Of a stretch of DNA of 64,000 bases, positions 1 through 64,000 are shown in pieces. The stretch spans positions 124,001 to 188,000 of the forward strand of contig JACRNB010000011.1 of assembly GCA_016219425.1 (NCBI GenBank). The letters are read 5' to 3'. Below the pieces are notes generated by a model that was not told the DNA's origin, made no database searches, and saw only the letters and a program-made list of their open reading frames with translations. The number at the start of each line of letters is the position of its first letter. The first letter of the stretch is position 1. This stretch comes from Betaproteobacteria bacterium (lineage in GTDB: Bacteria; Pseudomonadota; Gammaproteobacteria; Burkholderiales; Thiobacillaceae). The translations under genes and the position numbers were made by a program.

Positions 1-1
1 C

Positions 2-100
2 GCCGATGTCGTAACCGAACCCAACCGCCGCGACGCCTTTCTGGCCGTCGCCCCGCAGACCGAGGCCGGTCTGTATCTGGTGCCCAAAGTAATCGAATAA
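2..100 (+). CDS. gatC: Asp/Glu-tRNA amidotransferase subunit C, C-terminal fragment (5' end outside window)
   Basis: Reads [32 protein letters not shown], typical GatC C-terminus, directly upstream of gatA. Confidence 0.85.
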
Positions 101-134
101 CGCGCCGGGAGCCGAAGCTCCCGCCTGCCCCGCC

Positions 135-1595
135 ATGACCCATACCCTCAAACATCTCTCCACCCTGCTCGCCCAGGGCCAGGCCTCCAGCGTCGAGCTG
201 TGCCAGGACTATCTGGCGCGCATCCAGCGTCTGAATCCGACGCTCAACGCTTTCATCACCGTGGACCCGGCCCGCACCCTGGCCGAGGCCGCCGCCGCCG
301 ATGCGCGCCGCGCCGCCGGCAATGCCGGTGCGCTCACCGGCGTCCCCATCGCGCACAAGGACATCTTCTGCGCCGAAGGCTGGCTCACCACCTGCGGCTC
401 CAGGATGCTGTCCAACTTCGTCTCGCCCTACGACGCGCACGTCATCGAGCAATTCAAGGCTGCGGGCATGCCCTGTCTGGGCAAGACCAATATGGACGAG
501 TTCGCCATGGGCTCCTCCAACGAGACTTCGTTTTTCGGCGCGGTAAAGAACCCCTGGGACGTGGCCCGCGTGCCCGGCGGTTCCTCCGGCGGCAGCGCCG
601 CCTGCGTGGCGGCGCGCCTTGCCCCGGCGGCCACCGGCACGGATACCGGCGGCTCCATCCGCCAGCCGGCGGCCCTGTGCGGCATCACCGGCCTGAAACC
701 CACCTACGGCGTGGTGTCGCGCTACGGCATGATCGCCTTCGCCTCCAGCCTGGACCAGGGCGGCCCCATGGCCCAGACCGCCGAAGATTGCGCCCTGCTG
801 CTCAACGTCATGGCCGGGTTCGATACGCGCGACTCCACCAGCCTGGAGCGGGAGAAAGAGGAGTACGCGCGCGCGTTGACCCAACCGAGCGCCCAACCCC
901 TGGCCGGCCTGCGCATCGGCCTGCCGCGCGAGTTTTTCGGCGCGGGGCTGAGCGGCGACACCGCCCAGGCCGTGGCAGCGGCCATCGCCCAATACCGCGC
1001 TCTGGGGGCGACCACCGTGGAGGTGGGCCTGCCCAACTCCAACCTGTCCGTGGCCGCCTACTATGTGCTGGCCCCGGCGGAGGCGTCTTCCAACCTGTCC
1101 CGCTTCGACGGCGTGCGCTACGGCTATCGCACCCCGGAGTACGCCGACCTCACCGACCTGTACGAGAAGACCCGCGCCGAAGGCTTCGGCGCCGAGGTGA
1201 AGCGCCGCATCATGATCGGCGCCTATGTGCTCTCGCACGGCTACTACGACGCCTACTACCTCCAGGCGCAAAAGCTGCGCCGCCTCATCGCCAACGACTT
1301 CGCCGCGGCATTCCAGCAGTGCGACGTGATCCTCGGCCCCACCGCCCCCACCACGGCGTTCAAGCTGGGCGAGAAGGCGGACGACCCGGTGCAGATGTAT
1401 CTCTCCGACATCTACACCATCGCCGTGAACCTGGCCGGCCTGCCCGGCATGTCGCTGCCCTGCGGCTTCGACGCAGGCGGTCTGCCCATCGGCATGCAGT
1501 TGATCGGTAACTACTTCAGCGAGGCGCGCATGTTGAACGTGGCGCACCAGTACCAATTGGCGACCGACTGGCACGCGCGGGCGCCGCAACTCTGA
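135..1595 (+). CDS. gatA: Asp-tRNA(Asn)/Glu-tRNA(Gln) amidotransferase subunit A
   Basis: Amidase signature [45 protein letters not shown]. Confidence 0.97.
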
Positions 1596-1607
1596 CGGGA
1601 GAACGCC

Positions 1608-2234
1608 ATGGGATTCGCACTGCGCAAGGACGAGCGGTATACGGTGGAGGACTACCTCACCTGGCCCGAGGACGGCCCGCGTTACGAGCTGATCGACGGC
1701 GTTCCCTATGAACTGAATGCGCCGGGGTATGAGCACCAGAGGGTGGTGGCGGCGCTGCACTACGAACTGGAATACCACAGGCGCGAGCGTCTCAAAGCCG
1801 GCGGCGGCGATGGCGGCCCGACCTGCGACATCCTGGAATCCCCCATCGATGTCGCCCTCTCCGACATCACCGTAGTGCAGCCCGATCTGATCGTGGTGTG
1901 CGACCCGTCCATCGTCGTGAATGGCGTGGTGCGCGGCGCGCCCGACCTGGTGGTGGAAGTCCTCTCCCCCAGCTCCGCCGCCAAGGACCGCAAACACAAA
2001 CGGCGCCTGTATGAAGCCGCCGGCGTGCCGCAATACCTGGTGATCGATCCGGCCTACCACTTCGTCGAGTCCTACCTTCTGGGCGCCGATGGCCGCTACC
2101 CGGAGCCGGACATCCTGGAGCCCGCCGACACACTCACGGTGCGCATCGCCCCCGGCTTCAGCCTCACCCTCTCCCAGCTCTTCGGCTGGACGCTGCCGCT
2201 GGAAGTGCGGCAGGAATACACACGCTACGGATAA
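1608..2234 (+). CDS. Uma2 family endonuclease-like protein (DUF820, PD-(D/E)XK superfamily)
   Basis: [21 protein letters not shown]...[37 protein letters not shown] pattern. Confidence 0.9.
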
Positions 2235-2238
2235 CGCC

Positions 2239-3672
2239 ATGCAATGGGAAACCGTCATCGGACTCGAAGTCCACACGCAACTGACGACGCAATCGAAGAT
2301 CTTCTCCGGCGCCAGCACCGCCTTTGGCGCGGAGCCCAACACCCAGGCCTGCCAGGTAGACATCGCCCTGCCCGGCGTGTTGCCGGTGCTGAACAAGGGG
2401 GCGGTGGAACGGGCCATCCGCTTTGGTCTGGCCATCGGCGCCAAGCTCAACCGCGTGAACGTCTTTGACCGCAAGAATTACTTCTACCCGGACCTGCCCA
2501 AGGGCTACCAGATCAGCCAGCTCGCGCTCCCCATCGTCGAAGGCGGCAGCCTGACGATCCGGGTTGGCGAGACGGAAAAAACCGTGCGTCTGACCCGCGC
2601 CCATCTGGAAGAAGACGCCGGCAAGTCGTTGCATGAAGATTTCCACGGCATGACGGGCATCGACCTCAACCGCGCCGGCACGCCGTTGCTGGAGATCGTG
2701 TCCGAACCGGACATGCGTTCCGCCGCCGAGGCGGTGGCCTACGCCAAGGCGCTGCACACCCTGGTGACCTGGATCGGCATCTGCGACGGCAACATGCAGG
2801 AGGGCAGCTTCCGCGTGGACGCCAACGTCTCCGTGCGCCCCAAGGGCCAGGCCGAGTTCGGCACGCGGCGCGAGATCAAGAACCTGAACTCCTTCCGCTT
2901 CCTGGAGCAGGCCATCAACTACGAGGTGCGCTGGCAGATCGAACAGATCGAGGACGGCCACCCCATCCGCCAGGCCACCGTGCTGTTCGACCCGGACACG
3001 GGCGAGACCCGCATGATGCGCAGCAAGGAAGACGCCCACGACTACCGCTACTTCCCCGACCCGGACCTGCTGCCGGTGCGGCTGGATGAGGACTGGATCG
3101 AGCAGGTGCGGGGCGGGATGCCGGAACTGCCTCAGGACAAGCAGGTGCGTTATCGGGATGTTTTCGGACTATCGGCCTACGACGCCTCCACCCTGACCGG
3201 CAGCCGGGCCATGGCCGAATATTTCGAGGCCGTCGCTGCCGCCCTGCCCCGGCCCGACCCGAAGCTGGCGGCAAACTGGGTCATGGGCGATCTCGCCGCA
3301 TCGCTCAACAAGGCGGAACTGGACATCGCCGCCAGCCGCATCAGCACCGCGCAACTCGCCGGCCTGCTGGCCCGCATTCAGGACGGCGTCCTGTCCGGCA
3401 AGCTGGCCAAGCAGGTGTTCGAGGTGATGTGGACGGAAGGCGGTGAACCGGATGCCATCATCGAAGCCAAGGGCCTCAAGCAGATGTCCGACTCCGGCGA
3501 GGTGGAACGCATCATCGACGCGGTGCTCGCTGCCAACGCCAAGTCTGTCGAGGAGTTCCGCGCCGGCAAGGAGAAGGCCTTCAACGCCCTGGTGGGTCAG
3601 GTGATGAAGGCCACCAAGGGCAAGGCCAATCCGGCCCAGGTGAACGAGTTGCTGCGCGCTCGGCTGGGGTAG
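2239..3672 (+). CDS. gatB: Asp/Glu-tRNA amidotransferase subunit B
   Basis: [26 protein letters not shown]...; start placed at 2239 inside longer ORF. Confidence 0.97.
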
Positions 3673-3690
3673 AACAACCTCAGCGCGGGG

Positions 3691-4278
3691 TTAACGAACG
3701 CTTTTACCTGTGAGCTGGATGTAGCGCTGAACGTCGGAGTCGAAGCGGGCATTCATCTCCTTCAACTCGTGCTCCTGCTTGGCGATCAACTTGGTCAGCG
3801 AGTCGATCTCCACCTGCATTTCCTCGCTTTGCTTGCGCGCCGCCGGGTCGGTGGCCAGTTTCCCGCCGGTCAGCTTTTTCAGGGTTGAGTTCGCCTCTTC
3901 CAGGCGCGTTTGCAGGCTCTTGATCTTGTTGCCGGCCAACTGGTTGGACCGCATCCTCGCCTGGTTGATCTCCTCGGTATTGGCGTAGGTGGAGAGCAGC
4001 GCCCGGTCCCGCCGTTGCTGCGTGGCGGTGTGACGCAGCGCCTGTTCCTGCCGCTCGTTCTCTTCTTCCCGCTCTTCCGGAGTCATGGCGCCGCGCGTGT
4101 GCTCCTGAGTCACCCGCCCCTGCTTGTCCAACTCCCTGTGGCCTTTCCCGGTCTGTTGCGCCGGCAAGGTATCGCTGTAATGCACCTTGCCGCGCTCGTC
4201 CACCCAGCGGTAGGTCGGGGCGGCGACAGTCAGCAAGGGCGCTGCCAGCAAGATCCCGGCGAGGATCGTCCGTTTCAT
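3691..4278 (-). CDS. DUF4124 domain-containing periplasmic protein
   Basis: Signal peptide then YRWVDERGKVHYSDTLPA motif. Confidence 0.75.
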   Translation of the reverse strand: MKRTILAGILLAAPLLTVAAPTYRWVDERGKVHYSDTLPAQQTGKGHRELDKQGRVTQEHTRGAMTPEEREEENERQEQALRHTATQQRRDRALLSTYANTEEINQARMRSNQLAGNKIKSLQTRLEEANSTLKKLTGGKLATDPAARKQSEEMQVEIDSLTKLIAKQEHELKEMNARFDSDVQRYIQLTGKSVR

Positions 4279-4279
4279 G

Positions 4280-4927
4280 TCAGGTAAGTTGTATGCCATA
4301 TGCATCCCGATAACGCTGAATGGCCGCCAGGGTTGCACGCCATTCCTCCCGGCCCTGGAGGTAAGCGACCAGATCATTCAAGTTGATGATGCTGAGGACC
4401 GGCAGATCAAAATCCCGCGCCACTTCCTGCACGGCGGACAGTTCGCCCTGCCCCTTCTCCATGCGATCCAGCGCGATGGCCACGCCGCACGGAGTCGCGC
4501 CGGCCTGTCGGATCATCTCCACGGACTCGCGTACCGAGGTGCCGGCGGAAATCACGTCATCCACGATCAGGATGCGGCCCGACAGGGGGGCGCCCACAAG
4601 ATGACCGCCCTCGCCGTGATCCTTGGCTTCCTTGCGGTTGTAGGTAAAAGGAAGGTTGCGCCCCGCCGCCGCCAAGGCGATGGCAATACTGGAAACCAGG
4701 GGAATCCCCTTGTAAGCCGGCCCGAACAGACCATCAACACCCAGTCCGGAATCGAGTATGGTCCCCGCATAAAACTCCCCCAGACGCTTGAGGGCGAGGC
4801 CATCGTCAAACAAACCGGCATTGAAGAAATAGGGACTCAGACGCCCAGCCTTGGTCTTGAACTCACCGAACAGGAGCACCTTGCGGGCAATCGCGAAATC
4901 AAGAAATTCACTGGCAAGCTGGGACAT
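4280..4927 (-). CDS. pyrE: Orotate phosphoribosyltransferase
   Basis: PRTase motif [17 protein letters not shown] and PyrE N-terminus [21 protein letters not shown]. Confidence 0.95.
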
Positions 4928-5036
4928 GGCTATTGCGGGGTTCTTCCTGTCGATGGCGAATCTTATCAGGGGGGCGATGCGACCAAGCTCCGGCCAGCAG
5001 AGACGCGCATTCCATCGGGAATCAACAGGGGGAAAA

Positions 5037-5115
<79 letters not shown>

Positions 5116-5141
5116 ACTGGGGACCGACTTCCGAGCGGAAG

Positions 5142-6110
5142 TCAGAATTCGCGGGCTACCGCAAAGGCCGTCAATTCTAGCAAAGCCTCCTGGTATTGGC
5201 TATCCGGAAGCCCGTCCAGGGCCTGTCTTGCGAGTGCTGCTTCGGATTCCGCCTGCGCCCTGGCATGGTCCAGAGCGCCCGTTTTGCGCACGATGGCGAG
5301 GATGTCGTTGAACCCCCCCGCATCGCCCTGACGGATGGCTTCCCGGATCAACTCGGCATCCGCCACATCGGCATGCTTCATGGCGAAGATCAGTGGCATG
5401 GTGGGTTTCCCCTCTGCCAGATCATCGCCCACGTTCTTGCCGATGACATCGGTGTCACCCGAGTAATCCAGTACATCGTCGATCAACTGGAAAGCGGTTC
5501 CAAGGTGCATGCCGAAGCGTCCCAGCGCCTCTTCCTGTTCCGCCGACGCGCCGGAAACAATCGCGCCAAGACGCCCGGACGCCTCGAACAGCTTGGCAGT
5601 CTTGTAGCGAATCACGCGCAGATAGGCGCTTTCATCCACGTCCGGCTCGTTGCAGTTCATGAGTTGGAGGACTTCGCCCTCGGCGATGATGTTGGTGGCC
5701 TCGGACAACACTTCCATGACGTGCATGTTCCGCAGTGCAACCATCATCTGGAAGGCGCGGGAGTAGAGAAAATCCCCCACCAGGACGCTGGCCGCATTGC
5801 CGTACAAGGCGTTGGCCGTTTCACGTCCGCGCCGCAAATCGGAGGCGTCCACCACATCGTCATGCAGCAGTGTCGCGGTATGGATGAACTCAACCACCGC
5901 GGCAAGGGTGTGCTGGCCTGCCCCGTGATACCCCATGACTCCCGCCGACATCAGAACCAGCGCCGGACGCAGACGCTTGCCGCCGCCGTGGATGATGTAT
6001 TCGGAGACCTGGCGCACCAGCGCCACCTCGGAATGGAGACTGGCATGGATGACCCGATCCACTTCGGCCATGTCTTGGGCAATCAGAGTCTGGAACAGGA
6101 GCTTGGACAC
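5142..6110 (-). CDS. ispB: Octaprenyl/polyprenyl diphosphate synthase
   Basis: GGGKRLRPAL, LLHDDVVDASDLRRG, LIDDVLDYSGD motifs. Confidence 0.93.
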   Translation of the reverse strand: MSKLLFQTLIAQDMAEVDRVIHASLHSEVALVRQVSEYIIHGGGKRLRPALVLMSAGVMGYHGAGQHTLAAVVEFIHTATLLHDDVVDASDLRRGRETANALYGNAASVLVGDFLYSRAFQMMVALRNMHVMEVLSEATNIIAEGEVLQLMNCNEPDVDESAYLRVIRYKTAKLFEASGRLGAIVSGASAEQEEALGRFGMHLGTAFQLIDDVLDYSGDTDVIGKNVGDDLAEGKPTMPLIFAMKHADVADAELIREAIRQGDAGGFNDILAIVRKTGALDHARAQAESEAALARQALDGLPDSQYQEALLELTAFAVAREF

Positions 6111-6148
6111 AGCCTGGATGGGGGTTTCTGGTAACGGGTTATCTGGAT

Positions 6149-6224
<76 letters not shown>

Positions 6225-6418
6225 GCGGCGGCGAATTATACATATCCCCAGAGACGAATCCCCCGGCCTGCGCCCTCCCCGCAAGGGTAGTCATGCCTAC
6301 CCACAGTGGAGATGGGCGCACGAGATTAATAAAGAGGTTTGAATTACCTCATGACGTCCCCCCTGAAAAGACGTTACAAAGCCCCACCCAGGACCGGCCC
6401 GAACCGGAGGAGACGAGC

Positions 6419-8320
6419 ATGACCCACGCGGAATTCCATCGCCGTTCCATCGACGACCCCCAGGGTTTCTGGGGCGAGCAGGCCGCCCTGATCGACTGGC
6501 AGACGCCGCCCGCGCAAATCCTCGATTACTCCAACCCGCCCTTCCGCAAATGGTTCGTGGGCGGGACTACCAACCTGTGCCACAACGCGGTGGACCGCCA
6601 CCTCGCCGCCCGCGCTGACCAGGCCGCCATCCAGTACCTTTCCAGCGAGACCGGCGAGGCGCGCAGCTACACCTACGCCGAACTGCACCGCGAGGTGAAC
6701 CGCTGCGCCGCGGTGCTGCGCCACCTGGGGGTGAAGAAGGGCGAGCGCGTGGTGATCTACATGCCCATGGTGGCGGAGGCGGTGTTCTGCATGTTGGCCT
6801 GCGCGCGCCTGGGCGCGGTGCACTCCGTGGTGTTCGGCGGCTTCGCGGCGCACAACCTGGCCCTGCGCATCGACGACGCCAAACCCTGCCTGCTGATCTG
6901 CGCCGATGCCGGGATGCGCGGCGGCAAGCCTGTGCCCTACAAGCATCTGGTGGACGCGGCGATCAAGGAAGCGAAGTTCCCGCCGCCCAAGGTGCTGATC
7001 GTGGATCGCGGCCTGGACGCCGACATGCGCCTCGTGCCAGGCCGCGACGAAGACTATTGGGATCTGCGCGACGACTTCCGCGATGCCGAAGTGCCCGTCA
7101 CCTGGCTGGAAGCCAACGAACCCAGCTACATCCTCTACACCAGCGGCACCACCGGCAAACCGAAAGGCGTACAGCGCGACGTGGGCGGCTACGCCGTGGC
7201 CCTGGCCGCCTCCATGAAGTACATCTACGGCGCGGGGGATGGCAAAGGCGCGGGCGAGGCCATGTTCACCACCTCCGACATCGGCTGGGTGGTGGGCCAC
7301 AGCTACATCGTCTACGGCCCCCTGATCCACGGCATGACCACCATCGTCTACGAAGGCCTGCCGATCAAGCCGGACGCCGGCATCTGGTGGCGCATCGTGC
7401 AGGAGCACAAGGTCACCACCATGTTCTCCTCCCCCACCGCCATCCGCGTACTCAAGAAGCAAGACCCGGAGTGGTTGAAGAAATACGACATCTCCAGCCT
7501 GCGCTACCTGTTCATCGCCGGCGAGCCCCTGGACGAGCCCACCAGCCGCTGGATCAGCGACGGCCTGGGCGTGCCCGTCATCGACCACTACTGGCAGACC
7601 GAAACCGGCTGGGCCATGCTGACCCTGCTGCCGGGGATCGAGATGAAACCCGTGCGCTTCGGCTCCCCCGGCTTCCCCGCTTACGGCTTCAACATCCGCG
7701 TGGTGAACGAGCTCACCGGCGCGGACTGCGGCCCCAATGAAAAGGGCGTGCTGGCCGTCGTGCCGCCCCTGCCGCCGGGCTGCCTCACCACGGTCTGGGG
7801 CGACGACGACCGCTTCGTGAACTCCTACTTCGGCCAGTTCAAGGATCTGCTCTATTCCTCCAGCGACTGGGCGCTGCGGGATGCGGACGGCTACTTCTTC
7901 ATCCTGGGCCGCACCGATGACGTCATCAACACCGCCGGCCACCGCCTCGGCACGCGCGAGATCGAAGAGGCCCTGCAAGCCCACCCCGGCATTGCCGAAG
8001 TCGCCGTGGTGGGGGTGGCGGACGAACTCAAGGGCCAGGTTCCCATCGGCTTCTGCACCGTGAAAGACGTGAGCCGCATCGCCGACGCGGCAGGGCGGGA
8101 GCAGATGGCGCAGGAGTGCATCGCCAAGGTGGCGGAACTCCTGGGCGCGGTGGCCAAACCGCACCGGCTGTACTTTGTCAACAGCCTGCCCAAGACCCGC
8201 TCCGGCAAGCTGCTGCGCCGCTCCATCCAGGCCCTGGCGGAAGGCCGCGAGACCGGCGACCTTTCCACCCTGGACGACCCCAACTCGCTGGAGGAAATCC
8301 GCAAGGCGGTGGGCCGATGA
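6419..8320 (+). CDS. prpE: Propionyl-CoA synthetase
   Basis: Acyl-CoA synthetase motifs YILYTSGTTGKPKGVQRD, TRSGKLLRR; first gene of prp cluster. Confidence 0.92.
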   Translation: MTHAEFHRRSIDDPQGFWGEQAALIDWQTPPAQILDYSNPPFRKWFVGGTTNLCHNAVDRHLAARADQAAIQYLSSETGEARSYTYAELHREVNRCAAVLRHLGVKKGERVVIYMPMVAEAVFCMLACARLGAVHSVVFGGFAAHNLALRIDDAKPCLLICADAGMRGGKPVPYKHLVDAAIKEAKFPPPKVLIVDRGLDADMRLVPGRDEDYWDLRDDFRDAEVPVTWLEANEPSYILYTSGTTGKPKGVQRDVGGYAVALAASMKYIYGAGDGKGAGEAMFTTSDIGWVVGHSYIVYGPLIHGMTTIVYEGLPIKPDAGIWWRIVQEHKVTTMFSSPTAIRVLKKQDPEWLKKYDISSLRYLFIAGEPLDEPTSRWISDGLGVPVIDHYWQTETGWAMLTLLPGIEMKPVRFGSPGFPAYGFNIRVVNELTGADCGPNEKGVLAVVPPLPPGCLTTVWGDDDRFVNSYFGQFKDLLYSSSDWALRDADGYFFILGRTDDVINTAGHRLGTREIEEALQAHPGIAEVAVVGVADELKGQVPIGFCTVKDVSRIADAAGREQMAQECIAKVAELLGAVAKPHRLYFVNSLPKTRSGKLLRRSIQALAEGRETGDLSTLDDPNSLEEIRKAVGR

Positions 8321-8340
8321 CCCAACTACGATGATTCAAC

Positions 8341-8441
8341 TCCCCTCCCCCCTCGGGGGAGGGGCCGGGGGTGAGGGAGCAACGGTTGCCATGGTGACCG
8401 TTGCTCCCTCACCCCAGCCCTCTCCCGGTGGGAGAGGGAGC
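8341..8441. repeat. Paired GC-rich palindromic intergenic repeat (REP/BIME-like), copy 1
   Basis: Two arms around an internal aacggt..accgtt palindrome: tcccctcccccctcgggggaggggccgggggtgagggagc and gctccctcaccccagccctctcccggtgggagagggagc. Confidence 0.85.
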
Positions 8442-8458
8442 AAACCAGGAAGCGCACC

Positions 8459-9343
8459 ATGACAGCATCCCTCACCCCCGGCGCGAAATTCCGCGCCGCC
8501 GTCGCCGCCGAGCGGCCCCTCCAGGTGGTCGGCGCCATCAACGCCTACGCCGCCCTGCTGGCCGAGCACTCCGGTTTTCAGGCCCTCTACCTCTCGGGCG
8601 GCGGCGTCGCGGCCAGCTCCTGCGGCATCCCTGACTTAGGGATAACCACCCTGGAAGACGTGCTGGTGGACGCCCGCCGTATCACCGACGTCACGCCCCT
8701 GCCGCTGCTGGTGGACATCGACACCGGCTGGGGCGGGGCCTTCAACATCGCCCGCGCCGTGCGCGCCCTCACCCGCGCCGGGGTGGCGGCGGTGCACATC
8801 GAAGATCAGGTGATGCAGAAGCGCTGCGGCCACCGCCCCGGCAAGGCCATCGTCAGCCAGACCGAGATGGTGGACCGGGTGAAGGCGGCGGTGGACGCCC
8901 GCATCGACCCCGAGTTCGTCATCATGGCCCGCACCGACGCGCTCCAGGCCGAGGGCCTGCAGGCGGCCATCGACCGCGCCTGCGCCTGCGTGGAAGCCGG
9001 GGCGGACATGATCTTCCCCGAGGCCATGACCCAGTTGGATCAGTACGCCGCCTTCGCCAAGGCGGTACACGTGCCCATCCTCGCCAACATCACCGAGTTC
9101 GGCGCGACGCCGCTGTTCAGCGTGGACGAGCTGCGCGACGTGGGCGTAGGCCTGGCGCTCTACCCCCTCTCCGCCTTCCGCGCCATGGCCCAGGCGGCCC
9201 TGGGGGTATACGGCGCGATCCGCCAGGACGGCCACCAGAAGAACGTGCTGAACGTGATGCAGCCCCGCATGGAGCTGTACGAGCACCTGGGCTACCACGC
9301 GTTTGAACAGAAGCTGGATGCGCTGTTTGCCGAAGGCAAGTGA
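8459..9343 (+). CDS. prpB: 2-methylisocitrate lyase
   Basis: PEP mutase/ICL family: [36 protein letters not shown]. Confidence 0.95.
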
Positions 9344-9346
9344 CCT

Positions 9347-9395
9347 GTAGCGCCGGCTTCCAGCCGGCAAGTTGCCGGCTGGAAGCCGGCGCTAC
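9347..9395. repeat. Perfect 24-bp inverted repeat with 1-nt centre
   Basis: gtagcgccggcttccagccggcaa-g-ttgccggctggaagccggcgctac. Confidence 0.9.
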
Positions 9396-9410
9396 GAACA
9401 AGGAGACACC

Positions 9411-10571
9411 ATGAACGAAGCCCCCGCCCCCAAGCCGAAGAAATCCGTCGCCCTGTCCGGCGTCGTCGCCGGCAACACCGCCCTGTGCACCGTGGGCCGC
9501 ACCGGCAACGACCTGCACTATCGCGGCTACGACATCCTCGACATCGCCGATGTGTGCGAATTCGAAGAAGTGGCCCACCTGCTCATCCACGGCCACTTTC
9601 CCAACCGGGAGGAGCTGAAGGCCTACAAGACCAGGCTGCAAGGCCTGCGCAGCCTGCCCACCGTGCTGAAGACGGTGCTGGAGCAACTGCCCGCCAGCGC
9701 GCACCCCATGGACGTGATGCGCACCGCCGTCTCGGTGCTGGGCTGCGTGCTGCCGGAAGAAGAAAAACAGCCCATCCTGGGCGCGCGCCACATCGCCGAC
9801 CGCCTCATCGCCAGCCTGGGTTCGGCCCTGGTGTACTGGTTCCATTTCAGCCAGAACGGTCGCCGTATCGAGGTGGAGACGGAGGACGACTCCATCGGCG
9901 GCCACTTCCTGCACCTGCTGCATGGCGCGCGTTTGCCAGATGGGCCGCCGGAGATCTGGGTGCGCGCCATGCACACCTCCCTGATCCTCTACGCCGAGCA
10001 CGAATTCAACGCCTCCACCTTCACCGGGCGCGTCATCGCCGGCACCGGCTCCGACATGTACTCCGCCATCACCGGCGCGATTGGCGCGTTGCGTGGACCC
10101 AAACACGGCGGGGCCAACGAGGCGGCCTTCGGCATCCAGAGCCGCTACGACACGGCGGACGAGGCCGAGGCCGACATCCGCGCGCGCGTGGCGAACAAGG
10201 AGGTCATCATCCGCCTCGGCCACCCGGTCTATACCATTGCCGCCCCGCGCAACGTGGTCATCAAGGCCGTGGCCAAGCGCCTGGCGGACCACAACGGCGA
10301 CCACAAGCTCTACAACGTGGCGGATCGGCTGGAGGCGGTAATGCGGGAGATCAAGAACATGTTCCCCAACCTGGATTGGTTCAGCTCCGTCAGCTACGCC
10401 ATGATGGGCGTGCCCACCGCCATGTTCACGCCGCTGTTCATCCTCTCGCGCACCACCGGCTGGGCCGCGCATGTGATCGAACAGCGTCTCGACGGCAAGA
10501 TCATCCGCCCCTCCGCCAACTACACCGGGCCGGAAGACCTGAAGTTCATCCCCATCGACCAACGCACCTGA
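9411..10571 (+). CDS. prpC: 2-methylcitrate synthase
   Basis: Citrate synthase family, [16 protein letters not shown]; position in prp cluster. Confidence 0.94.
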
Positions 10572-10573
10572 TC

Positions 10574-10675
10574 ACTCCCCTCCCCCGCCGGGGGAGGGGC
10601 CGGGGGTGAGGGAGCCACGATTGCTATCGTGACGCAGCTCCCTCACCCCGGCCCTCTCCCGGTGGGAGAGGGAGC
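10574..10675. repeat. Paired GC-rich palindromic repeat (REP/BIME-like), copy 2
   Basis: Same two-arm architecture as 8341-8441. Confidence 0.85.
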
Positions 10676-10696
10676 AAACCTGAAAGGAACCCGCCC

Positions 10697-12148
10697 ATGT
10701 CCGCCCACGACATCCGCTCCGCCGAGCGCCCCCCCTTCGACACCGTCCTGCAAACCATGGCCGATTACGTCTGCGACTACGACGCCGGCCAGTCCGCCCT
10801 GGCCATGGAGACCGCGCGCTACAACCTGATGGACTCCCTGGCCTGCGCCCTGATGGCGCTGGACTACCCGGAATGCACCAAGCTGCTCGGCCCCGTCGTC
10901 CCCGGCGCCACCCTGCCCGGCGGCACGCGCGTCCCCGGCACGGCGTATGAACTGGACCCGGTGAAGGCCGCCTGGGACATCGGCTGCCTGGTGCGCTTTC
11001 TCGACTTCAACGACACCTGGCTGGCCGCCGAATGGGGCCACCCCTCCGACAACCTGGGGGCCATCCTCGGCATCGCCGACTGGCTCTCGCGCAAGCGTGT
11101 GGCCGAAGGCCAGGCCCCGCTGGTGATGCAGGACGTGCTCAAGGCCATGATCCTGGCGCACGAGATCCAGGGCGTCACCGCCCTGGAAAACGCCTTCAAC
11201 CGCGTCGGCCTGGACCACGTCATGCTGGTGCGCATCGCCTCCGCCGCCGTCGCCGCCCGGATGCTGGGCGGCACGCGCGAAGAAGTGCTCAACGCCCTCT
11301 CCCACGCCTGGATCGACGGCTGTGCGCTGCGCACCTACCGCCACGCCCCCAACACCGGCGCGCGCAAATCCTGGGCGGCGGGCGACGCCAGCTCGCGCGG
11401 CGTGCGTCTGGCGCTGATCTGCCTCACTGGCGAGATGGGCTACCCCTCCGCCCTCACCGCCAAGACCTGGGGCTTTCAGGACAGCCTGTTCCGGGGCAAT
11501 GCACTGAAATTCACCCAGGGCTTCGGCGCGTATGTCATGGAAAACATCCTGTTCAAGATCAGCTACCCCGCCGAATTCCACGCCCAGACCGCCGTGGAAT
11601 GCGCCATGACCCTGCACCCGCAGGTGAAGGACCGCATTGGCGAGATCGCGCGCATCGAGATCGAAACCCAGGAAGCCGGCTGTCGCATCATCGACAAGAC
11701 CGGCCCCATGAATAACTACGCCGACCGCGACCACTGCCTCCAATACATGGTGGCCGTGCCGCTGATCCGGGGCCGCCTCACCGCCGACGACTACACCGAC
11801 GCCGGCGCCGCCGACCCGCGCATCGACGCCCTGCGCGCCCTCACCACCGTGAAGGAAAACCCGCGCTTCTCAAAGGAATACCTGGAGGCGGACAAGCGCT
11901 ACATCGGCAACAGCGTGCAGGTGTTCTTCCGGGACGGCACGGCCACGGAAAAGGTCAGCGTGGACGCCCCCATCGGCCACCGCCAGCGCCGCGCCGAAGG
12001 CATTCCCATCCTGATAAAGAAATGGGAAGCCGCCATCGCCGCCAAACTCTCCGCCAAAAAGTGCGCCACCCTGAACGCGATGTGCGCCGATCAGGCCGCC
12101 TTCGAGGCCGTACCGGTGCAGGAATTCATGGGGCTGATGGCGGTGTGA
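10697..12148 (+). CDS. prpD: 2-methylcitrate dehydratase
   Basis: MmgE/PrpD family (DYPECTKLLGP, LDFNDTWLAAEWGHPSDNLGAI). Confidence 0.95.
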   Translation: MSAHDIRSAERPPFDTVLQTMADYVCDYDAGQSALAMETARYNLMDSLACALMALDYPECTKLLGPVVPGATLPGGTRVPGTAYELDPVKAAWDIGCLVRFLDFNDTWLAAEWGHPSDNLGAILGIADWLSRKRVAEGQAPLVMQDVLKAMILAHEIQGVTALENAFNRVGLDHVMLVRIASAAVAARMLGGTREEVLNALSHAWIDGCALRTYRHAPNTGARKSWAAGDASSRGVRLALICLTGEMGYPSALTAKTWGFQDSLFRGNALKFTQGFGAYVMENILFKISYPAEFHAQTAVECAMTLHPQVKDRIGEIARIEIETQEAGCRIIDKTGPMNNYADRDHCLQYMVAVPLIRGRLTADDYTDAGAADPRIDALRALTTVKENPRFSKEYLEADKRYIGNSVQVFFRDGTATEKVSVDAPIGHRQRRAEGIPILIKKWEAAIAAKLSAKKCATLNAMCADQAAFEAVPVQEFMGLMAV

Positions 12149-12152
12149 TCCC

Positions 12153-12195
12153 TACTCCCCTCCCCCTCCGGGGGAGGGGCTGGGGGTGAGGGAGC
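12153..12195. repeat. Single arm of the same GC-rich repeat, copy 3
   Basis: ctactcccctccccctccgggggaggggctgggggtgagggag; second arm missing. Confidence 0.8.
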
Positions 12196-12271
12196 CACGG
12201 GGATACACCAATCCCCCTCCGGTCAGCCAGCGGCGCCACTCCGCTCCCAACCACCAAAGTCAGCGGGACCG

Positions 12272-12505
12272 TCACCTCCGTCCTCGCCGGCCCCAATAAA
12301 AAGGTCGCCGCTTGTGATGCGCGACCGCAGTAATCACCACCTCGTCGCCCGCGACGGCATAGATCAAGTTGTACGGAAATCGACGCAGGACAAATTTCCT
12401 CAACTCATCATCCACCGGACTGCCCAGGCCCGGCGCTTTGTCCTCGTAATAGCGCGCCGCTTCGCGAAACTCGATATCCGCCTCGGCGAGAAACCGGACA
12501 TTCAT
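12272..12505 (-). CDS. RelE/ParE family toxin
   Basis: MNVRFLAEADIEFREAARYYEDKAPGLG...FPYNLIYAVAGDEVVITAVAHHKRRPFYW. Confidence 0.92.
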   Translation of the reverse strand: MNVRFLAEADIEFREAARYYEDKAPGLGSPVDDELRKFVLRRFPYNLIYAVAGDEVVITAVAHHKRRPFYWGRRGRR

Positions 12506-12732
12506 TCGAGATCAGCCAAGGCCCGGCGAAACACCTCATCGGCGGGGATGGCCTCAACCTGCCCCGCCCGATACGCCGCCAGACGCCGCCGGGCTTCTTC
12601 GACCCAAAGTTTCTCCACTTCCGCCTCGCCCGGTTCATCCAGGCTGCCCAAGAGCTGTTCCGCCAATTTGGCGCGATCATCCAGGTCAAGTTCTCGGGAG
12701 AGGGGCAGGAGTTCATTCAATGTGGCGGTCAT
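12502..12732 (-). CDS. Putative addiction module antitoxin
   Basis: LSRELDLDDRAKLAEQLLGSLDEP...VEKLWVEEARRRLAAYRAGQVEAIPADEVF; overlaps toxin start. Confidence 0.9.
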   Translation of the reverse strand: MTATLNELLPLSRELDLDDRAKLAEQLLGSLDEPGEAEVEKLWVEEARRRLAAYRAGQVEAIPADEVFRRALADLE

Positions 12733-12902
12733 GGCTGCTTCTCCGAGTGATTTGGCACGGACGAAACGTGGACGGTTCCGCCTGTATCCGTCGCCACATC
12801 TGGCACGACAGGCTGACGGACGACAAACGGCGCGCCCGTCTGTTCGGCCATTCGATCAGCGCATTGCGGTGATTATTCAGTGGAGAACCAAATGCTCCGT
12901 TC

Positions 12903-12992
12903 AAGTGCGCCACCCTGAACGCGATGTGCGCCGATCAGGCCGCCTTCGAGGCCGTGCCGGTGCAGGCGTTCATGGGGTTGATGGCGGTGTGA
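12903..12992 (+). pseudogene. Duplicated 3' terminus of prpD (90 bp)
   Basis: 90-bp match, 4 mismatches, to 12059-12148 including the TGA stop. Confidence 0.95.
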
Positions 12993-13017
12993 CGGATGGG
13001 GGAGAGGGCGGGGCGCC

Positions 13018-14931
13018 CTACTCCCCTACCCCTGGGCCGGTCATGCCGTCGAAGCCCAGTTCCAGCGCCTTGGCGAGTTCGGCCTCGGTTTCCACGCCCT
13101 CGGCGAAGACCAGGATGCCGATCTGGTGGGCGATCTCGCACAGCCCCTTGAGGAAGGCCTGGTTGCCGGTATTGCGGTCGATCTCCTGGATGAAACCGGA
13201 GTCCACTTTGAGGAAACCCAGGCCGATGTCGTAGAGCAGGCCAATCTGGTTGAAGTGGGAGCCGTAATGCTCCAGCCCCACGCGCACCCCCAGCGGTTTG
13301 GCTGCGCGCACCAGGTCACGCAGGCAACTGACGCAGTGCAGGGCGCCCGCCTCGGGGATCTCCAGCCAGAGCCTGCCGGCGCAGGCGGGGTGTTCGCCCA
13401 ACCGTTGCAGCAGTCGCTCCTGGAACCCCTGATCCGCCACGGAATGGGCCGAAAGATGCACCCACAGACCGGGCATCTCTGGTTGCGCCGCCAGTTCAAT
13501 CAAGGCGAGTTCGATGGCCGCCAGGTCCAGTTCCTGCATCAGCCCCAGCCGCTCGGCCAGGGGCACAAACCGGCCCGCCGCCAGCCAGCCGCCCTTCTCA
13601 TGCAGGCGGATGCGCAGGGGGTATTCCCGGTGGAAGCCTGCCGCCCCGCGCAGGCGGATGGGGTGATGGGCCAGCTTCATGTTGCCGCCATCCATGGCAA
13701 AACGCAGGGCGCGACGCCAGTCTTCGGCGGTCACGGGGATGTCCGCATCCACATCCGATGCGGCTTCGCGCAGGGTGTTGGGGCCTTCGCTCTCGGCGCT
13801 GGCCAGGGCGGCGTCGATGCGGGAGAACAGGCGGGCGGGGGATTCCGCCGGGGCAAACTTGCCGTAGCCGATGCAGACGCCTGCCTGGGGCCCCGCGATA
13901 GGTTCCATCTCGCTCAAGAGCAGTTCCAGCAACTCCCGTAGCGTGGCGGTGTTGTCGCATCCCGCCGGCAACAGCAAGCCGAAGTCGCCGCCGGAGAGAC
14001 GTCCGGCAAAGGTGCCCACGCAGAAGGGGGTGATCTCGCCGATGGCGTGGCCCACATGGCGAATCATGTCGTCCGTGGCCTCGCGCCCCTGGTTGCGGTT
14101 GAGGTCGCCCAGGCCGGTCAGGCGCACGATGGCCATCACGCCGAAGGCGGTGTCCTCCGCCTCCAGGGCGGCCTGGACGTTGGCGATGAAGAATTCCCGG
14201 TTGGCCAGGCCGGTCTGCACATCAAAGTTGGCCACGCGCCGCAGCCCTTCGTACATGCGGGCGTCTTCCTCGAAACGGTCGCGCAGGCGGTTTACGGTGT
14301 CGTTCATGGCCGTGGCCAGATGGCGCAGTTCCGGCACGTCCGGCTCCGGAATGGTGACGAAACGGCGCTCGTTGATGGCCTGGGCCTGTTCGATCACGGC
14401 CTCCATGGGACGGCGGATGCGGCGCAGCACCAGGCTGCCCAGTACGCCGCCCAGCAGGCCGGCGCCAAGGATGGCGACGCTCATGAAGGTGGCGGTTTCC
14501 CACAGGGAGCGATAGGCGAAACTGCTGCGGCTCATCACGGTGAGGTTGCACAGGGGCCGCCAGCCGCCGCTGACCTGGGCCTGGCCGGGCAGGGAGCGGA
14601 TGGGCAGGAGATGCACGAACCAGGCGGGGGCGCCCGCATCCCGGTCCTGGTTGAATTTCTCCAGCAACACCTTGCCGTCCGGGCCGATGGCCAGGATGGC
14701 TTCGTAATGCCCGCTGTCGAACAGGGCGGTGAGGGCCAGGACGATGTCGTCCCGATCCGTCTTCTCGCTGCTCAGGGCCAGGGCCATGGCGCTGGCGTTG
14801 TCCTGGTTCTTCATGGAGAGCTGCGTCTCCAGATAGTCCCGTGCGTTGTAGAGGGAGGCGAACAAACTGGCGGCCAGGGCTACCAGCACGCTTGCCAGGA
14901 TGGAGATCCAGAGTTGTCGATACAGGGACAT
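13018..14931 (-). CDS. LapD-like membrane c-di-GMP receptor (periplasmic domain, HAMP, degenerate GGDEF and EAL)
   Basis: LapD/MoxY-type N-terminus MSLYRQLWISILASVLVALAASLFASLYNARDYLETQL; GGDF instead of GGDEF; REYPLR in place of EAL; EHYG in place of DDFG. Confidence 0.85.
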   Translation of the reverse strand: MSLYRQLWISILASVLVALAASLFASLYNARDYLETQLSMKNQDNASAMALALSSEKTDRDDIVLALTALFDSGHYEAILAIGPDGKVLLEKFNQDRDAGAPAWFVHLLPIRSLPGQAQVSGGWRPLCNLTVMSRSSFAYRSLWETATFMSVAILGAGLLGGVLGSLVLRRIRRPMEAVIEQAQAINERRFVTIPEPDVPELRHLATAMNDTVNRLRDRFEEDARMYEGLRRVANFDVQTGLANREFFIANVQAALEAEDTAFGVMAIVRLTGLGDLNRNQGREATDDMIRHVGHAIGEITPFCVGTFAGRLSGGDFGLLLPAGCDNTATLRELLELLLSEMEPIAGPQAGVCIGYGKFAPAESPARLFSRIDAALASAESEGPNTLREAASDVDADIPVTAEDWRRALRFAMDGGNMKLAHHPIRLRGAAGFHREYPLRIRLHEKGGWLAAGRFVPLAERLGLMQELDLAAIELALIELAAQPEMPGLWVHLSAHSVADQGFQERLLQRLGEHPACAGRLWLEIPEAGALHCVSCLRDLVRAAKPLGVRVGLEHYGSHFNQIGLLYDIGLGFLKVDSGFIQEIDRNTGNQAFLKGLCEIAHQIGILVFAEGVETEAELAKALELGFDGMTGPGVGE

Positions 14932-14940
14932 GGCGTCCTC

Positions 14941-16098
14941 CTACTCGAAGCCTTCCGCACGGGCGCGGCGGAGGGTCTCTTCCCAGATGGCCAGGTCGCC
15001 GGGTCCGCCGGAGCGGCCCTTTTCGTCCCAGACATGCAGGCTGTTGAAGCTGTACACCGGTTTCAGATCCGTGCGTTTCGAGGCCGGCATCACTTGGGAG
15101 ACGCGATGGTCGAGCAACAGGGGCTCGCTTTCCGCGGACTCGGAATAACTCAGGACCATGTGTACAAACCCGCTCCCGGAGGCGTGCGCCGGGCCGCCCT
15201 GGTCCCGCGTCTCGGCGCGGGATTTGACGTAGACCAGGCGCATCTTGTCCGCCGGTACGTTGAGGGCTTGCAGGGTGAAGTATTTGGCGATGACGAAGTC
15301 TTCGCTGTCGCCGCGCCCCGTGCCCAGCAGTTCGCCCAGGGTGGTCCAGTAATCCTCGCGCTTCCAGACTTCACGGTCTTCGGCGACGCGGATGCGCTGA
15401 TTGAAATAGTCGTTCACGCGCGCGAGCTGAACCTCCGCCGGCTCTTGCACCAGGGCTTCCACCAGCTTGCGCCAGTCCTTGTAGGCCTGCGCGCCCTTGC
15501 CGCCATAGCGCTTTGACAGGAAGGCCCCCAGCTTGTCGGTCTGCATGGCGATCAGGGTGGGTTTCTCCCCGGCCCGCTCGGGCGCGCGCCAGCTTTCCAT
15601 GAAGGCGATGACGCGGCTGGCGCGCACCTGGCCGGGGATGAACATGACGACCTCTCCAGTGGGGTCGTAGAGGTACGAAGTGGGGAAGAAATCCACCGGC
15701 CCCACCTGGCGATAGGCGCTGTTGGAGTCGCGGCGCGCGCCGCCGGCGACGATGGCGGTGTAGCGGATGTTGCTCTGGCTCATGGCGGCGCGGATGGCGT
15801 CCTCGTTGGGACCGTAGTCCAGACTGACGCCGATCACGGCCAGATCCGGACGTCGATTCAGCTCATTGAGGGCCGGTACGCCGATCTTGCACAAGGGACA
15901 CCAGGGCGCCCAGAAATTCACCAGCACCCAGCGGCCCCGAAAATCCGTCAGCCGTATCGGCTTGCCCTCGATGGAGGTGAAGGTGAACTGGATGGCCTTG
16001 GGTTCGGCGGCCCGGGCGGAGGCGCTCACTCCCAGCCAAACCGCAGTCAGCAGGAGGAGTGCGAGGCGAATTGCATACGGGATGCGACCGATCTGCAT
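14941..16098 (-). CDS. TlpA-like thioredoxin domain fused to LapG-like transglutaminase-like domain (DUF920/BTLCP)
   Basis: WAPWCPLCKIGVP Trx motif, then VNDYFNQRIRVAEDREVWKREDYWTTLGELLGTGRGDSEDFVIAKYFTLQAL and FVHMVLSYSESAESEPLLLDHRV. Confidence 0.85.
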   Translation of the reverse strand: MQIGRIPYAIRLALLLLTAVWLGVSASARAAEPKAIQFTFTSIEGKPIRLTDFRGRWVLVNFWAPWCPLCKIGVPALNELNRRPDLAVIGVSLDYGPNEDAIRAAMSQSNIRYTAIVAGGARRDSNSAYRQVGPVDFFPTSYLYDPTGEVVMFIPGQVRASRVIAFMESWRAPERAGEKPTLIAMQTDKLGAFLSKRYGGKGAQAYKDWRKLVEALVQEPAEVQLARVNDYFNQRIRVAEDREVWKREDYWTTLGELLGTGRGDSEDFVIAKYFTLQALNVPADKMRLVYVKSRAETRDQGGPAHASGSGFVHMVLSYSESAESEPLLLDHRVSQVMPASKRTDLKPVYSFNSLHVWDEKGRSGGPGDLAIWEETLRRARAEGFE

Positions 16099-16215
16099 CT
16101 GCTTGGCGCGCCCGGTCTTCAGGAGCCGCGCCCTACCCTTTCAATTGGAGAGCCTTGCTTAACTGTATGCCAGACCGCGCGAGGCAAGGAGACCTATCGC
16201 ATCCGCATGCCGCTT

Positions 16216-16450
16216 ATCGCCCGGCACAGCCGGGCTCCTACAAAAATCCGTCTGTCTGGGGTTGTGCGTTTATCGCCCGGCACAGCCGGGCTCCTACAAA
16301 AATCCGTCTGTCTGGGGTTGTGCGTTCATCGCCCGGCACAGCCGGGCTCCTACAAATCCGTCTGTCTGGGGTTGTGCGTTTATCGCCCGGCACAGCCGGG
16401 CTCCTACAAAACCGTCTGTCTCCTGTAGGAGCCCGGCTGTGCCGGGCGAT
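16216..16450. repeat. Four tandem ~56-bp repeats each with a GCCCGGCACAGCCGGGC palindrome, closed by an inverted copy
   Basis: Units start near 16216, 16272, 16328, 16382; inverted gtaggagcccggctgtgccgggcgat ends at 16450. Confidence 0.92.
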
Positions 16451-16457
16451 GCAACAC

Positions 16458-17903
16458 CTACATATCCAGCGCAGCAGGCCGATCCAGCGGGGTATGCCAA
16501 TGGTCGTCCGAGGCGGGTTCCGGGTGGAACCAGTTGAGCTTGGCATGCAGGCTCACCACGCTGCCGACGATGATCAGGGTGGGCGGCTTCAGTTCCGCCT
16601 GGGCCGCCAGGGCGGGCAGGGTGTCCAGGGTGCCGGTCACCGTGCGCTGGTTGAGGGTGGTGCCCTGCTGCACGATGGCGGCGGGGGTGTCGCCGGGCAG
16701 GCCATGCTTCTTCATCTCGTCGCACAGCGTCACCAGGCCCTTCAACCCCATGTAGATGACGATGGTCTGGCGCGGGCGGCAGAGCATGGCCCAATCCAGG
16801 TCCATGGTGCCGTCCTTGAGGTGGCCGGTGACCAGGACCAACGCCTGGGCGTGGTCGCGGTGGGTGAGCGGGATGCCGGCGTAGGACGCCACGCCCGCCG
16901 CCGCCGTCACCGCCGGGACTACCTGGAACGGGACGCCGTGCTCGCGCAGGGTCTCGATCTCTTCACCGCCGCGCCCGAAGATGAAGGGGTCGCCGCCTTT
17001 GAGGCGCAGCACCCGCTTGCCTTCCTGGGCCAGACGCACGAGGACCATGTTGATCTCGTCCTGTGGTATGGCGTGCTTGTCGCGCTCCTTGCCCACGTAG
17101 AGCCGGTCGGCGTCGCGCCGGCACATGTCGAGGATGGGGGGGGAGACCAGGCGGTCGTACACCACCACGTCGGCCTGCTGCATCAGGCGCAGGGCGCGGA
17201 AGGTGAGGAGATCCGGGTTGCCTGGGCCTGCGCCCACGAGATAGACCTCGCCCACTTCGGGCGCGGCCCCCTGGCTTTCGAGCATGGCCTGGAGGCTGGC
17301 CTCGGCTTCCTGTTCGCGCCCCGCAAACACCATCTCGGACACCGGGGAGAGGAAGGCTTTTTCCCAGAACTTGCGGCGCTCCGCCGTGGTAGCGAAGCGG
17401 GTGCGCACGGCCTGTTTGAAGCGCCCCGCCAGGGCGGCGAGGCGTCCGTAGCCGGCGGGGATGAGGGTCTCCAACCGCGCACGCAGCAGGCGCGAGAGCA
17501 CCGGGGCCGCGCCGCCGCTGCTCACCGCCACCATCACCGGGGAGCGGTCGATGATGCTGGGCATGATGAAGCTGCATACCTCGGGCTTGTCCGCCACGTT
17601 CACCGGGATGTGGCGCGCGCGCGCGGCGTCGTGCACCGCCTGGTCCCGTTCCCGGTCTTCGCTGGCGGCAAACACCACGTCCATGCCGTCGAGATGGGAC
17701 GGGGCGAAGGCCTGCTGCACATGGATCAACCGATCCGCCCCGCGCAGTTCGGCATAGGCCGGGGACAGGGGCTCCGGGGAGACGGCATGCACCCATGCGC
17801 CGGCATTGAGCATGAGGGCGGCCTTGCGCGCAGCGATGTCGCCGCCGCCCACCACCAGACCCTTGCGGCCCCGCAGGTCGAGGAAGATCGGTAGATAGTC
17901 CAT
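16458..17903 (-). CDS. cysG: Siroheme synthase (precorrin-2 dehydrogenase/ferrochelatase and uroporphyrinogen-III methyltransferase)
   Basis: MDYLPIFLDLRGRKGLVVGGGDIAARKAALML... and VYLVGAGPGNPDLLTFRALRLMQQADVVVYDRLVS. Confidence 0.96.
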   Translation of the reverse strand: MDYLPIFLDLRGRKGLVVGGGDIAARKAALMLNAGAWVHAVSPEPLSPAYAELRGADRLIHVQQAFAPSHLDGMDVVFAASEDRERDQAVHDAARARHIPVNVADKPEVCSFIMPSIIDRSPVMVAVSSGGAAPVLSRLLRARLETLIPAGYGRLAALAGRFKQAVRTRFATTAERRKFWEKAFLSPVSEMVFAGREQEAEASLQAMLESQGAAPEVGEVYLVGAGPGNPDLLTFRALRLMQQADVVVYDRLVSPPILDMCRRDADRLYVGKERDKHAIPQDEINMVLVRLAQEGKRVLRLKGGDPFIFGRGGEEIETLREHGVPFQVVPAVTAAAGVASYAGIPLTHRDHAQALVLVTGHLKDGTMDLDWAMLCRPRQTIVIYMGLKGLVTLCDEMKKHGLPGDTPAAIVQQGTTLNQRTVTGTLDTLPALAAQAELKPPTLIIVGSVVSLHAKLNWFHPEPASDDHWHTPLDRPAALDM

Positions 17904-17916
17904 GGCGTTCAGGGCG

Positions 17917-18285
17917 TCAGTTGTGGCTGCCGCAACCGCCGGAACCGCAGCCGCCGCTGCCGCAACCACCGCCGCCGCCGCCGCTGGAACCGCAACTGCC
18001 GGCGCTGGCCTTCATGAATACGAAACGGGATTCGCCGGGAGAGACTTCGCTGTAGTCGATGGTGACGTCGTCCAGCATGGGGGCGGATTGGGCGTTGACG
18101 AGCAGGGTGACGCCCCAGGAGTCCACGGCGGCGTCGTTGCTGCGCTCGTCGTCGAAGCCCATGCCGAATTCCAGCATGCCGGCGTCGTTGATGCGGGCGG
18201 CGATGCGCAGGCCCATGTTTTCGGCGCCGGATTGCTGCGCCGCCACGCGCACCTGTTCGGCGGCTTCTTTGGTCAGACTGATCAT
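17917..18285 (-). CDS. dsrR: DsrR-like IscA-family protein with Gly/Cys-rich C-terminal tail
   Basis: MISLTKEAAEQVRVAAQQ... A-type scaffold fold, adjacent to dsrN; tail GSCGSSGGGGGGCGSGGCGSGGCGSHN. Confidence 0.8.
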   Translation of the reverse strand: MISLTKEAAEQVRVAAQQSGAENMGLRIAARINDAGMLEFGMGFDDERSNDAAVDSWGVTLLVNAQSAPMLDDVTIDYSEVSPGESRFVFMKASAGSCGSSGGGGGGCGSGGCGSGGCGSHN

Positions 18286-18305
18286 TTCAGGGTTCCTTTC
18301 GTAGG

Positions 18306-19691
18306 TCAGGCGGCCAGAAGGCCGTGTTCGTTGTTCCAGCGCGCCGCCTTTGCCAGGAAAGGGGCGATCCATCCGCGCGGCCCGCTGCCGCGACGGTGGC
18401 AGTAGGACGCGATCAGGTTCTTGTAGACGTAGCCATCCTGGCCGTCGGCGATACCGTGCCCGCGCAGTACCCGGTAGGCGTAGGTAAGGCCGTCGGGGAG
18501 ATTTTCCAGATGGGAGTAATGAAATTCATGGGCGGGGATGGGCTCCGGTGCGGGCGGCCAGGGGGCGGCGGCGGTCTCTGCCAGTTCCGCGTAGCCCCGG
18601 CCCACCGGACGCGCGCCCATGAGACAGTCGCCCGGCACGACGCCCACCATGACGCCAGACCGCTCGCCCCAGCTGAGGCTGCGCGACAGGTACATGAGGC
18701 CGCCGCATTCTGCGTAGACCGGCAACCCCGCCTCGATGGCGGCGCGCAGGGCATGGCGCAGGTCGGCGTTGGCCTCCAGTTGGGCGATGAAGACCTCCGG
18801 GAAGCCGCCGCCGATGAGGAGTCCGTCGCAGGCGGGCAGATGCCGGTCGCGCAGGGTGTCCAGGGGCAGCAGTTCGACCCCGGCGGCGCGCAGGGTGTCC
18901 AGGTCTTCCTGGTAGTAGAAGCCGAAGGATGGGTCCAGGGCGTAGGCGATGCGCAGGCCTTCGCTCCCCCCTTTGAAAAGGGCGGGGCGGGGGGGATTCG
19001 AGGGGCTCTGGTTTGAGTTGGTCAGGGCGAGCAGCGCTTCCAGGTCCACCTGGGCCGCGACCTTGGCGGCAATGGCGGCGATGCGGGCCTCCGCCTCCGG
19101 GGATTCGTTGCCCGGCATCAGGCCCAGATGGCGTTCGACGATGGCGAGATCCGCATCCTGGCGCACCGCGCCCAGCACCGGCACATCGGTGTAGCGCTCG
19201 ATCACGTCGCGCAGCTTGCCTTCGTGGCGGGGACCGCCCACCTTGTTGAGGATGACCCCGGCGATGCGCACATCGCGGTCAAAGGCCTGGTAGCCCAGGA
19301 TCAGGGGGGCGACCCCCCGTGTCATGCCCTGGGTGTCCAGCACCAGCACCACCGGGGCGTCCAGCAGCTTGGCCAGGGCGGCGTTGCTGTTGCTGCCCTC
19401 CACATCCATGCCGTCGTACAGCCCCTTGTTGCCTTCGATCAGGCTGATGTCGGCACCCGCGGCGTGGCGGGCGTAGAGATCAGTGATCTCGTCCGTCTCC
19501 ATCATGTGGAAGTCGAGGTTGTAACTGGGACGCCCGGCAGCCTGGCCATGCCAGATGGGGTCGATGTAATCCGGCCCCTTTTTGAACGCCTGCACCGCCA
19601 GCCCCCGCTCGCGCAGGGCGCGGCACAAACCCAGCGTGAGCGTGGTCTTGCCGGAAGATTTGTGGGCGGCGGAGAGGTACAGGACAGGCAT
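18306..19691 (-). CDS. dsrN: Siroheme amidase DsrN (CbiA/CobB-like amidotransferase)
   Basis: MPVLYLSAAHKSSGKTTLTLGLCRAL, FKKGPDYIDPIWH, LPVYAECGGLMYLSR; dsr operon context. Confidence 0.9.
   Translation of the reverse strand: MPVLYLSAAHKSSGKTTLTLGLCRALRERGLAVQAFKKGPDYIDPIWHGQAAGRPSYNLDFHMMETDEITDLYARHAAGADISLIEGNKGLYDGMDVEGSNSNAALAKLLDAPVVLVLDTQGMTRGVAPLILGYQAFDRDVRIAGVILNKVGGPRHEGKLRDVIERYTDVPVLGAVRQDADLAIVERHLGLMPGNESPEAEARIAAIAAKVAAQVDLEALLALTNSNQSPSNPPRPALFKGGSEGLRIAYALDPSFGFYYQEDLDTLRAAGVELLPLDTLRDRHLPACDGLLIGGGFPEVFIAQLEANADLRHALRAAIEAGLPVYAECGGLMYLSRSLSWGERSGVMVGVVPGDCLMGARPVGRGYAELAETAAAPWPPAPEPIPAHEFHYSHLENLPDGLTYAYRVLRGHGIADGQDGYVYKNLIASYCHRRGSGPRGWIAPFLAKAARWNNEHGLLAA
18964..18998. 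repeat. Palindromic repeat element embedded in dsrN coding sequence
   Basis: ctcccccctttgaaaagggcggggcgggggggatt; closely matches intergenic copy at 54337-54372. Confidence 0.8.
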
Positions 19692-19715
19692 GGGGGCGAT
19701 CTTATCCGGGCGAAA

Positions 19716-19748
19716 ACAAAAAGCCGACTAAATTTGTCGGCTTTTTGT
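19716..19748. terminator. Bidirectional-looking rho-independent terminator between dsrP and dsrN
   Basis: Perfect 13-bp stem acaaaaagccgac-taaattt-gtcggctttttgt with U-tract on either strand. Confidence 0.85.
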
Positions 19749-19771
19749 GGGGAGGCCGTAACGCGTGCGGA

Positions 19772-21007
19772 TCAGTCCGTGGCGCGACGCATCTTCAGTT
19801 CTTCGAAGTCGTCGTGAGGCATGAACTTGAAGACGCGCACGGCGATGACGGTGAGCAGGAAGGCGATGCCAACTCCGCCGATGCCCAGCATCCATTCCCA
19901 CTTGCTGGGGCTGTAGGAGGCCACCACGCCATCGTAGAAGGTGCTGCTCACCTCATGACCGGGGAACAGGGGCATGGGGAAGGCCTGGCCGCCGATGATG
20001 GTGACGTACATCTGGGCCAGCCCGCCGAGCACCACCAGCAGGGGGGCGAGGAAGCAGAAACAGATGCGCTCGGTCTTGCCCGACCCCGCGCCGCCGGAAC
20101 GGGGGATGAACAGCAGGATCAGCGGAACGATGCCGCCCAGAATGATCTGGCCGACCCAGAAGGTGGTGGTGTAGATGCCGCCGTCCAGCAGGATGAAACG
20201 CTCGTACTCCCACTGCTTGGCGAAGTACAGGTTGGTCAGGTGGAAGACGATGGTGAAGTACAGGGAGGCGCCCACGAATACGGCGAGCAGATTCTTCATG
20301 CGGCGGCGCACGTTCACGTCCAGCAGTTGGTCGTTCCAGTAGTACATGGCGGATTGCACCACCATGAACACGGCGAGGCCGTAGCCGAACGACATGACGA
20401 TGAACATGGGCGCCATCAGGGCGGAGTTGTAGCCGGAACGGGCGGCGATAAAACCGAAGATGGAGCCGGTGGCCGTGGTCAAACCCAAGCGCCAGAGGAA
20501 GGCGACGAAACCGACGGGTTTGGACCACGCATTCATCTTCCGGTCCATCAGGGTGAGCAGGTACAGACCCACAATGGCGAAGAAGCCGTTGTAGAAGATC
20601 ATGTTCCAGGCAAAGATGGACTTGAAGTTGTAGTAGGTCATCGCGACGATGAGACGGTCGGGACGGCCCAGGTCGAGCACCAGCACCGCCAGACCGCCGG
20701 AGAGCATGGCCAGGGCCAGCATGCCGGAGAGGGGGGCGCGCGCCTTGTACACCGACTTGCCGAACACGGAGCCGATGGAGGCGATGTTGAGCACACCAGA
20801 CGCGGCGACGATCAACAGCACCGCGAACACATGGGGCAGGCCCCATACCACCTGGTTGTTCATGCCGGTGAGGACGTGACCGTGGTGCTCCAGGGTGAAG
20901 AAGGCATACAGGGCGCTCAGAACAATCAACCCGCCCAGACCCAGCAACAGCCAGAACTGGGTGGTCTTGCACTCTTGCTTGTTGGCGCAGTATTCGTTGG
21001 TGGCCAT
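19772..21007 (-). CDS. dsrP: DsrP, NrfD-family integral membrane protein
   Basis: Multi-TM NrfD/PsrC-type protein downstream of dsrO. Confidence 0.93.
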   Translation of the reverse strand: MATNEYCANKQECKTTQFWLLLGLGGLIVLSALYAFFTLEHHGHVLTGMNNQVVWGLPHVFAVLLIVAASGVLNIASIGSVFGKSVYKARAPLSGMLALAMLSGGLAVLVLDLGRPDRLIVAMTYYNFKSIFAWNMIFYNGFFAIVGLYLLTLMDRKMNAWSKPVGFVAFLWRLGLTTATGSIFGFIAARSGYNSALMAPMFIVMSFGYGLAVFMVVQSAMYYWNDQLLDVNVRRRMKNLLAVFVGASLYFTIVFHLTNLYFAKQWEYERFILLDGGIYTTTFWVGQIILGGIVPLILLFIPRSGGAGSGKTERICFCFLAPLLVVLGGLAQMYVTIIGGQAFPMPLFPGHEVSSTFYDGVVASYSPSKWEWMLGIGGVGIAFLLTVIAVRVFKFMPHDDFEELKMRRATD

Positions 21008-21010
21008 GTC

Positions 21011-21751
21011 TTAAATCCCCTGGTAACGCACGCCGGTGTTGAGGCCCATGTCGGCGCGCACCTCTACCGAGTCGTAGGCCTTGAGCGCCTTGGCGACCGC
21101 GCTTTCCGGGTCTTTCAGATCGCCGAAGATCATGGCCTGATGACTCTTGGTGTTGCAGGCCTCGACGCAGGCGGGTTGTTCATCCCGGTCCACCCGCTGC
21201 ACACAGAAGGTGCAGGACTCCACACATCCTTTGCCGCGCGGCACTTCCGGGTTCTGGTCGGTGAGCGGTTCATGCACGAAGGAACGCGCCTTGTAGGGGC
21301 AAGCCATCATGCAATAACGGCAGCCGATGCAGATATGACGGTCCACCAGGACGATGCCGTCGGCCCGCTTCATGGAGGCGCCGGTAGGGCAGACGTCCAC
21401 ACAGGGCGGGTTTTCGCAGTGCTGGCACATCATGGGCAGGCTTTGGACGAAGCCGGAGCGCAGGTCTTTGATGTCCACCTTGCGGATCCACTGGCTGTCC
21501 TGCGGGCCGGTCTTGCCGGACAGGCCGTTTTCCGTATTGCAGGCGGTGACGCAGTCATTACAACCGTCGCCGCACTTGGTGGTGTCGATCAGCATGCCCC
21601 AGCGCTTGGCGCTGGAGGCGCCTTCTTCCGGCGCACGGCTATGGGCGATGCCATAGAACAGCACGCCCGGCCCCAGGGTGACGCCTGCAACCAGTGCGCC
21701 CGCCTTGAGAAAATCGCGGCGGCTGCTTTCGGTGTTCGTGGATTCGCTCAT
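21011..21751 (-). CDS. dsrO: DsrO, periplasmic ferredoxin-like protein with Tat signal
   Basis: SRRDFLKAGALVAG Tat motif; CQHCENPPCVDVCPTGA, CIGCRYCMMACPY clusters. Confidence 0.95.
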   Translation of the reverse strand: MSESTNTESSRRDFLKAGALVAGVTLGPGVLFYGIAHSRAPEEGASSAKRWGMLIDTTKCGDGCNDCVTACNTENGLSGKTGPQDSQWIRKVDIKDLRSGFVQSLPMMCQHCENPPCVDVCPTGASMKRADGIVLVDRHICIGCRYCMMACPYKARSFVHEPLTDQNPEVPRGKGCVESCTFCVQRVDRDEQPACVEACNTKSHQAMIFGDLKDPESAVAKALKAYDSVEVRADMGLNTGVRYQGI

Positions 21752-22182
21752 TTCACGGACTCCTTGGCGAGATCCATCCGCGGGGACGGTTGCGCCACCT
21801 GGATGGGCTTTTTCATGGGCTTGGTGGCATGGCAGTCCCAGCAGTCCAGCTTGACGCTGGCGTAGCGGTGGCAGGACGCGCAGAAGTCATCCTTGCTGGC
21901 CGCCACGCTGCCGGTCTTCTCGCTGGCATGGCATTCCACGCACTTCTTGAGACTGTGCTTGGTGGTGCGGATGCCTTTACGCATCGTCTCGTCACGATGA
22001 TGCTTGAGGAGTTCCATATGGTTGCGACGCATGAACTGCGTCTCTTCCACACATTTCTCGCCCTTGCCCTTTTCGATCTTGGGCAGATCAACCCCCGCCG
22101 ACGCCTCCAGAACAGGGGCGGCGAAGATCATCGCCGCGCCGGCCAGGAGCGCCAGCCGCATCCAGGTACGAATGCTCGCCAT
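21748..22182 (-). CDS. dsrJ: DsrJ, triheme cytochrome c
   Basis: Three CxxCH motifs CVECH, CASCH, CWDCH after signal peptide. Confidence 0.93.
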   Translation of the reverse strand: MASIRTWMRLALLAGAAMIFAAPVLEASAGVDLPKIEKGKGEKCVEETQFMRRNHMELLKHHRDETMRKGIRTTKHSLKKCVECHASEKTGSVAASKDDFCASCHRYASVKLDCWDCHATKPMKKPIQVAQPSPRMDLAKESVK

Positions 22183-22199
22183 GCCGTTCTTCCTTTTGC

Positions 22200-24158
22200 T
22201 TAGTCGCCCATGCCCATGACGATGTAACCCGTCGGGCACACGTCCGCACAGATGTGGCAGCCGATGCACTTGCCATAGTCGGTGTCCACGTAGCGGCCCG
22301 TGGTGGGACCGTCCTTTTTCTTGACCTTGAACACGGCAGTCTGCGGGCAGTAGATGATGCAGTTGTCACATTCAAAGCACAGCCCGCAGGACATGCAGCG
22401 CTTGGCTTCCGCCACCACCTGCTTGTCATCCAGGGAATGCAGACGGTCATCGAAGTTGCCCAGGGCGGATTCCGCGTTCAGAACCGTTACGCCGCGCTGG
22501 TTGCGCGGGACGTTCAGGAAGTGCCCCAGGAACATCTCGGTGGACGGGATCACATAACGAGCGGAACGGTCTTCGTAGTTGTGCAGGGTGTCCTTCCACT
22601 CGGAAGTGCCCGTTTCCTGGCCGTGGTGCTCTTTGTACTCGTGGCCGGATTCGACCCACTTGCGCACCATGTCCCAGTGCGCCACATCCACCTTGGGACG
22701 CCTGTCGGCCTCCTCGCCCTTCAGGAAGGCATCGATGCCATCCGCGCAGATACGGGCATGGCCGATGGCGGTGGTGAGCAGGTGGGGACGGATCACGTCG
22801 CCGGCGACGAAGACGTTCGGCTTGTTGGGGAAGCGGTAGTTCTTGTCGGTCTTGATCAGGCCGTTGTTGTTGTTGAAGCCTTCCAGGCCGGTGAAGTCCA
22901 CGGCCTGACCGATGGCGGCGACGATCAGGGTGGCGTCGATGTCGCGCTCGGTGCCTTCCTTGATCTTGGTTTCCTTGCCCACCACTTCAAACTCGGCCAC
23001 GCGCAGGGCGATGGCGCGACCACTCGCATCCTTGACCACTTCCACCGGGGTGACGCCGCCGACGATGTCGATGCCTTCCGCCTTGGCTTGCTCGATCTCG
23101 TGCTTGTTGGCGGCCATCTTGTCCACGGTGGCGCGGGAGATCAGCACCACTTCCACGCCCATGCGGGCGGCGATGGAGGAGACGTCATGGGCGGTGTGAC
23201 CGGCCAGCACCATCTCCGGCAGGTCGGAGGTGGAGGGGTTGGTGATCTTGCCGAGACGACGGGCGACGGTGGCGACGTCAATGGAGGTGTCGCCGCCGCC
23301 AATAACCACGACCTTGTCGCCCACATGCTGCAGGCGGCCTTCGTTGAAGGCGCGCAGGAATGCGGTGGCGGGTACGCAGTTGGGGGCGTCCGCGCCAGGG
23401 ACCGGCAGGGTGCGACCGCCCTGAGCGCCCAGGGCGATCAGGATGGCGTCGAATTCCTTCTCGATCTGCTCCATCGCCACATCCGTGCCGATACGGCAGT
23501 TCAGGCGGGTGTCCACGCCCATGTCGGTGATGCGCTTGATCTCGCCATCCAGCACTTCACGCGGGGTGCGGAAGCCGGGGATGCCGTAACGCATCATGCC
23601 GCCGAGTTCGGCGTGGTCATCAAAGATGGTGCAGGCATGACCCATGCGGCGCAGCTGGTACGCAGCGGCCAGACCGGCGGGGCCGCCGCCGATGATGGCG
23701 ACCTTCTTGCCGGTTTCGGCGCCGGGGGCGTCGAAACCGATGTTGTTATCCAGCGCCCAGTTGCCGACGAAGTGCTCCACCGAGTTGATGCCGACGTTCT
23801 CTTCCACCTGATTGCGGTTGCAACCGGATTCGCAGGGGGCGGGACAGACGCGGCCCATGACGGCGGGGAAGGGGTTGGCGGTGGTTATGCGGCGGAAGGC
23901 GTATTCCTGCCAGGTCATGCCGGCGGTGGGCTTTTCAATACCGCGCACGATGTTGAGATAGCCGCGGATGTCTTCGCCGGCGGGGCAGGAACCCTGGCAA
24001 GGGGGGGTGGAGTGCACATACTCGGGGCACTTGTGGGTCCAGCTCGCCTGGAAAATCTTGTCCTGGTTGCTGCGATAGTTCTCTTCGGTTTCGCCGTCCT
24101 TGTAACGACGCCAGCTGACGCCTTCGGTTTTGGCAACATTCTTGGAAGTGACCGACAT
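22200..24158 (-). CDS. dsrL: DsrL, NAD(P)H:acceptor oxidoreductase / GltD-like iron-sulfur flavoprotein
   Basis: GGGPAGLAAAYQLRRMGH, C-terminal CMSCGLCFECDNCIIYCPQ ferredoxin domain, dsr context. Confidence 0.94.
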   Translation of the reverse strand: MSVTSKNVAKTEGVSWRRYKDGETEENYRSNQDKIFQASWTHKCPEYVHSTPPCQGSCPAGEDIRGYLNIVRGIEKPTAGMTWQEYAFRRITTANPFPAVMGRVCPAPCESGCNRNQVEENVGINSVEHFVGNWALDNNIGFDAPGAETGKKVAIIGGGPAGLAAAYQLRRMGHACTIFDDHAELGGMMRYGIPGFRTPREVLDGEIKRITDMGVDTRLNCRIGTDVAMEQIEKEFDAILIALGAQGGRTLPVPGADAPNCVPATAFLRAFNEGRLQHVGDKVVVIGGGDTSIDVATVARRLGKITNPSTSDLPEMVLAGHTAHDVSSIAARMGVEVVLISRATVDKMAANKHEIEQAKAEGIDIVGGVTPVEVVKDASGRAIALRVAEFEVVGKETKIKEGTERDIDATLIVAAIGQAVDFTGLEGFNNNNGLIKTDKNYRFPNKPNVFVAGDVIRPHLLTTAIGHARICADGIDAFLKGEEADRRPKVDVAHWDMVRKWVESGHEYKEHHGQETGTSEWKDTLHNYEDRSARYVIPSTEMFLGHFLNVPRNQRGVTVLNAESALGNFDDRLHSLDDKQVVAEAKRCMSCGLCFECDNCIIYCPQTAVFKVKKKDGPTTGRYVDTDYGKCIGCHICADVCPTGYIVMGMGD

Positions 24159-24252
24159 CTTCGCTCTCCTATCGTCAAAGCTTCGCGGCTATGGAAATTT
24201 GCCGCACATCTCATGTTGGCGCGGCCCTAGGTCGCGCCACTCAAAGGAAAAA

Positions 24253-25776
24253 TCAATCCAGCTTGATGGCCGTGCTCACCAATTGGTGCACACCGCCCAC
24301 CGAACCCCGGTCGAAACCGTAGTACGGCAATACCTTGGTGAACTGGGCCTTGCAGATGGCGCAGATCAAGGCCAGGAAGTTCACCTTGTCCTTCTGCACC
24401 ACGTTGTTGTACGCATTCATGCGCGGCAGCGCGCCCTTCACCCGCACTTCGATCAGGTCGTCCGTCAACAAACCGCCGCCGCCACCGCAACAGAAGGTGC
24501 CTTCGCGGATGGTCTCGCCCGCCATGTCATGGAAGTTGTTCGCCACGGCCTTGATGATGTTGCGCGGGATCTCGAACTGCCCGCCCGGCTCATCGCCCAT
24601 GCGCGAACCGCGCGAGACGTTGCAGGAGTCGTGGTAGGTGATGACGCGGTCGTCGTTCAGCGACTTGTCGAACTTGAGCACGCCCTTCTGGATCAGATCC
24701 CAGGTGTATTCGCAGATGTGCATGGGCTGCGGATAACGCGGGTCCAGTTGCTGTTGCAGTTCGATGGAGAAAGGATCCTTGCCGTCGAAACCGATGCCGG
24801 TGAGGGTGTTCCAGAAGCTGTAGGCAACGCGCCAGGCGTGGCCGCACTCGCCCACGATGATGCGCTTCACGCCCAGTTCCAGGGCGGCGTCCCGAATCCG
24901 CATGGCGACCTTGCGCATGGTTTCGTAGTTGCCGCTGAACAGGCCGAAGTTGCCCGCCTCGGAGGCCTTCGAGGACAGGGTCCAGGAAGCGCCGGCGGCG
25001 TGGAACACCTTGGCGTAGCCGATCAGGGAGTCCACATGAGGCTCGGAGAAGAAATCGGCGGACGGCGTCACCAGCAGGATTTCAGCGCCGGCCACGTCGA
25101 GAGGCATCTTCACCGGTACGCCGGTATCCGCCTCCATGTCCTCTTCCAGACCCAGCAGGGTGTCTTCCAGAGCGGGGCCGGGCAGGCCCAGGTTATTGCC
25201 GATCTTCTGGACCTTGACCAGGATCTCGTTGGAATACTTCTGGCCCATGCCCACATGGTTCAGGATCTCGCGCCCGGCCATGGTGACCTCGGCAGTGTCG
25301 ATGCCGTAGGGGCAGTAGACGGAGCAGCGACGGCACTCGGAACACTGGTGGTAATAGTTGTACCACTGGTTCAGCACGTCCTCGGTCAGGTCCGCAGCAC
25401 CCACCAGCCAGGGGGCGATCTTGCCCGGCAGGGTGAAGTAACGGCGATAGACCTTGCGCATCAATTCCTGGCGCGCGACCGGCATGTTGTTCGGGTCGGC
25501 GGTGCCCAGGAAGTAGTGGCATTTGTCGGTGCAGGCGCCGCAATGCACACAGGCATCCATGAACACGCGCAGGGAACGGTATTTGCCGAGCAGATCGCCC
25601 ATCTTGTCGATGGCGCGCTCTTTCCAGTCTTCACCCAACTTGAACGGGTAGCCCAGGAAATCCTGGGGGCCCTGCGGGGCGACAAAAGACTTCACATGCG
25701 CCATCGCCCCCGGCTTGATCTTGGGGACGTCGGTGTATTCCGTCAGCGTGGGGACTTCGAATTCTGGGCCGGCCAC
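24253..25776 (-). CDS. dsrK: DsrK, HdrD-like iron-sulfur subunit (GTG start)
   Basis: CVHCGACTDKCHYFLGT, CSECRRCSVYCPYGID, CCGGGGG CCG domain. Confidence 0.94.
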   Translation of the reverse strand: MAGPEFEVPTLTEYTDVPKIKPGAMAHVKSFVAPQGPQDFLGYPFKLGEDWKERAIDKMGDLLGKYRSLRVFMDACVHCGACTDKCHYFLGTADPNNMPVARQELMRKVYRRYFTLPGKIAPWLVGAADLTEDVLNQWYNYYHQCSECRRCSVYCPYGIDTAEVTMAGREILNHVGMGQKYSNEILVKVQKIGNNLGLPGPALEDTLLGLEEDMEADTGVPVKMPLDVAGAEILLVTPSADFFSEPHVDSLIGYAKVFHAAGASWTLSSKASEAGNFGLFSGNYETMRKVAMRIRDAALELGVKRIIVGECGHAWRVAYSFWNTLTGIGFDGKDPFSIELQQQLDPRYPQPMHICEYTWDLIQKGVLKFDKSLNDDRVITYHDSCNVSRGSRMGDEPGGQFEIPRNIIKAVANNFHDMAGETIREGTFCCGGGGGLLTDDLIEVRVKGALPRMNAYNNVVQKDKVNFLALICAICKAQFTKVLPYYGFDRGSVGGVHQLVSTAIKLD

Positions 25777-25814
25777 GTTTGCTCCTTAGTCTTTGATCTC
25801 AGCGCGTTTGAACA

Positions 25815-26552
25815 TCAGCCGTTGTCACGTTCCAGGGCGGCGGCCCAGGGAGCGATATGACGGGTTTCACGCGGGTTGTCGGCCTGGTTGCGGGTGGGGC
25901 TGAAGAAGATGCCGGGGGCATGCAACAGCTTGCTGACGGGGAAGATGATCATCAGCAGGGCGACCAGGAAGAGGTGGGCCAGCAGGGGGCCGTCGGCAGG
26001 CAGAGGCTGCCAGTCGAACGTCATCAGTCCAAGCGCAAAGGCCTTGAGGGCGATGATGTCGGTATGGCTGACGAAGCTCATGACCACGCCAGTGAGGCCG
26101 ATGGCGATGAGCAGAGCCAACATCAGGTGATCCGAAGGGGTGGAGATGTAGCGCACCCGGTCCACCAGAAAACGACGCGCCCACAGGCCGGCCAGACCCG
26201 CCAACATCATGAAACTGGCGTACTTGCCAAAGGGCTGGACGAATTCCACCCAAAACCAGACCGGCTCCTGGAAATACCGGACGTGACGGGCCAGAACCAG
26301 GGCCAGGCCGACATGGAACAGCCAGCCGAACACCCAGATCCACTTGTTGGACTTGAACAGGCTTTCAAACAGGACGACTTCCCGCGCCATGCGGGCCGCC
26401 ACGCCGAGATGGGTGGTGGGCGCGGGCGTGGTGGGTATCTTCAGGGGCGCCGGGGTGCGGCTGTACTCGACAATGCGATAGGCCAGCCCGCCAATCAGGA
26501 CCAGCGCGGCAAAGTAGTACAGGCCGATGTAAAAAAGCGTCAGGGAAGTCAT
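25815..26552 (-). CDS. dsrM: DsrM, NarI-like cytochrome b subunit
   Basis: TM protein upstream of dsrK; FHVGLALVLARHVRYF, FPVSKLLHAPGIFFSPTRNQADNPRE. Confidence 0.93.
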   Translation of the reverse strand: MTSLTLFYIGLYYFAALVLIGGLAYRIVEYSRTPAPLKIPTTPAPTTHLGVAARMAREVVLFESLFKSNKWIWVFGWLFHVGLALVLARHVRYFQEPVWFWVEFVQPFGKYASFMMLAGLAGLWARRFLVDRVRYISTPSDHLMLALLIAIGLTGVVMSFVSHTDIIALKAFALGLMTFDWQPLPADGPLLAHLFLVALLMIIFPVSKLLHAPGIFFSPTRNQADNPRETRHIAPWAAALERDNG

Positions 26553-26580
26553 CCGTCGTACCTACAGTCGAAAGAAGATC

Positions 26581-26629
26581 GAGTCGAGAGTGGGGAGCCG
26601 GGAATTCGCATCCATTCGGCTCTCGACTC
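26581..26629. other. Inverted repeat between dsrC and dsrM (candidate mRNA hairpin)
   Basis: gagtcgagag (26581-26590) complementary to ctctcgactc (26620-26629). Confidence 0.6.
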
Positions 26630-26684
26630 TCGGCTTATGCAGCCGGGAGGAAGTCCAGGGCCAAGGCCCCGGACATTTGCTGCG

Positions 26685-27020
26685 TCAGATACAGCCGGTC
26701 GGCTTGGGCAGACCGCCGATCTTGCAGGCTTGCTTGGCGGGACCGTAGGGGAACAGTTCGTACAGATACTTGTTGTTGCCCTTGTCCGGCCCCAGCTTCT
26801 TGCCGATGGCCTTGGTCAGCACGCGGATCGCGGGGGCGATCTGGTACTCGTCGTAGTACTCGCGCAGGAAGTCGATGACTTCCCAGTGAGACTCGGTCAT
26901 GTCGACCTTTTCTTCCTTGGCCATGTACTCAGCCACGTCCCGGTTCCAGTCGGCCAGATTGGTCAGAAATCCTTCCTCGTCCAGCTCAACGTCCTTACCA
27001 GCGATATTCACGGTAGCCAT
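26685..27020 (-). CDS. dsrC: DsrC, sulfur carrier with both conserved C-terminal cysteines
   Basis: C-terminus QACKIGGLPKPTGCI. Confidence 0.97.
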   Translation of the reverse strand: MATVNIAGKDVELDEEGFLTNLADWNRDVAEYMAKEEKVDMTESHWEVIDFLREYYDEYQIAPAIRVLTKAIGKKLGPDKGNNKYLYELFPYGPAKQACKIGGLPKPTGCI

Positions 27021-27044
27021 AGAAGCTCTCCTATTTGATAAAAA

Positions 27045-27344
27045 TTACAGCCAAGACTGACAGTTGCTGTGTTCCGCGACGAGATCCACAAAACCGCCGT
27101 AATCCACCACATTGACGCCATCCAGCACGCGTGCGGACATCCCGCGTGCAGCGAGGTCCGGCCCGAGGGCATAGACCTTGACATTGGGCATGGCCGCCTT
27201 GACCTTTGCCTCCGACATGTTGCCGGCGGTCGCCGCATAGACGGCATCCTCAATCAGCAGCACCGCGGAACCGTCTTTTGCATGACCCAGGCAGGTGTCC
27301 ACGCTGTTGCGCTCGCTGGGTGACTTATTGACTATGTGCAGCAT
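27045..27344 (-). CDS. dsrH: DsrH / TusB-family sulfurtransferase subunit
   Basis: MLHIVNKSPSERNSVDTCLGHAKDGSAVLLIEDAVYAA. Confidence 0.93.
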   Translation of the reverse strand: MLHIVNKSPSERNSVDTCLGHAKDGSAVLLIEDAVYAATAGNMSEAKVKAAMPNVKVYALGPDLAARGMSARVLDGVNVVDYGGFVDLVAEHSNCQSWL

Positions 27345-27359
27345 TTTCGCGTTCTCCGA

Positions 27360-27752
27360 TCAGAAGCTGAGGACCACGTCCTGCTCGTTCATCAAGTCCG
27401 CCATCTCGGCAGCGCCCACAACCTGAACATCCACCACGAGATCGTCCTCGCTGAGTCCGCGCGCCTCCAGGGATTCGCGCTCCACGTAGAGCTTCTCGAT
27501 GTCATACCCTTCCAAGGCGCGATAGGTCTTGGAAAAGCTCTTCATCTCGATGCCATCGGTGTTGATGTTCTTCATCAACTGGTACACGCCGTCATCAATG
27601 AAGGCGAGGCTCACGTCCTGCTCGAACGCAGCGGAAATCAGCACAACTTCCAGGCTCTCCAGGGCATAGATGGTGCCGTAGGGGGCCTTGCGGTTCACGA
27701 ACATGAACTTCTTGATCGTGCCGCCTTCTTCCATATCCATTTCGTCGGACAT
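27360..27752 (-). CDS. dsrF: DsrF / TusC-family sulfurtransferase subunit
   Basis: KFMFVNRKAPYGTIYALESLEVVLISAAFEQDVSLAFIDDGVYQL. Confidence 0.93.
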   Translation of the reverse strand: MSDEMDMEEGGTIKKFMFVNRKAPYGTIYALESLEVVLISAAFEQDVSLAFIDDGVYQLMKNINTDGIEMKSFSKTYRALEGYDIEKLYVERESLEARGLSEDDLVVDVQVVGAAEMADLMNEQDVVLSF

Positions 27753-27762
27753 CGCTTTTCCC

Positions 27763-28155
27763 TCAATCGCCGAAAGTCACCAGACGGTCACACTGGATGC
27801 CGGCCTCGACCAGCTGTCCCAGACCCGAGATGCGGAAGGCAGGAGCAATATTGCTGGCATCCTTGCCCTGACGCTTGGCCTCGTTGTCATCCATCATGCC
27901 GCGCCGCTGCGCCGCCGCGATACACACCACCAGATCAAGGTTGTGTTCCTGAGCCAGAGCGCTCCAGCGGTTGACGATGTGACGGTCGTCCGCCGGGGGC
28001 ACGGTCAGGCGCGAGGCGTTGTTGACGCCATCGTGATAGAAGAACACGCGGAAGATCTCGTGCCCCTTGGCGAGACAGGCCTTGGCAAACAGGTAGGCGG
28101 AGTCCGACGCCTGATGCTGGTAGGGCCCTTCGTTAACCAAAATACCGAATTTCAT
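27763..28155 (-). CDS. dsrE: DsrE / TusD-family sulfurtransferase subunit
   Basis: MKFGILVNEGPYQHQASDSAYLFAKA; active-site-type LVVCIAAAQRRG. Confidence 0.94.
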   Translation of the reverse strand: MKFGILVNEGPYQHQASDSAYLFAKACLAKGHEIFRVFFYHDGVNNASRLTVPPADDRHIVNRWSALAQEHNLDLVVCIAAAQRRGMMDDNEAKRQGKDASNIAPAFRISGLGQLVEAGIQCDRLVTFGD

Positions 28156-28218
28156 TTGTATATCCCTATCTCCGAATAACTGAGCGGAAGACAACCCCGG
28201 CGCTGACCGGGGCGGCCA

Positions 28219-29292
28219 TCAGAAACGGATGTGAGCCGAAGCGTTCAGACTGCTGCGACCACCGCGCCAGTTATCCACGTGATACTTGGTGAACGGCAGA
28301 CCCGTCTTTTCGAAGAACGCAGGCCAACCGATACGGTCGATCCAGTCGTTCATGCGCTCCCACGGACGACCATCCGCCTTGTATGTGGCCAGGATGTTCT
28401 TGACCACAGCGCCCACTTCGGGCCAACGCGGGGCGTTGTTGGGCAGACCGGAGGCAACCAGCTTGTGGAAGGTGGGACGTGAGCGGGCGTTGGAGTTCTT
28501 GCCGCCGACCCAGATGGCGATCTTGGAATACTCGGGGTCGTTGATCTGCATCGGGGGGCACGGGGGGAAGCAGGCGCCGCAGCAGATGCACTTCTTCTCG
28601 TCCACTTCCAGGGAGGGCTTGCCGTTCACCAGGGCGGGACGAATCGCCGCGACCGGGCAACGGGCCACCACGGAGGGGCGCTCGCAGATGTTGGCCACCA
28701 GATCATGGTTGATCTTGGGAGGCTTGGTGTGCTGCACGACGATGGCGATGTCAGCCTGGCCGCCGCAGTTGATCTCGCAGCAGGAGGTGGACAGCTTGAC
28801 GCGGTTGGGCATCTCACACTTGACGAAATCATCGTACAAATCGTCCATCAGGGCCTTCACCACGCCGGAGGCGTCGGTGCCGGGGATGTCGCAGTGCAAC
28901 CATCCCTGGGTGTGGGCGATCATGGATACGGAGTTGGCGGTGCCGCCCACCGGGAAGCCGTTCTCGCTCAGGGTCTTGATCAGGGGCTCAACCTTGGCCT
29001 GCTCGGTGACCATGTACTCGATGTTGGAACGGGTGGTGAAACGCACATAACCGTCGGCGAACTGGTCGGCGATGTCGGCCAGCTTGCGGATGGTGTAGTG
29101 GTCCATCTGGCGCTGAGTGCCGGCCTTGACGGTCCAGATCTCGTCGCCATTCTCGGCGCGGTGATAAAGCACACCCGGTTTCGGATGGGAGTGGAAATTC
29201 CACTTCCCATAGTTCTTCTTCATCACGGGGTGCATGTAGGGCATCGGGTCCGGGGTACCGGATTCGATGGTTTCGTGAGTCCTTTCAGCCAT
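28219..29292 (-). CDS. dsrB: Dissimilatory sulfite reductase beta subunit (oxidative type inferred from operon)
   Basis: STSCCEINCGGQADIAIV, CICCGACFPPCPP; downstream of dsrA. Confidence 0.96.
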   Translation of the reverse strand: MAERTHETIESGTPDPMPYMHPVMKKNYGKWNFHSHPKPGVLYHRAENGDEIWTVKAGTQRQMDHYTIRKLADIADQFADGYVRFTTRSNIEYMVTEQAKVEPLIKTLSENGFPVGGTANSVSMIAHTQGWLHCDIPGTDASGVVKALMDDLYDDFVKCEMPNRVKLSTSCCEINCGGQADIAIVVQHTKPPKINHDLVANICERPSVVARCPVAAIRPALVNGKPSLEVDEKKCICCGACFPPCPPMQINDPEYSKIAIWVGGKNSNARSRPTFHKLVASGLPNNAPRWPEVGAVVKNILATYKADGRPWERMNDWIDRIGWPAFFEKTGLPFTKYHVDNWRGGRSSLNASAHIRF

Positions 29293-29369
29293 ACTTCTCT
29301 CCAACTTTTCTGTGAGATTGGAAATTTGTCGCGCCGGTCCGGCCTTGCAGCCGGACCAACATCGTCCTG

Positions 29370-30668
29370 TTAGGCAGCCGCCTTACGCTCGAACCACTTG
29401 GCCGCCTCTTCGTCCCAGCCGTCGGTACGCACGTAGGGGTTGGTACGGGGATGAACGATCATGTTGGGGTCCACTTCCAGGCCGATGCCTTCCAGGAAGT
29501 TGACCAGACCGATACGCTCGATCATCTCGCCGGTACGCTCGTGCTCCAGCGCGTTTTCCGCGAAGAAGTCGAGGATGGTGCGGGACAGGTCGTTCAGCTT
29601 CTCGAAGTCCTCGTCGGACTCCATCTTCATGAACGGAATCACCACGGTACCCATGGAGGCGCCGATCTTCAGCACGCTCTTGCCGCCCACCAGGATGGTC
29701 ACGCCCTTGTCTTTACCGGGCAGCAGCGCGCCGGGCATGACATTCAGGCAGTGCATGCAGCGCACGCAGTTGTGGTTGTCGATCTCCAGGCAGTTCGCAT
29801 CGGACACCGCCACCTTGGTGACACCCTCGCCAGCGGCAACGCCATCGTTCTTGACCAGACGGATGGCGCGGGTGGGACACATGCTGACCACCATGTTGGT
29901 CAGGTCTTCCACGCTGTGGGCAGCCATCCATTCGCGGGCGATCTTCTCGTCCGCGCGGATGCTGTCACGCCAGGTGCCGATGGTGGCCATGTCGGAACGC
30001 TGGATGGAGTTCACGCAGTCGTTCGGGCAGCCGGAGAACTTGAACTTGAACTTGTACGGCAGCGACGGACGGTGCATGTCGTCGATGTTGTTGTTGATGA
30101 CCACACGCAGGGCGCGGGCCTCGTCGTAGCAGGACATCTCGCAACGGGCGGCGCCGACGCAGGACATGGAGGTGCGCAGCGCGGGGCCGGCGCCACCCAG
30201 ATCGAAGCCCATCTCGTTGAACTTGTCGAAGGAACGCTGCACGTCACCGGTCTTGATGCCTTGCAGCATGATGTCGCCGGACTGGCCGTGGAAGGCGATC
30301 AGGCCGGAGCCGCCGGTTTCCAGCCAGGCGTCGCACATCTGGCGCAGCAGGTCGGAGGTGTAGTGCATGCCGGCGGGGGGCATGATGCGCAGGGTGTGGA
30401 ACTCAGCCGCCTCGGGGAACAGGGGCTTGTGGTCCGCGCCCTTGAGTTCGGTGAAGCGGGGGATCACGCCGCCGCCGTATCCGACGACGCCCACAGTACC
30501 GCCCTTCCAGTAGCCGAAGCGGGTCTTGTAGGAGGTTTCCAGCTGGCCCATCAGATCGACCATCATGTCGTTGTCTTTAGCCAGGCGCTTGAGACCTGTC
30601 ACGAAGGAAGGCCACGGGCCCTTTTCCAGTTCGTCCAGGTTGGGCGTATCAACCATTTGTTTAGCCAT
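29370..30668 (-). CDS. dsrA: Dissimilatory sulfite reductase alpha subunit (oxidative type inferred from operon)
   Basis: MSCVGAARCEMSCYDEA, FKFSGCPNDCVNSI, NCVRCMHCLNVMP. Confidence 0.96.
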   Translation of the reverse strand: MAKQMVDTPNLDELEKGPWPSFVTGLKRLAKDNDMMVDLMGQLETSYKTRFGYWKGGTVGVVGYGGGVIPRFTELKGADHKPLFPEAAEFHTLRIMPPAGMHYTSDLLRQMCDAWLETGGSGLIAFHGQSGDIMLQGIKTGDVQRSFDKFNEMGFDLGGAGPALRTSMSCVGAARCEMSCYDEARALRVVINNNIDDMHRPSLPYKFKFKFSGCPNDCVNSIQRSDMATIGTWRDSIRADEKIAREWMAAHSVEDLTNMVVSMCPTRAIRLVKNDGVAAGEGVTKVAVSDANCLEIDNHNCVRCMHCLNVMPGALLPGKDKGVTILVGGKSVLKIGASMGTVVIPFMKMESDEDFEKLNDLSRTILDFFAENALEHERTGEMIERIGLVNFLEGIGLEVDPNMIVHPRTNPYVRTDGWDEEAAKWFERKAAA

Positions 30669-30931
30669 CTGTGTTTCTCCTTGAAGTCTCGAACGAGTCA
30701 TCACAACCGTGCACTTTCCAGAGGCGCTCAACGAGACGGCGCCATGGACCAAGTGGATGCATATTAGGGAGCGCTTATCCTGCCAACCATCATTCCGATG
30801 GAGTAAGCATGTATTTCACTCGGGTAAGCCCACCCTACCCTTTCGGGTAGTGCCAGCTATCCCATGCCGGTAATGCCAATACCTGACCGGGGATGTCAGA
30901 TTATCAGCCTATCAACACATGCTAATGGATT

Positions 30932-31171
30932 ATGGATCACATCACCTCGCTGGCGAAATTCCGAAATCCTTATGGCAACCAGGAAATCGAGTTGCAGGAG
31001 GTGCGCTATGAGGCCGGCGGCACCCCCATGATGCGGCTGCGCATCCGCGAGCGCGGCGCACGTTTCACCATCTTCGACATCGACCCCGTCACGGCCCGAT
31101 ATTGGGCTGGGGAGATGAAGCAATGGGCCGACCCCCTGGCGGACTCCGCACCGCCGCCCCCTTTGGAATGA
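30932..31171 (+). CDS. Uncharacterised 79-aa protein, first gene of divergent operon
   Basis: Complete ORF MDHITSLAKFRNPYGNQEIELQEVRYEAGGTPMMRLRIRERGARFTIFDIDPVTARYWAGEMKQWA; 3-nt gap to next gene. Confidence 0.75.
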   Translation: MDHITSLAKFRNPYGNQEIELQEVRYEAGGTPMMRLRIRERGARFTIFDIDPVTARYWAGEMKQWADPLADSAPPPPLE

Positions 31172-31174
31172 GCC

Positions 31175-31825
31175 ATGCGCCTGTTTAGCCCCGAGTGGGA
31201 AGCCATCAAGGAATTCGACACGCAGGCCCAGGTGCGCGAGGCCCAGTTCGATCTCGCCGGGCGGCAACTCCCTGCGGATCATGGTCTCGTCCTGCATGAA
31301 GCCTTGTGCGCCCGCCTGCCCTGGCTGGCTGACACCCCCGGCGCCGGCGTACACCCCATCCAGGGAGAGGACAACGGCGCCGGGGCGCTGGTGATCGGAC
31401 GCCGCACCAAGCTGACCCTGCGCCTGCCCATCCAGCGCATGGCGGATGCTGCGGCCCTGTGCGGCGCTCGTTTCGACCTGGGCAACGGCCCCATCACGGT
31501 CGGCGCGCTGAAGGAACGCCCGCTGATGCCCTGCGCCTATCTCTATTCCCATTTCGTCGATCTGGGGATGGCGGACGAGGTGGAGTTCCTTGCCGAAGCG
31601 CGCCGCCATCTGGATGCGATGGCGCTGCCGGGCGGACTGATCCCCGGCAAGCAACGTAAAATGCGCGTTCCCCGCGGGGAGATCGTGGGATACAGCCTGA
31701 TGCTGCACGACATCTCCCTGGCCCAGTCCATCACGCTGCAAGAGCAAGGCCTGGGCGGCTATCGTGGTCTGGGATGCGGCCTTTTCATACCGCACAAATC
31801 CATCAAGGAAGTCATTGCGGGCTGA
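31175..31825 (+). CDS. Cas6/Cmx6-like RAMP protein (resembles type I-MYXAN Cas6), orphan
   Basis: LPADHGLVLHEALCARLPWLADTPGAGVHPI N-terminal block and C-terminal G-rich loop LQEQGLGGYRGLGCGLFIPHKSI. Confidence 0.8.
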   Translation: MRLFSPEWEAIKEFDTQAQVREAQFDLAGRQLPADHGLVLHEALCARLPWLADTPGAGVHPIQGEDNGAGALVIGRRTKLTLRLPIQRMADAAALCGARFDLGNGPITVGALKERPLMPCAYLYSHFVDLGMADEVEFLAEARRHLDAMALPGGLIPGKQRKMRVPRGEIVGYSLMLHDISLAQSITLQEQGLGGYRGLGCGLFIPHKSIKEVIAG

Positions 31826-31865
31826 CCAGCCCGTCTCATTCTCAACCTGCCTAAAGGAGCAAACC

Positions 31866-32198
31866 ATGGGATACATCGTCAACGGCGAAGAACTTGAAAC
31901 AGACGAAGACGGCTTTCTGGTGGAAGCCAACTTCAGCGACGACGTGGTGCCGGTCATCGCCGAAGCTGAAAAGATCACGCTCACCGACCTGCACTGGCAG
32001 GTGGTTCGTTTCATGCGTGAGCGCTACCAGGAAGACGGCCACACCCCCAACTTCCGCAACATGCTCGCCATGCTGTCCGAGGAAGACGATAGCCAGGACT
32101 GGAAAAAGGTGCTGTACGAACTCTTCCCCCTGCAACCCAACCGCCAGTCCGCCAAGGTCGCCGGCATGCCCAAACCCTTCGGCAAGGGCGGGTACTGA
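31866..32198 (+). CDS. DsrC/TusE-family paralogue lacking both C-terminal cysteines
   Basis: MGYIVNGEELETDEDGFLVEANFSDDVVPVIAEAEKITLTDLHWQVVRFMRERY...SAKVAGMPKPFGKGGY. Confidence 0.92.
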   Translation: MGYIVNGEELETDEDGFLVEANFSDDVVPVIAEAEKITLTDLHWQVVRFMRERYQEDGHTPNFRNMLAMLSEEDDSQDWKKVLYELFPLQPNRQSAKVAGMPKPFGKGGY

Positions 32199-32201
32199 GC
32201 T

Positions 32202-32270
32202 GTAGGAGCCGGCTTGCCGGCGATATGCGTGACGGCCCATCGGCCTGATCGCGGGCAAGCCCGCTCCTAC
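32202..32270. repeat. REP-like paired palindrome (gtaggagc...gctcctac)
   Basis: gtaggagccggcttgccggcgat ... atcgcgggcaagcccgctcctac. Confidence 0.8.
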
Positions 32271-32281
32271 CCCCCTACACC

Positions 32282-33133
32282 ATGTTCTCCAACACCCTCG
32301 TCACCACCGAAGACCTCGCCGCGCACCTGGACGACCCGCAGTGGGTCGTACTGGACTGCCGCTTCACCCTGACCGACAGCACAGCGGGTCGGCAGGCCTA
32401 CCTCAAAGGACACATCCCCGGCGCGCGTTACGTGCATCTGGATGAAGACCTGTCCGCCCCCATTACCGACGCCACCGGACGCCACCCCCTGCCCGACCCC
32501 GCCGCCTTTGCCGAACAGGTCTGCGCCTGGGGCATTGGCGTGAACAAGCAGGTGGTGGTCTATGACGACAGCTTCGGCGCCATGGCCGTGCGCGCCTGGT
32601 GGATGCTGCGCTGGCTGGGCCACCCCGGCGTCGCCCTGCTCGACGGCGGCTACCCCAAGTGGCTGCGCGAAAAACGCCCCGTCACCCCCGACCTGCCGAC
32701 GCCGCACAAGGCCAGTTGCGCCTGTCTGCCGGAACCCTCCCAGATCGTCGATGCCGACACCGTGTTGCGCGCCTCGCGCAGCGGCGACGCCCTCCTCATC
32801 GACGCCCGCCCGGAGCGCCGCTTCAGCGGCGAATTCGAACCCCTGGACCCGGTCGCCGGCCACATCCCCGGCAGCATCAACTGGTCGTTCGAAGAAAACC
32901 TCGACATCGACGGCACCTACATGCCGCCCGAGGCCCTGCGCGAAAACTTCCAGGCCCTGCTCAAGGGCCGCGCCCCCTGGCAGGTGATCCACACCTGCGG
33001 CTCCGGCGTCACCGCCTGCCACAACCTGCTCGCCATGGAGATCGCCGGCCTGCCCGGCTCGCGCCTCTACCCCGGCTCCTGGAGCGAATGGATTCGCGAC
33101 CCCTCCCGCCCCGTCGCCACCGGAGAACAATAA
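32282..33133 (+). CDS. Two-domain rhodanese / 3-mercaptopyruvate sulfurtransferase-like
   Basis: Active-site loop CGSGVTAC, GHIPGARYVHLDEDLS, YDDSFGAMAVRAWWMLRWLGH. Confidence 0.94.
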   Translation: MFSNTLVTTEDLAAHLDDPQWVVLDCRFTLTDSTAGRQAYLKGHIPGARYVHLDEDLSAPITDATGRHPLPDPAAFAEQVCAWGIGVNKQVVVYDDSFGAMAVRAWWMLRWLGHPGVALLDGGYPKWLREKRPVTPDLPTPHKASCACLPEPSQIVDADTVLRASRSGDALLIDARPERRFSGEFEPLDPVAGHIPGSINWSFEENLDIDGTYMPPEALRENFQALLKGRAPWQVIHTCGSGVTACHNLLAMEIAGLPGSRLYPGSWSEWIRDPSRPVATGEQ

Positions 33134-33134
33134 C

Positions 33135-33722
33135 GTGGTCAAACCCGTCCGCATCCGCACCACCTGGTTCAAAAAGGAAGGCGAACGCCCGGCGGAAGAA
33201 ACCGCCTCCGTCCTTGCCTCCACCCTCTGGCGCCTGGCCGACAAGGCGGTGGACAACCTCTCCCGCGCCGACTACGACATCGTCACCCCCCAACGCGGCT
33301 TCCGCATCCTGGGAGAACTGACCTGTTTCCTCGCCCACTATGTCGATCGCCTGTTGTATGGCCGCGTGAGCGACGCCGCACGGGCGGAGATGGTCACCGC
33401 CACCGCCCTGCAACTGGCCGGAATCATGGAAGAAAACATCCTCGACTTCACCGGCGGCCAGAAAGACCCGGAATACGACTACAAGCAGGGCTACATCGAC
33501 CTCATCAACACCCGCTCCACCGACTACTCCGAGTTCGAGTTTCCGCCCGACAAGGCCAGTTACCAGGCCCTGCGCTTCCTCTCCCTGCAAATCCGCGACG
33601 TGATGGAAGACAGCGACAAGAGCTGGATTCAAGACCAGCTCATGGACATCGAGATACCGGAAATGATGGGCGCCACCAAAAAAGCGATGGACGGCTTCTT
33701 CCCGCCCCCGGCCACCTCATGA
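33135..33722 (+). CDS. Uncharacterised protein (GTG start)
   Basis: Complete ORF abutting rhodanese and overlapping the next gene by ATGA. Confidence 0.75.
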   Translation: MVKPVRIRTTWFKKEGERPAEETASVLASTLWRLADKAVDNLSRADYDIVTPQRGFRILGELTCFLAHYVDRLLYGRVSDAARAEMVTATALQLAGIMEENILDFTGGQKDPEYDYKQGYIDLINTRSTDYSEFEFPPDKASYQALRFLSLQIRDVMEDSDKSWIQDQLMDIEIPEMMGATKKAMDGFFPPPATS

Positions 33723-34681
33723 TCCCCGCCGACAGCCCCTTCCACCCCGACAACGACACCGCCTACCAAGCCTGGCGCGACGCCAAACTGGCGAACTACC
33801 CGACGCGAGGCGAAGACCTCATCGTCCCGGTGCGGGACTTCCGGCAACTGAGCGATGCCGAATACGCCGCCCTCTGGCAACGCATCGCCAAGACCAACAT
33901 GGCCATCTACGCGGTGGAGAACCACGACCCGCTGGACAAGGACATCCCGCGCCTCCTCGGCGCCCAGTTCGGCCTCACCCATCTCGACCCCAACTGGCTC
34001 GCGGACGAAGACGGCATCACCAGCCTCACCCCCCGGGACGAAGACGCCAGCGCCCCGGATGAACGCACCCCCGGCGTGGACCCCGGCAAGCGCGGCGACT
34101 ACATCCCCTACACCCACCACCGCATCCGCTGGCACACCGACGGCTACTACAACCCGCCCGAGCGGCGCATCCTCGCCATGGGCCTGCACTGCGCCCGCCA
34201 GGCCGACAGCGGCGGCGAGAACGACCTCTACGACCACGAACTCGCCTACATCGCCCTGCGCGACGCCCACCCGGACCACATCCGCGCCCTCATGGCCCCG
34301 GATGCCATGACCATCCCCGCGCGGGTGGACGAAAGCGGCCAGGCCCGCCCGGACGAGACCGGCCCCGCCTTCCTGGTGCATGAAAACGGCCTGCACCTGC
34401 GCTACACCGCCCGCACCAAGAGCATCCGCTGGAAGGACGACGCCCCCACCCGCGCCGCCCTCCAGGCCCTGGACGACCTGCTGGCCTCCCACCCCTTCGG
34501 CGCCTACACCCTGCGGATGCAGCCCGGCATGGGCCTGCTCTGCAACAACGTCCTGCACACCCGCGCCGGCTTCACCGACCGCCCCGAGCACCGGCGTCTG
34601 CTCTACCGCGCCCGCTACCACGACGCCCTGAAACGACTTGCCGCCTGCCCGCCCCAGGGGCCGACGGAGGCGATGCCATGA
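33719..34681 (+). CDS. TauD/TfdA-family Fe(II)/2-oxoglutarate dioxygenase
   Basis: HTDGYYNPPERRILAMGLHCARQADSGGENDLYDH and CNNVLHTRAGF. Confidence 0.85.
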   Translation: MIPADSPFHPDNDTAYQAWRDAKLANYPTRGEDLIVPVRDFRQLSDAEYAALWQRIAKTNMAIYAVENHDPLDKDIPRLLGAQFGLTHLDPNWLADEDGITSLTPRDEDASAPDERTPGVDPGKRGDYIPYTHHRIRWHTDGYYNPPERRILAMGLHCARQADSGGENDLYDHELAYIALRDAHPDHIRALMAPDAMTIPARVDESGQARPDETGPAFLVHENGLHLRYTARTKSIRWKDDAPTRAALQALDDLLASHPFGAYTLRMQPGMGLLCNNVLHTRAGFTDRPEHRRLLYRARYHDALKRLAACPPQGPTEAMP

Positions 34682-34706
34682 GCCGGCGCGTTTCGCTCTG
34701 GCGCGG

Positions 34707-35780
34707 TCAGTGTCCGTGACGGTGATGCACATCCGGGAAATGGGCGTGCATGTGGCGGATCGGCGCGTGCCCATGCGGGTGGCTATGGGGCTCACGCCCA
34801 TCCCAGGCGAAATCGTGTTCATGCTGGTGATGTTCGTCGTGCACATGGGCATGTTCATGTCCCAACGGCTCATGCGTATGCGTGTGCGCGTGGCGTTCGG
34901 TCAGATGCAGCCAAACGCCGACGCCCATCAACAGGACGGCCAGCCAGAAAGAGGCCGACGTGGCCTCCCCCAGAAACGGAATGGCGATGGCGGCCCCGAT
35001 GAAGGGCGCGGTGGAGAAATACGCGCCGGTGCGGGCCGTACCCAGATGCCGTAGCGCGACGACAAACAGCGACAGGCTCGCGCCATAGGCGAACAATCCC
35101 AGCAGCAAGGCGGCGCCGATGCGGCCAGGGTCTGGCCAGACGGCGCCGTGCGCCAGGGCCAGCATCAGGTTGACCGAACCGGCGGCGAGCCCCTTCAGCG
35201 AGGCCAGCCAGCTTGCATCGACCAAAGCGACTCGGCGCGTCAGGTTGTTGTCGACGGCCCAGGCGAAACAGGCGCCCAACACGGCCAGTCCCGGGCCGAT
35301 TTCACCCAGCGCCGCGCCATCCCAACCGTCGGCAGGCCCGCTCAACACAACCGCCCCCGCGACGATGGCCGCCATGCCCAGGGCGATGCGCCGGTCGACG
35401 TTTTCCCGGAACACGAACCAGGCCAACAACGCGGTGAACACCGCCTCGGCATTCAACAGCAACGACGCCCCGGATGCCGGCATACCAGCCAGGCCGGTCA
35501 TCAGGAGCGCCGGCCCGATCACGCCCCCGCTACAGATCGCACCGATCAGCCAGGGCCATTCCGCGGTCGGCAGACGCACGACCGGCATCCTGCGTAACCG
35601 CCGGTACAGCCACAGGCCCAGGCCGGAGCCGAGATACAACAGGCCCGCCAGCAACCAGGGATCGACCGCCGCCAACAACGCCTTCGCCAACGGCGCGCCG
35701 GCCCCGAACAACAGGGCCGCCCCCAACGCGGCGGGGATGCCGGGTTGGCGGAGGCCGCGCCGCCAGATGGCCATCACCAT
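34707..35780 (-). CDS. EamA/DMT-family transporter with very His-rich C-terminal tail
   Basis: 10-TM-like hydrophobic pattern; tail HAHTHTHEPLGHEHAHVHDEHHQHEHDFAWDGREPHSHPHGHAPIRHMHAHFPDVHHRHGH. Confidence 0.85.
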   Translation of the reverse strand: MVMAIWRRGLRQPGIPAALGAALLFGAGAPLAKALLAAVDPWLLAGLLYLGSGLGLWLYRRLRRMPVVRLPTAEWPWLIGAICSGGVIGPALLMTGLAGMPASGASLLLNAEAVFTALLAWFVFRENVDRRIALGMAAIVAGAVVLSGPADGWDGAALGEIGPGLAVLGACFAWAVDNNLTRRVALVDASWLASLKGLAAGSVNLMLALAHGAVWPDPGRIGAALLLGLFAYGASLSLFVVALRHLGTARTGAYFSTAPFIGAAIAIPFLGEATSASFWLAVLLMGVGVWLHLTERHAHTHTHEPLGHEHAHVHDEHHQHEHDFAWDGREPHSHPHGHAPIRHMHAHFPDVHHRHGH

Positions 35781-35816
35781 GGCATCAACCCGCGTTCACG
35801 GTTTCGGGCGGAAGAA

Positions 35817-38960
<3,144 letters not shown>

Positions 38961-38972
38961 GACAGGCTCCTG

Positions 38973-40577
38973 TTAGTGCGCATGGCCGTGGCCGATCTGC
39001 GCCGTGCCGGTGGACGCCAGCTTGACCAGATAAGCGCCGCGCGACACCACGCGGCTACCCGGCGTCAGGCCGTCCAGCACCTCCACCCAATCGCCCTCGC
39101 GCGCGCCCAGGCGAACCGTGCGCCGCTCGAACGATTCGCCGCCGGCCTGCACGAACACCACGGCCATGCCGCCTTCGTCCAGCACGCTGGAGGCGGGAAT
39201 CGCCACCGCCTCGCGCGCCTTGCCCGGAGCGCCGCCAAGGAACACCTGGGCCTGCACCGCCATGCCGATGGGAAACTGCCGCCCCTCCTGGGAGGTGAAT
39301 TCAAATATCACCGGCACGGTGCGCGTGGCGGCATCCACCACGCCGCCGACGGCGATGAGCCGCCCGTTCTTGCCGGGGATGATTTCAACGCTGCGTTCGT
39401 CGCCCGTGACGCGGAAGGCCGCGCCGCCCGGATTGACCAGACGCGCCGCCTCCGACTCGGGCACGCGCAATTCCAGCCACAGCCTGTTGCGGTCGGCGAT
39501 GTGGAACAGCAGCGCGCCTTCCTGGGCGTAAGCGCCGGGCGACACGCGCACATCGACGAGCGCGCCCGTCACCGGCGCGCGGAGCGGGACGCCGCCGCCG
39601 GCGCCGGAGTATTGGCCCAGGCGTTGCCGGGCGGCCTCCAGTTCAGCCCGCGCCAGCGCCAGGGCCGCCCGCGCCGCCAACACCCGTTTCTCCGGCACGG
39701 CCTCTTCCCGGAACAGCGTTTCCAGGCGCGCCAGCTCCTGCTCGGCCAACCCTTTCTCCACCTGGACGCGGTTCACCGCCGCGCGCAGGGTGGCGAGATC
39801 GGTCTCGCCGCCCAGACGGGGGACCAGATAGGCGAGCAACTGGCCTTGTTTCACGCTCTGGCCCAGGCGCGGGAACGCGCCCGCGACATGAACCTGCCCC
39901 GCCGCCGACGCGGTAAGCAGCGCCTCGCCCTCCGGGCGGGCGCGCAGGACGCCGGTGGCATTGACCGCTGCGCGGATGGGCCGCGTCACCACCTCGGCGG
40001 TGGCGAAATCCACCTTCCACTGCTGTTCCTTGGTGAAGCCAATGCCCTCATCCTCATGGGCGACGGGTTCAGCGTCGGCGGCCTTGCGGTCAGGGTGCAC
40101 GGTCACCGCACCCAGGGCGTGGACCGCCTGGAACGCCGGCGCGCTCACCTCGATGCTCAACATCCGTTTGCCGGCATGTTTGGGCGTCACCTCGGGACGG
40201 AAGATGCCGGGCTGGCTGGGCGCAGTCACGACGAAGACCTCATCCGGCTGGCCGTTGCCGCTCAAGCGGGCGCTGACCTTGCCGGCGGTGACGGCCTTGA
40301 AATCACTGAGTTGGGTCAGGTGGGCGGCAAAGGCGGATTTCTCACCCGCCACCAGGCGGGGAAATTCGACGAAAAGTTCGCTGCGATCCGTGAAATGGGT
40401 GCGCTTCTCGCCGCCTTCGCCGTGACCGCCATGCCCCGCCGCTTCGGCGGGATGGGCGGCCCCTTCCGCGTGCTTGCCTGCGGGCTTGCCGGTTGATGAT
40501 TCGCCGCAGGCGACAAGGCCTGCCATGCAGGCAATAAGCAGCAGCGTGTTCAGGGGATTCAGGTTGTGGGGTTTCAT
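38973..40577 (-). CDS. CzcB-family efflux periplasmic adaptor
   Basis: Lipoprotein-like N-terminus, biotinyl-lipoyl/HlyD architecture, His-rich ends. Confidence 0.9.
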   Translation of the reverse strand: MKPHNLNPLNTLLLIACMAGLVACGESSTGKPAGKHAEGAAHPAEAAGHGGHGEGGEKRTHFTDRSELFVEFPRLVAGEKSAFAAHLTQLSDFKAVTAGKVSARLSGNGQPDEVFVVTAPSQPGIFRPEVTPKHAGKRMLSIEVSAPAFQAVHALGAVTVHPDRKAADAEPVAHEDEGIGFTKEQQWKVDFATAEVVTRPIRAAVNATGVLRARPEGEALLTASAAGQVHVAGAFPRLGQSVKQGQLLAYLVPRLGGETDLATLRAAVNRVQVEKGLAEQELARLETLFREEAVPEKRVLAARAALALARAELEAARQRLGQYSGAGGGVPLRAPVTGALVDVRVSPGAYAQEGALLFHIADRNRLWLELRVPESEAARLVNPGGAAFRVTGDERSVEIIPGKNGRLIAVGGVVDAATRTVPVIFEFTSQEGRQFPIGMAVQAQVFLGGAPGKAREAVAIPASSVLDEGGMAVVFVQAGGESFERRTVRLGAREGDWVEVLDGLTPGSRVVSRGAYLVKLASTGTAQIGHGHAH

Positions 40578-41800
40578 TCAACGCTCCCGGTGATCAGGTC
40601 ATATTCAATGCGGGCCGCGCGCGCCCGGTGTTCCAGATCAAGCGCGGCGATCTCGGTTTCCAGCGCGCCACGGTAGGCGTCCAGCAACTCCAGCAGGCTG
40701 GATTCGCCGCCCTGGTAGGCAAGCTCGGCGATGCGCAGCAGGTCCGGCAGCGGCGCCACGGCGCGGCGGCGGTAGTCCGCCGCCGCCGTGCGCAGTTGCG
40801 CGGCCTGGCGGTGCAGGCCGCGCAGATCGCCCTCGGCGCGGGTGTGCGCCAAACGGTATTCGGCGCGGTGCTGCATGGCCTCCCCCGCCGCACGCTGACG
40901 CCCGGCCTGCTGGCGGTCGAACACCGGCAGCGGCATGGACAACGCGACGACCACGCCGTTGTCCTTGCGGAACCCGTTGTCCACCCACTTGGGGCCGATG
41001 CCCACGGTGATCTCCGGGATGCCCCCCTTACCGGCGGCGCGGCCTTCCAGATCCGCCGCTTCGGCGCGGCGGGCCAGGGCCAGCAGGTCAGGACGTTGAT
41101 CCAGCCGACCCAGCGCGGCGTCGAGCGCGGGGAGCGGCGGGGGAGACAGTTCGCCAGCCACGGCGAGCCGATCTGAACGCCCCGCCAGTACGCCCAGGCG
41201 GGTCAGCGCACGCTCAAGTTCGGCGCGTTCACTGACCAGACGGACTTCCGAAGCCACCCGCTCTCGCGTCAGCCGCCGCTGGTCATAGCCGGAGGCTTCG
41301 CCGGCGCGGGCAAGTTTGGCCACCAGGGCCTCGATGCGGGCAAAGCGCTGCACCCAGGTGTCGGCGGCCTGCACCACCGCCTGCCGGTACAGCGCGGCAT
41401 GAAACTCGCGCCGGATTTCGGCGGCGATGCCGACGCGGCGACCGAGATGGTCGGCGCCGACGGCATCCGCACGGCGGTCGGCGGCCTGCCGACGCAGATC
41501 GCGTCGATGGGCCGGGTCAAAGGTCTGGCTCAGCATCAGGCTGTGCTCGACGGTATCCGGCGTTCCGCCGACACGGTCGTAGCCGTAACTCAATACCGGG
41601 TTGGGGCGCTGGCCGGCGGCGAGGGCGTCGGCCTCAGCGGCTTTGGTCGAACCTTGCTCCAGATCGGCCAGGTCGTTTCTGGCCAACCCCGAGCGAACCG
41701 CATCGGCCTCGGTCAGCACGGCGTGCGGGGCGGATTGCGCCCACGCCGCCGGGAGCGGTGCGAGCAGGGAAATGACGAACAGGGTGTGCGCGAAACGCAT
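40574..41800 (-). CDS. CzcC-like TolC-family outer membrane protein
   Basis: Signal peptide, coiled-coil OEP pattern, GESSLLELLDAYRGALETE. Confidence 0.9.
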   Translation of the reverse strand: MRFAHTLFVISLLAPLPAAWAQSAPHAVLTEADAVRSGLARNDLADLEQGSTKAAEADALAAGQRPNPVLSYGYDRVGGTPDTVEHSLMLSQTFDPAHRRDLRRQAADRRADAVGADHLGRRVGIAAEIRREFHAALYRQAVVQAADTWVQRFARIEALVAKLARAGEASGYDQRRLTRERVASEVRLVSERAELERALTRLGVLAGRSDRLAVAGELSPPPLPALDAALGRLDQRPDLLALARRAEAADLEGRAAGKGGIPEITVGIGPKWVDNGFRKDNGVVVALSMPLPVFDRQQAGRQRAAGEAMQHRAEYRLAHTRAEGDLRGLHRQAAQLRTAAADYRRRAVAPLPDLLRIAELAYQGGESSLLELLDAYRGALETEIAALDLEHRARAARIEYDLITGSVE

Positions 41801-41901
41801 GGTTTTCCTCGTGACGAAACAGGGGGGACGAAGAACACCGGCGGACGCTGGTGATACACGGCACAGGCGGACGCCGGGCCGTGGCAGACAGAGCGCGCCG
41901 G

Positions 41902-42246
41902 TCAGGCGCGCGCTAGCGGGGGACGATCCAGCCGCGGGGGCGTGCGGGAAAGAAAGCGGGTTGGCGCGTAAGCAGGCGGCCCTTCGGACTGGGCCGCTCC
42001 CACGTTCAGATTGATTTCAAAAAGGAGGGTGAGACAGGTGGGGTGGCAATGACTGCCAAGGAGCCCATCGTCGGTGTGGCCTTTTTCAGCGTCCCCCAGA
42101 GGGATGTCGGCAGGATGATCATGTCCATGGGAATGAACCCCCAACGCCACATCCTCGCCCGCATGCCCGAACAAACCCGCCGCTGTCGCCCAGGCGAACT
42201 GGAGCGGAATGACCAACAGGAGGATCAGGACGATGGCGCGACGCAT
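41902..42246 (-). CDS. CzcI-like small periplasmic metal-responsive protein
   Basis: MRRAIVLILLLVIPLQFAWATAAGLFGHAGED... His-rich, adjacent to czcCBA. Confidence 0.65.
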   Translation of the reverse strand: MRRAIVLILLLVIPLQFAWATAAGLFGHAGEDVALGVHSHGHDHPADIPLGDAEKGHTDDGLLGSHCHPTCLTLLFEINLNVGAAQSEGPPAYAPTRFLSRTPPRLDRPPLARA

Positions 42247-42626
42247 GCCGGCGATTCTACGGTCACCGCCGCGTCCGCACCCATGGTCTGTTCATACGCA
42301 TGTCCATGCCCACGGGGCGGCCATGGGGAACCCCTCCCGCTGAACCTTGTCCGTTCCAGCGTCAACCGGACGAAACGAGACAGGAAGCCAGCGCCATCAG
42401 CAGACCGGCCACGCCGACGATGAGCACGGGCAGATCCGGGTTGATGGAATGGGAAAGGGAAAGAATGGCTTTCATGGATGACCCCGGTGGATGACGCCCG
42501 TGCAGTGTGCTCACCCCCCTGCCTCAAAACCTGAGCCCGCCCATTCCCCCGAGGCGGCGCAGGAACCTGCCCGCGTTACTGTACAATCGCGCGTTTTTCG
42601 CAGCGTCACCTGGAGCACGTCCCGAT

Positions 42627-44600
<1,974 letters not shown>

Positions 44601-44609
44601 CCGTTTACC

Positions 44610-44686
44610 GGGCCTGTAGCTCAGTTGGTTAGAGCAGAGGACTCATAATCCTTTGGTCCAGGGTTCAAGTCCCTGCGGGCCCACCA
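44610..44686 (+). tRNA. tRNA with CAT anticodon (elongator Met or Ile2), CCA encoded
   Basis: GGGCCTGTAGCTCAGTTGGTTAGAGCAGAGGACTCATAATCCTTTGGTCCAGGGTTCAAGTCCCTGCGGGCCCACCA. Confidence 0.95.
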
Positions 44687-44697
44687 GATCCAACGCC

Positions 44698-44940
44698 ATG
44701 ACCAAAGCCGCCAAGACCGCACCGCCCAAGGATTTTGAAAGCGCCACCGCCGAGCTGGAGCGGCTGGTGGCCGAGATGGAATCCGGCCAGCTCACGCTGG
44801 AGGCCTCCCTGGCGGCCTACAAACGCGGCATGGAACTCAGCGCCTTCTGCCAGAAGACCCTGGACGGCGCGGAGCAACAGATCCAGATCCTCGAACACGG
44901 CCAGCTCAAACCCTTTGACGCGGACGCCGGCGATGACTGA
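44698..44940 (+). CDS. xseB: Exodeoxyribonuclease VII small subunit
   Basis: FESATAELERLVAEMESGQLTLEASLAAYKRGMEL. Confidence 0.95.
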   Translation: MTKAAKTAPPKDFESATAELERLVAEMESGQLTLEASLAAYKRGMELSAFCQKTLDGAEQQIQILEHGQLKPFDADAGDD

Positions 44941-45805
44941 TTTCGCCGTCTGGTCGCGCGCCATCCAGGCGCGCATGGAAACCGCCCTCGCCGCCTGCCT
45001 GCCCGATGCCACCCTGGCCCCCCAGCGTCTGCACGCGGCCATGCGCTACGTCACCCTGGGCGGCGGCAAGCGCGTGCGCCCCATGCTCGCCTTCGCCGCC
45101 GGCGAGGCGGTGAACGCCGACATGGACCGGGTCGAAGCCGCCGCCTGCGCGGTGGAACTGATCCACGTCTACTCCCTCACCCACGACGACCTGCCCTGCA
45201 TGGACGACGACGACCTGCGCCGGGGCAAGCCCACCTGCCATGTGGAATACGACGAAGCCACCGCCCTGCTCGTGGGCGACGCCCTGCAAAGCCTGGCCTT
45301 CGAAGTGCTGGCGGAAGGGGGAGGCAGCGCCGGGATGCTGCGCCAACTCGCCCGCGCCGCCGGCTCGCGCGGCATGTGCGGCGGCCAGGCGGTGGATCTC
45401 GCCAGCACGGGCCAGAGCCTGGACCTGGCCGAACTCGAATTCATGCACATCCACAAGACCGGCGCGCTGATTCAGGCCGCCGTGCTCCTGGGCGCGCTCG
45501 CGGACGACGCCCTGGCCGACGACGCGCGTCACCGCCTGGAGCGTTACGCCCGCTGCATCGGCCTCGCCTTCCAGGTCATGGACGACGTGCTCGACGCCGA
45601 GACCGACACCGCCACCCTGGGCAAGACCGCCGGCAAGGACGCCGCCCAGGGCAAGGCCACCTACCTCACCCTGATGAGCGCAAAAGAGGCGCGCGCCTAC
45701 GCCGACGAACTCACCTCCGAGGCCCTGGCGCAACTGGAACCCTTCGGCGCACGCGGCCAGCGTCTGGCCGAAATCGCCCGCTTCATCGTCGAACGCCGTT
45801 ATTGA
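44933..45805 (+). CDS. ispA: Farnesyl/geranyl diphosphate synthase
   Basis: GGGKRVRPML, SLTHDDLPCMDDDDLRRGKPT, QVMDDVLD. Confidence 0.95.
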   Translation: MTDFAVWSRAIQARMETALAACLPDATLAPQRLHAAMRYVTLGGGKRVRPMLAFAAGEAVNADMDRVEAAACAVELIHVYSLTHDDLPCMDDDDLRRGKPTCHVEYDEATALLVGDALQSLAFEVLAEGGGSAGMLRQLARAAGSRGMCGGQAVDLASTGQSLDLAELEFMHIHKTGALIQAAVLLGALADDALADDARHRLERYARCIGLAFQVMDDVLDAETDTATLGKTAGKDAAQGKATYLTLMSAKEARAYADELTSEALAQLEPFGARGQRLAEIARFIVERRY

Positions 45806-45831
45806 ACATGCCCCTACCGCGCACCACCCCC

Positions 45832-45903
45832 GTAGGAGCCCGGCTGTGCCGGGCGATCAGCCTCTGGATGCGTCGCAATTGCCCGGCACAGCCGGGCGCC
45901 CAC
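45832..45903. repeat. REP-like paired palindrome between ispA and dxs
   Basis: gtaggagcccggctgtgccgggcgat ... cccggcacagccgggcgcccac. Confidence 0.85.
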
Positions 45904-45925
45904 GGGACCGCTTCCGAGATTCGCC

Positions 45926-47770
45926 ATGCCCCTGCTTGACCGCATCCACACCCCCGCCGACCTGAAGCCCCTGACCCGGCCCGAACTCAAGGGCCTGGCG
46001 GCGGAACTTCGCACCTTCATCATCGACTCGGTGGCCAAGACCGGCGGCCACCTCGCCTCCAACCTGGGCGTGGTCGAGCTTACCGTGGCCCTGCATTACG
46101 TCTTCGACACCCCCGCCGACCGCATCGTCTGGGACGTGGGCCACCAGACCTATGTGCACAAATGCCTTACCGGGCGGCGCGAGCGCATGCACACCCTGCG
46201 CCAGACCGACGGCCTCTCCGGCTTTCCCAAGCGCGAAGAAAGCGAATACGACGCCTTCGTCGCCGGCCATTCCAGCACCTCCATCTCCGCCGCCTTGGGC
46301 ATGGCCACGGCGGCCAAGCTGGAAGGCTCCGAGCGCCGCGTGGTCGCCATCATCGGCGACGGCGCGATGACCGCCGGCATGGCCTTCGAGGCGCTCAACA
46401 ACGCCGGCGCCATGGACGCCAACCTGCTGGTCATCCTCAACGACAACGACATGTCCATCAGCGCCAACGTCGGCGCACTCAACAACTACCTCACCAAACT
46501 GCTCTCGGGCCGCTTCTACAACGCCGTGCGCGGGGCCGGCGACAAGCTCCTGGCCAACCTGCCCCCCATCCACGAGCTGGCCAAGCGCGCAGAAGAACAC
46601 CTGAAAGGCATGGTCACCCCCGGCACCCTGTTCGAGGAATTCGGCTTCAACTACCTGGGCCCCATCGACGGCCACGACCTCGACGCCCTCATCCCCACCC
46701 TGCACAACATCCGCCAGCTCAAAGGCCCCCAGTTCCTGCATGTGGTCACCCAAAAGGGCCACGGCTACTCCCCGGCAGAGGCGGACCCCCTGCGCTACCA
46801 CGGCGTCGGCAAGTTCAAGGTCGAGATCGGCGTGGAGACCCGCAAGGCCGCCGGCAAACCCAGCTACACCGAGATCTTCGGCCAGTGGCTGTGCGACATG
46901 GCGGACGCAGACGAGCGCCTGGTCGGCATCACCCCCGCCATGTGCGAAGGCTCCGGCCTCACCGCCTTCACCGAGAAACACCCGCAGCGCTACTTCGACG
47001 TCGGCATCGCCGAACAGCACGCCCTCACCTTCGCCGCCGGCATGGCCTGCGAAGGCAAAAAACCCGTGGTGGCGATCTACTCCACCTTCCTGCAACGCGC
47101 CTACGACCAACTCATCCACGACATCGCCCTGCAAGACCTGCCGGTCATGCTCGCCATCGACCGCGCCGGTCTGGTGGGCGCGGACGGCCCCACCCACGCC
47201 GGCGCGTTCGACCTCTCCTTCCTGCGCTGCATCCCCAACCTGCTGATCGCCGCCCCCTCGGACGAAAACGAGTGCTACCAACTGCTCAGCACCGCCTACC
47301 GCCATGACGGCCCCAGCGCCGTGCGCTACCCGCGCGGCATCGGCGTCGGCGCGAGCATCACCCCCGGCCTGGAAACGGTGGCGATCGGGCGCGGCGTAGT
47401 GCGGCGCGAAGGCCGTCGCATCGCCTTCATCGCCTTCGGCAGCCTGGTCGCCGCCGCCCTCTCAGTAGCGGAAAAACTGGACGCCAGCGTCGCCGACATG
47501 CGCTTCGTCAAACCCCTGGATACCGACCTGCTGCGCCGTCTGGCGGAAACCCACGACGCCCTGGTGACGCTGGAAGAGAACGTGATCATGGGCGGCGCCG
47601 GCGCCGCCGTGGCGGAGGCGCTTGCGGCCATGGGTCTCACCCAACCCCTCCTGCACCTGGGCCTGCCCGACCGTTTCGTCGAGCACGGCGACCCCGCCAC
47701 CCTGCTCGCCCGTTGCGGCCTCGACCCCGCCGGCATCGAAGCCGCCGTGCGGGCACGATTTCCCGAGTAA
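45926..47770 (+). CDS. dxs: 1-deoxy-D-xylulose-5-phosphate synthase
   Basis: [56 protein letters not shown]. Confidence 0.98.
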
Positions 47771-47828
47771 TTTACTCGGACATTGCGTCCGACTTATACT
47801 TCGGCCACCCCCAAGCTAGGAATTTGCC

Positions 47829-48677
47829 ATGAGCGTTTGCGACGCGGTGTGTGACTCCACCGCCCCCTGCCCCGATAAATCCAAACCCGCAACCGCCCCC
47901 ATTGCGGACGTCCAGAACTACCCGGATTCGCGCAAGATCGCCATCGACAAGGTAGGCATCAAGGCCATCCGCCACCCCATCAAGGTCTTGGACAAGACCG
48001 GCGGCGCCCAGCACACCATCGCCACCTTCGGCATGTACGTGTACCTGCCGCACCACTTCAAGGGGACGCACATGTCCCGCTTCATCCAGATCCTCAACGG
48101 CTACGAGCGCGAGATCTCGGTGGAAAGCTTCGAGCACATGATGCGCGAGATGGTGAAGCGCCTGGAGGCGGACTCCGGCCATGTGGAGATGAACTTCCCC
48201 TACTTTGTGAACAAGACCGCGCCCGTCTCCGGCGTGGAAAGCCTGATGGACTACGACGTCACCTTCATCGGCGAGATCCGCGACGGCGCCTATCTCCAGA
48301 CCATGAAGGTCGTGGTGCCCTGCACCAGCCTGTGCCCCTGCTCCAAACAAATCTCCCAGTACGGCGCACACAACCAGCGCTCGCACGTCACCATCACCGT
48401 GCGCACCAACGCCTTCGTCTGGATCGAAGACGTGATCCGCATGGCCGAAGAAAACGCCTCCAGCCAGCTCTACGGCCTGTTGAAGCGTCCGGACGAAAAG
48501 TTCGTCACCGAACGCGCCTACGAAAACCCCAAATTCGTGGAAGACCTGGTGCGCGACGTGGCAGCGGCCCTGAACGGGGACGAGCGCATCGACGCCTATG
48601 TGGTGGAAGCGGAAAACTTCGAATCCATCCACAACCACAGCGCCTATGCGCTGATCGAGCGCGACAAGACCGCCTGA
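47829..48677 (+). CDS. folE2: GTP cyclohydrolase I, FolE2 type
   Basis: [14 protein letters not shown]...[27 protein letters not shown]. Confidence 0.96.
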
Positions 48678-48811
48678 AACCGGCCCCAAGTCACGGCGAA
48701 CCTGCCCGGTCCCTCCCTCACTGCACGCCCGCCCGACCTAGCGCACCTACCGTTCCGCCACCCCCTGGGTTGATAATGCGAGCGCCCTTTTTTCCCCTCC
48801 CAGCGCGCCCC

Positions 48812-49519
48812 ATGAAACCCATCGCCATCTTCCGTCACACCTCCACCGAAGGCCCCGGCGTACTGGCGGATTTCCTGGATGCCCGCAACCTGCCCTGGCG
48901 TCTCATCGCCATTGACGCGGGCGAGGCCGTTCCGGCGAGCCCGAACGCCTTCGCCGGTCTGGTGTTCATGGGCGGCCCCATGAGCGTCAATGACGACCTG
49001 CCCTGGATCGCGCCCGCGCTGGACCTGATTCGCGCCGCAGTGGCGCAAGGCATCCCGGTACTGGGGCACTGCCTGGGCGGGCAACTCATGGCCAAGGCGC
49101 TGGGCGGCGTGGTGGGGCGCAACCCGGTCAAAGAGATCGGCTGGGGCGCGGCCCAGGTGCTGGATGTCCCCGAGGCGCGCCGCTGGTTTGGCGACACTCG
49201 TGCATTTACCGCCTTCCACTGGCATGGCGAAACCTTTTCCCTCCCGCCGCAGGCCGTGCGCATCCTGGAAAGCGCGCACTGCGTCCACCAGGCCTTCGCG
49301 CTTGGCCCGCATCTGGCGATGCAATGCCATGTCGAGATGACCGCTGACATGATCCGCGCCTGGTGCGAAGCGGGCGCCGACGAGATCGCCGCAGCGACCA
49401 GCAGCCCGGCGGTGCAATCGCCCGCGGCCATGCAGGCCCTCAACAGCACACATCTGGCCCCGCTCAATCAAATCGCCCAGCAGATCTACAGCCGCTGGGT
49501 CGAAGGCCTGAAACATTGA
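48812..49519 (+). CDS. Class I glutamine amidotransferase-like protein (GuaA-like domain)
   Basis: GLVFMGGPMSVNDDLPWIAPALDLIRAAVAQGIPVLGHCLGGQLMAKALGG. Confidence 0.9.
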   Translation: MKPIAIFRHTSTEGPGVLADFLDARNLPWRLIAIDAGEAVPASPNAFAGLVFMGGPMSVNDDLPWIAPALDLIRAAVAQGIPVLGHCLGGQLMAKALGGVVGRNPVKEIGWGAAQVLDVPEARRWFGDTRAFTAFHWHGETFSLPPQAVRILESAHCVHQAFALGPHLAMQCHVEMTADMIRAWCEAGADEIAAATSSPAVQSPAAMQALNSTHLAPLNQIAQQIYSRWVEGLKH

Positions 49520-49779
49520 ACAATGGCCTCATCGACCTGCCGCACCTGCATACCCTGATCGGGCTGCGGGTGCTGCACCAGGGCGTGGCTTGCACCATCG
49601 TTGAGGTTCTGAACACTCCGCCCGGCCTGGTGCTCCAGCCGGACGGCCCGGCCCGCCTGATGCCGGATCAGCACGGGCAACCCGGGGAGTACGGCATGGC
49701 CACCCTGACCCTGTCCCTGCTCACCGACAACCGCACCGGCCTCTCCGACGACCTGCTGGACCTGGAACTCCTGGACTGA
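49516..49779 (+). CDS. Hypothetical protein (probable TTG start overlapping upstream stop)
   Basis: ORF continues ...NNGLIDLPHLHTLIGLRVLHQGVACTIVEVLNTPPGLVLQPDGP; position-based start. Confidence 0.55.
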   Translation: MNNGLIDLPHLHTLIGLRVLHQGVACTIVEVLNTPPGLVLQPDGPARLMPDQHGQPGEYGMATLTLSLLTDNRTGLSDDLLDLELLD

Positions 49780-49783
49780 CTGC

Positions 49784-51379
49784 ATGAGCCGTCCCACCCC
49801 CCTGCTCCCCGTCATCGCCGGTTTTGGCGTCATGCTGCTGTTGATCGTCTCGGTGGCGGTAATCGGCCTCAGCCACATCCGCAGGCTCAACCACGAACTC
49901 ACCTCCATCGTCTCGGATCGCAGCCAGAAGGCGGAACTGGCGACCGCCATGAGCGCGATGCACGAGGCGCGTCACCATGCCCTGCTGCACGCCAGCTTCC
50001 TCGCCGATCCGTTCGAGCGCGACGCGGCCATTGCCCGCTTTGGTCAGCTTGCACGGGATTTCATCGTCGCACGCGACCGCTTTCTCGCCCTGCCCATGGA
50101 CGACAAGGAACTGGCCCTGTGGAATGCAGTGCGCCAGGACGTGCGCTTTGTCGAACAGGACGCCAATCTCGTCATCGGCCTGCTGGAGGCCGGTCGCACC
50201 GCCGACGCCCGCAAGCGCCTGGAAAAAAACCTGGCCCCGCACCAGATCGAGATGATGGCCACCTGGGAACGTCTGGTGCGCCTGCAACAGGAAAAGAACC
50301 GATTCGCCCTGAAAGAAGCCGGTGCAGCCCATGAGCACGCGCGCCGCCTGATGCTCTACCTCTCCATCGCCACCCTGGCGGTAGGCGTGCTGGTCGCCTG
50401 GTTCGTGGTGCGCCTGAGCCGGCGCATGGAGCAGGATCTGTTCGAGGAGAAGAACCGCGCCCAGGCCACCTTGCAGGCCATTGGCGACGCCGTCATACGG
50501 TTCGACCGGGAGCGCTGCGTACGCTATCTCAACCCCATGGCGGAAACCCTGCTGGGCAAGCAAAGCGAGGCCAGCGAGGGCATGCCCATGGAGGCATGCG
50601 TGCATCTGGTGGACAAGGAACGCCGCGCCGACCTCACCGCCCCCCTTCTGGATGAAGTGCTGGCCGGGGCCAGCGCCATCCTCCCCGGCGCCGCCTGCCT
50701 GGTCTCCACCCACGGCATGGAATTCGACGTGGATGGTCGTTGCACCCCCTTGCAGACTGCGGATGGAACCAGCGTCGGCGGGGTGCTGGTCCTGCGCGAC
50801 ATCACCGAGGCGCGCGAGATGCAGCGTCAACTGCAATGGCAGGCGGAGCACGACGGCCTCACCGGCGTATCCAACCGCCGGCTGTTCGAGGCGCGCCTGA
50901 GCCGGGTGCTTTCCAGCAAGCGCGCCGCCGACCTGCCCTTGTCGGTGATGTATGTAGACCTGGATGATTTCAAGCAGGTCAACGATCAGGCCGGCCACGC
51001 CGCCGGGGACGAACTCCTGCGCCAGGTCGCCTTCATCCTGCGCGAGCATGTACGGGAATCCGACGTGGTCGCGCGCCTGGGGAGCGACGAATTCGGCGTA
51101 CTGCTGGTCTCCTGCCCGGGAGACAAGGCGCGCCAGATCGCGGAGACCATCCGCACCACCATCCTCAATTACCGGCTTTACTGGGAAAACCGCAGCTTCC
51201 AGATCGCCTCCAGCATCGGCCTGGTCAGCGTGCCGCCGCACTGGGCCACCCTGGACGAATGCCTTTCCGCCGCCGATTCGGCCTGCGCGCAAGCCAAGAA
51301 AAACGGGCGCAACCAGATCGTCTTTCACGCCTCCGCCGCCGCGGAAGGCGCGCCCTGCCCCCCCCAAAACCGGACCTGA
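49784..51379 (+). CDS. Diguanylate cyclase with membrane sensor and PAS domain
   Basis: Two TM segments, PAS-like region, GGDEF domain HDGLTGVSNRRLFEARL...RLGSDEFGVLL. Confidence 0.92.
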   Translation: MSRPTPLLPVIAGFGVMLLLIVSVAVIGLSHIRRLNHELTSIVSDRSQKAELATAMSAMHEARHHALLHASFLADPFERDAAIARFGQLARDFIVARDRFLALPMDDKELALWNAVRQDVRFVEQDANLVIGLLEAGRTADARKRLEKNLAPHQIEMMATWERLVRLQQEKNRFALKEAGAAHEHARRLMLYLSIATLAVGVLVAWFVVRLSRRMEQDLFEEKNRAQATLQAIGDAVIRFDRERCVRYLNPMAETLLGKQSEASEGMPMEACVHLVDKERRADLTAPLLDEVLAGASAILPGAACLVSTHGMEFDVDGRCTPLQTADGTSVGGVLVLRDITEAREMQRQLQWQAEHDGLTGVSNRRLFEARLSRVLSSKRAADLPLSVMYVDLDDFKQVNDQAGHAAGDELLRQVAFILREHVRESDVVARLGSDEFGVLLVSCPGDKARQIAETIRTTILNYRLYWENRSFQIASSIGLVSVPPHWATLDECLSAADSACAQAKKNGRNQIVFHASAAAEGAPCPPQNRT

Positions 51380-51383
51380 CGCC

Positions 51384-51860
51384 ATGCCCAAGCAAGCCCT
51401 ACGCACCCTGCTGGCCGCGCTGGACTGGACCGGAAACTGGCTGCCCCGCCTGCTCCTGCGTGGAGTGCTGGCCTACGAATTCTGGCAATCGGGCGTGGAA
51501 AAACTCCACGGCTCCAACTGGTTCACGGAGGTCCATACGCAGTTCCCCTTCCCGCTCAACTTCGTGCCTGTGGAGATCAGTTGGCATCTCGCCACCTGGG
51601 CCGAACTCATCGGCCCCGCAGCCTTGATCCTGGGTCTGGGAACCCGCATCACCGCCGTTTCCCTTTCCCTCCTCACCCTGGTCGCCATCGCCGCGGTCCA
51701 TGCCGGCAGCGGCTACAACGTGTGCGAGGAGGGGTGGAAGCTGCCCTTCCTCTACCTGGTCATGTTCCTGCCCCTGATCCTGTCCGGACCCGGCCCGGTG
51801 AGCGTGGACCACTGGCTGCGTTCGCGCCACCTCCGCCCGCGCGGCCTGTTCCACTCGTGA
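51384..51860 (+). CDS. DoxX family membrane protein, paralogue 1
   Basis: LAYEFWQSGVEKLHGSNWF...ATWAELIGPAALILGLGTR; similar to 59295-59780 product. Confidence 0.88.
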   Translation: MPKQALRTLLAALDWTGNWLPRLLLRGVLAYEFWQSGVEKLHGSNWFTEVHTQFPFPLNFVPVEISWHLATWAELIGPAALILGLGTRITAVSLSLLTLVAIAAVHAGSGYNVCEEGWKLPFLYLVMFLPLILSGPGPVSVDHWLRSRHLRPRGLFHS

Positions 51861-51873
51861 GCCCGTTCCACTC

Positions 51874-52869
51874 GTGAGCCTGCTGGTCGGCGACATCGGC
51901 GGCACCCACACCCGGCTGGCCCTGGCTGAGCCGGACGCCCCGAGCGGCGGATGCCGCATCACCCTGCGCGACGTGACCCGGTATGAAAACGCGCGCTACC
52001 CCGACCTCGACGCCATCCTGGCGGAGTACCTCTCAAGCCGTTCGCCGGGCCGCGCCAGGACCGGCTGCCTTGCCGTGGCCGGCCCCACCGATGGCCGCCG
52101 GGTGCGTTTCACCAACCTGGGCTGGGAACTGGATGCCAACTGCCTGAGCGAGCGCCACGGCCTCGCCGGCCTGCGCTTCATCAACGACTTCAGCGCCGTG
52201 GGCTGGGGGCTCGCCGCCCTCGAAGCCAGCGATCTCTCCCCGTTGCAGGTCGGCAGGCCCTCCCCCCGTGCGCCGCGAGTCGCCGTGGGCGCAGGCACCG
52301 GCCTGGGAGTCAGCCTGTGCGTCTGGCAAGACCGGGGCTACCGCCCCCTGGCATCGGAGGGGGGGCACATCGGCTTCGCCCCGGTGAATGCGGAACAGGA
52401 CCGCCTGCTGGCATTCCTGCGCCGCACCCATGGCCGGGTGTCCGTGGAGCGTCTGGTCTCCGGCCCGGGACTGTGCGACATCTACCGCTTCTGCCTGGCC
52501 GAGGCGGGACGCCGGGAAGAAGGTGACGCCTGCCTGAGCCAGCCCGACGCGGCCCGCGCCGTCAGCCAGACCGGCCTGGCGCCGGAAGGCCCCGCCGAAG
52601 CGCAACGCGCCCTCGCCCTGTTCGTGCGCCTGTACGGGCAGGTGGCCGGCGACATCGCCCTCCTGACTCGCGCCGCAGGGGGCGTCTATCTCGCCGGGGG
52701 CATCGCCCCGCAGATCCTCACGGCCCTGCACGGCGCGGGCTTCCTGCTTGGTTTCCGCGACAAGGGGCGGTTTTCCGCCTGGATGGAAGAAGCGCCGGTG
52801 GCCGTGGCGCTGGCCCCGGACATCGGCCTCAGGGGCGCGGCGGTGGCGGCGGAGAACGAGGCGGCGTAG
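51874..52869 (+). CDS. glk: Glucokinase (GTG start)
   Basis: LLVGDIGGTHTRLALAE, AVAGPTDGRRVRFTNLGWELD, VGAGTGLGVS, SEGGHIGFAP. Confidence 0.93.
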   Translation: MSLLVGDIGGTHTRLALAEPDAPSGGCRITLRDVTRYENARYPDLDAILAEYLSSRSPGRARTGCLAVAGPTDGRRVRFTNLGWELDANCLSERHGLAGLRFINDFSAVGWGLAALEASDLSPLQVGRPSPRAPRVAVGAGTGLGVSLCVWQDRGYRPLASEGGHIGFAPVNAEQDRLLAFLRRTHGRVSVERLVSGPGLCDIYRFCLAEAGRREEGDACLSQPDAARAVSQTGLAPEGPAEAQRALALFVRLYGQVAGDIALLTRAAGGVYLAGGIAPQILTALHGAGFLLGFRDKGRFSAWMEEAPVAVALAPDIGLRGAAVAAENEAA

Positions 52870-53671
52870 CGCCCTGGGCGTAGTCCTTGAGGAGAGCCTT
52901 GAGGGCCTCCTTGTCCACCCCCTTGAGGGTGTCCTTGTCGATCCCCTGCAGCGGGTTCCGATTCATGCCCTTCGCATCCGCCGGCGGCGTCCCGGCGGCT
53001 ATAGCGGCCACAGCAGCCGCCGCTTCCGGCGCAGCGCCCGCCTGTTTCAGCACCTCCAGACCTTCCTGCGCCAACGCCTGCGCATTCCCGTCCGGGACCG
53101 CCATGCGGGCGGCCAGCTCGGCGGCGACCTCGGGCTTGAAACGCAGCGCCAGCCCCTGAGGACGCAATTCCACCCCGGTCAGCTTGCCCAGAGCCGCGTG
53201 AAACGGGGCCGCGTGACCGGAGCGCTCCAGCGCCCAATCCAGGATCGGACGCACCAGCCCGGCGGGTACGCTGGAACTGCCCGCCATCATGGCGTCCGCG
53301 GCAAGGAAAGGGCCGGCAGGGACCATGACCAGTTCCAGGTTGAGGTAGCGGGACAGCACCGGCACGCTGGCGCGCAGGAGCATGGTCCCCATGGCGATGC
53401 GCACCGAACCGATGCCGCCGCTGGCGCTCGCCACCGCCTCATCCAGGACGCGGCCCGCATCCGCCTCGCTCACCAGCACCTGGCCCGCCGCCACGCCCTG
53501 CACATTCTTCAGGCTGAGCAGGTCGGCCAACTTTGCGGTCTTGGCCGCCCCCACCCCCTCCCCCACCTCCGCCTGCGGCCTGGACAACATGGGCGAGGCG
53601 TCCGTGACGGCAAAGAACAGTCCGACTCCAACCAGAACGGGCAACAAAATCAGCAACAACAGCCAGCGCAT
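52829..53671 (-). CDS. Hypothetical exported/membrane-anchored protein
   Basis: N-terminal TM MRWLLLLILLPVLVGVGLFFAV; convergent overlap with glk 3' end. Confidence 0.65.
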   Translation of the reverse strand: MRWLLLLILLPVLVGVGLFFAVTDASPMLSRPQAEVGEGVGAAKTAKLADLLSLKNVQGVAAGQVLVSEADAGRVLDEAVASASGGIGSVRIAMGTMLLRASVPVLSRYLNLELVMVPAGPFLAADAMMAGSSSVPAGLVRPILDWALERSGHAAPFHAALGKLTGVELRPQGLALRFKPEVAAELAARMAVPDGNAQALAQEGLEVLKQAGAAPEAAAAVAAIAAGTPPADAKGMNRNPLQGIDKDTLKGVDKEALKALLKDYAQGATPPRSPPPPPRP

Positions 53672-53672
53672 A

Positions 53673-54311
53673 TCAGTCTTCCTCTCGGTAATTTCCGAAT
53701 TTTTCCAGGGCCTCGGCCATCTCGTCCCGGCTCAACAGCACCGGCTCACCCGCCTGGCAGGCGCGCAGGTAGTGCGCGCACAAGGCCTCCACTTCCAGCG
53801 CCAGATTCAGCGCGGCCTCAAGACTTCCGCCCCAGGCCGTCAAGCCGTGGTTCGCCATCAGGCAGGCGCGGCGTCCTTGCAAGGCGCTCACCACCTGATC
53901 CGACAGCGCCTGGGTGCCAAAGGTGGCATACCCGGCGCAGCGGATGTCCTCGCCCCCGGCCAGGGCCACCATGTAGTGGAACGATGGCACCCCGCGACGC
54001 AGACAGGACAGGGCCACGGCAAAGGGGGAATGGGCGTGCACCACAGCCTGCGCCTCGGGGAAGGCGGCATAGATGTCACGGTGAAAGCGCCACTCGCTGG
54101 AGGGACGCATCTCCGCAGGGGCGACGCCGTCGAGTGTGACCGGCACGATGTCCCGCGCCGCCAGCCCGCTCATCTCGCGCCCGGAAGGCGTAATCAGGAA
54201 TCCCTCCGGTGAGCGGGCGCTCACATTTCCGGAAGCGGCCAGATTCAGGCCCAGCGCGACGGTGCGACGGGCGACATCGGCGACCTGGGCGGGGCGTTGC
54301 GAGAGGTTCAT
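53673..54311 (-). CDS. Class II aldolase/adducin family protein
   Basis: SGNVSARSPEGFLITPSG, VVHAHSPFAVALS, NHGLTAWG. Confidence 0.92.
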   Translation of the reverse strand: MNLSQRPAQVADVARRTVALGLNLAASGNVSARSPEGFLITPSGREMSGLAARDIVPVTLDGVAPAEMRPSSEWRFHRDIYAAFPEAQAVVHAHSPFAVALSCLRRGVPSFHYMVALAGGEDIRCAGYATFGTQALSDQVVSALQGRRACLMANHGLTAWGGSLEAALNLALEVEALCAHYLRACQAGEPVLLSRDEMAEALEKFGNYREED

Positions 54312-54336
54312 GTCGTGGTCACCCAGGCTGGGTTGA

Positions 54337-54372
54337 CTCCCCCCTTTGAAAAAGGGGAGCTGGGGGGGATTT
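54337..54372. repeat. Palindromic repeat element (intergenic copy of the one inside dsrN)
   Basis: ctcccccctttgaaaaaggggagctgggggggattt. Confidence 0.8.
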
Positions 54373-54395
54373 CTGAGCGGGTGCGCCGGGCCACG

Positions 54396-55472
54396 TCACA
54401 CCCAATCCGGAAACAGGGCGGCCATCGCGCCGCGATCCGCCGCGCAAACACCGCGCTCAGTGATCAACCCGCTCACCAGCCGCGCCGGGGTGACGTCGAA
54501 AGCAGGGTTGGCGCAGGCGCTGCCGACGGGGGTCAGGTGAACGCTCACCATGCGGCCATCCTCCGCCCGACCGACGATGCGGCTCACCTCCTCCGGCGCG
54601 CGCTCTTCGATGGGGATGTCGCGCCCGGAGGCGAGATGGAAGTCGATGCTGGGGCCAGGGGCCGCCACCCAGAACGGCACGCCGTTGTCATGCGCCGCCA
54701 GGGCCTTGAGGTAGGTGCCGATCTTGTTGGCCACGTCGCCATTGGCGGCGACGCGATCCGTGCCGACGATGCACAGGTCCACCCGGCCCTGCTGCATGAG
54801 ATGGCCCCCGGCGTTGTCGGCGATGACGGTATGGGGGATGCCGGCCTGGGCCAGCTCCCAGGCGGTGAGGCTCGCGCCCTGGTTGCGGGGTCGGGTCTCG
54901 TCCACCCAGACATGGACCGGGACGCCCGCCTCTTGCGCCGCGAACACGGGGGCCAGGGCGGTGCCCCAATCCACCGTCGCCAGCCAGCCGGCGTTGCAAT
55001 GGGTGAGTACGTTCACCGCCGCATCTCCCTTGTGCGCGGCGCGAATCAGCGCCAGACCATGCTGGCCGATGGCCCGGTTCTGCGCCACGTCCTCCTCGCA
55101 GATCGCGGCCGCCTCGGCCCAGGCGGCGGGTAAGCGCTCGCTCACCGGCAAGGCCTGCAAGCGCAAGGCCATCCGCTCCACCGCCCAACGCAGGTTCACC
55201 GCCGTGGGGCGCGTGGCGGCCAGGGTTTCCGCCGCCGTCCGCACCTGTGTGTCCGACGCGCCGAAACGCAGGGCCAGGGCCATGCCATAGGCCGCCGTCG
55301 CCCCGATCAGCGGCGCGCCGCGCACACGCATGACGCGAATCGCCTCGGCGGCGTCTTCCAGCGTCTCCAGGCGACGCCAGACGAACTCGTGCGGCAGACG
55401 GGTCTGGTCGATGATTTCAACCCCGCCATCGGCAGGCTGAATGGTGCGGGTGGGGGCGTCTTGTACAAGCAT
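54396..55472 (-). CDS. mtnA: S-methyl-5-thioribose-1-phosphate isomerase
   Basis: [73 protein letters not shown]. Confidence 0.95.
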
Positions 55473-55508
55473 GGGCTGGATTATCGGGCCAGCCGCTAGA
55501 ATCCGGCC

Positions 55509-56081
55509 ATGCTTGCCGCAACCCTTCTCCCCGCCCTCAACCGCGTCCTCGATACCCAGCCCAACGTGCTCTCCCGGCTTCAGGCCCATGCCGGAAAGTT
55601 CGTGTGTCTGGCCCTGCCGGGCATGCCCCTGAATCTGGAAATCGTCGAGACCGGCCATCTGATCCCCGCCCCGGACAACGCGGCGCCCGCGCTGACCCTC
55701 ACCCCCGACCTCGCCGCCCTGCCCCGCCTGCTCACCGGCGGCGCTCTGGCGGAGCTGTTCCGGGCGGAAGGCGACGGCGTGCTGGCGGCGGAACTGTCCG
55801 GCGCCCTGCATGGCTTCGACTGGGTGCTGGCCCTGCGCCCCTGGCTGGGGGACATGGCCGCCACGCGGGCGGATCAGTTTCTGAAGGAGTTTCTGGACTG
55901 GAAGCCCCGTACCCTGGACGCCGCCGGTCGCAATCTGGCGGAGTACGCCGTGTACGAGGCCAACCTGCTGGCGGACCCCATGGCCGTGCACGAATTCATC
56001 GCCGGGGTGGACCGCCTGCGCGAAGACGCGGATCGGCTGGAAGCGCGACTGGCCCTGCTGGAAAGTCGCCGTCCCTCATGA
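55509..56081 (+). CDS. ubiJ: UbiJ-like SCP2 domain accessory factor for ubiquinone biosynthesis
   Basis: SCP2-type pattern and location upstream of ubiB. Confidence 0.82.
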
Positions 56082-56167
56082 CGCCGCGCTCATGCCAGAT
56101 CATCACCGTCTACGCCCCCGACCCCGCGTTGTGGGAAGCTGACTACAAACGGAGAAAAAAGCCATGA
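56078..56167 (+). pseudogene. 29-codon remnant resembling the C-terminus of a DUF4258-type toxin
   Basis: [29 protein letters not shown]; directly upstream of YgiT-type antitoxin-like gene. Confidence 0.6.
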
Positions 56168-56388
56168 AATGCAGCCTCTGCAAAACCGGCGAGACGCACC
56201 CCGGCAGAACCACCGTCACCCTGGAGCGGACGGGTTGCGTGGTGGTCATCCGCGAGGTGCCGGCGGAAATCTGCGACAACTGCGGCGAGTACTACCTGGA
56301 TGAAGTGACCGCTCGCCGGGTGTATGGCAACGCTGAACAGGGTTTTGAACGCCATGTAGAAGTCGAAATCCAACGCTACGCCGCCTAA
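56164..56388 (+). CDS. YgiT/MqsA-type zinc finger protein (antitoxin-like)
   Basis: [48 protein letters not shown]. Confidence 0.9.
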
Positions 56389-57893
56389 TGTTCCTGTTCC
56401 GTCTCGCCCGCATCAAGTTCACCGCCATCCGCTACGGCCTGGATGAATTCTTCCTCGGTCACGAGCGGGTGCGCTTTGTGCGCCCCCTGGTGCGCGGCCT
56501 GTTCTTCTGGCGCGACCTGTCGCGCCCCCGCGCCGAGCGCCTGCGCCTGGCGCTGGAATCCCTGGGGCCCATCTTCATCAAGTTCGGGCAGATGCTCTCC
56601 ACCCGGCGCGACCTCATCCCCGCCGACATCGCCGAGGAACTGGCCAAGCTCCAGGACCGCGTCCCCCCCTTCCCCAGCGTCCAGGCCCTGGCGGTGCTGC
56701 GCCGCGCCTACGGGCGCGAGGCGGCGGAGGTGTTCGCCGAATTCGACCCCACCCCGGTGGCCTCCGCCTCCGTGGCCCAGGTGCATCGCGCCACCCTGAA
56801 GTCGGGCGAACGGGTGGCGGTCAAGGTGCTGCGTCCCAACATCGAGCCGGTGATCCGCCAGGACGTGCGGCTGATGGACGCACTGGCCTGGTTGCTGGAG
56901 ACCCTGTGGTGGGACGGCAAGCGCCTGAAGCCGCGCGAGGTGGTGGCGGAGTTTGCCAAGCATCTGGATGACGAACTGGATCTGGTGCGAGAGGCCGCCA
57001 ACTGCTCGCAACTGCGCCGCAACTTTGCCGCCTCCACCATGCTGGCCGTGCCCGAGGTGTACTGGGACTACTGCACTGCCGAGGTCATGGTCATGACCTG
57101 GATGGACGGCACGCCCATCTCCCAGACCGACGAACTGCGCCGACGCGGGGTGGATATCCCGCGTCTGGCCCGGGCGGGGGTGGAGATCTTCTTCACCCAG
57201 GTGTTCCGCGACGGCTTTTTCCACGCCGACATGCACCCCGGCAACGTGCTGGTGACGGACGCCGGGCAATACATCGCCCTCGACTTCGGCATCATGGGCA
57301 CGCTCACGGAGACGGATAAAAACTACCTGGCGCGCAACTTCCTGGCCTTCTTCCGGCGCGACTACAAGGCCGTGGCCATGGCCCACATCGAGTCCGGCTG
57401 GGTGCCGCCCCAGACCCGCTCCGATGAATTCGAGGCCGCCATCCGCGCCGTGTGCGAGCCGGTGTTCGACCGTCCGCTGAAAGAGATCGCCTTCGGCAAG
57501 GTGCTGTTGCGCCTGTTCCAGACCTCGCGCCGCTTCGGCATGGAGATCCAGCCGCAACTGGTGATGCTGCAAAAGACCCTGCTCAACATCGAAGGCCTGG
57601 GCCGCAGCCTGGACCCGGATCTGGACCTGTGGACCACCGCCAAGCCCTTCCTGGAACGCTGGATGAGCGAACAACTGGGCTGGCGCGGCTGGCTCAAGAC
57701 CCTGAAGGAAGAGGCCCCCTACTGGGGCATGCTGATCCCGCAACTGCCGCGTCTGGCGCATCAGGCGATGCGCACCGACCGGCTGGAAAAACTGGAAGCG
57801 GGGCTGGCGGTGATGCTGGCGCAGCAACGCGCGCGCAACCGCTGGCTGGCGGTGATCGCGGGGGTGCTGCTGCTGGGCTTGCTGCTGCCTTAG
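56388..57893 (+). CDS. ubiB: Ubiquinone biosynthesis protein kinase-like UbiB
   Basis: [32 protein letters not shown] (KxGQ), [21 protein letters not shown]. Confidence 0.96.
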
Positions 57894-57923
57894 CTCTCCG
57901 GGCCGTCGGCGGCGGAATCGATG

Positions 57924-58712
57924 CTACGGGGCTGTCCCCCGGCACAGCGCCATTTGGAGCGCCTGAAACACCTCACCGGTGCTCGCGCTTTGCGCAAAGA
58001 CGGTCACGTTCAGGTCTTCCCGCTTCCAACCCTGTTCCAGGCGGAGAGCCAGGCGAAAATCTAAGCGCCCATCCCCTGCTGGTACATGCAGAGGCCCGAG
58101 CAATTGGCGCACCACATAATCATGTCGCAACAAATTGCCTGCGTTCTCTCCCGCCTCGATGCGCGAACTGAGGCGATTCTCGTGCAGGGCCAGGAAGACC
58201 TGGATATCGCGCGCCGCACCCCGCATTTCCAGGCTCCCCGCCACATCCAGGCTGGTAGCCGTACTCTTCCCCAGAGCAAGCCGGAGGATCGGAGCCTCGC
58301 CTGGGCGCGGGGCCGGGGGGCCTCCTCCCCAGCCGGGCCGCCAGTCCCTTCCATCCAGCACAAACTGGGGCGTGTACACCGTTCGTGCGCGGCTCACGCC
58401 GGCCAGCCAGCGCTGTCGGGCCGAGTAGGCAGGATTGGAAAAGCGATCCGTCCATCCCAGACCGTTCCAGTAATCAACATGAAAGGCCAGTGGCGCCAGC
58501 CGGTTTCCCGACATTTCCAACTCCCGTAGTGTGGAGAGCCACTGATCTGCCGGCGGGCAACTGCTGCATCCCTCCGAGGTGTACAGCTCCAGCAGAGAGG
58601 TGCGCGCCGGCCCGCTGCTGGCCGTGCATGCGGGAGCGGCCAGGGCAGCGCCATGACAAACCAGGAATAACGCCAGAGGCCAGCGGGGGCTCATGCGCCG
58701 CCCCCGATCCAC
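57924..58712 (-). CDS. DUF1223 domain-containing exported protein
   Basis: LLELYTSEGCSSCPPADQWLS...FHVDYWNGLGWTDRFSNPAYSARQ...TPQFVLDG. Confidence 0.92.
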   Translation of the reverse strand: MDRGRRMSPRWPLALFLVCHGAALAAPACTASSGPARTSLLELYTSEGCSSCPPADQWLSTLRELEMSGNRLAPLAFHVDYWNGLGWTDRFSNPAYSARQRWLAGVSRARTVYTPQFVLDGRDWRPGWGGGPPAPRPGEAPILRLALGKSTATSLDVAGSLEMRGAARDIQVFLALHENRLSSRIEAGENAGNLLRHDYVVRQLLGPLHVPAGDGRLDFRLALRLEQGWKREDLNVTVFAQSASTGEVFQALQMALCRGTAP

Positions 58713-59266
58713 GACAACACCCGCGCCAGACCGTCAAAGAACAGGCTGTACAAGGCGATGGGCAAGGGCAAACCCAGCACGGTTCCCAACAGGTAATGGC
58801 GCAGACGCACGCCGGACAGGGCCAGGGCGACGTTCAGAACGGGCAGGGTCTGGAACGCCAGCCGCAACAGGATTACCGCACTCAGCGGATGGGCATCCAG
58901 CCGCGCCAGAAGGCGGCGGGCGACGGGGTTGCCCCACGCCCGCAGGGCCGGGCCGCCGAGGCCCCGGAACAACAAGAAACTGACCATGCAGGCGGTGCAG
59001 GCCGCGACGTAGACCGCCAGCCCGCCCCAAAGCTTGCCCAGCACCAGCACGGCGGCGGCCAGGAAGATCCAGCCGGGAATCTGGACCAGATTGCCCAGGA
59101 CGAAGGCCAGCACAAACCCCAGCAGGCCCGCGCCCCGGTGATCCTGGATCAGTTGCCGCAGCGCCTCCACGCTGAAGTGTTCGCGCCACCCGGCCAGGTA
59201 AAACACCGTGGGAGGGAGGATCAGCAACAGCGCCACGCCAAACCGCTGCATCAGGGGAGAAGGCAT
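58691..59266 (-). CDS. TVP38/TMEM64 (VTT domain) family membrane protein
   Basis: Multi-TM, GNLVQIPGWIFLAAAVLVLGKLWGGLAVYVAACTACMVSFLLFRGLG. Confidence 0.85.
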   Translation of the reverse strand: MPSPLMQRFGVALLLILPPTVFYLAGWREHFSVEALRQLIQDHRGAGLLGFVLAFVLGNLVQIPGWIFLAAAVLVLGKLWGGLAVYVAACTACMVSFLLFRGLGGPALRAWGNPVARRLLARLDAHPLSAVILLRLAFQTLPVLNVALALSGVRLRHYLLGTVLGLPLPIALYSLFFDGLARVLSWIGGGA

Positions 59267-59294
59267 GGCGGTCTCCGGAACGGGGCGCTGCGCA

Positions 59295-59780
59295 TCACGC
59301 GATGGGGAGTTTTTTCCGCAGGCATCGCGCCACGACATGATCCAGGCTCAGCCTGCCCGCGCCGTTGAGCAACAGGGGCGTGAACATGATCAGGTAGATG
59401 AGCGGCAGCTTCCAGCCGTTCTCCGCCACGTTGTAGCCGTTTCCGGCATGGACGCTGACCCAGGCCACCACGGTCAGGACGACCAGCGAGACGCTGGTGA
59501 GGCGCGTCGCCAGACCCAGCGCCAGCGCCACCGGGCCGAGCAGTTCGGTCCAGGTGGCGATCTGCCAGCTGATCTCCGGCGGAATCAGGCTGAAGGGGAA
59601 GGGGAAGCGGTCCTGGATGTCGGCAAACCAGTTCTCGCCGTGGAATTTCTCCAGGCCGGACTCCAGGAACTCATAGGCCAGGAGCAGGCGCAGGCCCAAG
59701 GGCGCGACCCACTCCCCGATCCGGTTGGCGCAGTAATGGAGATCGCTGGTCCAGATGGCGACTCGCAGGATTGGTTTCAT
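59295..59780 (-). CDS. DoxX family membrane protein, paralogue 2 (in metallophore cluster)
   Basis: LAYEFLESGLEKFHGENWFADIQDRFPFPF...ATWTELLGPVALALGLATR. Confidence 0.9.
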   Translation of the reverse strand: MKPILRVAIWTSDLHYCANRIGEWVAPLGLRLLLAYEFLESGLEKFHGENWFADIQDRFPFPFSLIPPEISWQIATWTELLGPVALALGLATRLTSVSLVVLTVVAWVSVHAGNGYNVAENGWKLPLIYLIMFTPLLLNGAGRLSLDHVVARCLRKKLPIA

Positions 59781-60541
59781 GTTTCGCTCCAGGTTCCCAG
59801 CACCGCGCCCTGCGCGCGCATCTCGCGCAGCAGGCCCTCGCCAGCAGTCAGATAGGTGAAAAAGTTCTCGGGCCGGGTCTCGCCGGCCAGGCGCGCCAGT
59901 GCCTCGCGACCGCTGCACGAATGAGTACGCAGCAGGGCGATCAGGTGCGCCGCCAGGGGGTTGAGCAGGATGAAGCGCACGGCATCGGCGTCATCGCGAA
60001 ACAGCAGGTAGCAGTACGGCGTGGCGGCGGCGGCCTCCGGCGGGCGGGCCGGGCCGATGCGGTGCACCGGGTAGCGGTAACACGCCAGACGCGCACCCGG
60101 GGCCAGCGCGGGGCGGCCCGTCAGCAGGTCTCCCTGCGGGTCGATCCGCGCCCGCTCCACCTCATCGGGCGCAATGAACACATCCAGCTCCAGCCATTCG
60201 TAATGCATGAATTCCGCCAGCCAGGGGCGGGAGGGAAACAGGCCCGCCGCCTCGGGTTCGATCCAGTCGAGAAAGGTCTTGGGGAGGTCGCGGAACCAGG
60301 GCGAGGGGCAGCGGCATTCGATAAAGAAGCGCCGTACCGTGCGCCGCCAGGCCTGCACCCCCAAAATCTCGCGGGTGATGGGGTAGCAGGCTAGGAGAAA
60401 TCCCTCCAGGTTGTTGAACAGCAGTTCTTCGTACACCCGCATGCGCCGCGCGGGTGCGCCAAGGGGGAGAGGCGCGCCGCGCGGGGCGCGAATGCGGGCG
60501 GCGAAGGCGCTCTGGTATGCGGTGAATGCCATGGCGTCAGG
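59777..60541 (-). CDS. DUF2063 / HvfC (BufC)-like RiPP maturation protein
   Basis: [18 protein letters not shown]...[29 protein letters not shown]; overlaps DUF692 gene. Confidence 0.9.
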
Positions 60542-61379
60542 CGACATGGCGCAGCTCCGAGTAGCGAGCTTGCAGGCGGGCGATGCGCTCCACCTCCGGC
60601 AGCAGATCGGCCAGAGGCGGGATGTTGAAGTCCCGTTCCAGCAGGGTGGGCGGCGCGCCGATGCGGGCATAGGCGTGCTCCAGCAGCGCCCACACCGGGT
60701 CGATCACCGCCGCGCCGTGGGTGTCGATGATGAGGTCGTCCGCCTCCCGGTAATGCCCGGCCATGTGCACATAGACCACGCGCTCCAGCGGCAGGGCGTC
60801 GAGGAAGGCGCGGGGGTCGAAGGCGAAATTGACGCTGTTTACATAGACGTTGTTCACGTCCAGGTGCAGGTCGCAATCCGCCTCCTCCAGCACGGCGCGA
60901 ATGAAGGCGGTTTCGCTCATCTCGGCGATGGCCGGCGCGACATAGTAGGAGGCGTTTTCGATGGCGATGCGCCGCTCCAGGATGTCCTGGGTGCGGCGGA
61001 TGCGTTCCGCCGTATGGCGCACGGCGTCCGCCGTGAAGGGAATCGGCAACAGGTCGTAGAGGTGGCCCTGGTCGGCGCACCAGGACAGGTGCTCGGTGTA
61101 GAGGCGCATGCCGTATTCATCCAGAAAGCGCCGGGTGCGCTGGAGGAACACTTCGTCCAGAGGGGCCGGGCCGCCCAGGTTCAAGGACAGGCCGTGGGCG
61201 ACGATGGGGCGGCGTTCGGAAATATGGCGCAGGTCTTTACGCCGGGAACCGCCCATGTCCAGCCAGTTTTCCGGGGCAAGCTCGAAGAAGTCGATGGCGT
61301 CCGGGATCGCGGCCCTGAGGTCGGGAAGATGCTCCCGCCTCAGGCCCAGGCCCGCGCCATGCGCTGGGGTGTTTCGCAT
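60537..61379 (-). CDS. DUF692 / HvfB (BufB, MbnB-like) multinuclear iron RiPP maturase
   Basis: [67 protein letters not shown]. Confidence 0.95.
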
Positions 61380-61397
61380 GGTCTGAGCTCCGCTCGC

Positions 61398-61808
61398 TTA
61401 CTTGTTGCCGCCGCACTTGCCTTCAGCGGCCTTGACCTTGTCGCCACCGCACTTGCCCTCCATGGCCTTGCCCTCCCCCGCCTTGGCCTTGCTGACGGAG
61501 GCGCCGCACTTGCCGTCCTTGGCCTTGGTCTTCTTGGCGCCACACTTGCCTTCACCACACTTGCCGTCCTTGGCCTTGACGGCCTTGGCCCCCTTGTCGC
61601 CGCCGCACTTGGCCTCGGCAGCCTTGTCGGCGCGACCGCCGCACTTGCCGTCCATCGCCTTCTCATCCGCTGCGGCTACCAGATAGCCGTGGCTGAGAGA
61701 CTGCATGGCGAAGGGATTGCCCGCCGCATGGGCGTTGCTGGAGACCCCGGTGGCGACGCCAATGGCGGTGGCCAGGGCGAGGGTCAGGGTAGTCTTGGTC
61801 GGATTCAT
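61398..61808 (-). CDS. HvfA/bufferin-like precursor peptide with seven KCG motifs
   Basis: Signal peptide then low-complexity DGKCGGR...EAKCGGDK...DGKCGEGKCGAKK...DGKCGAS...EGKCGGDK...EGKCGGNK. Confidence 0.9.
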   Translation of the reverse strand: MNPTKTTLTLALATAIGVATGVSSNAHAAGNPFAMQSLSHGYLVAAADEKAMDGKCGGRADKAAEAKCGGDKGAKAVKAKDGKCGEGKCGAKKTKAKDGKCGASVSKAKAGEGKAMEGKCGGDKVKAAEGKCGGNK

Positions 61809-62050
61809 TTCATTTCTCCAGAAAGTCAGTTTGCATGCCCGGATGGGCGGTTCATGGCGACATTCCCAAAGGGCCGGGAGGCTATCCCGGATGGCCACAA
61901 TTCGGCGTCGTCCGTGGATTGGTCGCAACCGCTGCGAATTCCTTACAACTTTTTTCAAACCCTCTGCACAACCCTTCCCATGCAGCCCTGTAAGGATTTC
62001 CGGTGCGCCGCGACCAATAGGCAGAAACCTTTCCTGATCTGGAGACTGCC

Positions 62051-62989
62051 ATGCTGATCCGCCGCCCCGCCGACACCCTTCCTTCTGAAATCACCCCCCA
62101 GGCGATCTACCGGGACCGCCGCGAATTCCTCCGCGCTGCGGGCGGCCTGGCGCTGGCCGGCGGTCTCGGCCTGACGAGCGATGACGTGGCGGCGGCCAAA
62201 CTCGCCAACACCCGGCCCGGCCCCTACAGCACCGGCGAGGAGATGACCTCCTACAAGAACATCACCACCTACAACAACTTCTACGAATTCGGCACGGACA
62301 AGGCCGACCCGGCGCGCACCGCCGGCAGCCTGCGGCAACGGCCCTGGACGGTGCAGGTGGACGGCCTGGTACGGCGTCCCGGCAGTTACGACCTCGACGC
62401 CCTGCTGAAACTGGCGCCGCTGGAGGACCGCATCTACCGCATGCGTTGCGTCGAGGGCTGGTCGATGGTGATCCCCTGGGTGGGCTACCCGCTGCACGAA
62501 CTGATCCGCCGGGTGGAGCCGCTGGGCAGCGCGAAATTCGTGGAGTTCACCACCCTGGCCGACCGCGCGCAGATGCCCGGCGTGCACGCCCCGGTGCTGC
62601 ACTGGCCGTATACCGAAGGCCTGCGCCTGGACGAGGCGCTACACCCGCTCACCCTGCTGGCCGTCGGCCTCTATGGCGAGACCCTGCCGAACCAGAACGG
62701 CGCCCCGGTGCGCATCGTGACGCCGTGGAAATACGGTTTCAAAAGCGCGAAATCCATCGTCCGCATCCGCTTTGTCGAAGCCCAGCCGGAATCGTCCTGG
62801 ATGCGCGCCGCGCCGCGCGAGTACGGCTTCTATTCCAACGTCAACCCGGACGTGGAGCACCCGCGCTGGAGCCAGGCGAAGGAGCGCCGCATCGGCGAAT
62901 TCACCAAGCGCAAGACCCTGATGTTCAACGGCTATGGCGAACAGGTGGCGCAGATGTACTCGGGCCTGGATCTGCGCAAGTTCTTCTGA
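62051..62989 (+). CDS. msrP: Protein-methionine-sulfoxide reductase catalytic subunit
   Basis: Tat-like [27 protein letters not shown] molybdopterin Cys, YedY family. Confidence 0.96.
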
Positions 62990-63618
62990 TGGCCGCACCC
63001 ATGCCTCCCCGCCCGTTCACCCTCATCAAGGCCGCCCTGTTCCTCGTCTGCCTGGGGCCGTTGCTCGACCTCACCTATGGCGTGATCGCCGACACCCTGG
63101 GGGCCAACCCGATCGAGGCGCTGACCCGCGGCCTCGGCGACTGGGCGTTGCGTTTTCTGCTGATCACCCTGGCGGTGACCCCGTTGCGCCGTCTCAGCGG
63201 TGCGGCCTGGCTGCTCAGGCTGCGCCGCATGCTGGGCCTGTACGCCTTCTTCTATGCCCTGCTGCATGTCCTGAGTTACGTCTGGCTGGACCAGTTCTTC
63301 GATGGGGCCGCGATCCTGAAGGACGTCTTCAAGCGTCCGTTCATCAGCGTCGGATTCGCCTCTTTCCTGCTGCTGATCCCCCTGGCGGCGACCTCCACCA
63401 ACACCATGATCCGGCGTCTCGGCGGAGCGCGCTGGCAGGCCCTGCACCGCACGGTCTACGCCATCGGCCTGTTCGCCGTGCTGCACTTCTGGTGGATGGT
63501 GAAGCAGGACATCACCCAGCCAGCCCTGTATGCCGCCACCCTGGCGCTGCTGCTGGGAGTTCGGGTGTATTGGGCCGTGCTGCCCGGGGTGGTGGGTAAC
63601 ATCATCCACCGTAGCTGA
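62989..63618 (+). CDS. msrQ: Heme-binding membrane subunit MsrQ
   Basis: Ferric-reductase-like TM protein overlapping msrP stop; RRMLGLYAFFYALLHVLSYVWLDQ. Confidence 0.95.
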   Translation: MAAPMPPRPFTLIKAALFLVCLGPLLDLTYGVIADTLGANPIEALTRGLGDWALRFLLITLAVTPLRRLSGAAWLLRLRRMLGLYAFFYALLHVLSYVWLDQFFDGAAILKDVFKRPFISVGFASFLLLIPLAATSTNTMIRRLGGARWQALHRTVYAIGLFAVLHFWWMVKQDITQPALYAATLALLLGVRVYWAVLPGVVGNIIHRS

Positions 63619-63827
63619 TGCCGGTCACCCCTTGCGCCCCAGCCCCGAGCGTGGAATTCATGAAGCGCTATGACGAGGCGTTGCCCGTCAAACTGAGAAA
63701 CCAGCTGGCTGACCGGTTTCCCACAGCTACCACACCCCTCTCGGCGGACACCCCTTCATTCCCTGCTGGAGAAAACGTCAACAGTCTGGGAGAACAGGTC
63801 GGCGTACTGATCGACACATTTTCCTGA
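63618..63827 (+). CDS. Hypothetical short protein
   Basis: ORF overlapping msrQ stop; no recognised motif. Confidence 0.3.
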   Translation: MPVTPCAPAPSVEFMKRYDEALPVKLRNQLADRFPTATTPLSADTPSFPAGENVNSLGEQVGVLIDTFS

Positions 63828-64000
63828 GCATCTATTGAAAGCGCCAAACATGGCTCACAAAAACACGCACCGATACCTGTTTGTCGCCTCGGCTCACAGC
63901 CCTGTCCTCACCGCGAAGACGCGAAAGATGAGGTGAGTTCGGTGCATCACAGGCGTATGCCTCACGGGGGGAACGCCACCGTGAGGCTCGTGGTGAAGTT

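Follow-up and report, generated by a model that had tools for sequence, protein, structure and literature searches.

The closest described relatives of the protein analyzed in this study are the type I-MYXAN/I-B Cas6 proteins (Cmx6), including the CAST proteins of PDB entries 8fcj and 8fcu. Cas6L, as we call the Cas6 homolog described here, belongs with them to the TIGR02807 and PF09559 families, has the same fold (TM-score 0.83), and shares their G-rich loop, Gln189, Arg83, and usual histidine of helix α-1, which is Asn in the CAST protein. In contrast to these relatives, Cas6L has no neighboring cas genes or array, tracks dsrA rather than Cas1, is near-neutral to acidic instead of basic, and has invariant residues of its own (R77, E135, and a PHK motif). 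Cas6 from Pyrococcus furiosus, TTHA0078 and Cse3 from Thermus thermophilus, and Cas6e from Escherichia coli share the double ferredoxin-like RAMP fold with Cas6L (TM-scores of approximately 0.4–0.65), but these proteins have a CRISPR context and their sequence similarity to Cas6L is undetectable beyond the G-rich loop.

The partner of Cas6L, a cysteine-free DsrC paralog encoded beside it and designated DsrC′, has two described relatives. DsrC, whose canonical gene is present in the same locus, shares the PF04358 domain and a similar C-terminal arm up to the GLP motif, whereas the DsrC′ of the window (the whole 64,000-nucleotide stretch of DNA analyzed here) lacks both tail cysteines and ends in KGGY, with two additional residues. 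TusE belongs to the same NCBIfam subfamily (TIGR03342), but DsrC′ scores below the TusE equivalog cut-off (77.5 versus 191 bits) and lacks the sulfur-carrying cysteine. RspA-type DsrC paralogs, like DsrC′, are DsrC-family proteins without active cysteines. A search of the open-licence literature, with subscription papers outside its scope, found neither a Cas6 homolog paired with a cysteine-free DsrC nor a link between Cas6 and dsr, and to our knowledge no system of the Cas6L–DsrC′ kind has been described. Reverse Dsr is one of the main routes by which sulfur is oxidized in sediments, vents, and symbioses, and the set of its genes had been regarded as well mapped.

Results

Organization of the Cas6L gene cluster

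The features of the locus are listed in Table 1. The first-pass annotation of this DNA had described three tightly packed plus-strand genes approximately 260 bp from dsrA, and its coordinates and gaps (3 nt, then 40 nt) proved exact. Because the ORF start at 30752 precedes a conserved MAKQ start, we place the start of dsrA at approximately 30668, and the distance between dsrA and the cluster is therefore 263 bp. DUF6967, the product of the first gene, was found in all 19 beta-type loci of a species-representative scan (19/19) and was undetected in two gamma loci (L020 and L021). In gamma loci, a TauD-family homolog is located immediately upstream of Cas6L. The window genome also has a second dsrA with 80% identity (G000:C11:58998-60293; L159:8999-10294), which has no dsrB close to it; the ORF that follows is short and DsrC-like (30% identity, with the match at L159:10836-11096).

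Table 1 Genes and sequence elements around the Cas6L cluster in the window.
Feature	Position	Strand	Evidence
Canonical dsrC, C-terminal cysteine tail ACKIGGLPKPTGCI	26685..27020	-	PF04358 2.5e-47 and alignment
dsrB	28219..29304	-	
dsrA, first gene of the divergent dsr operon	29370..30668	-	
Probable operator dyad CTACCC-N4-GGGTAG, in the upstream region common to dsrA and Cas6L	30835..30850		
Small DUF6967 protein (79 aa), encoded at the start of the operon	30932..31171	+	PF22295 8.7e-29
Cas6L (Cas6 family), 216 aa	31175..31825	+	PF09559, TIGR02807, AlphaFold, Foldseek
Hairpin GCGGGCT-gacc-AGCCCGT straddling the Cas6L stop codon, lead only	31817..31834	+	
DsrC′ (DsrC/TusE family, cysteine-free), 110 aa, C-terminus KGGY	31866..32198	+	PF04358 2.1e-30
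Rhodanese-family sulfurtransferase, next gene 3′ of the cluster, kept in beta-type loci	32282..33133	+	PF00581
Protein of 195 aa without Pfam match, neighborhood-conserved	33135..33722	+	
TauD-family dioxygenase-like protein	33719..34681	+	PF02668

Family, fold, and conserved residues of Cas6L

The Cas6/Cmx6 identity that the first-pass annotation had read from the middle product of the cluster was borne out by profile searches. Cas6L scored well above the cut-offs of PF09559 (1.7e-55, 188.4 bits; cut-off 26.7) and TIGR02807 (2e-46, 158.4 bits; curated cut-off 98.85), it matched the PADLOC Cas6 profile (2.2e-56), and all 54 aligned homologs matched PF09559 (54/54). An AlphaFold2 model built with the 54 homologs as input had a pLDDT of 90.5 and a pTM of 0.86. 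The nearest solved structures in a Foldseek search were the Cas6 proteins of type I-B CAST Cascade, 8fcu (8fcu_B) and 8fcj (1.8 Å, at the TM-score given above), and the next-best matches were Cas6 proteins of P. furiosus, T. thermophilus, and E. coli. Thus, structure prediction, which the first-pass annotation had named as a check, returned the RAMP/Cas6 fold.

The features of Cas6L include His36 in helix α-1, Arg77, Arg83, Glu135, a G-rich loop (residues 192–204), and PHK (residues 206–208). Few parts of the protein are as conserved as the G-rich loop, in which G192, G194, G200, and G202 are invariant (alignment A1). In a survey of 184 Cas6L loci, in which some genomes are counted twice via two collections, R77 and R83 are present in 184/184, E135 in 182/184, and H36 in 170/184. 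Position 36 is Asn in 13 of the 14 proteins of one genus (g10) and in one other protein. H36 is the first residue of helix α-1 in the model, a position at which other Cas6 proteins carry their catalytic histidine; PDB entry 4c97, among the structural matches of Cas6L, represents T. thermophilus Cas6 with an H37A substitution. By analogy with these proteins, we infer that H36 is probably catalytic. We considered Asn in place of His36 as proof of inactivity and dropped this reading, as the type I-B CAST Cas6 also has Asn there.

Charge separates the dsr-linked proteins from their CRISPR-linked relatives. The controls were few and mostly cyanobacterial, consisting of seven cyanobacterial homologs and the CAST Cas6. 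R83, Q189, and the G-rich loop are common to these controls and Cas6L, whereas R77, E135, and PHK 206–208 are generally absent from the controls. The median pI of dsr-linked Cas6 proteins is 5.8–6.4 versus 9.5 in the eight CRISPR-linked controls, and their net charge is −3 to −6.5 versus +7.5 in the CRISPR relatives. The difference resides chiefly in the stretches 125–139, 155–169, and 185–199, with basic charge lost in the 155–169 hairpin and the G-loop of the dsr-linked proteins. In a phylogenetic tree, made by a quick method and containing long branches, a branch with an SH-aLRT support of 99 separated all 64 dsr-linked Cas6 proteins from the CRISPR-linked ones. Cas6L is a Cas6-family protein by sequence but not a CRISPR Cas6 when judged by its context, distribution, and charge.

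Distribution of Cas6L relative to dsrA and CRISPR

All 21 Cas6L loci of the species-representative scan adjoin dsrA (21/21). Every Cas6L locus inspected that had enough flanking sequence showed a dsr context, with no cas genes or array adjacent; the cyanobacterial control Cas6 proteins were beside cas genes in 7/7 cases. In the family to which the window belongs, TIGR02807 was found in 106/117 genomes (57/59 of the good ones) and Cas1 in just 64/117. Nine of the 11 family genomes without Cas6L have no convincing dsrA, while the dsrA of the remaining two is either divergent in kind (G105) or a fragment (G090).

We extended the survey to 369 genomes drawn evenly from the class Gammaproteobacteria. 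dsrA was present in 118 genomes, PF09559 in 118, and both in 111, corresponding to an odds ratio of 553 (p = 5e-76, a descriptive value only, which ignores shared descent and linkage). Where the two genes were on the same contig, 81 of 83 pairs were divergent and no more than 6 kb apart; both exceptions belong to one family (f111), in which the genes are 41 and 517 kb apart and Cas6L is still kept. Co-occurrence of neighboring genes partly reflects shared inheritance. Seven genomes had Cas6L without a dsrA match, and in both of the two that we inspected (G243 and G209) the locus was at a contig end. Cas1 was present in 41 of the 80 good Cas6L genomes and absent from 39. Five genomes of 1.0–1.1 Mb (G155, G258, G371, G403, and G467) have Cas6L and dsrA without Cas1.

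In a phylum-wide sample of 249 genomes, 50 had dsrA, and PF09559 was found only in the three of these from Gammaproteobacteria. It was absent from the 47 Dsr-bearing genomes outside the class, including four whose DsrA is 63–65% identical to that of the window; therefore, Cas6L is not needed for Dsr chemistry as such. It represents an addition to the basic chemistry at the level of the class.

The first-pass annotation had suggested that a Cas6-fold protein and a DsrC paralog may be tied to sulfur metabolism, RNA thiolation, or dsr regulation rather than to CRISPR immunity. The presence of Cas6L follows dsrAB and not CRISPR, which upholds the link with sulfur metabolism on far stronger ground than the earlier reading had. 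The further expectation that such pairs recur beside dsr in genomes lacking CRISPR held for other genomes, with 39/80 lacking Cas1, but not for the window genome itself, which has CRISPR.

No Cas6L was found in viruses, either in phage records or in IMG/VR. Separately, a plasmid of Gloeobacter morelensis (L112, 3968-4759) carries an orphan Cas6/Cmx6 gene outside any annotated CRISPR locus, with a phosphoadenosine phosphosulfate reductase-family gene close by. This is a second context of the family outside CRISPR.

CRISPR loci of the window genome

The window itself contains no CRISPR array, as had been noted before. Its sole periodic signal, near 16216–16448, is a short tandem array of REP-like palindromes (GTAGGAGC...GCTCCTAC), a pair of which is also located at 32198–32268, just 3′ of DsrC′. 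Elsewhere, the genome has a type I-G locus on contig C9, with approximately 55 repeats and its own Cas5-Cas6 fusion gene, and a type III-D locus on C11, approximately 50 kb past the end of the window, with approximately 24 repeats. The latter (G000:C11:231700-245000; L035) encodes RT, tandem Cas2-like proteins, Cas1, and III-D effectors, and its repeat is GTTTCAAGCGGCATACACCGCAAATGGAATTACAAC; no Cas6 was seen near it among the ORFs scanned. The Cas6 family PF01881 had no match in the window genome, and the only TIGR02807 match is Cas6L. An I-MYXAN cas operon elsewhere in the genome would have spoken against the sulfur-related reading of the first-pass annotation; neither of the CRISPR loci present, I-G and III-D, is I-MYXAN.

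DsrC′ and its KGGY tail

DsrC′ of the window scored 105.7 bits against PF04358 (cut-off 24.9) and 84.8 bits against TIGR03342 (cut-off 53.5). It had been annotated as a cysteine-less DsrC paralog, and indeed there is no cysteine anywhere in the protein. The tail is KGGY in all 60 extracted loci (60/60), with endings such as GLPESRRKGGY and GMPKPFGKGGY replacing the GLPKPTGC(I/V) tail of DsrC. The predicted structure has a pLDDT of 91, falling to 68 in the tail. A DsrC′ with KGGY adjoins Cas6L in 157/184 loci, counted over a stretch of approximately 1.1 kb downstream of Cas6L in most of them, and two more loci have DsrC′ on the other strand. The four Dsr genomes outside the class with a DsrA of 63–65% identity have DsrC′ with KGGY and no Cas6L; therefore, DsrC′ is more widely spread than Cas6L. 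In one reverse-Dsr genome outside the class, a gene assigned by eye as a TtcA-like tRNA thiolase adjoins DsrC′ (L132, 201-1836).

Phage dsrC genes are established (PMC8190135, PMC4164917). We found KGGY-type DsrC′ on three putatively viral IMG/VR contigs (L302, L303, and L304; 2974-3315 in the last), and the 220-kb contig L302 encodes a canonical DsrC and DsrC′ in tandem (3001-3336 and 3350-3691). Surveys of phage dsrC probably pool DsrC and DsrC′, and the KGGY protein is likely to be mistaken for true DsrC in host and phage surveys alike. If these are truly viral copies, DsrC′ on phage would suggest that the protein is important during infection of sulfur oxidizers.

Upstream dyad and RNA hairpins

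A dyad of the form TA(C/T)CC..GG(A/G)TA precedes dsrA by approximately 110–330 nt in beta and gamma loci. Of the beta-type loci, 19/20 have it, as do 16/29 of the gamma loci, compared with approximately 3% in shuffled sequences, a contrast inflated by the choice of the pattern after the sequences had been seen. None occurred in eight other loci, nor was the strict form found in g10; beta loci have extra GGGTAA half-sites. The position of the dyad between two divergent operons in beta loci makes shared regulation likely, and the dyad is a likely operator of a dsr regulator. We abandoned its interpretation as an RNA hairpin in favor of a likely DNA operator because the apparent promoter elements, assigned by eye, are outside the dyad.

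The hairpin at the stop codon of Cas6L had a mean score of 16.9 versus 10.5 for shuffled sequences at 20 beta-clade loci and was absent in g10 and gamma loci. In beta loci, stable intercistronic hairpins also lie 3′ of dsrA and of dsrC (mean z of −1.8 and −3.0, respectively). We considered these as a shared RNA target and did not retain the idea: the stop-codon hairpin is confined to the beta clade, and the dsrA and dsrC hairpins, which have no obvious common sequence, are leads only. Each of the beta-clade hairpins may serve as a substrate or as a terminator, or have neither role. No conserved RNA target common to all clades was found, and an Rfam search over 15000–35000 gave no credible match.

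Discussion

Cas6L has a Cas6 fold and family-specific invariant residues, is a near-universal companion of dsrAB in Gammaproteobacteria irrespective of Cas1, and forms a pair with DsrC′. The data strongly support the exaptation of a CRISPR-family protein into sulfur oxidation, which we regard as very probable. We propose that a Cas6 of the I-MYXAN/I-B branch was recruited early in Gammaproteobacteria into the reverse-Dsr locus and would now work outside CRISPR, together with DsrC′. Cas6L may recognize one specific RNA with a defined structure, the simplest candidate being a stem-loop in the mRNA of dsr or of the Cas6L operon, and would bind or cut this RNA by means of the retained α-1 histidine and G-rich loop. 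DsrC′, with a KGGY tail unable to carry sulfur, would report the sulfur-relay state of DsrC or compete for it, and the two proteins together would tune the expression or stoichiometry of dsr.

We favor this scheme as a whole, in which a recruited Cas6L acts on structured RNA with DsrC′ as a reporter of the sulfur relay, by a modest degree. Direct interaction of Cas6L and DsrC′ is an evenly balanced matter. An RNA-directed role of Cas6L, considered by itself, is a tentative proposal to which we give slightly less than even weight. The α-1 histidine, the conserved arginines, and the G-rich loop speak for such a role, while the loss of the CRISPR-type basic charge speaks against ordinary binding of repeat RNA. 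Asn36 in g10, the lost charge, the lack of an RNA target common to the clades searched, and the null result with Rfam all count against the RNA step.

The main alternative retains the partnership and dispenses with RNA. The Cas6 fold may serve as an RNA-free protein adaptor, in which an acidic surface stands in for the RNA groove and Cas6L, bound to DsrC′ or DsrAB/DsrC, assembles or gates the sulfur relay. All dsr-linked clades have lost the basic charge, which is consistent with an adaptor, as are the tight pairing with DsrC′, the new invariants R77, E135, and PHK absent from CRISPR relatives, and the replacement of His36 in g10. However, a pure adaptor would need neither the histidine retained in 170 of the 184 loci nor the highly conserved G-rich loop, and DsrC′ occurs without Cas6L in the four genomes outside the class. 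We consider the adaptor a real possibility, although somewhat improbable.

The membership of DsrC′ in the DsrC/TusE family and the TtcA-like gene beside it in one genome outside the class (L132, assigned by eye) would fit a tRNA thiolation module composed of a TusE-like DsrC′ and an RNA-binding protein. We hold this to be highly unlikely, as the sulfur-passing cysteine of TusE is missing from DsrC′ and only one such TtcA neighborhood was seen among those inspected. Less probable still is that Cas6L is a CRISPR Cas6 that acts in trans on arrays such as the type III-D one of the window genome. The absence of Cas6 among the ORFs scanned at that locus, the ability of the III-D repeat GTTTCAAGCGGCATACACCGCAAATGGAATTACAAC to form a GCGG/CCGC hairpin, and the I-MYXAN Cas6 name of the family profile point in this direction. 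But half of the Cas6L genomes lack Cas1, including the reduced genomes of 1.0–1.1 Mb, the gene tracks and adjoins dsrA, and its basic charge is lost; a role in trans, even if real in the window strain, cannot account for the distribution of Cas6L. That Cas6L is a neutral passenger, a captured cas6 kept solely through linkage to a horizontally mobile dsr locus, is barely credible, for although physical linkage accounts for part of the co-occurrence and Cas6L is absent outside the class, its frames are open in nearly all genomes, R77 and R83 are retained in 184/184 loci across divergent families, and the gene is kept in genomes of 1.0–1.1 Mb and, in f111, at 41 and 517 kb from dsrA.

The recruitment of Cas6L into sulfur oxidation bears on annotation as well as on biology. 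The TIGR02807 model, named type I-MYXAN Cas6, scores dsr-linked proteins of g10 down to E = 5e-75, and these dsr neighbors are therefore likely to be annotated as CRISPR genes in public genomes. If the exaptation is true, it would expose a systematic misannotation of dsr-linked proteins under TIGR02807. Nearly all gammaproteobacterial dsrA carriers sampled have this conserved gene beside dsrA, and it has apparently been overlooked owing to the CRISPR name of its family. In its broadest form, which we consider rather unlikely, the proposal would have a Cas6-type endonuclease and a sulfur-sensing, cysteine-free DsrC acting as a general post-transcriptional regulator of reverse Dsr in Gammaproteobacteria, a previously undescribed kind of regulation. 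If Cas6L works in sulfur oxidation, it would represent an exaptation from CRISPR to metabolism.
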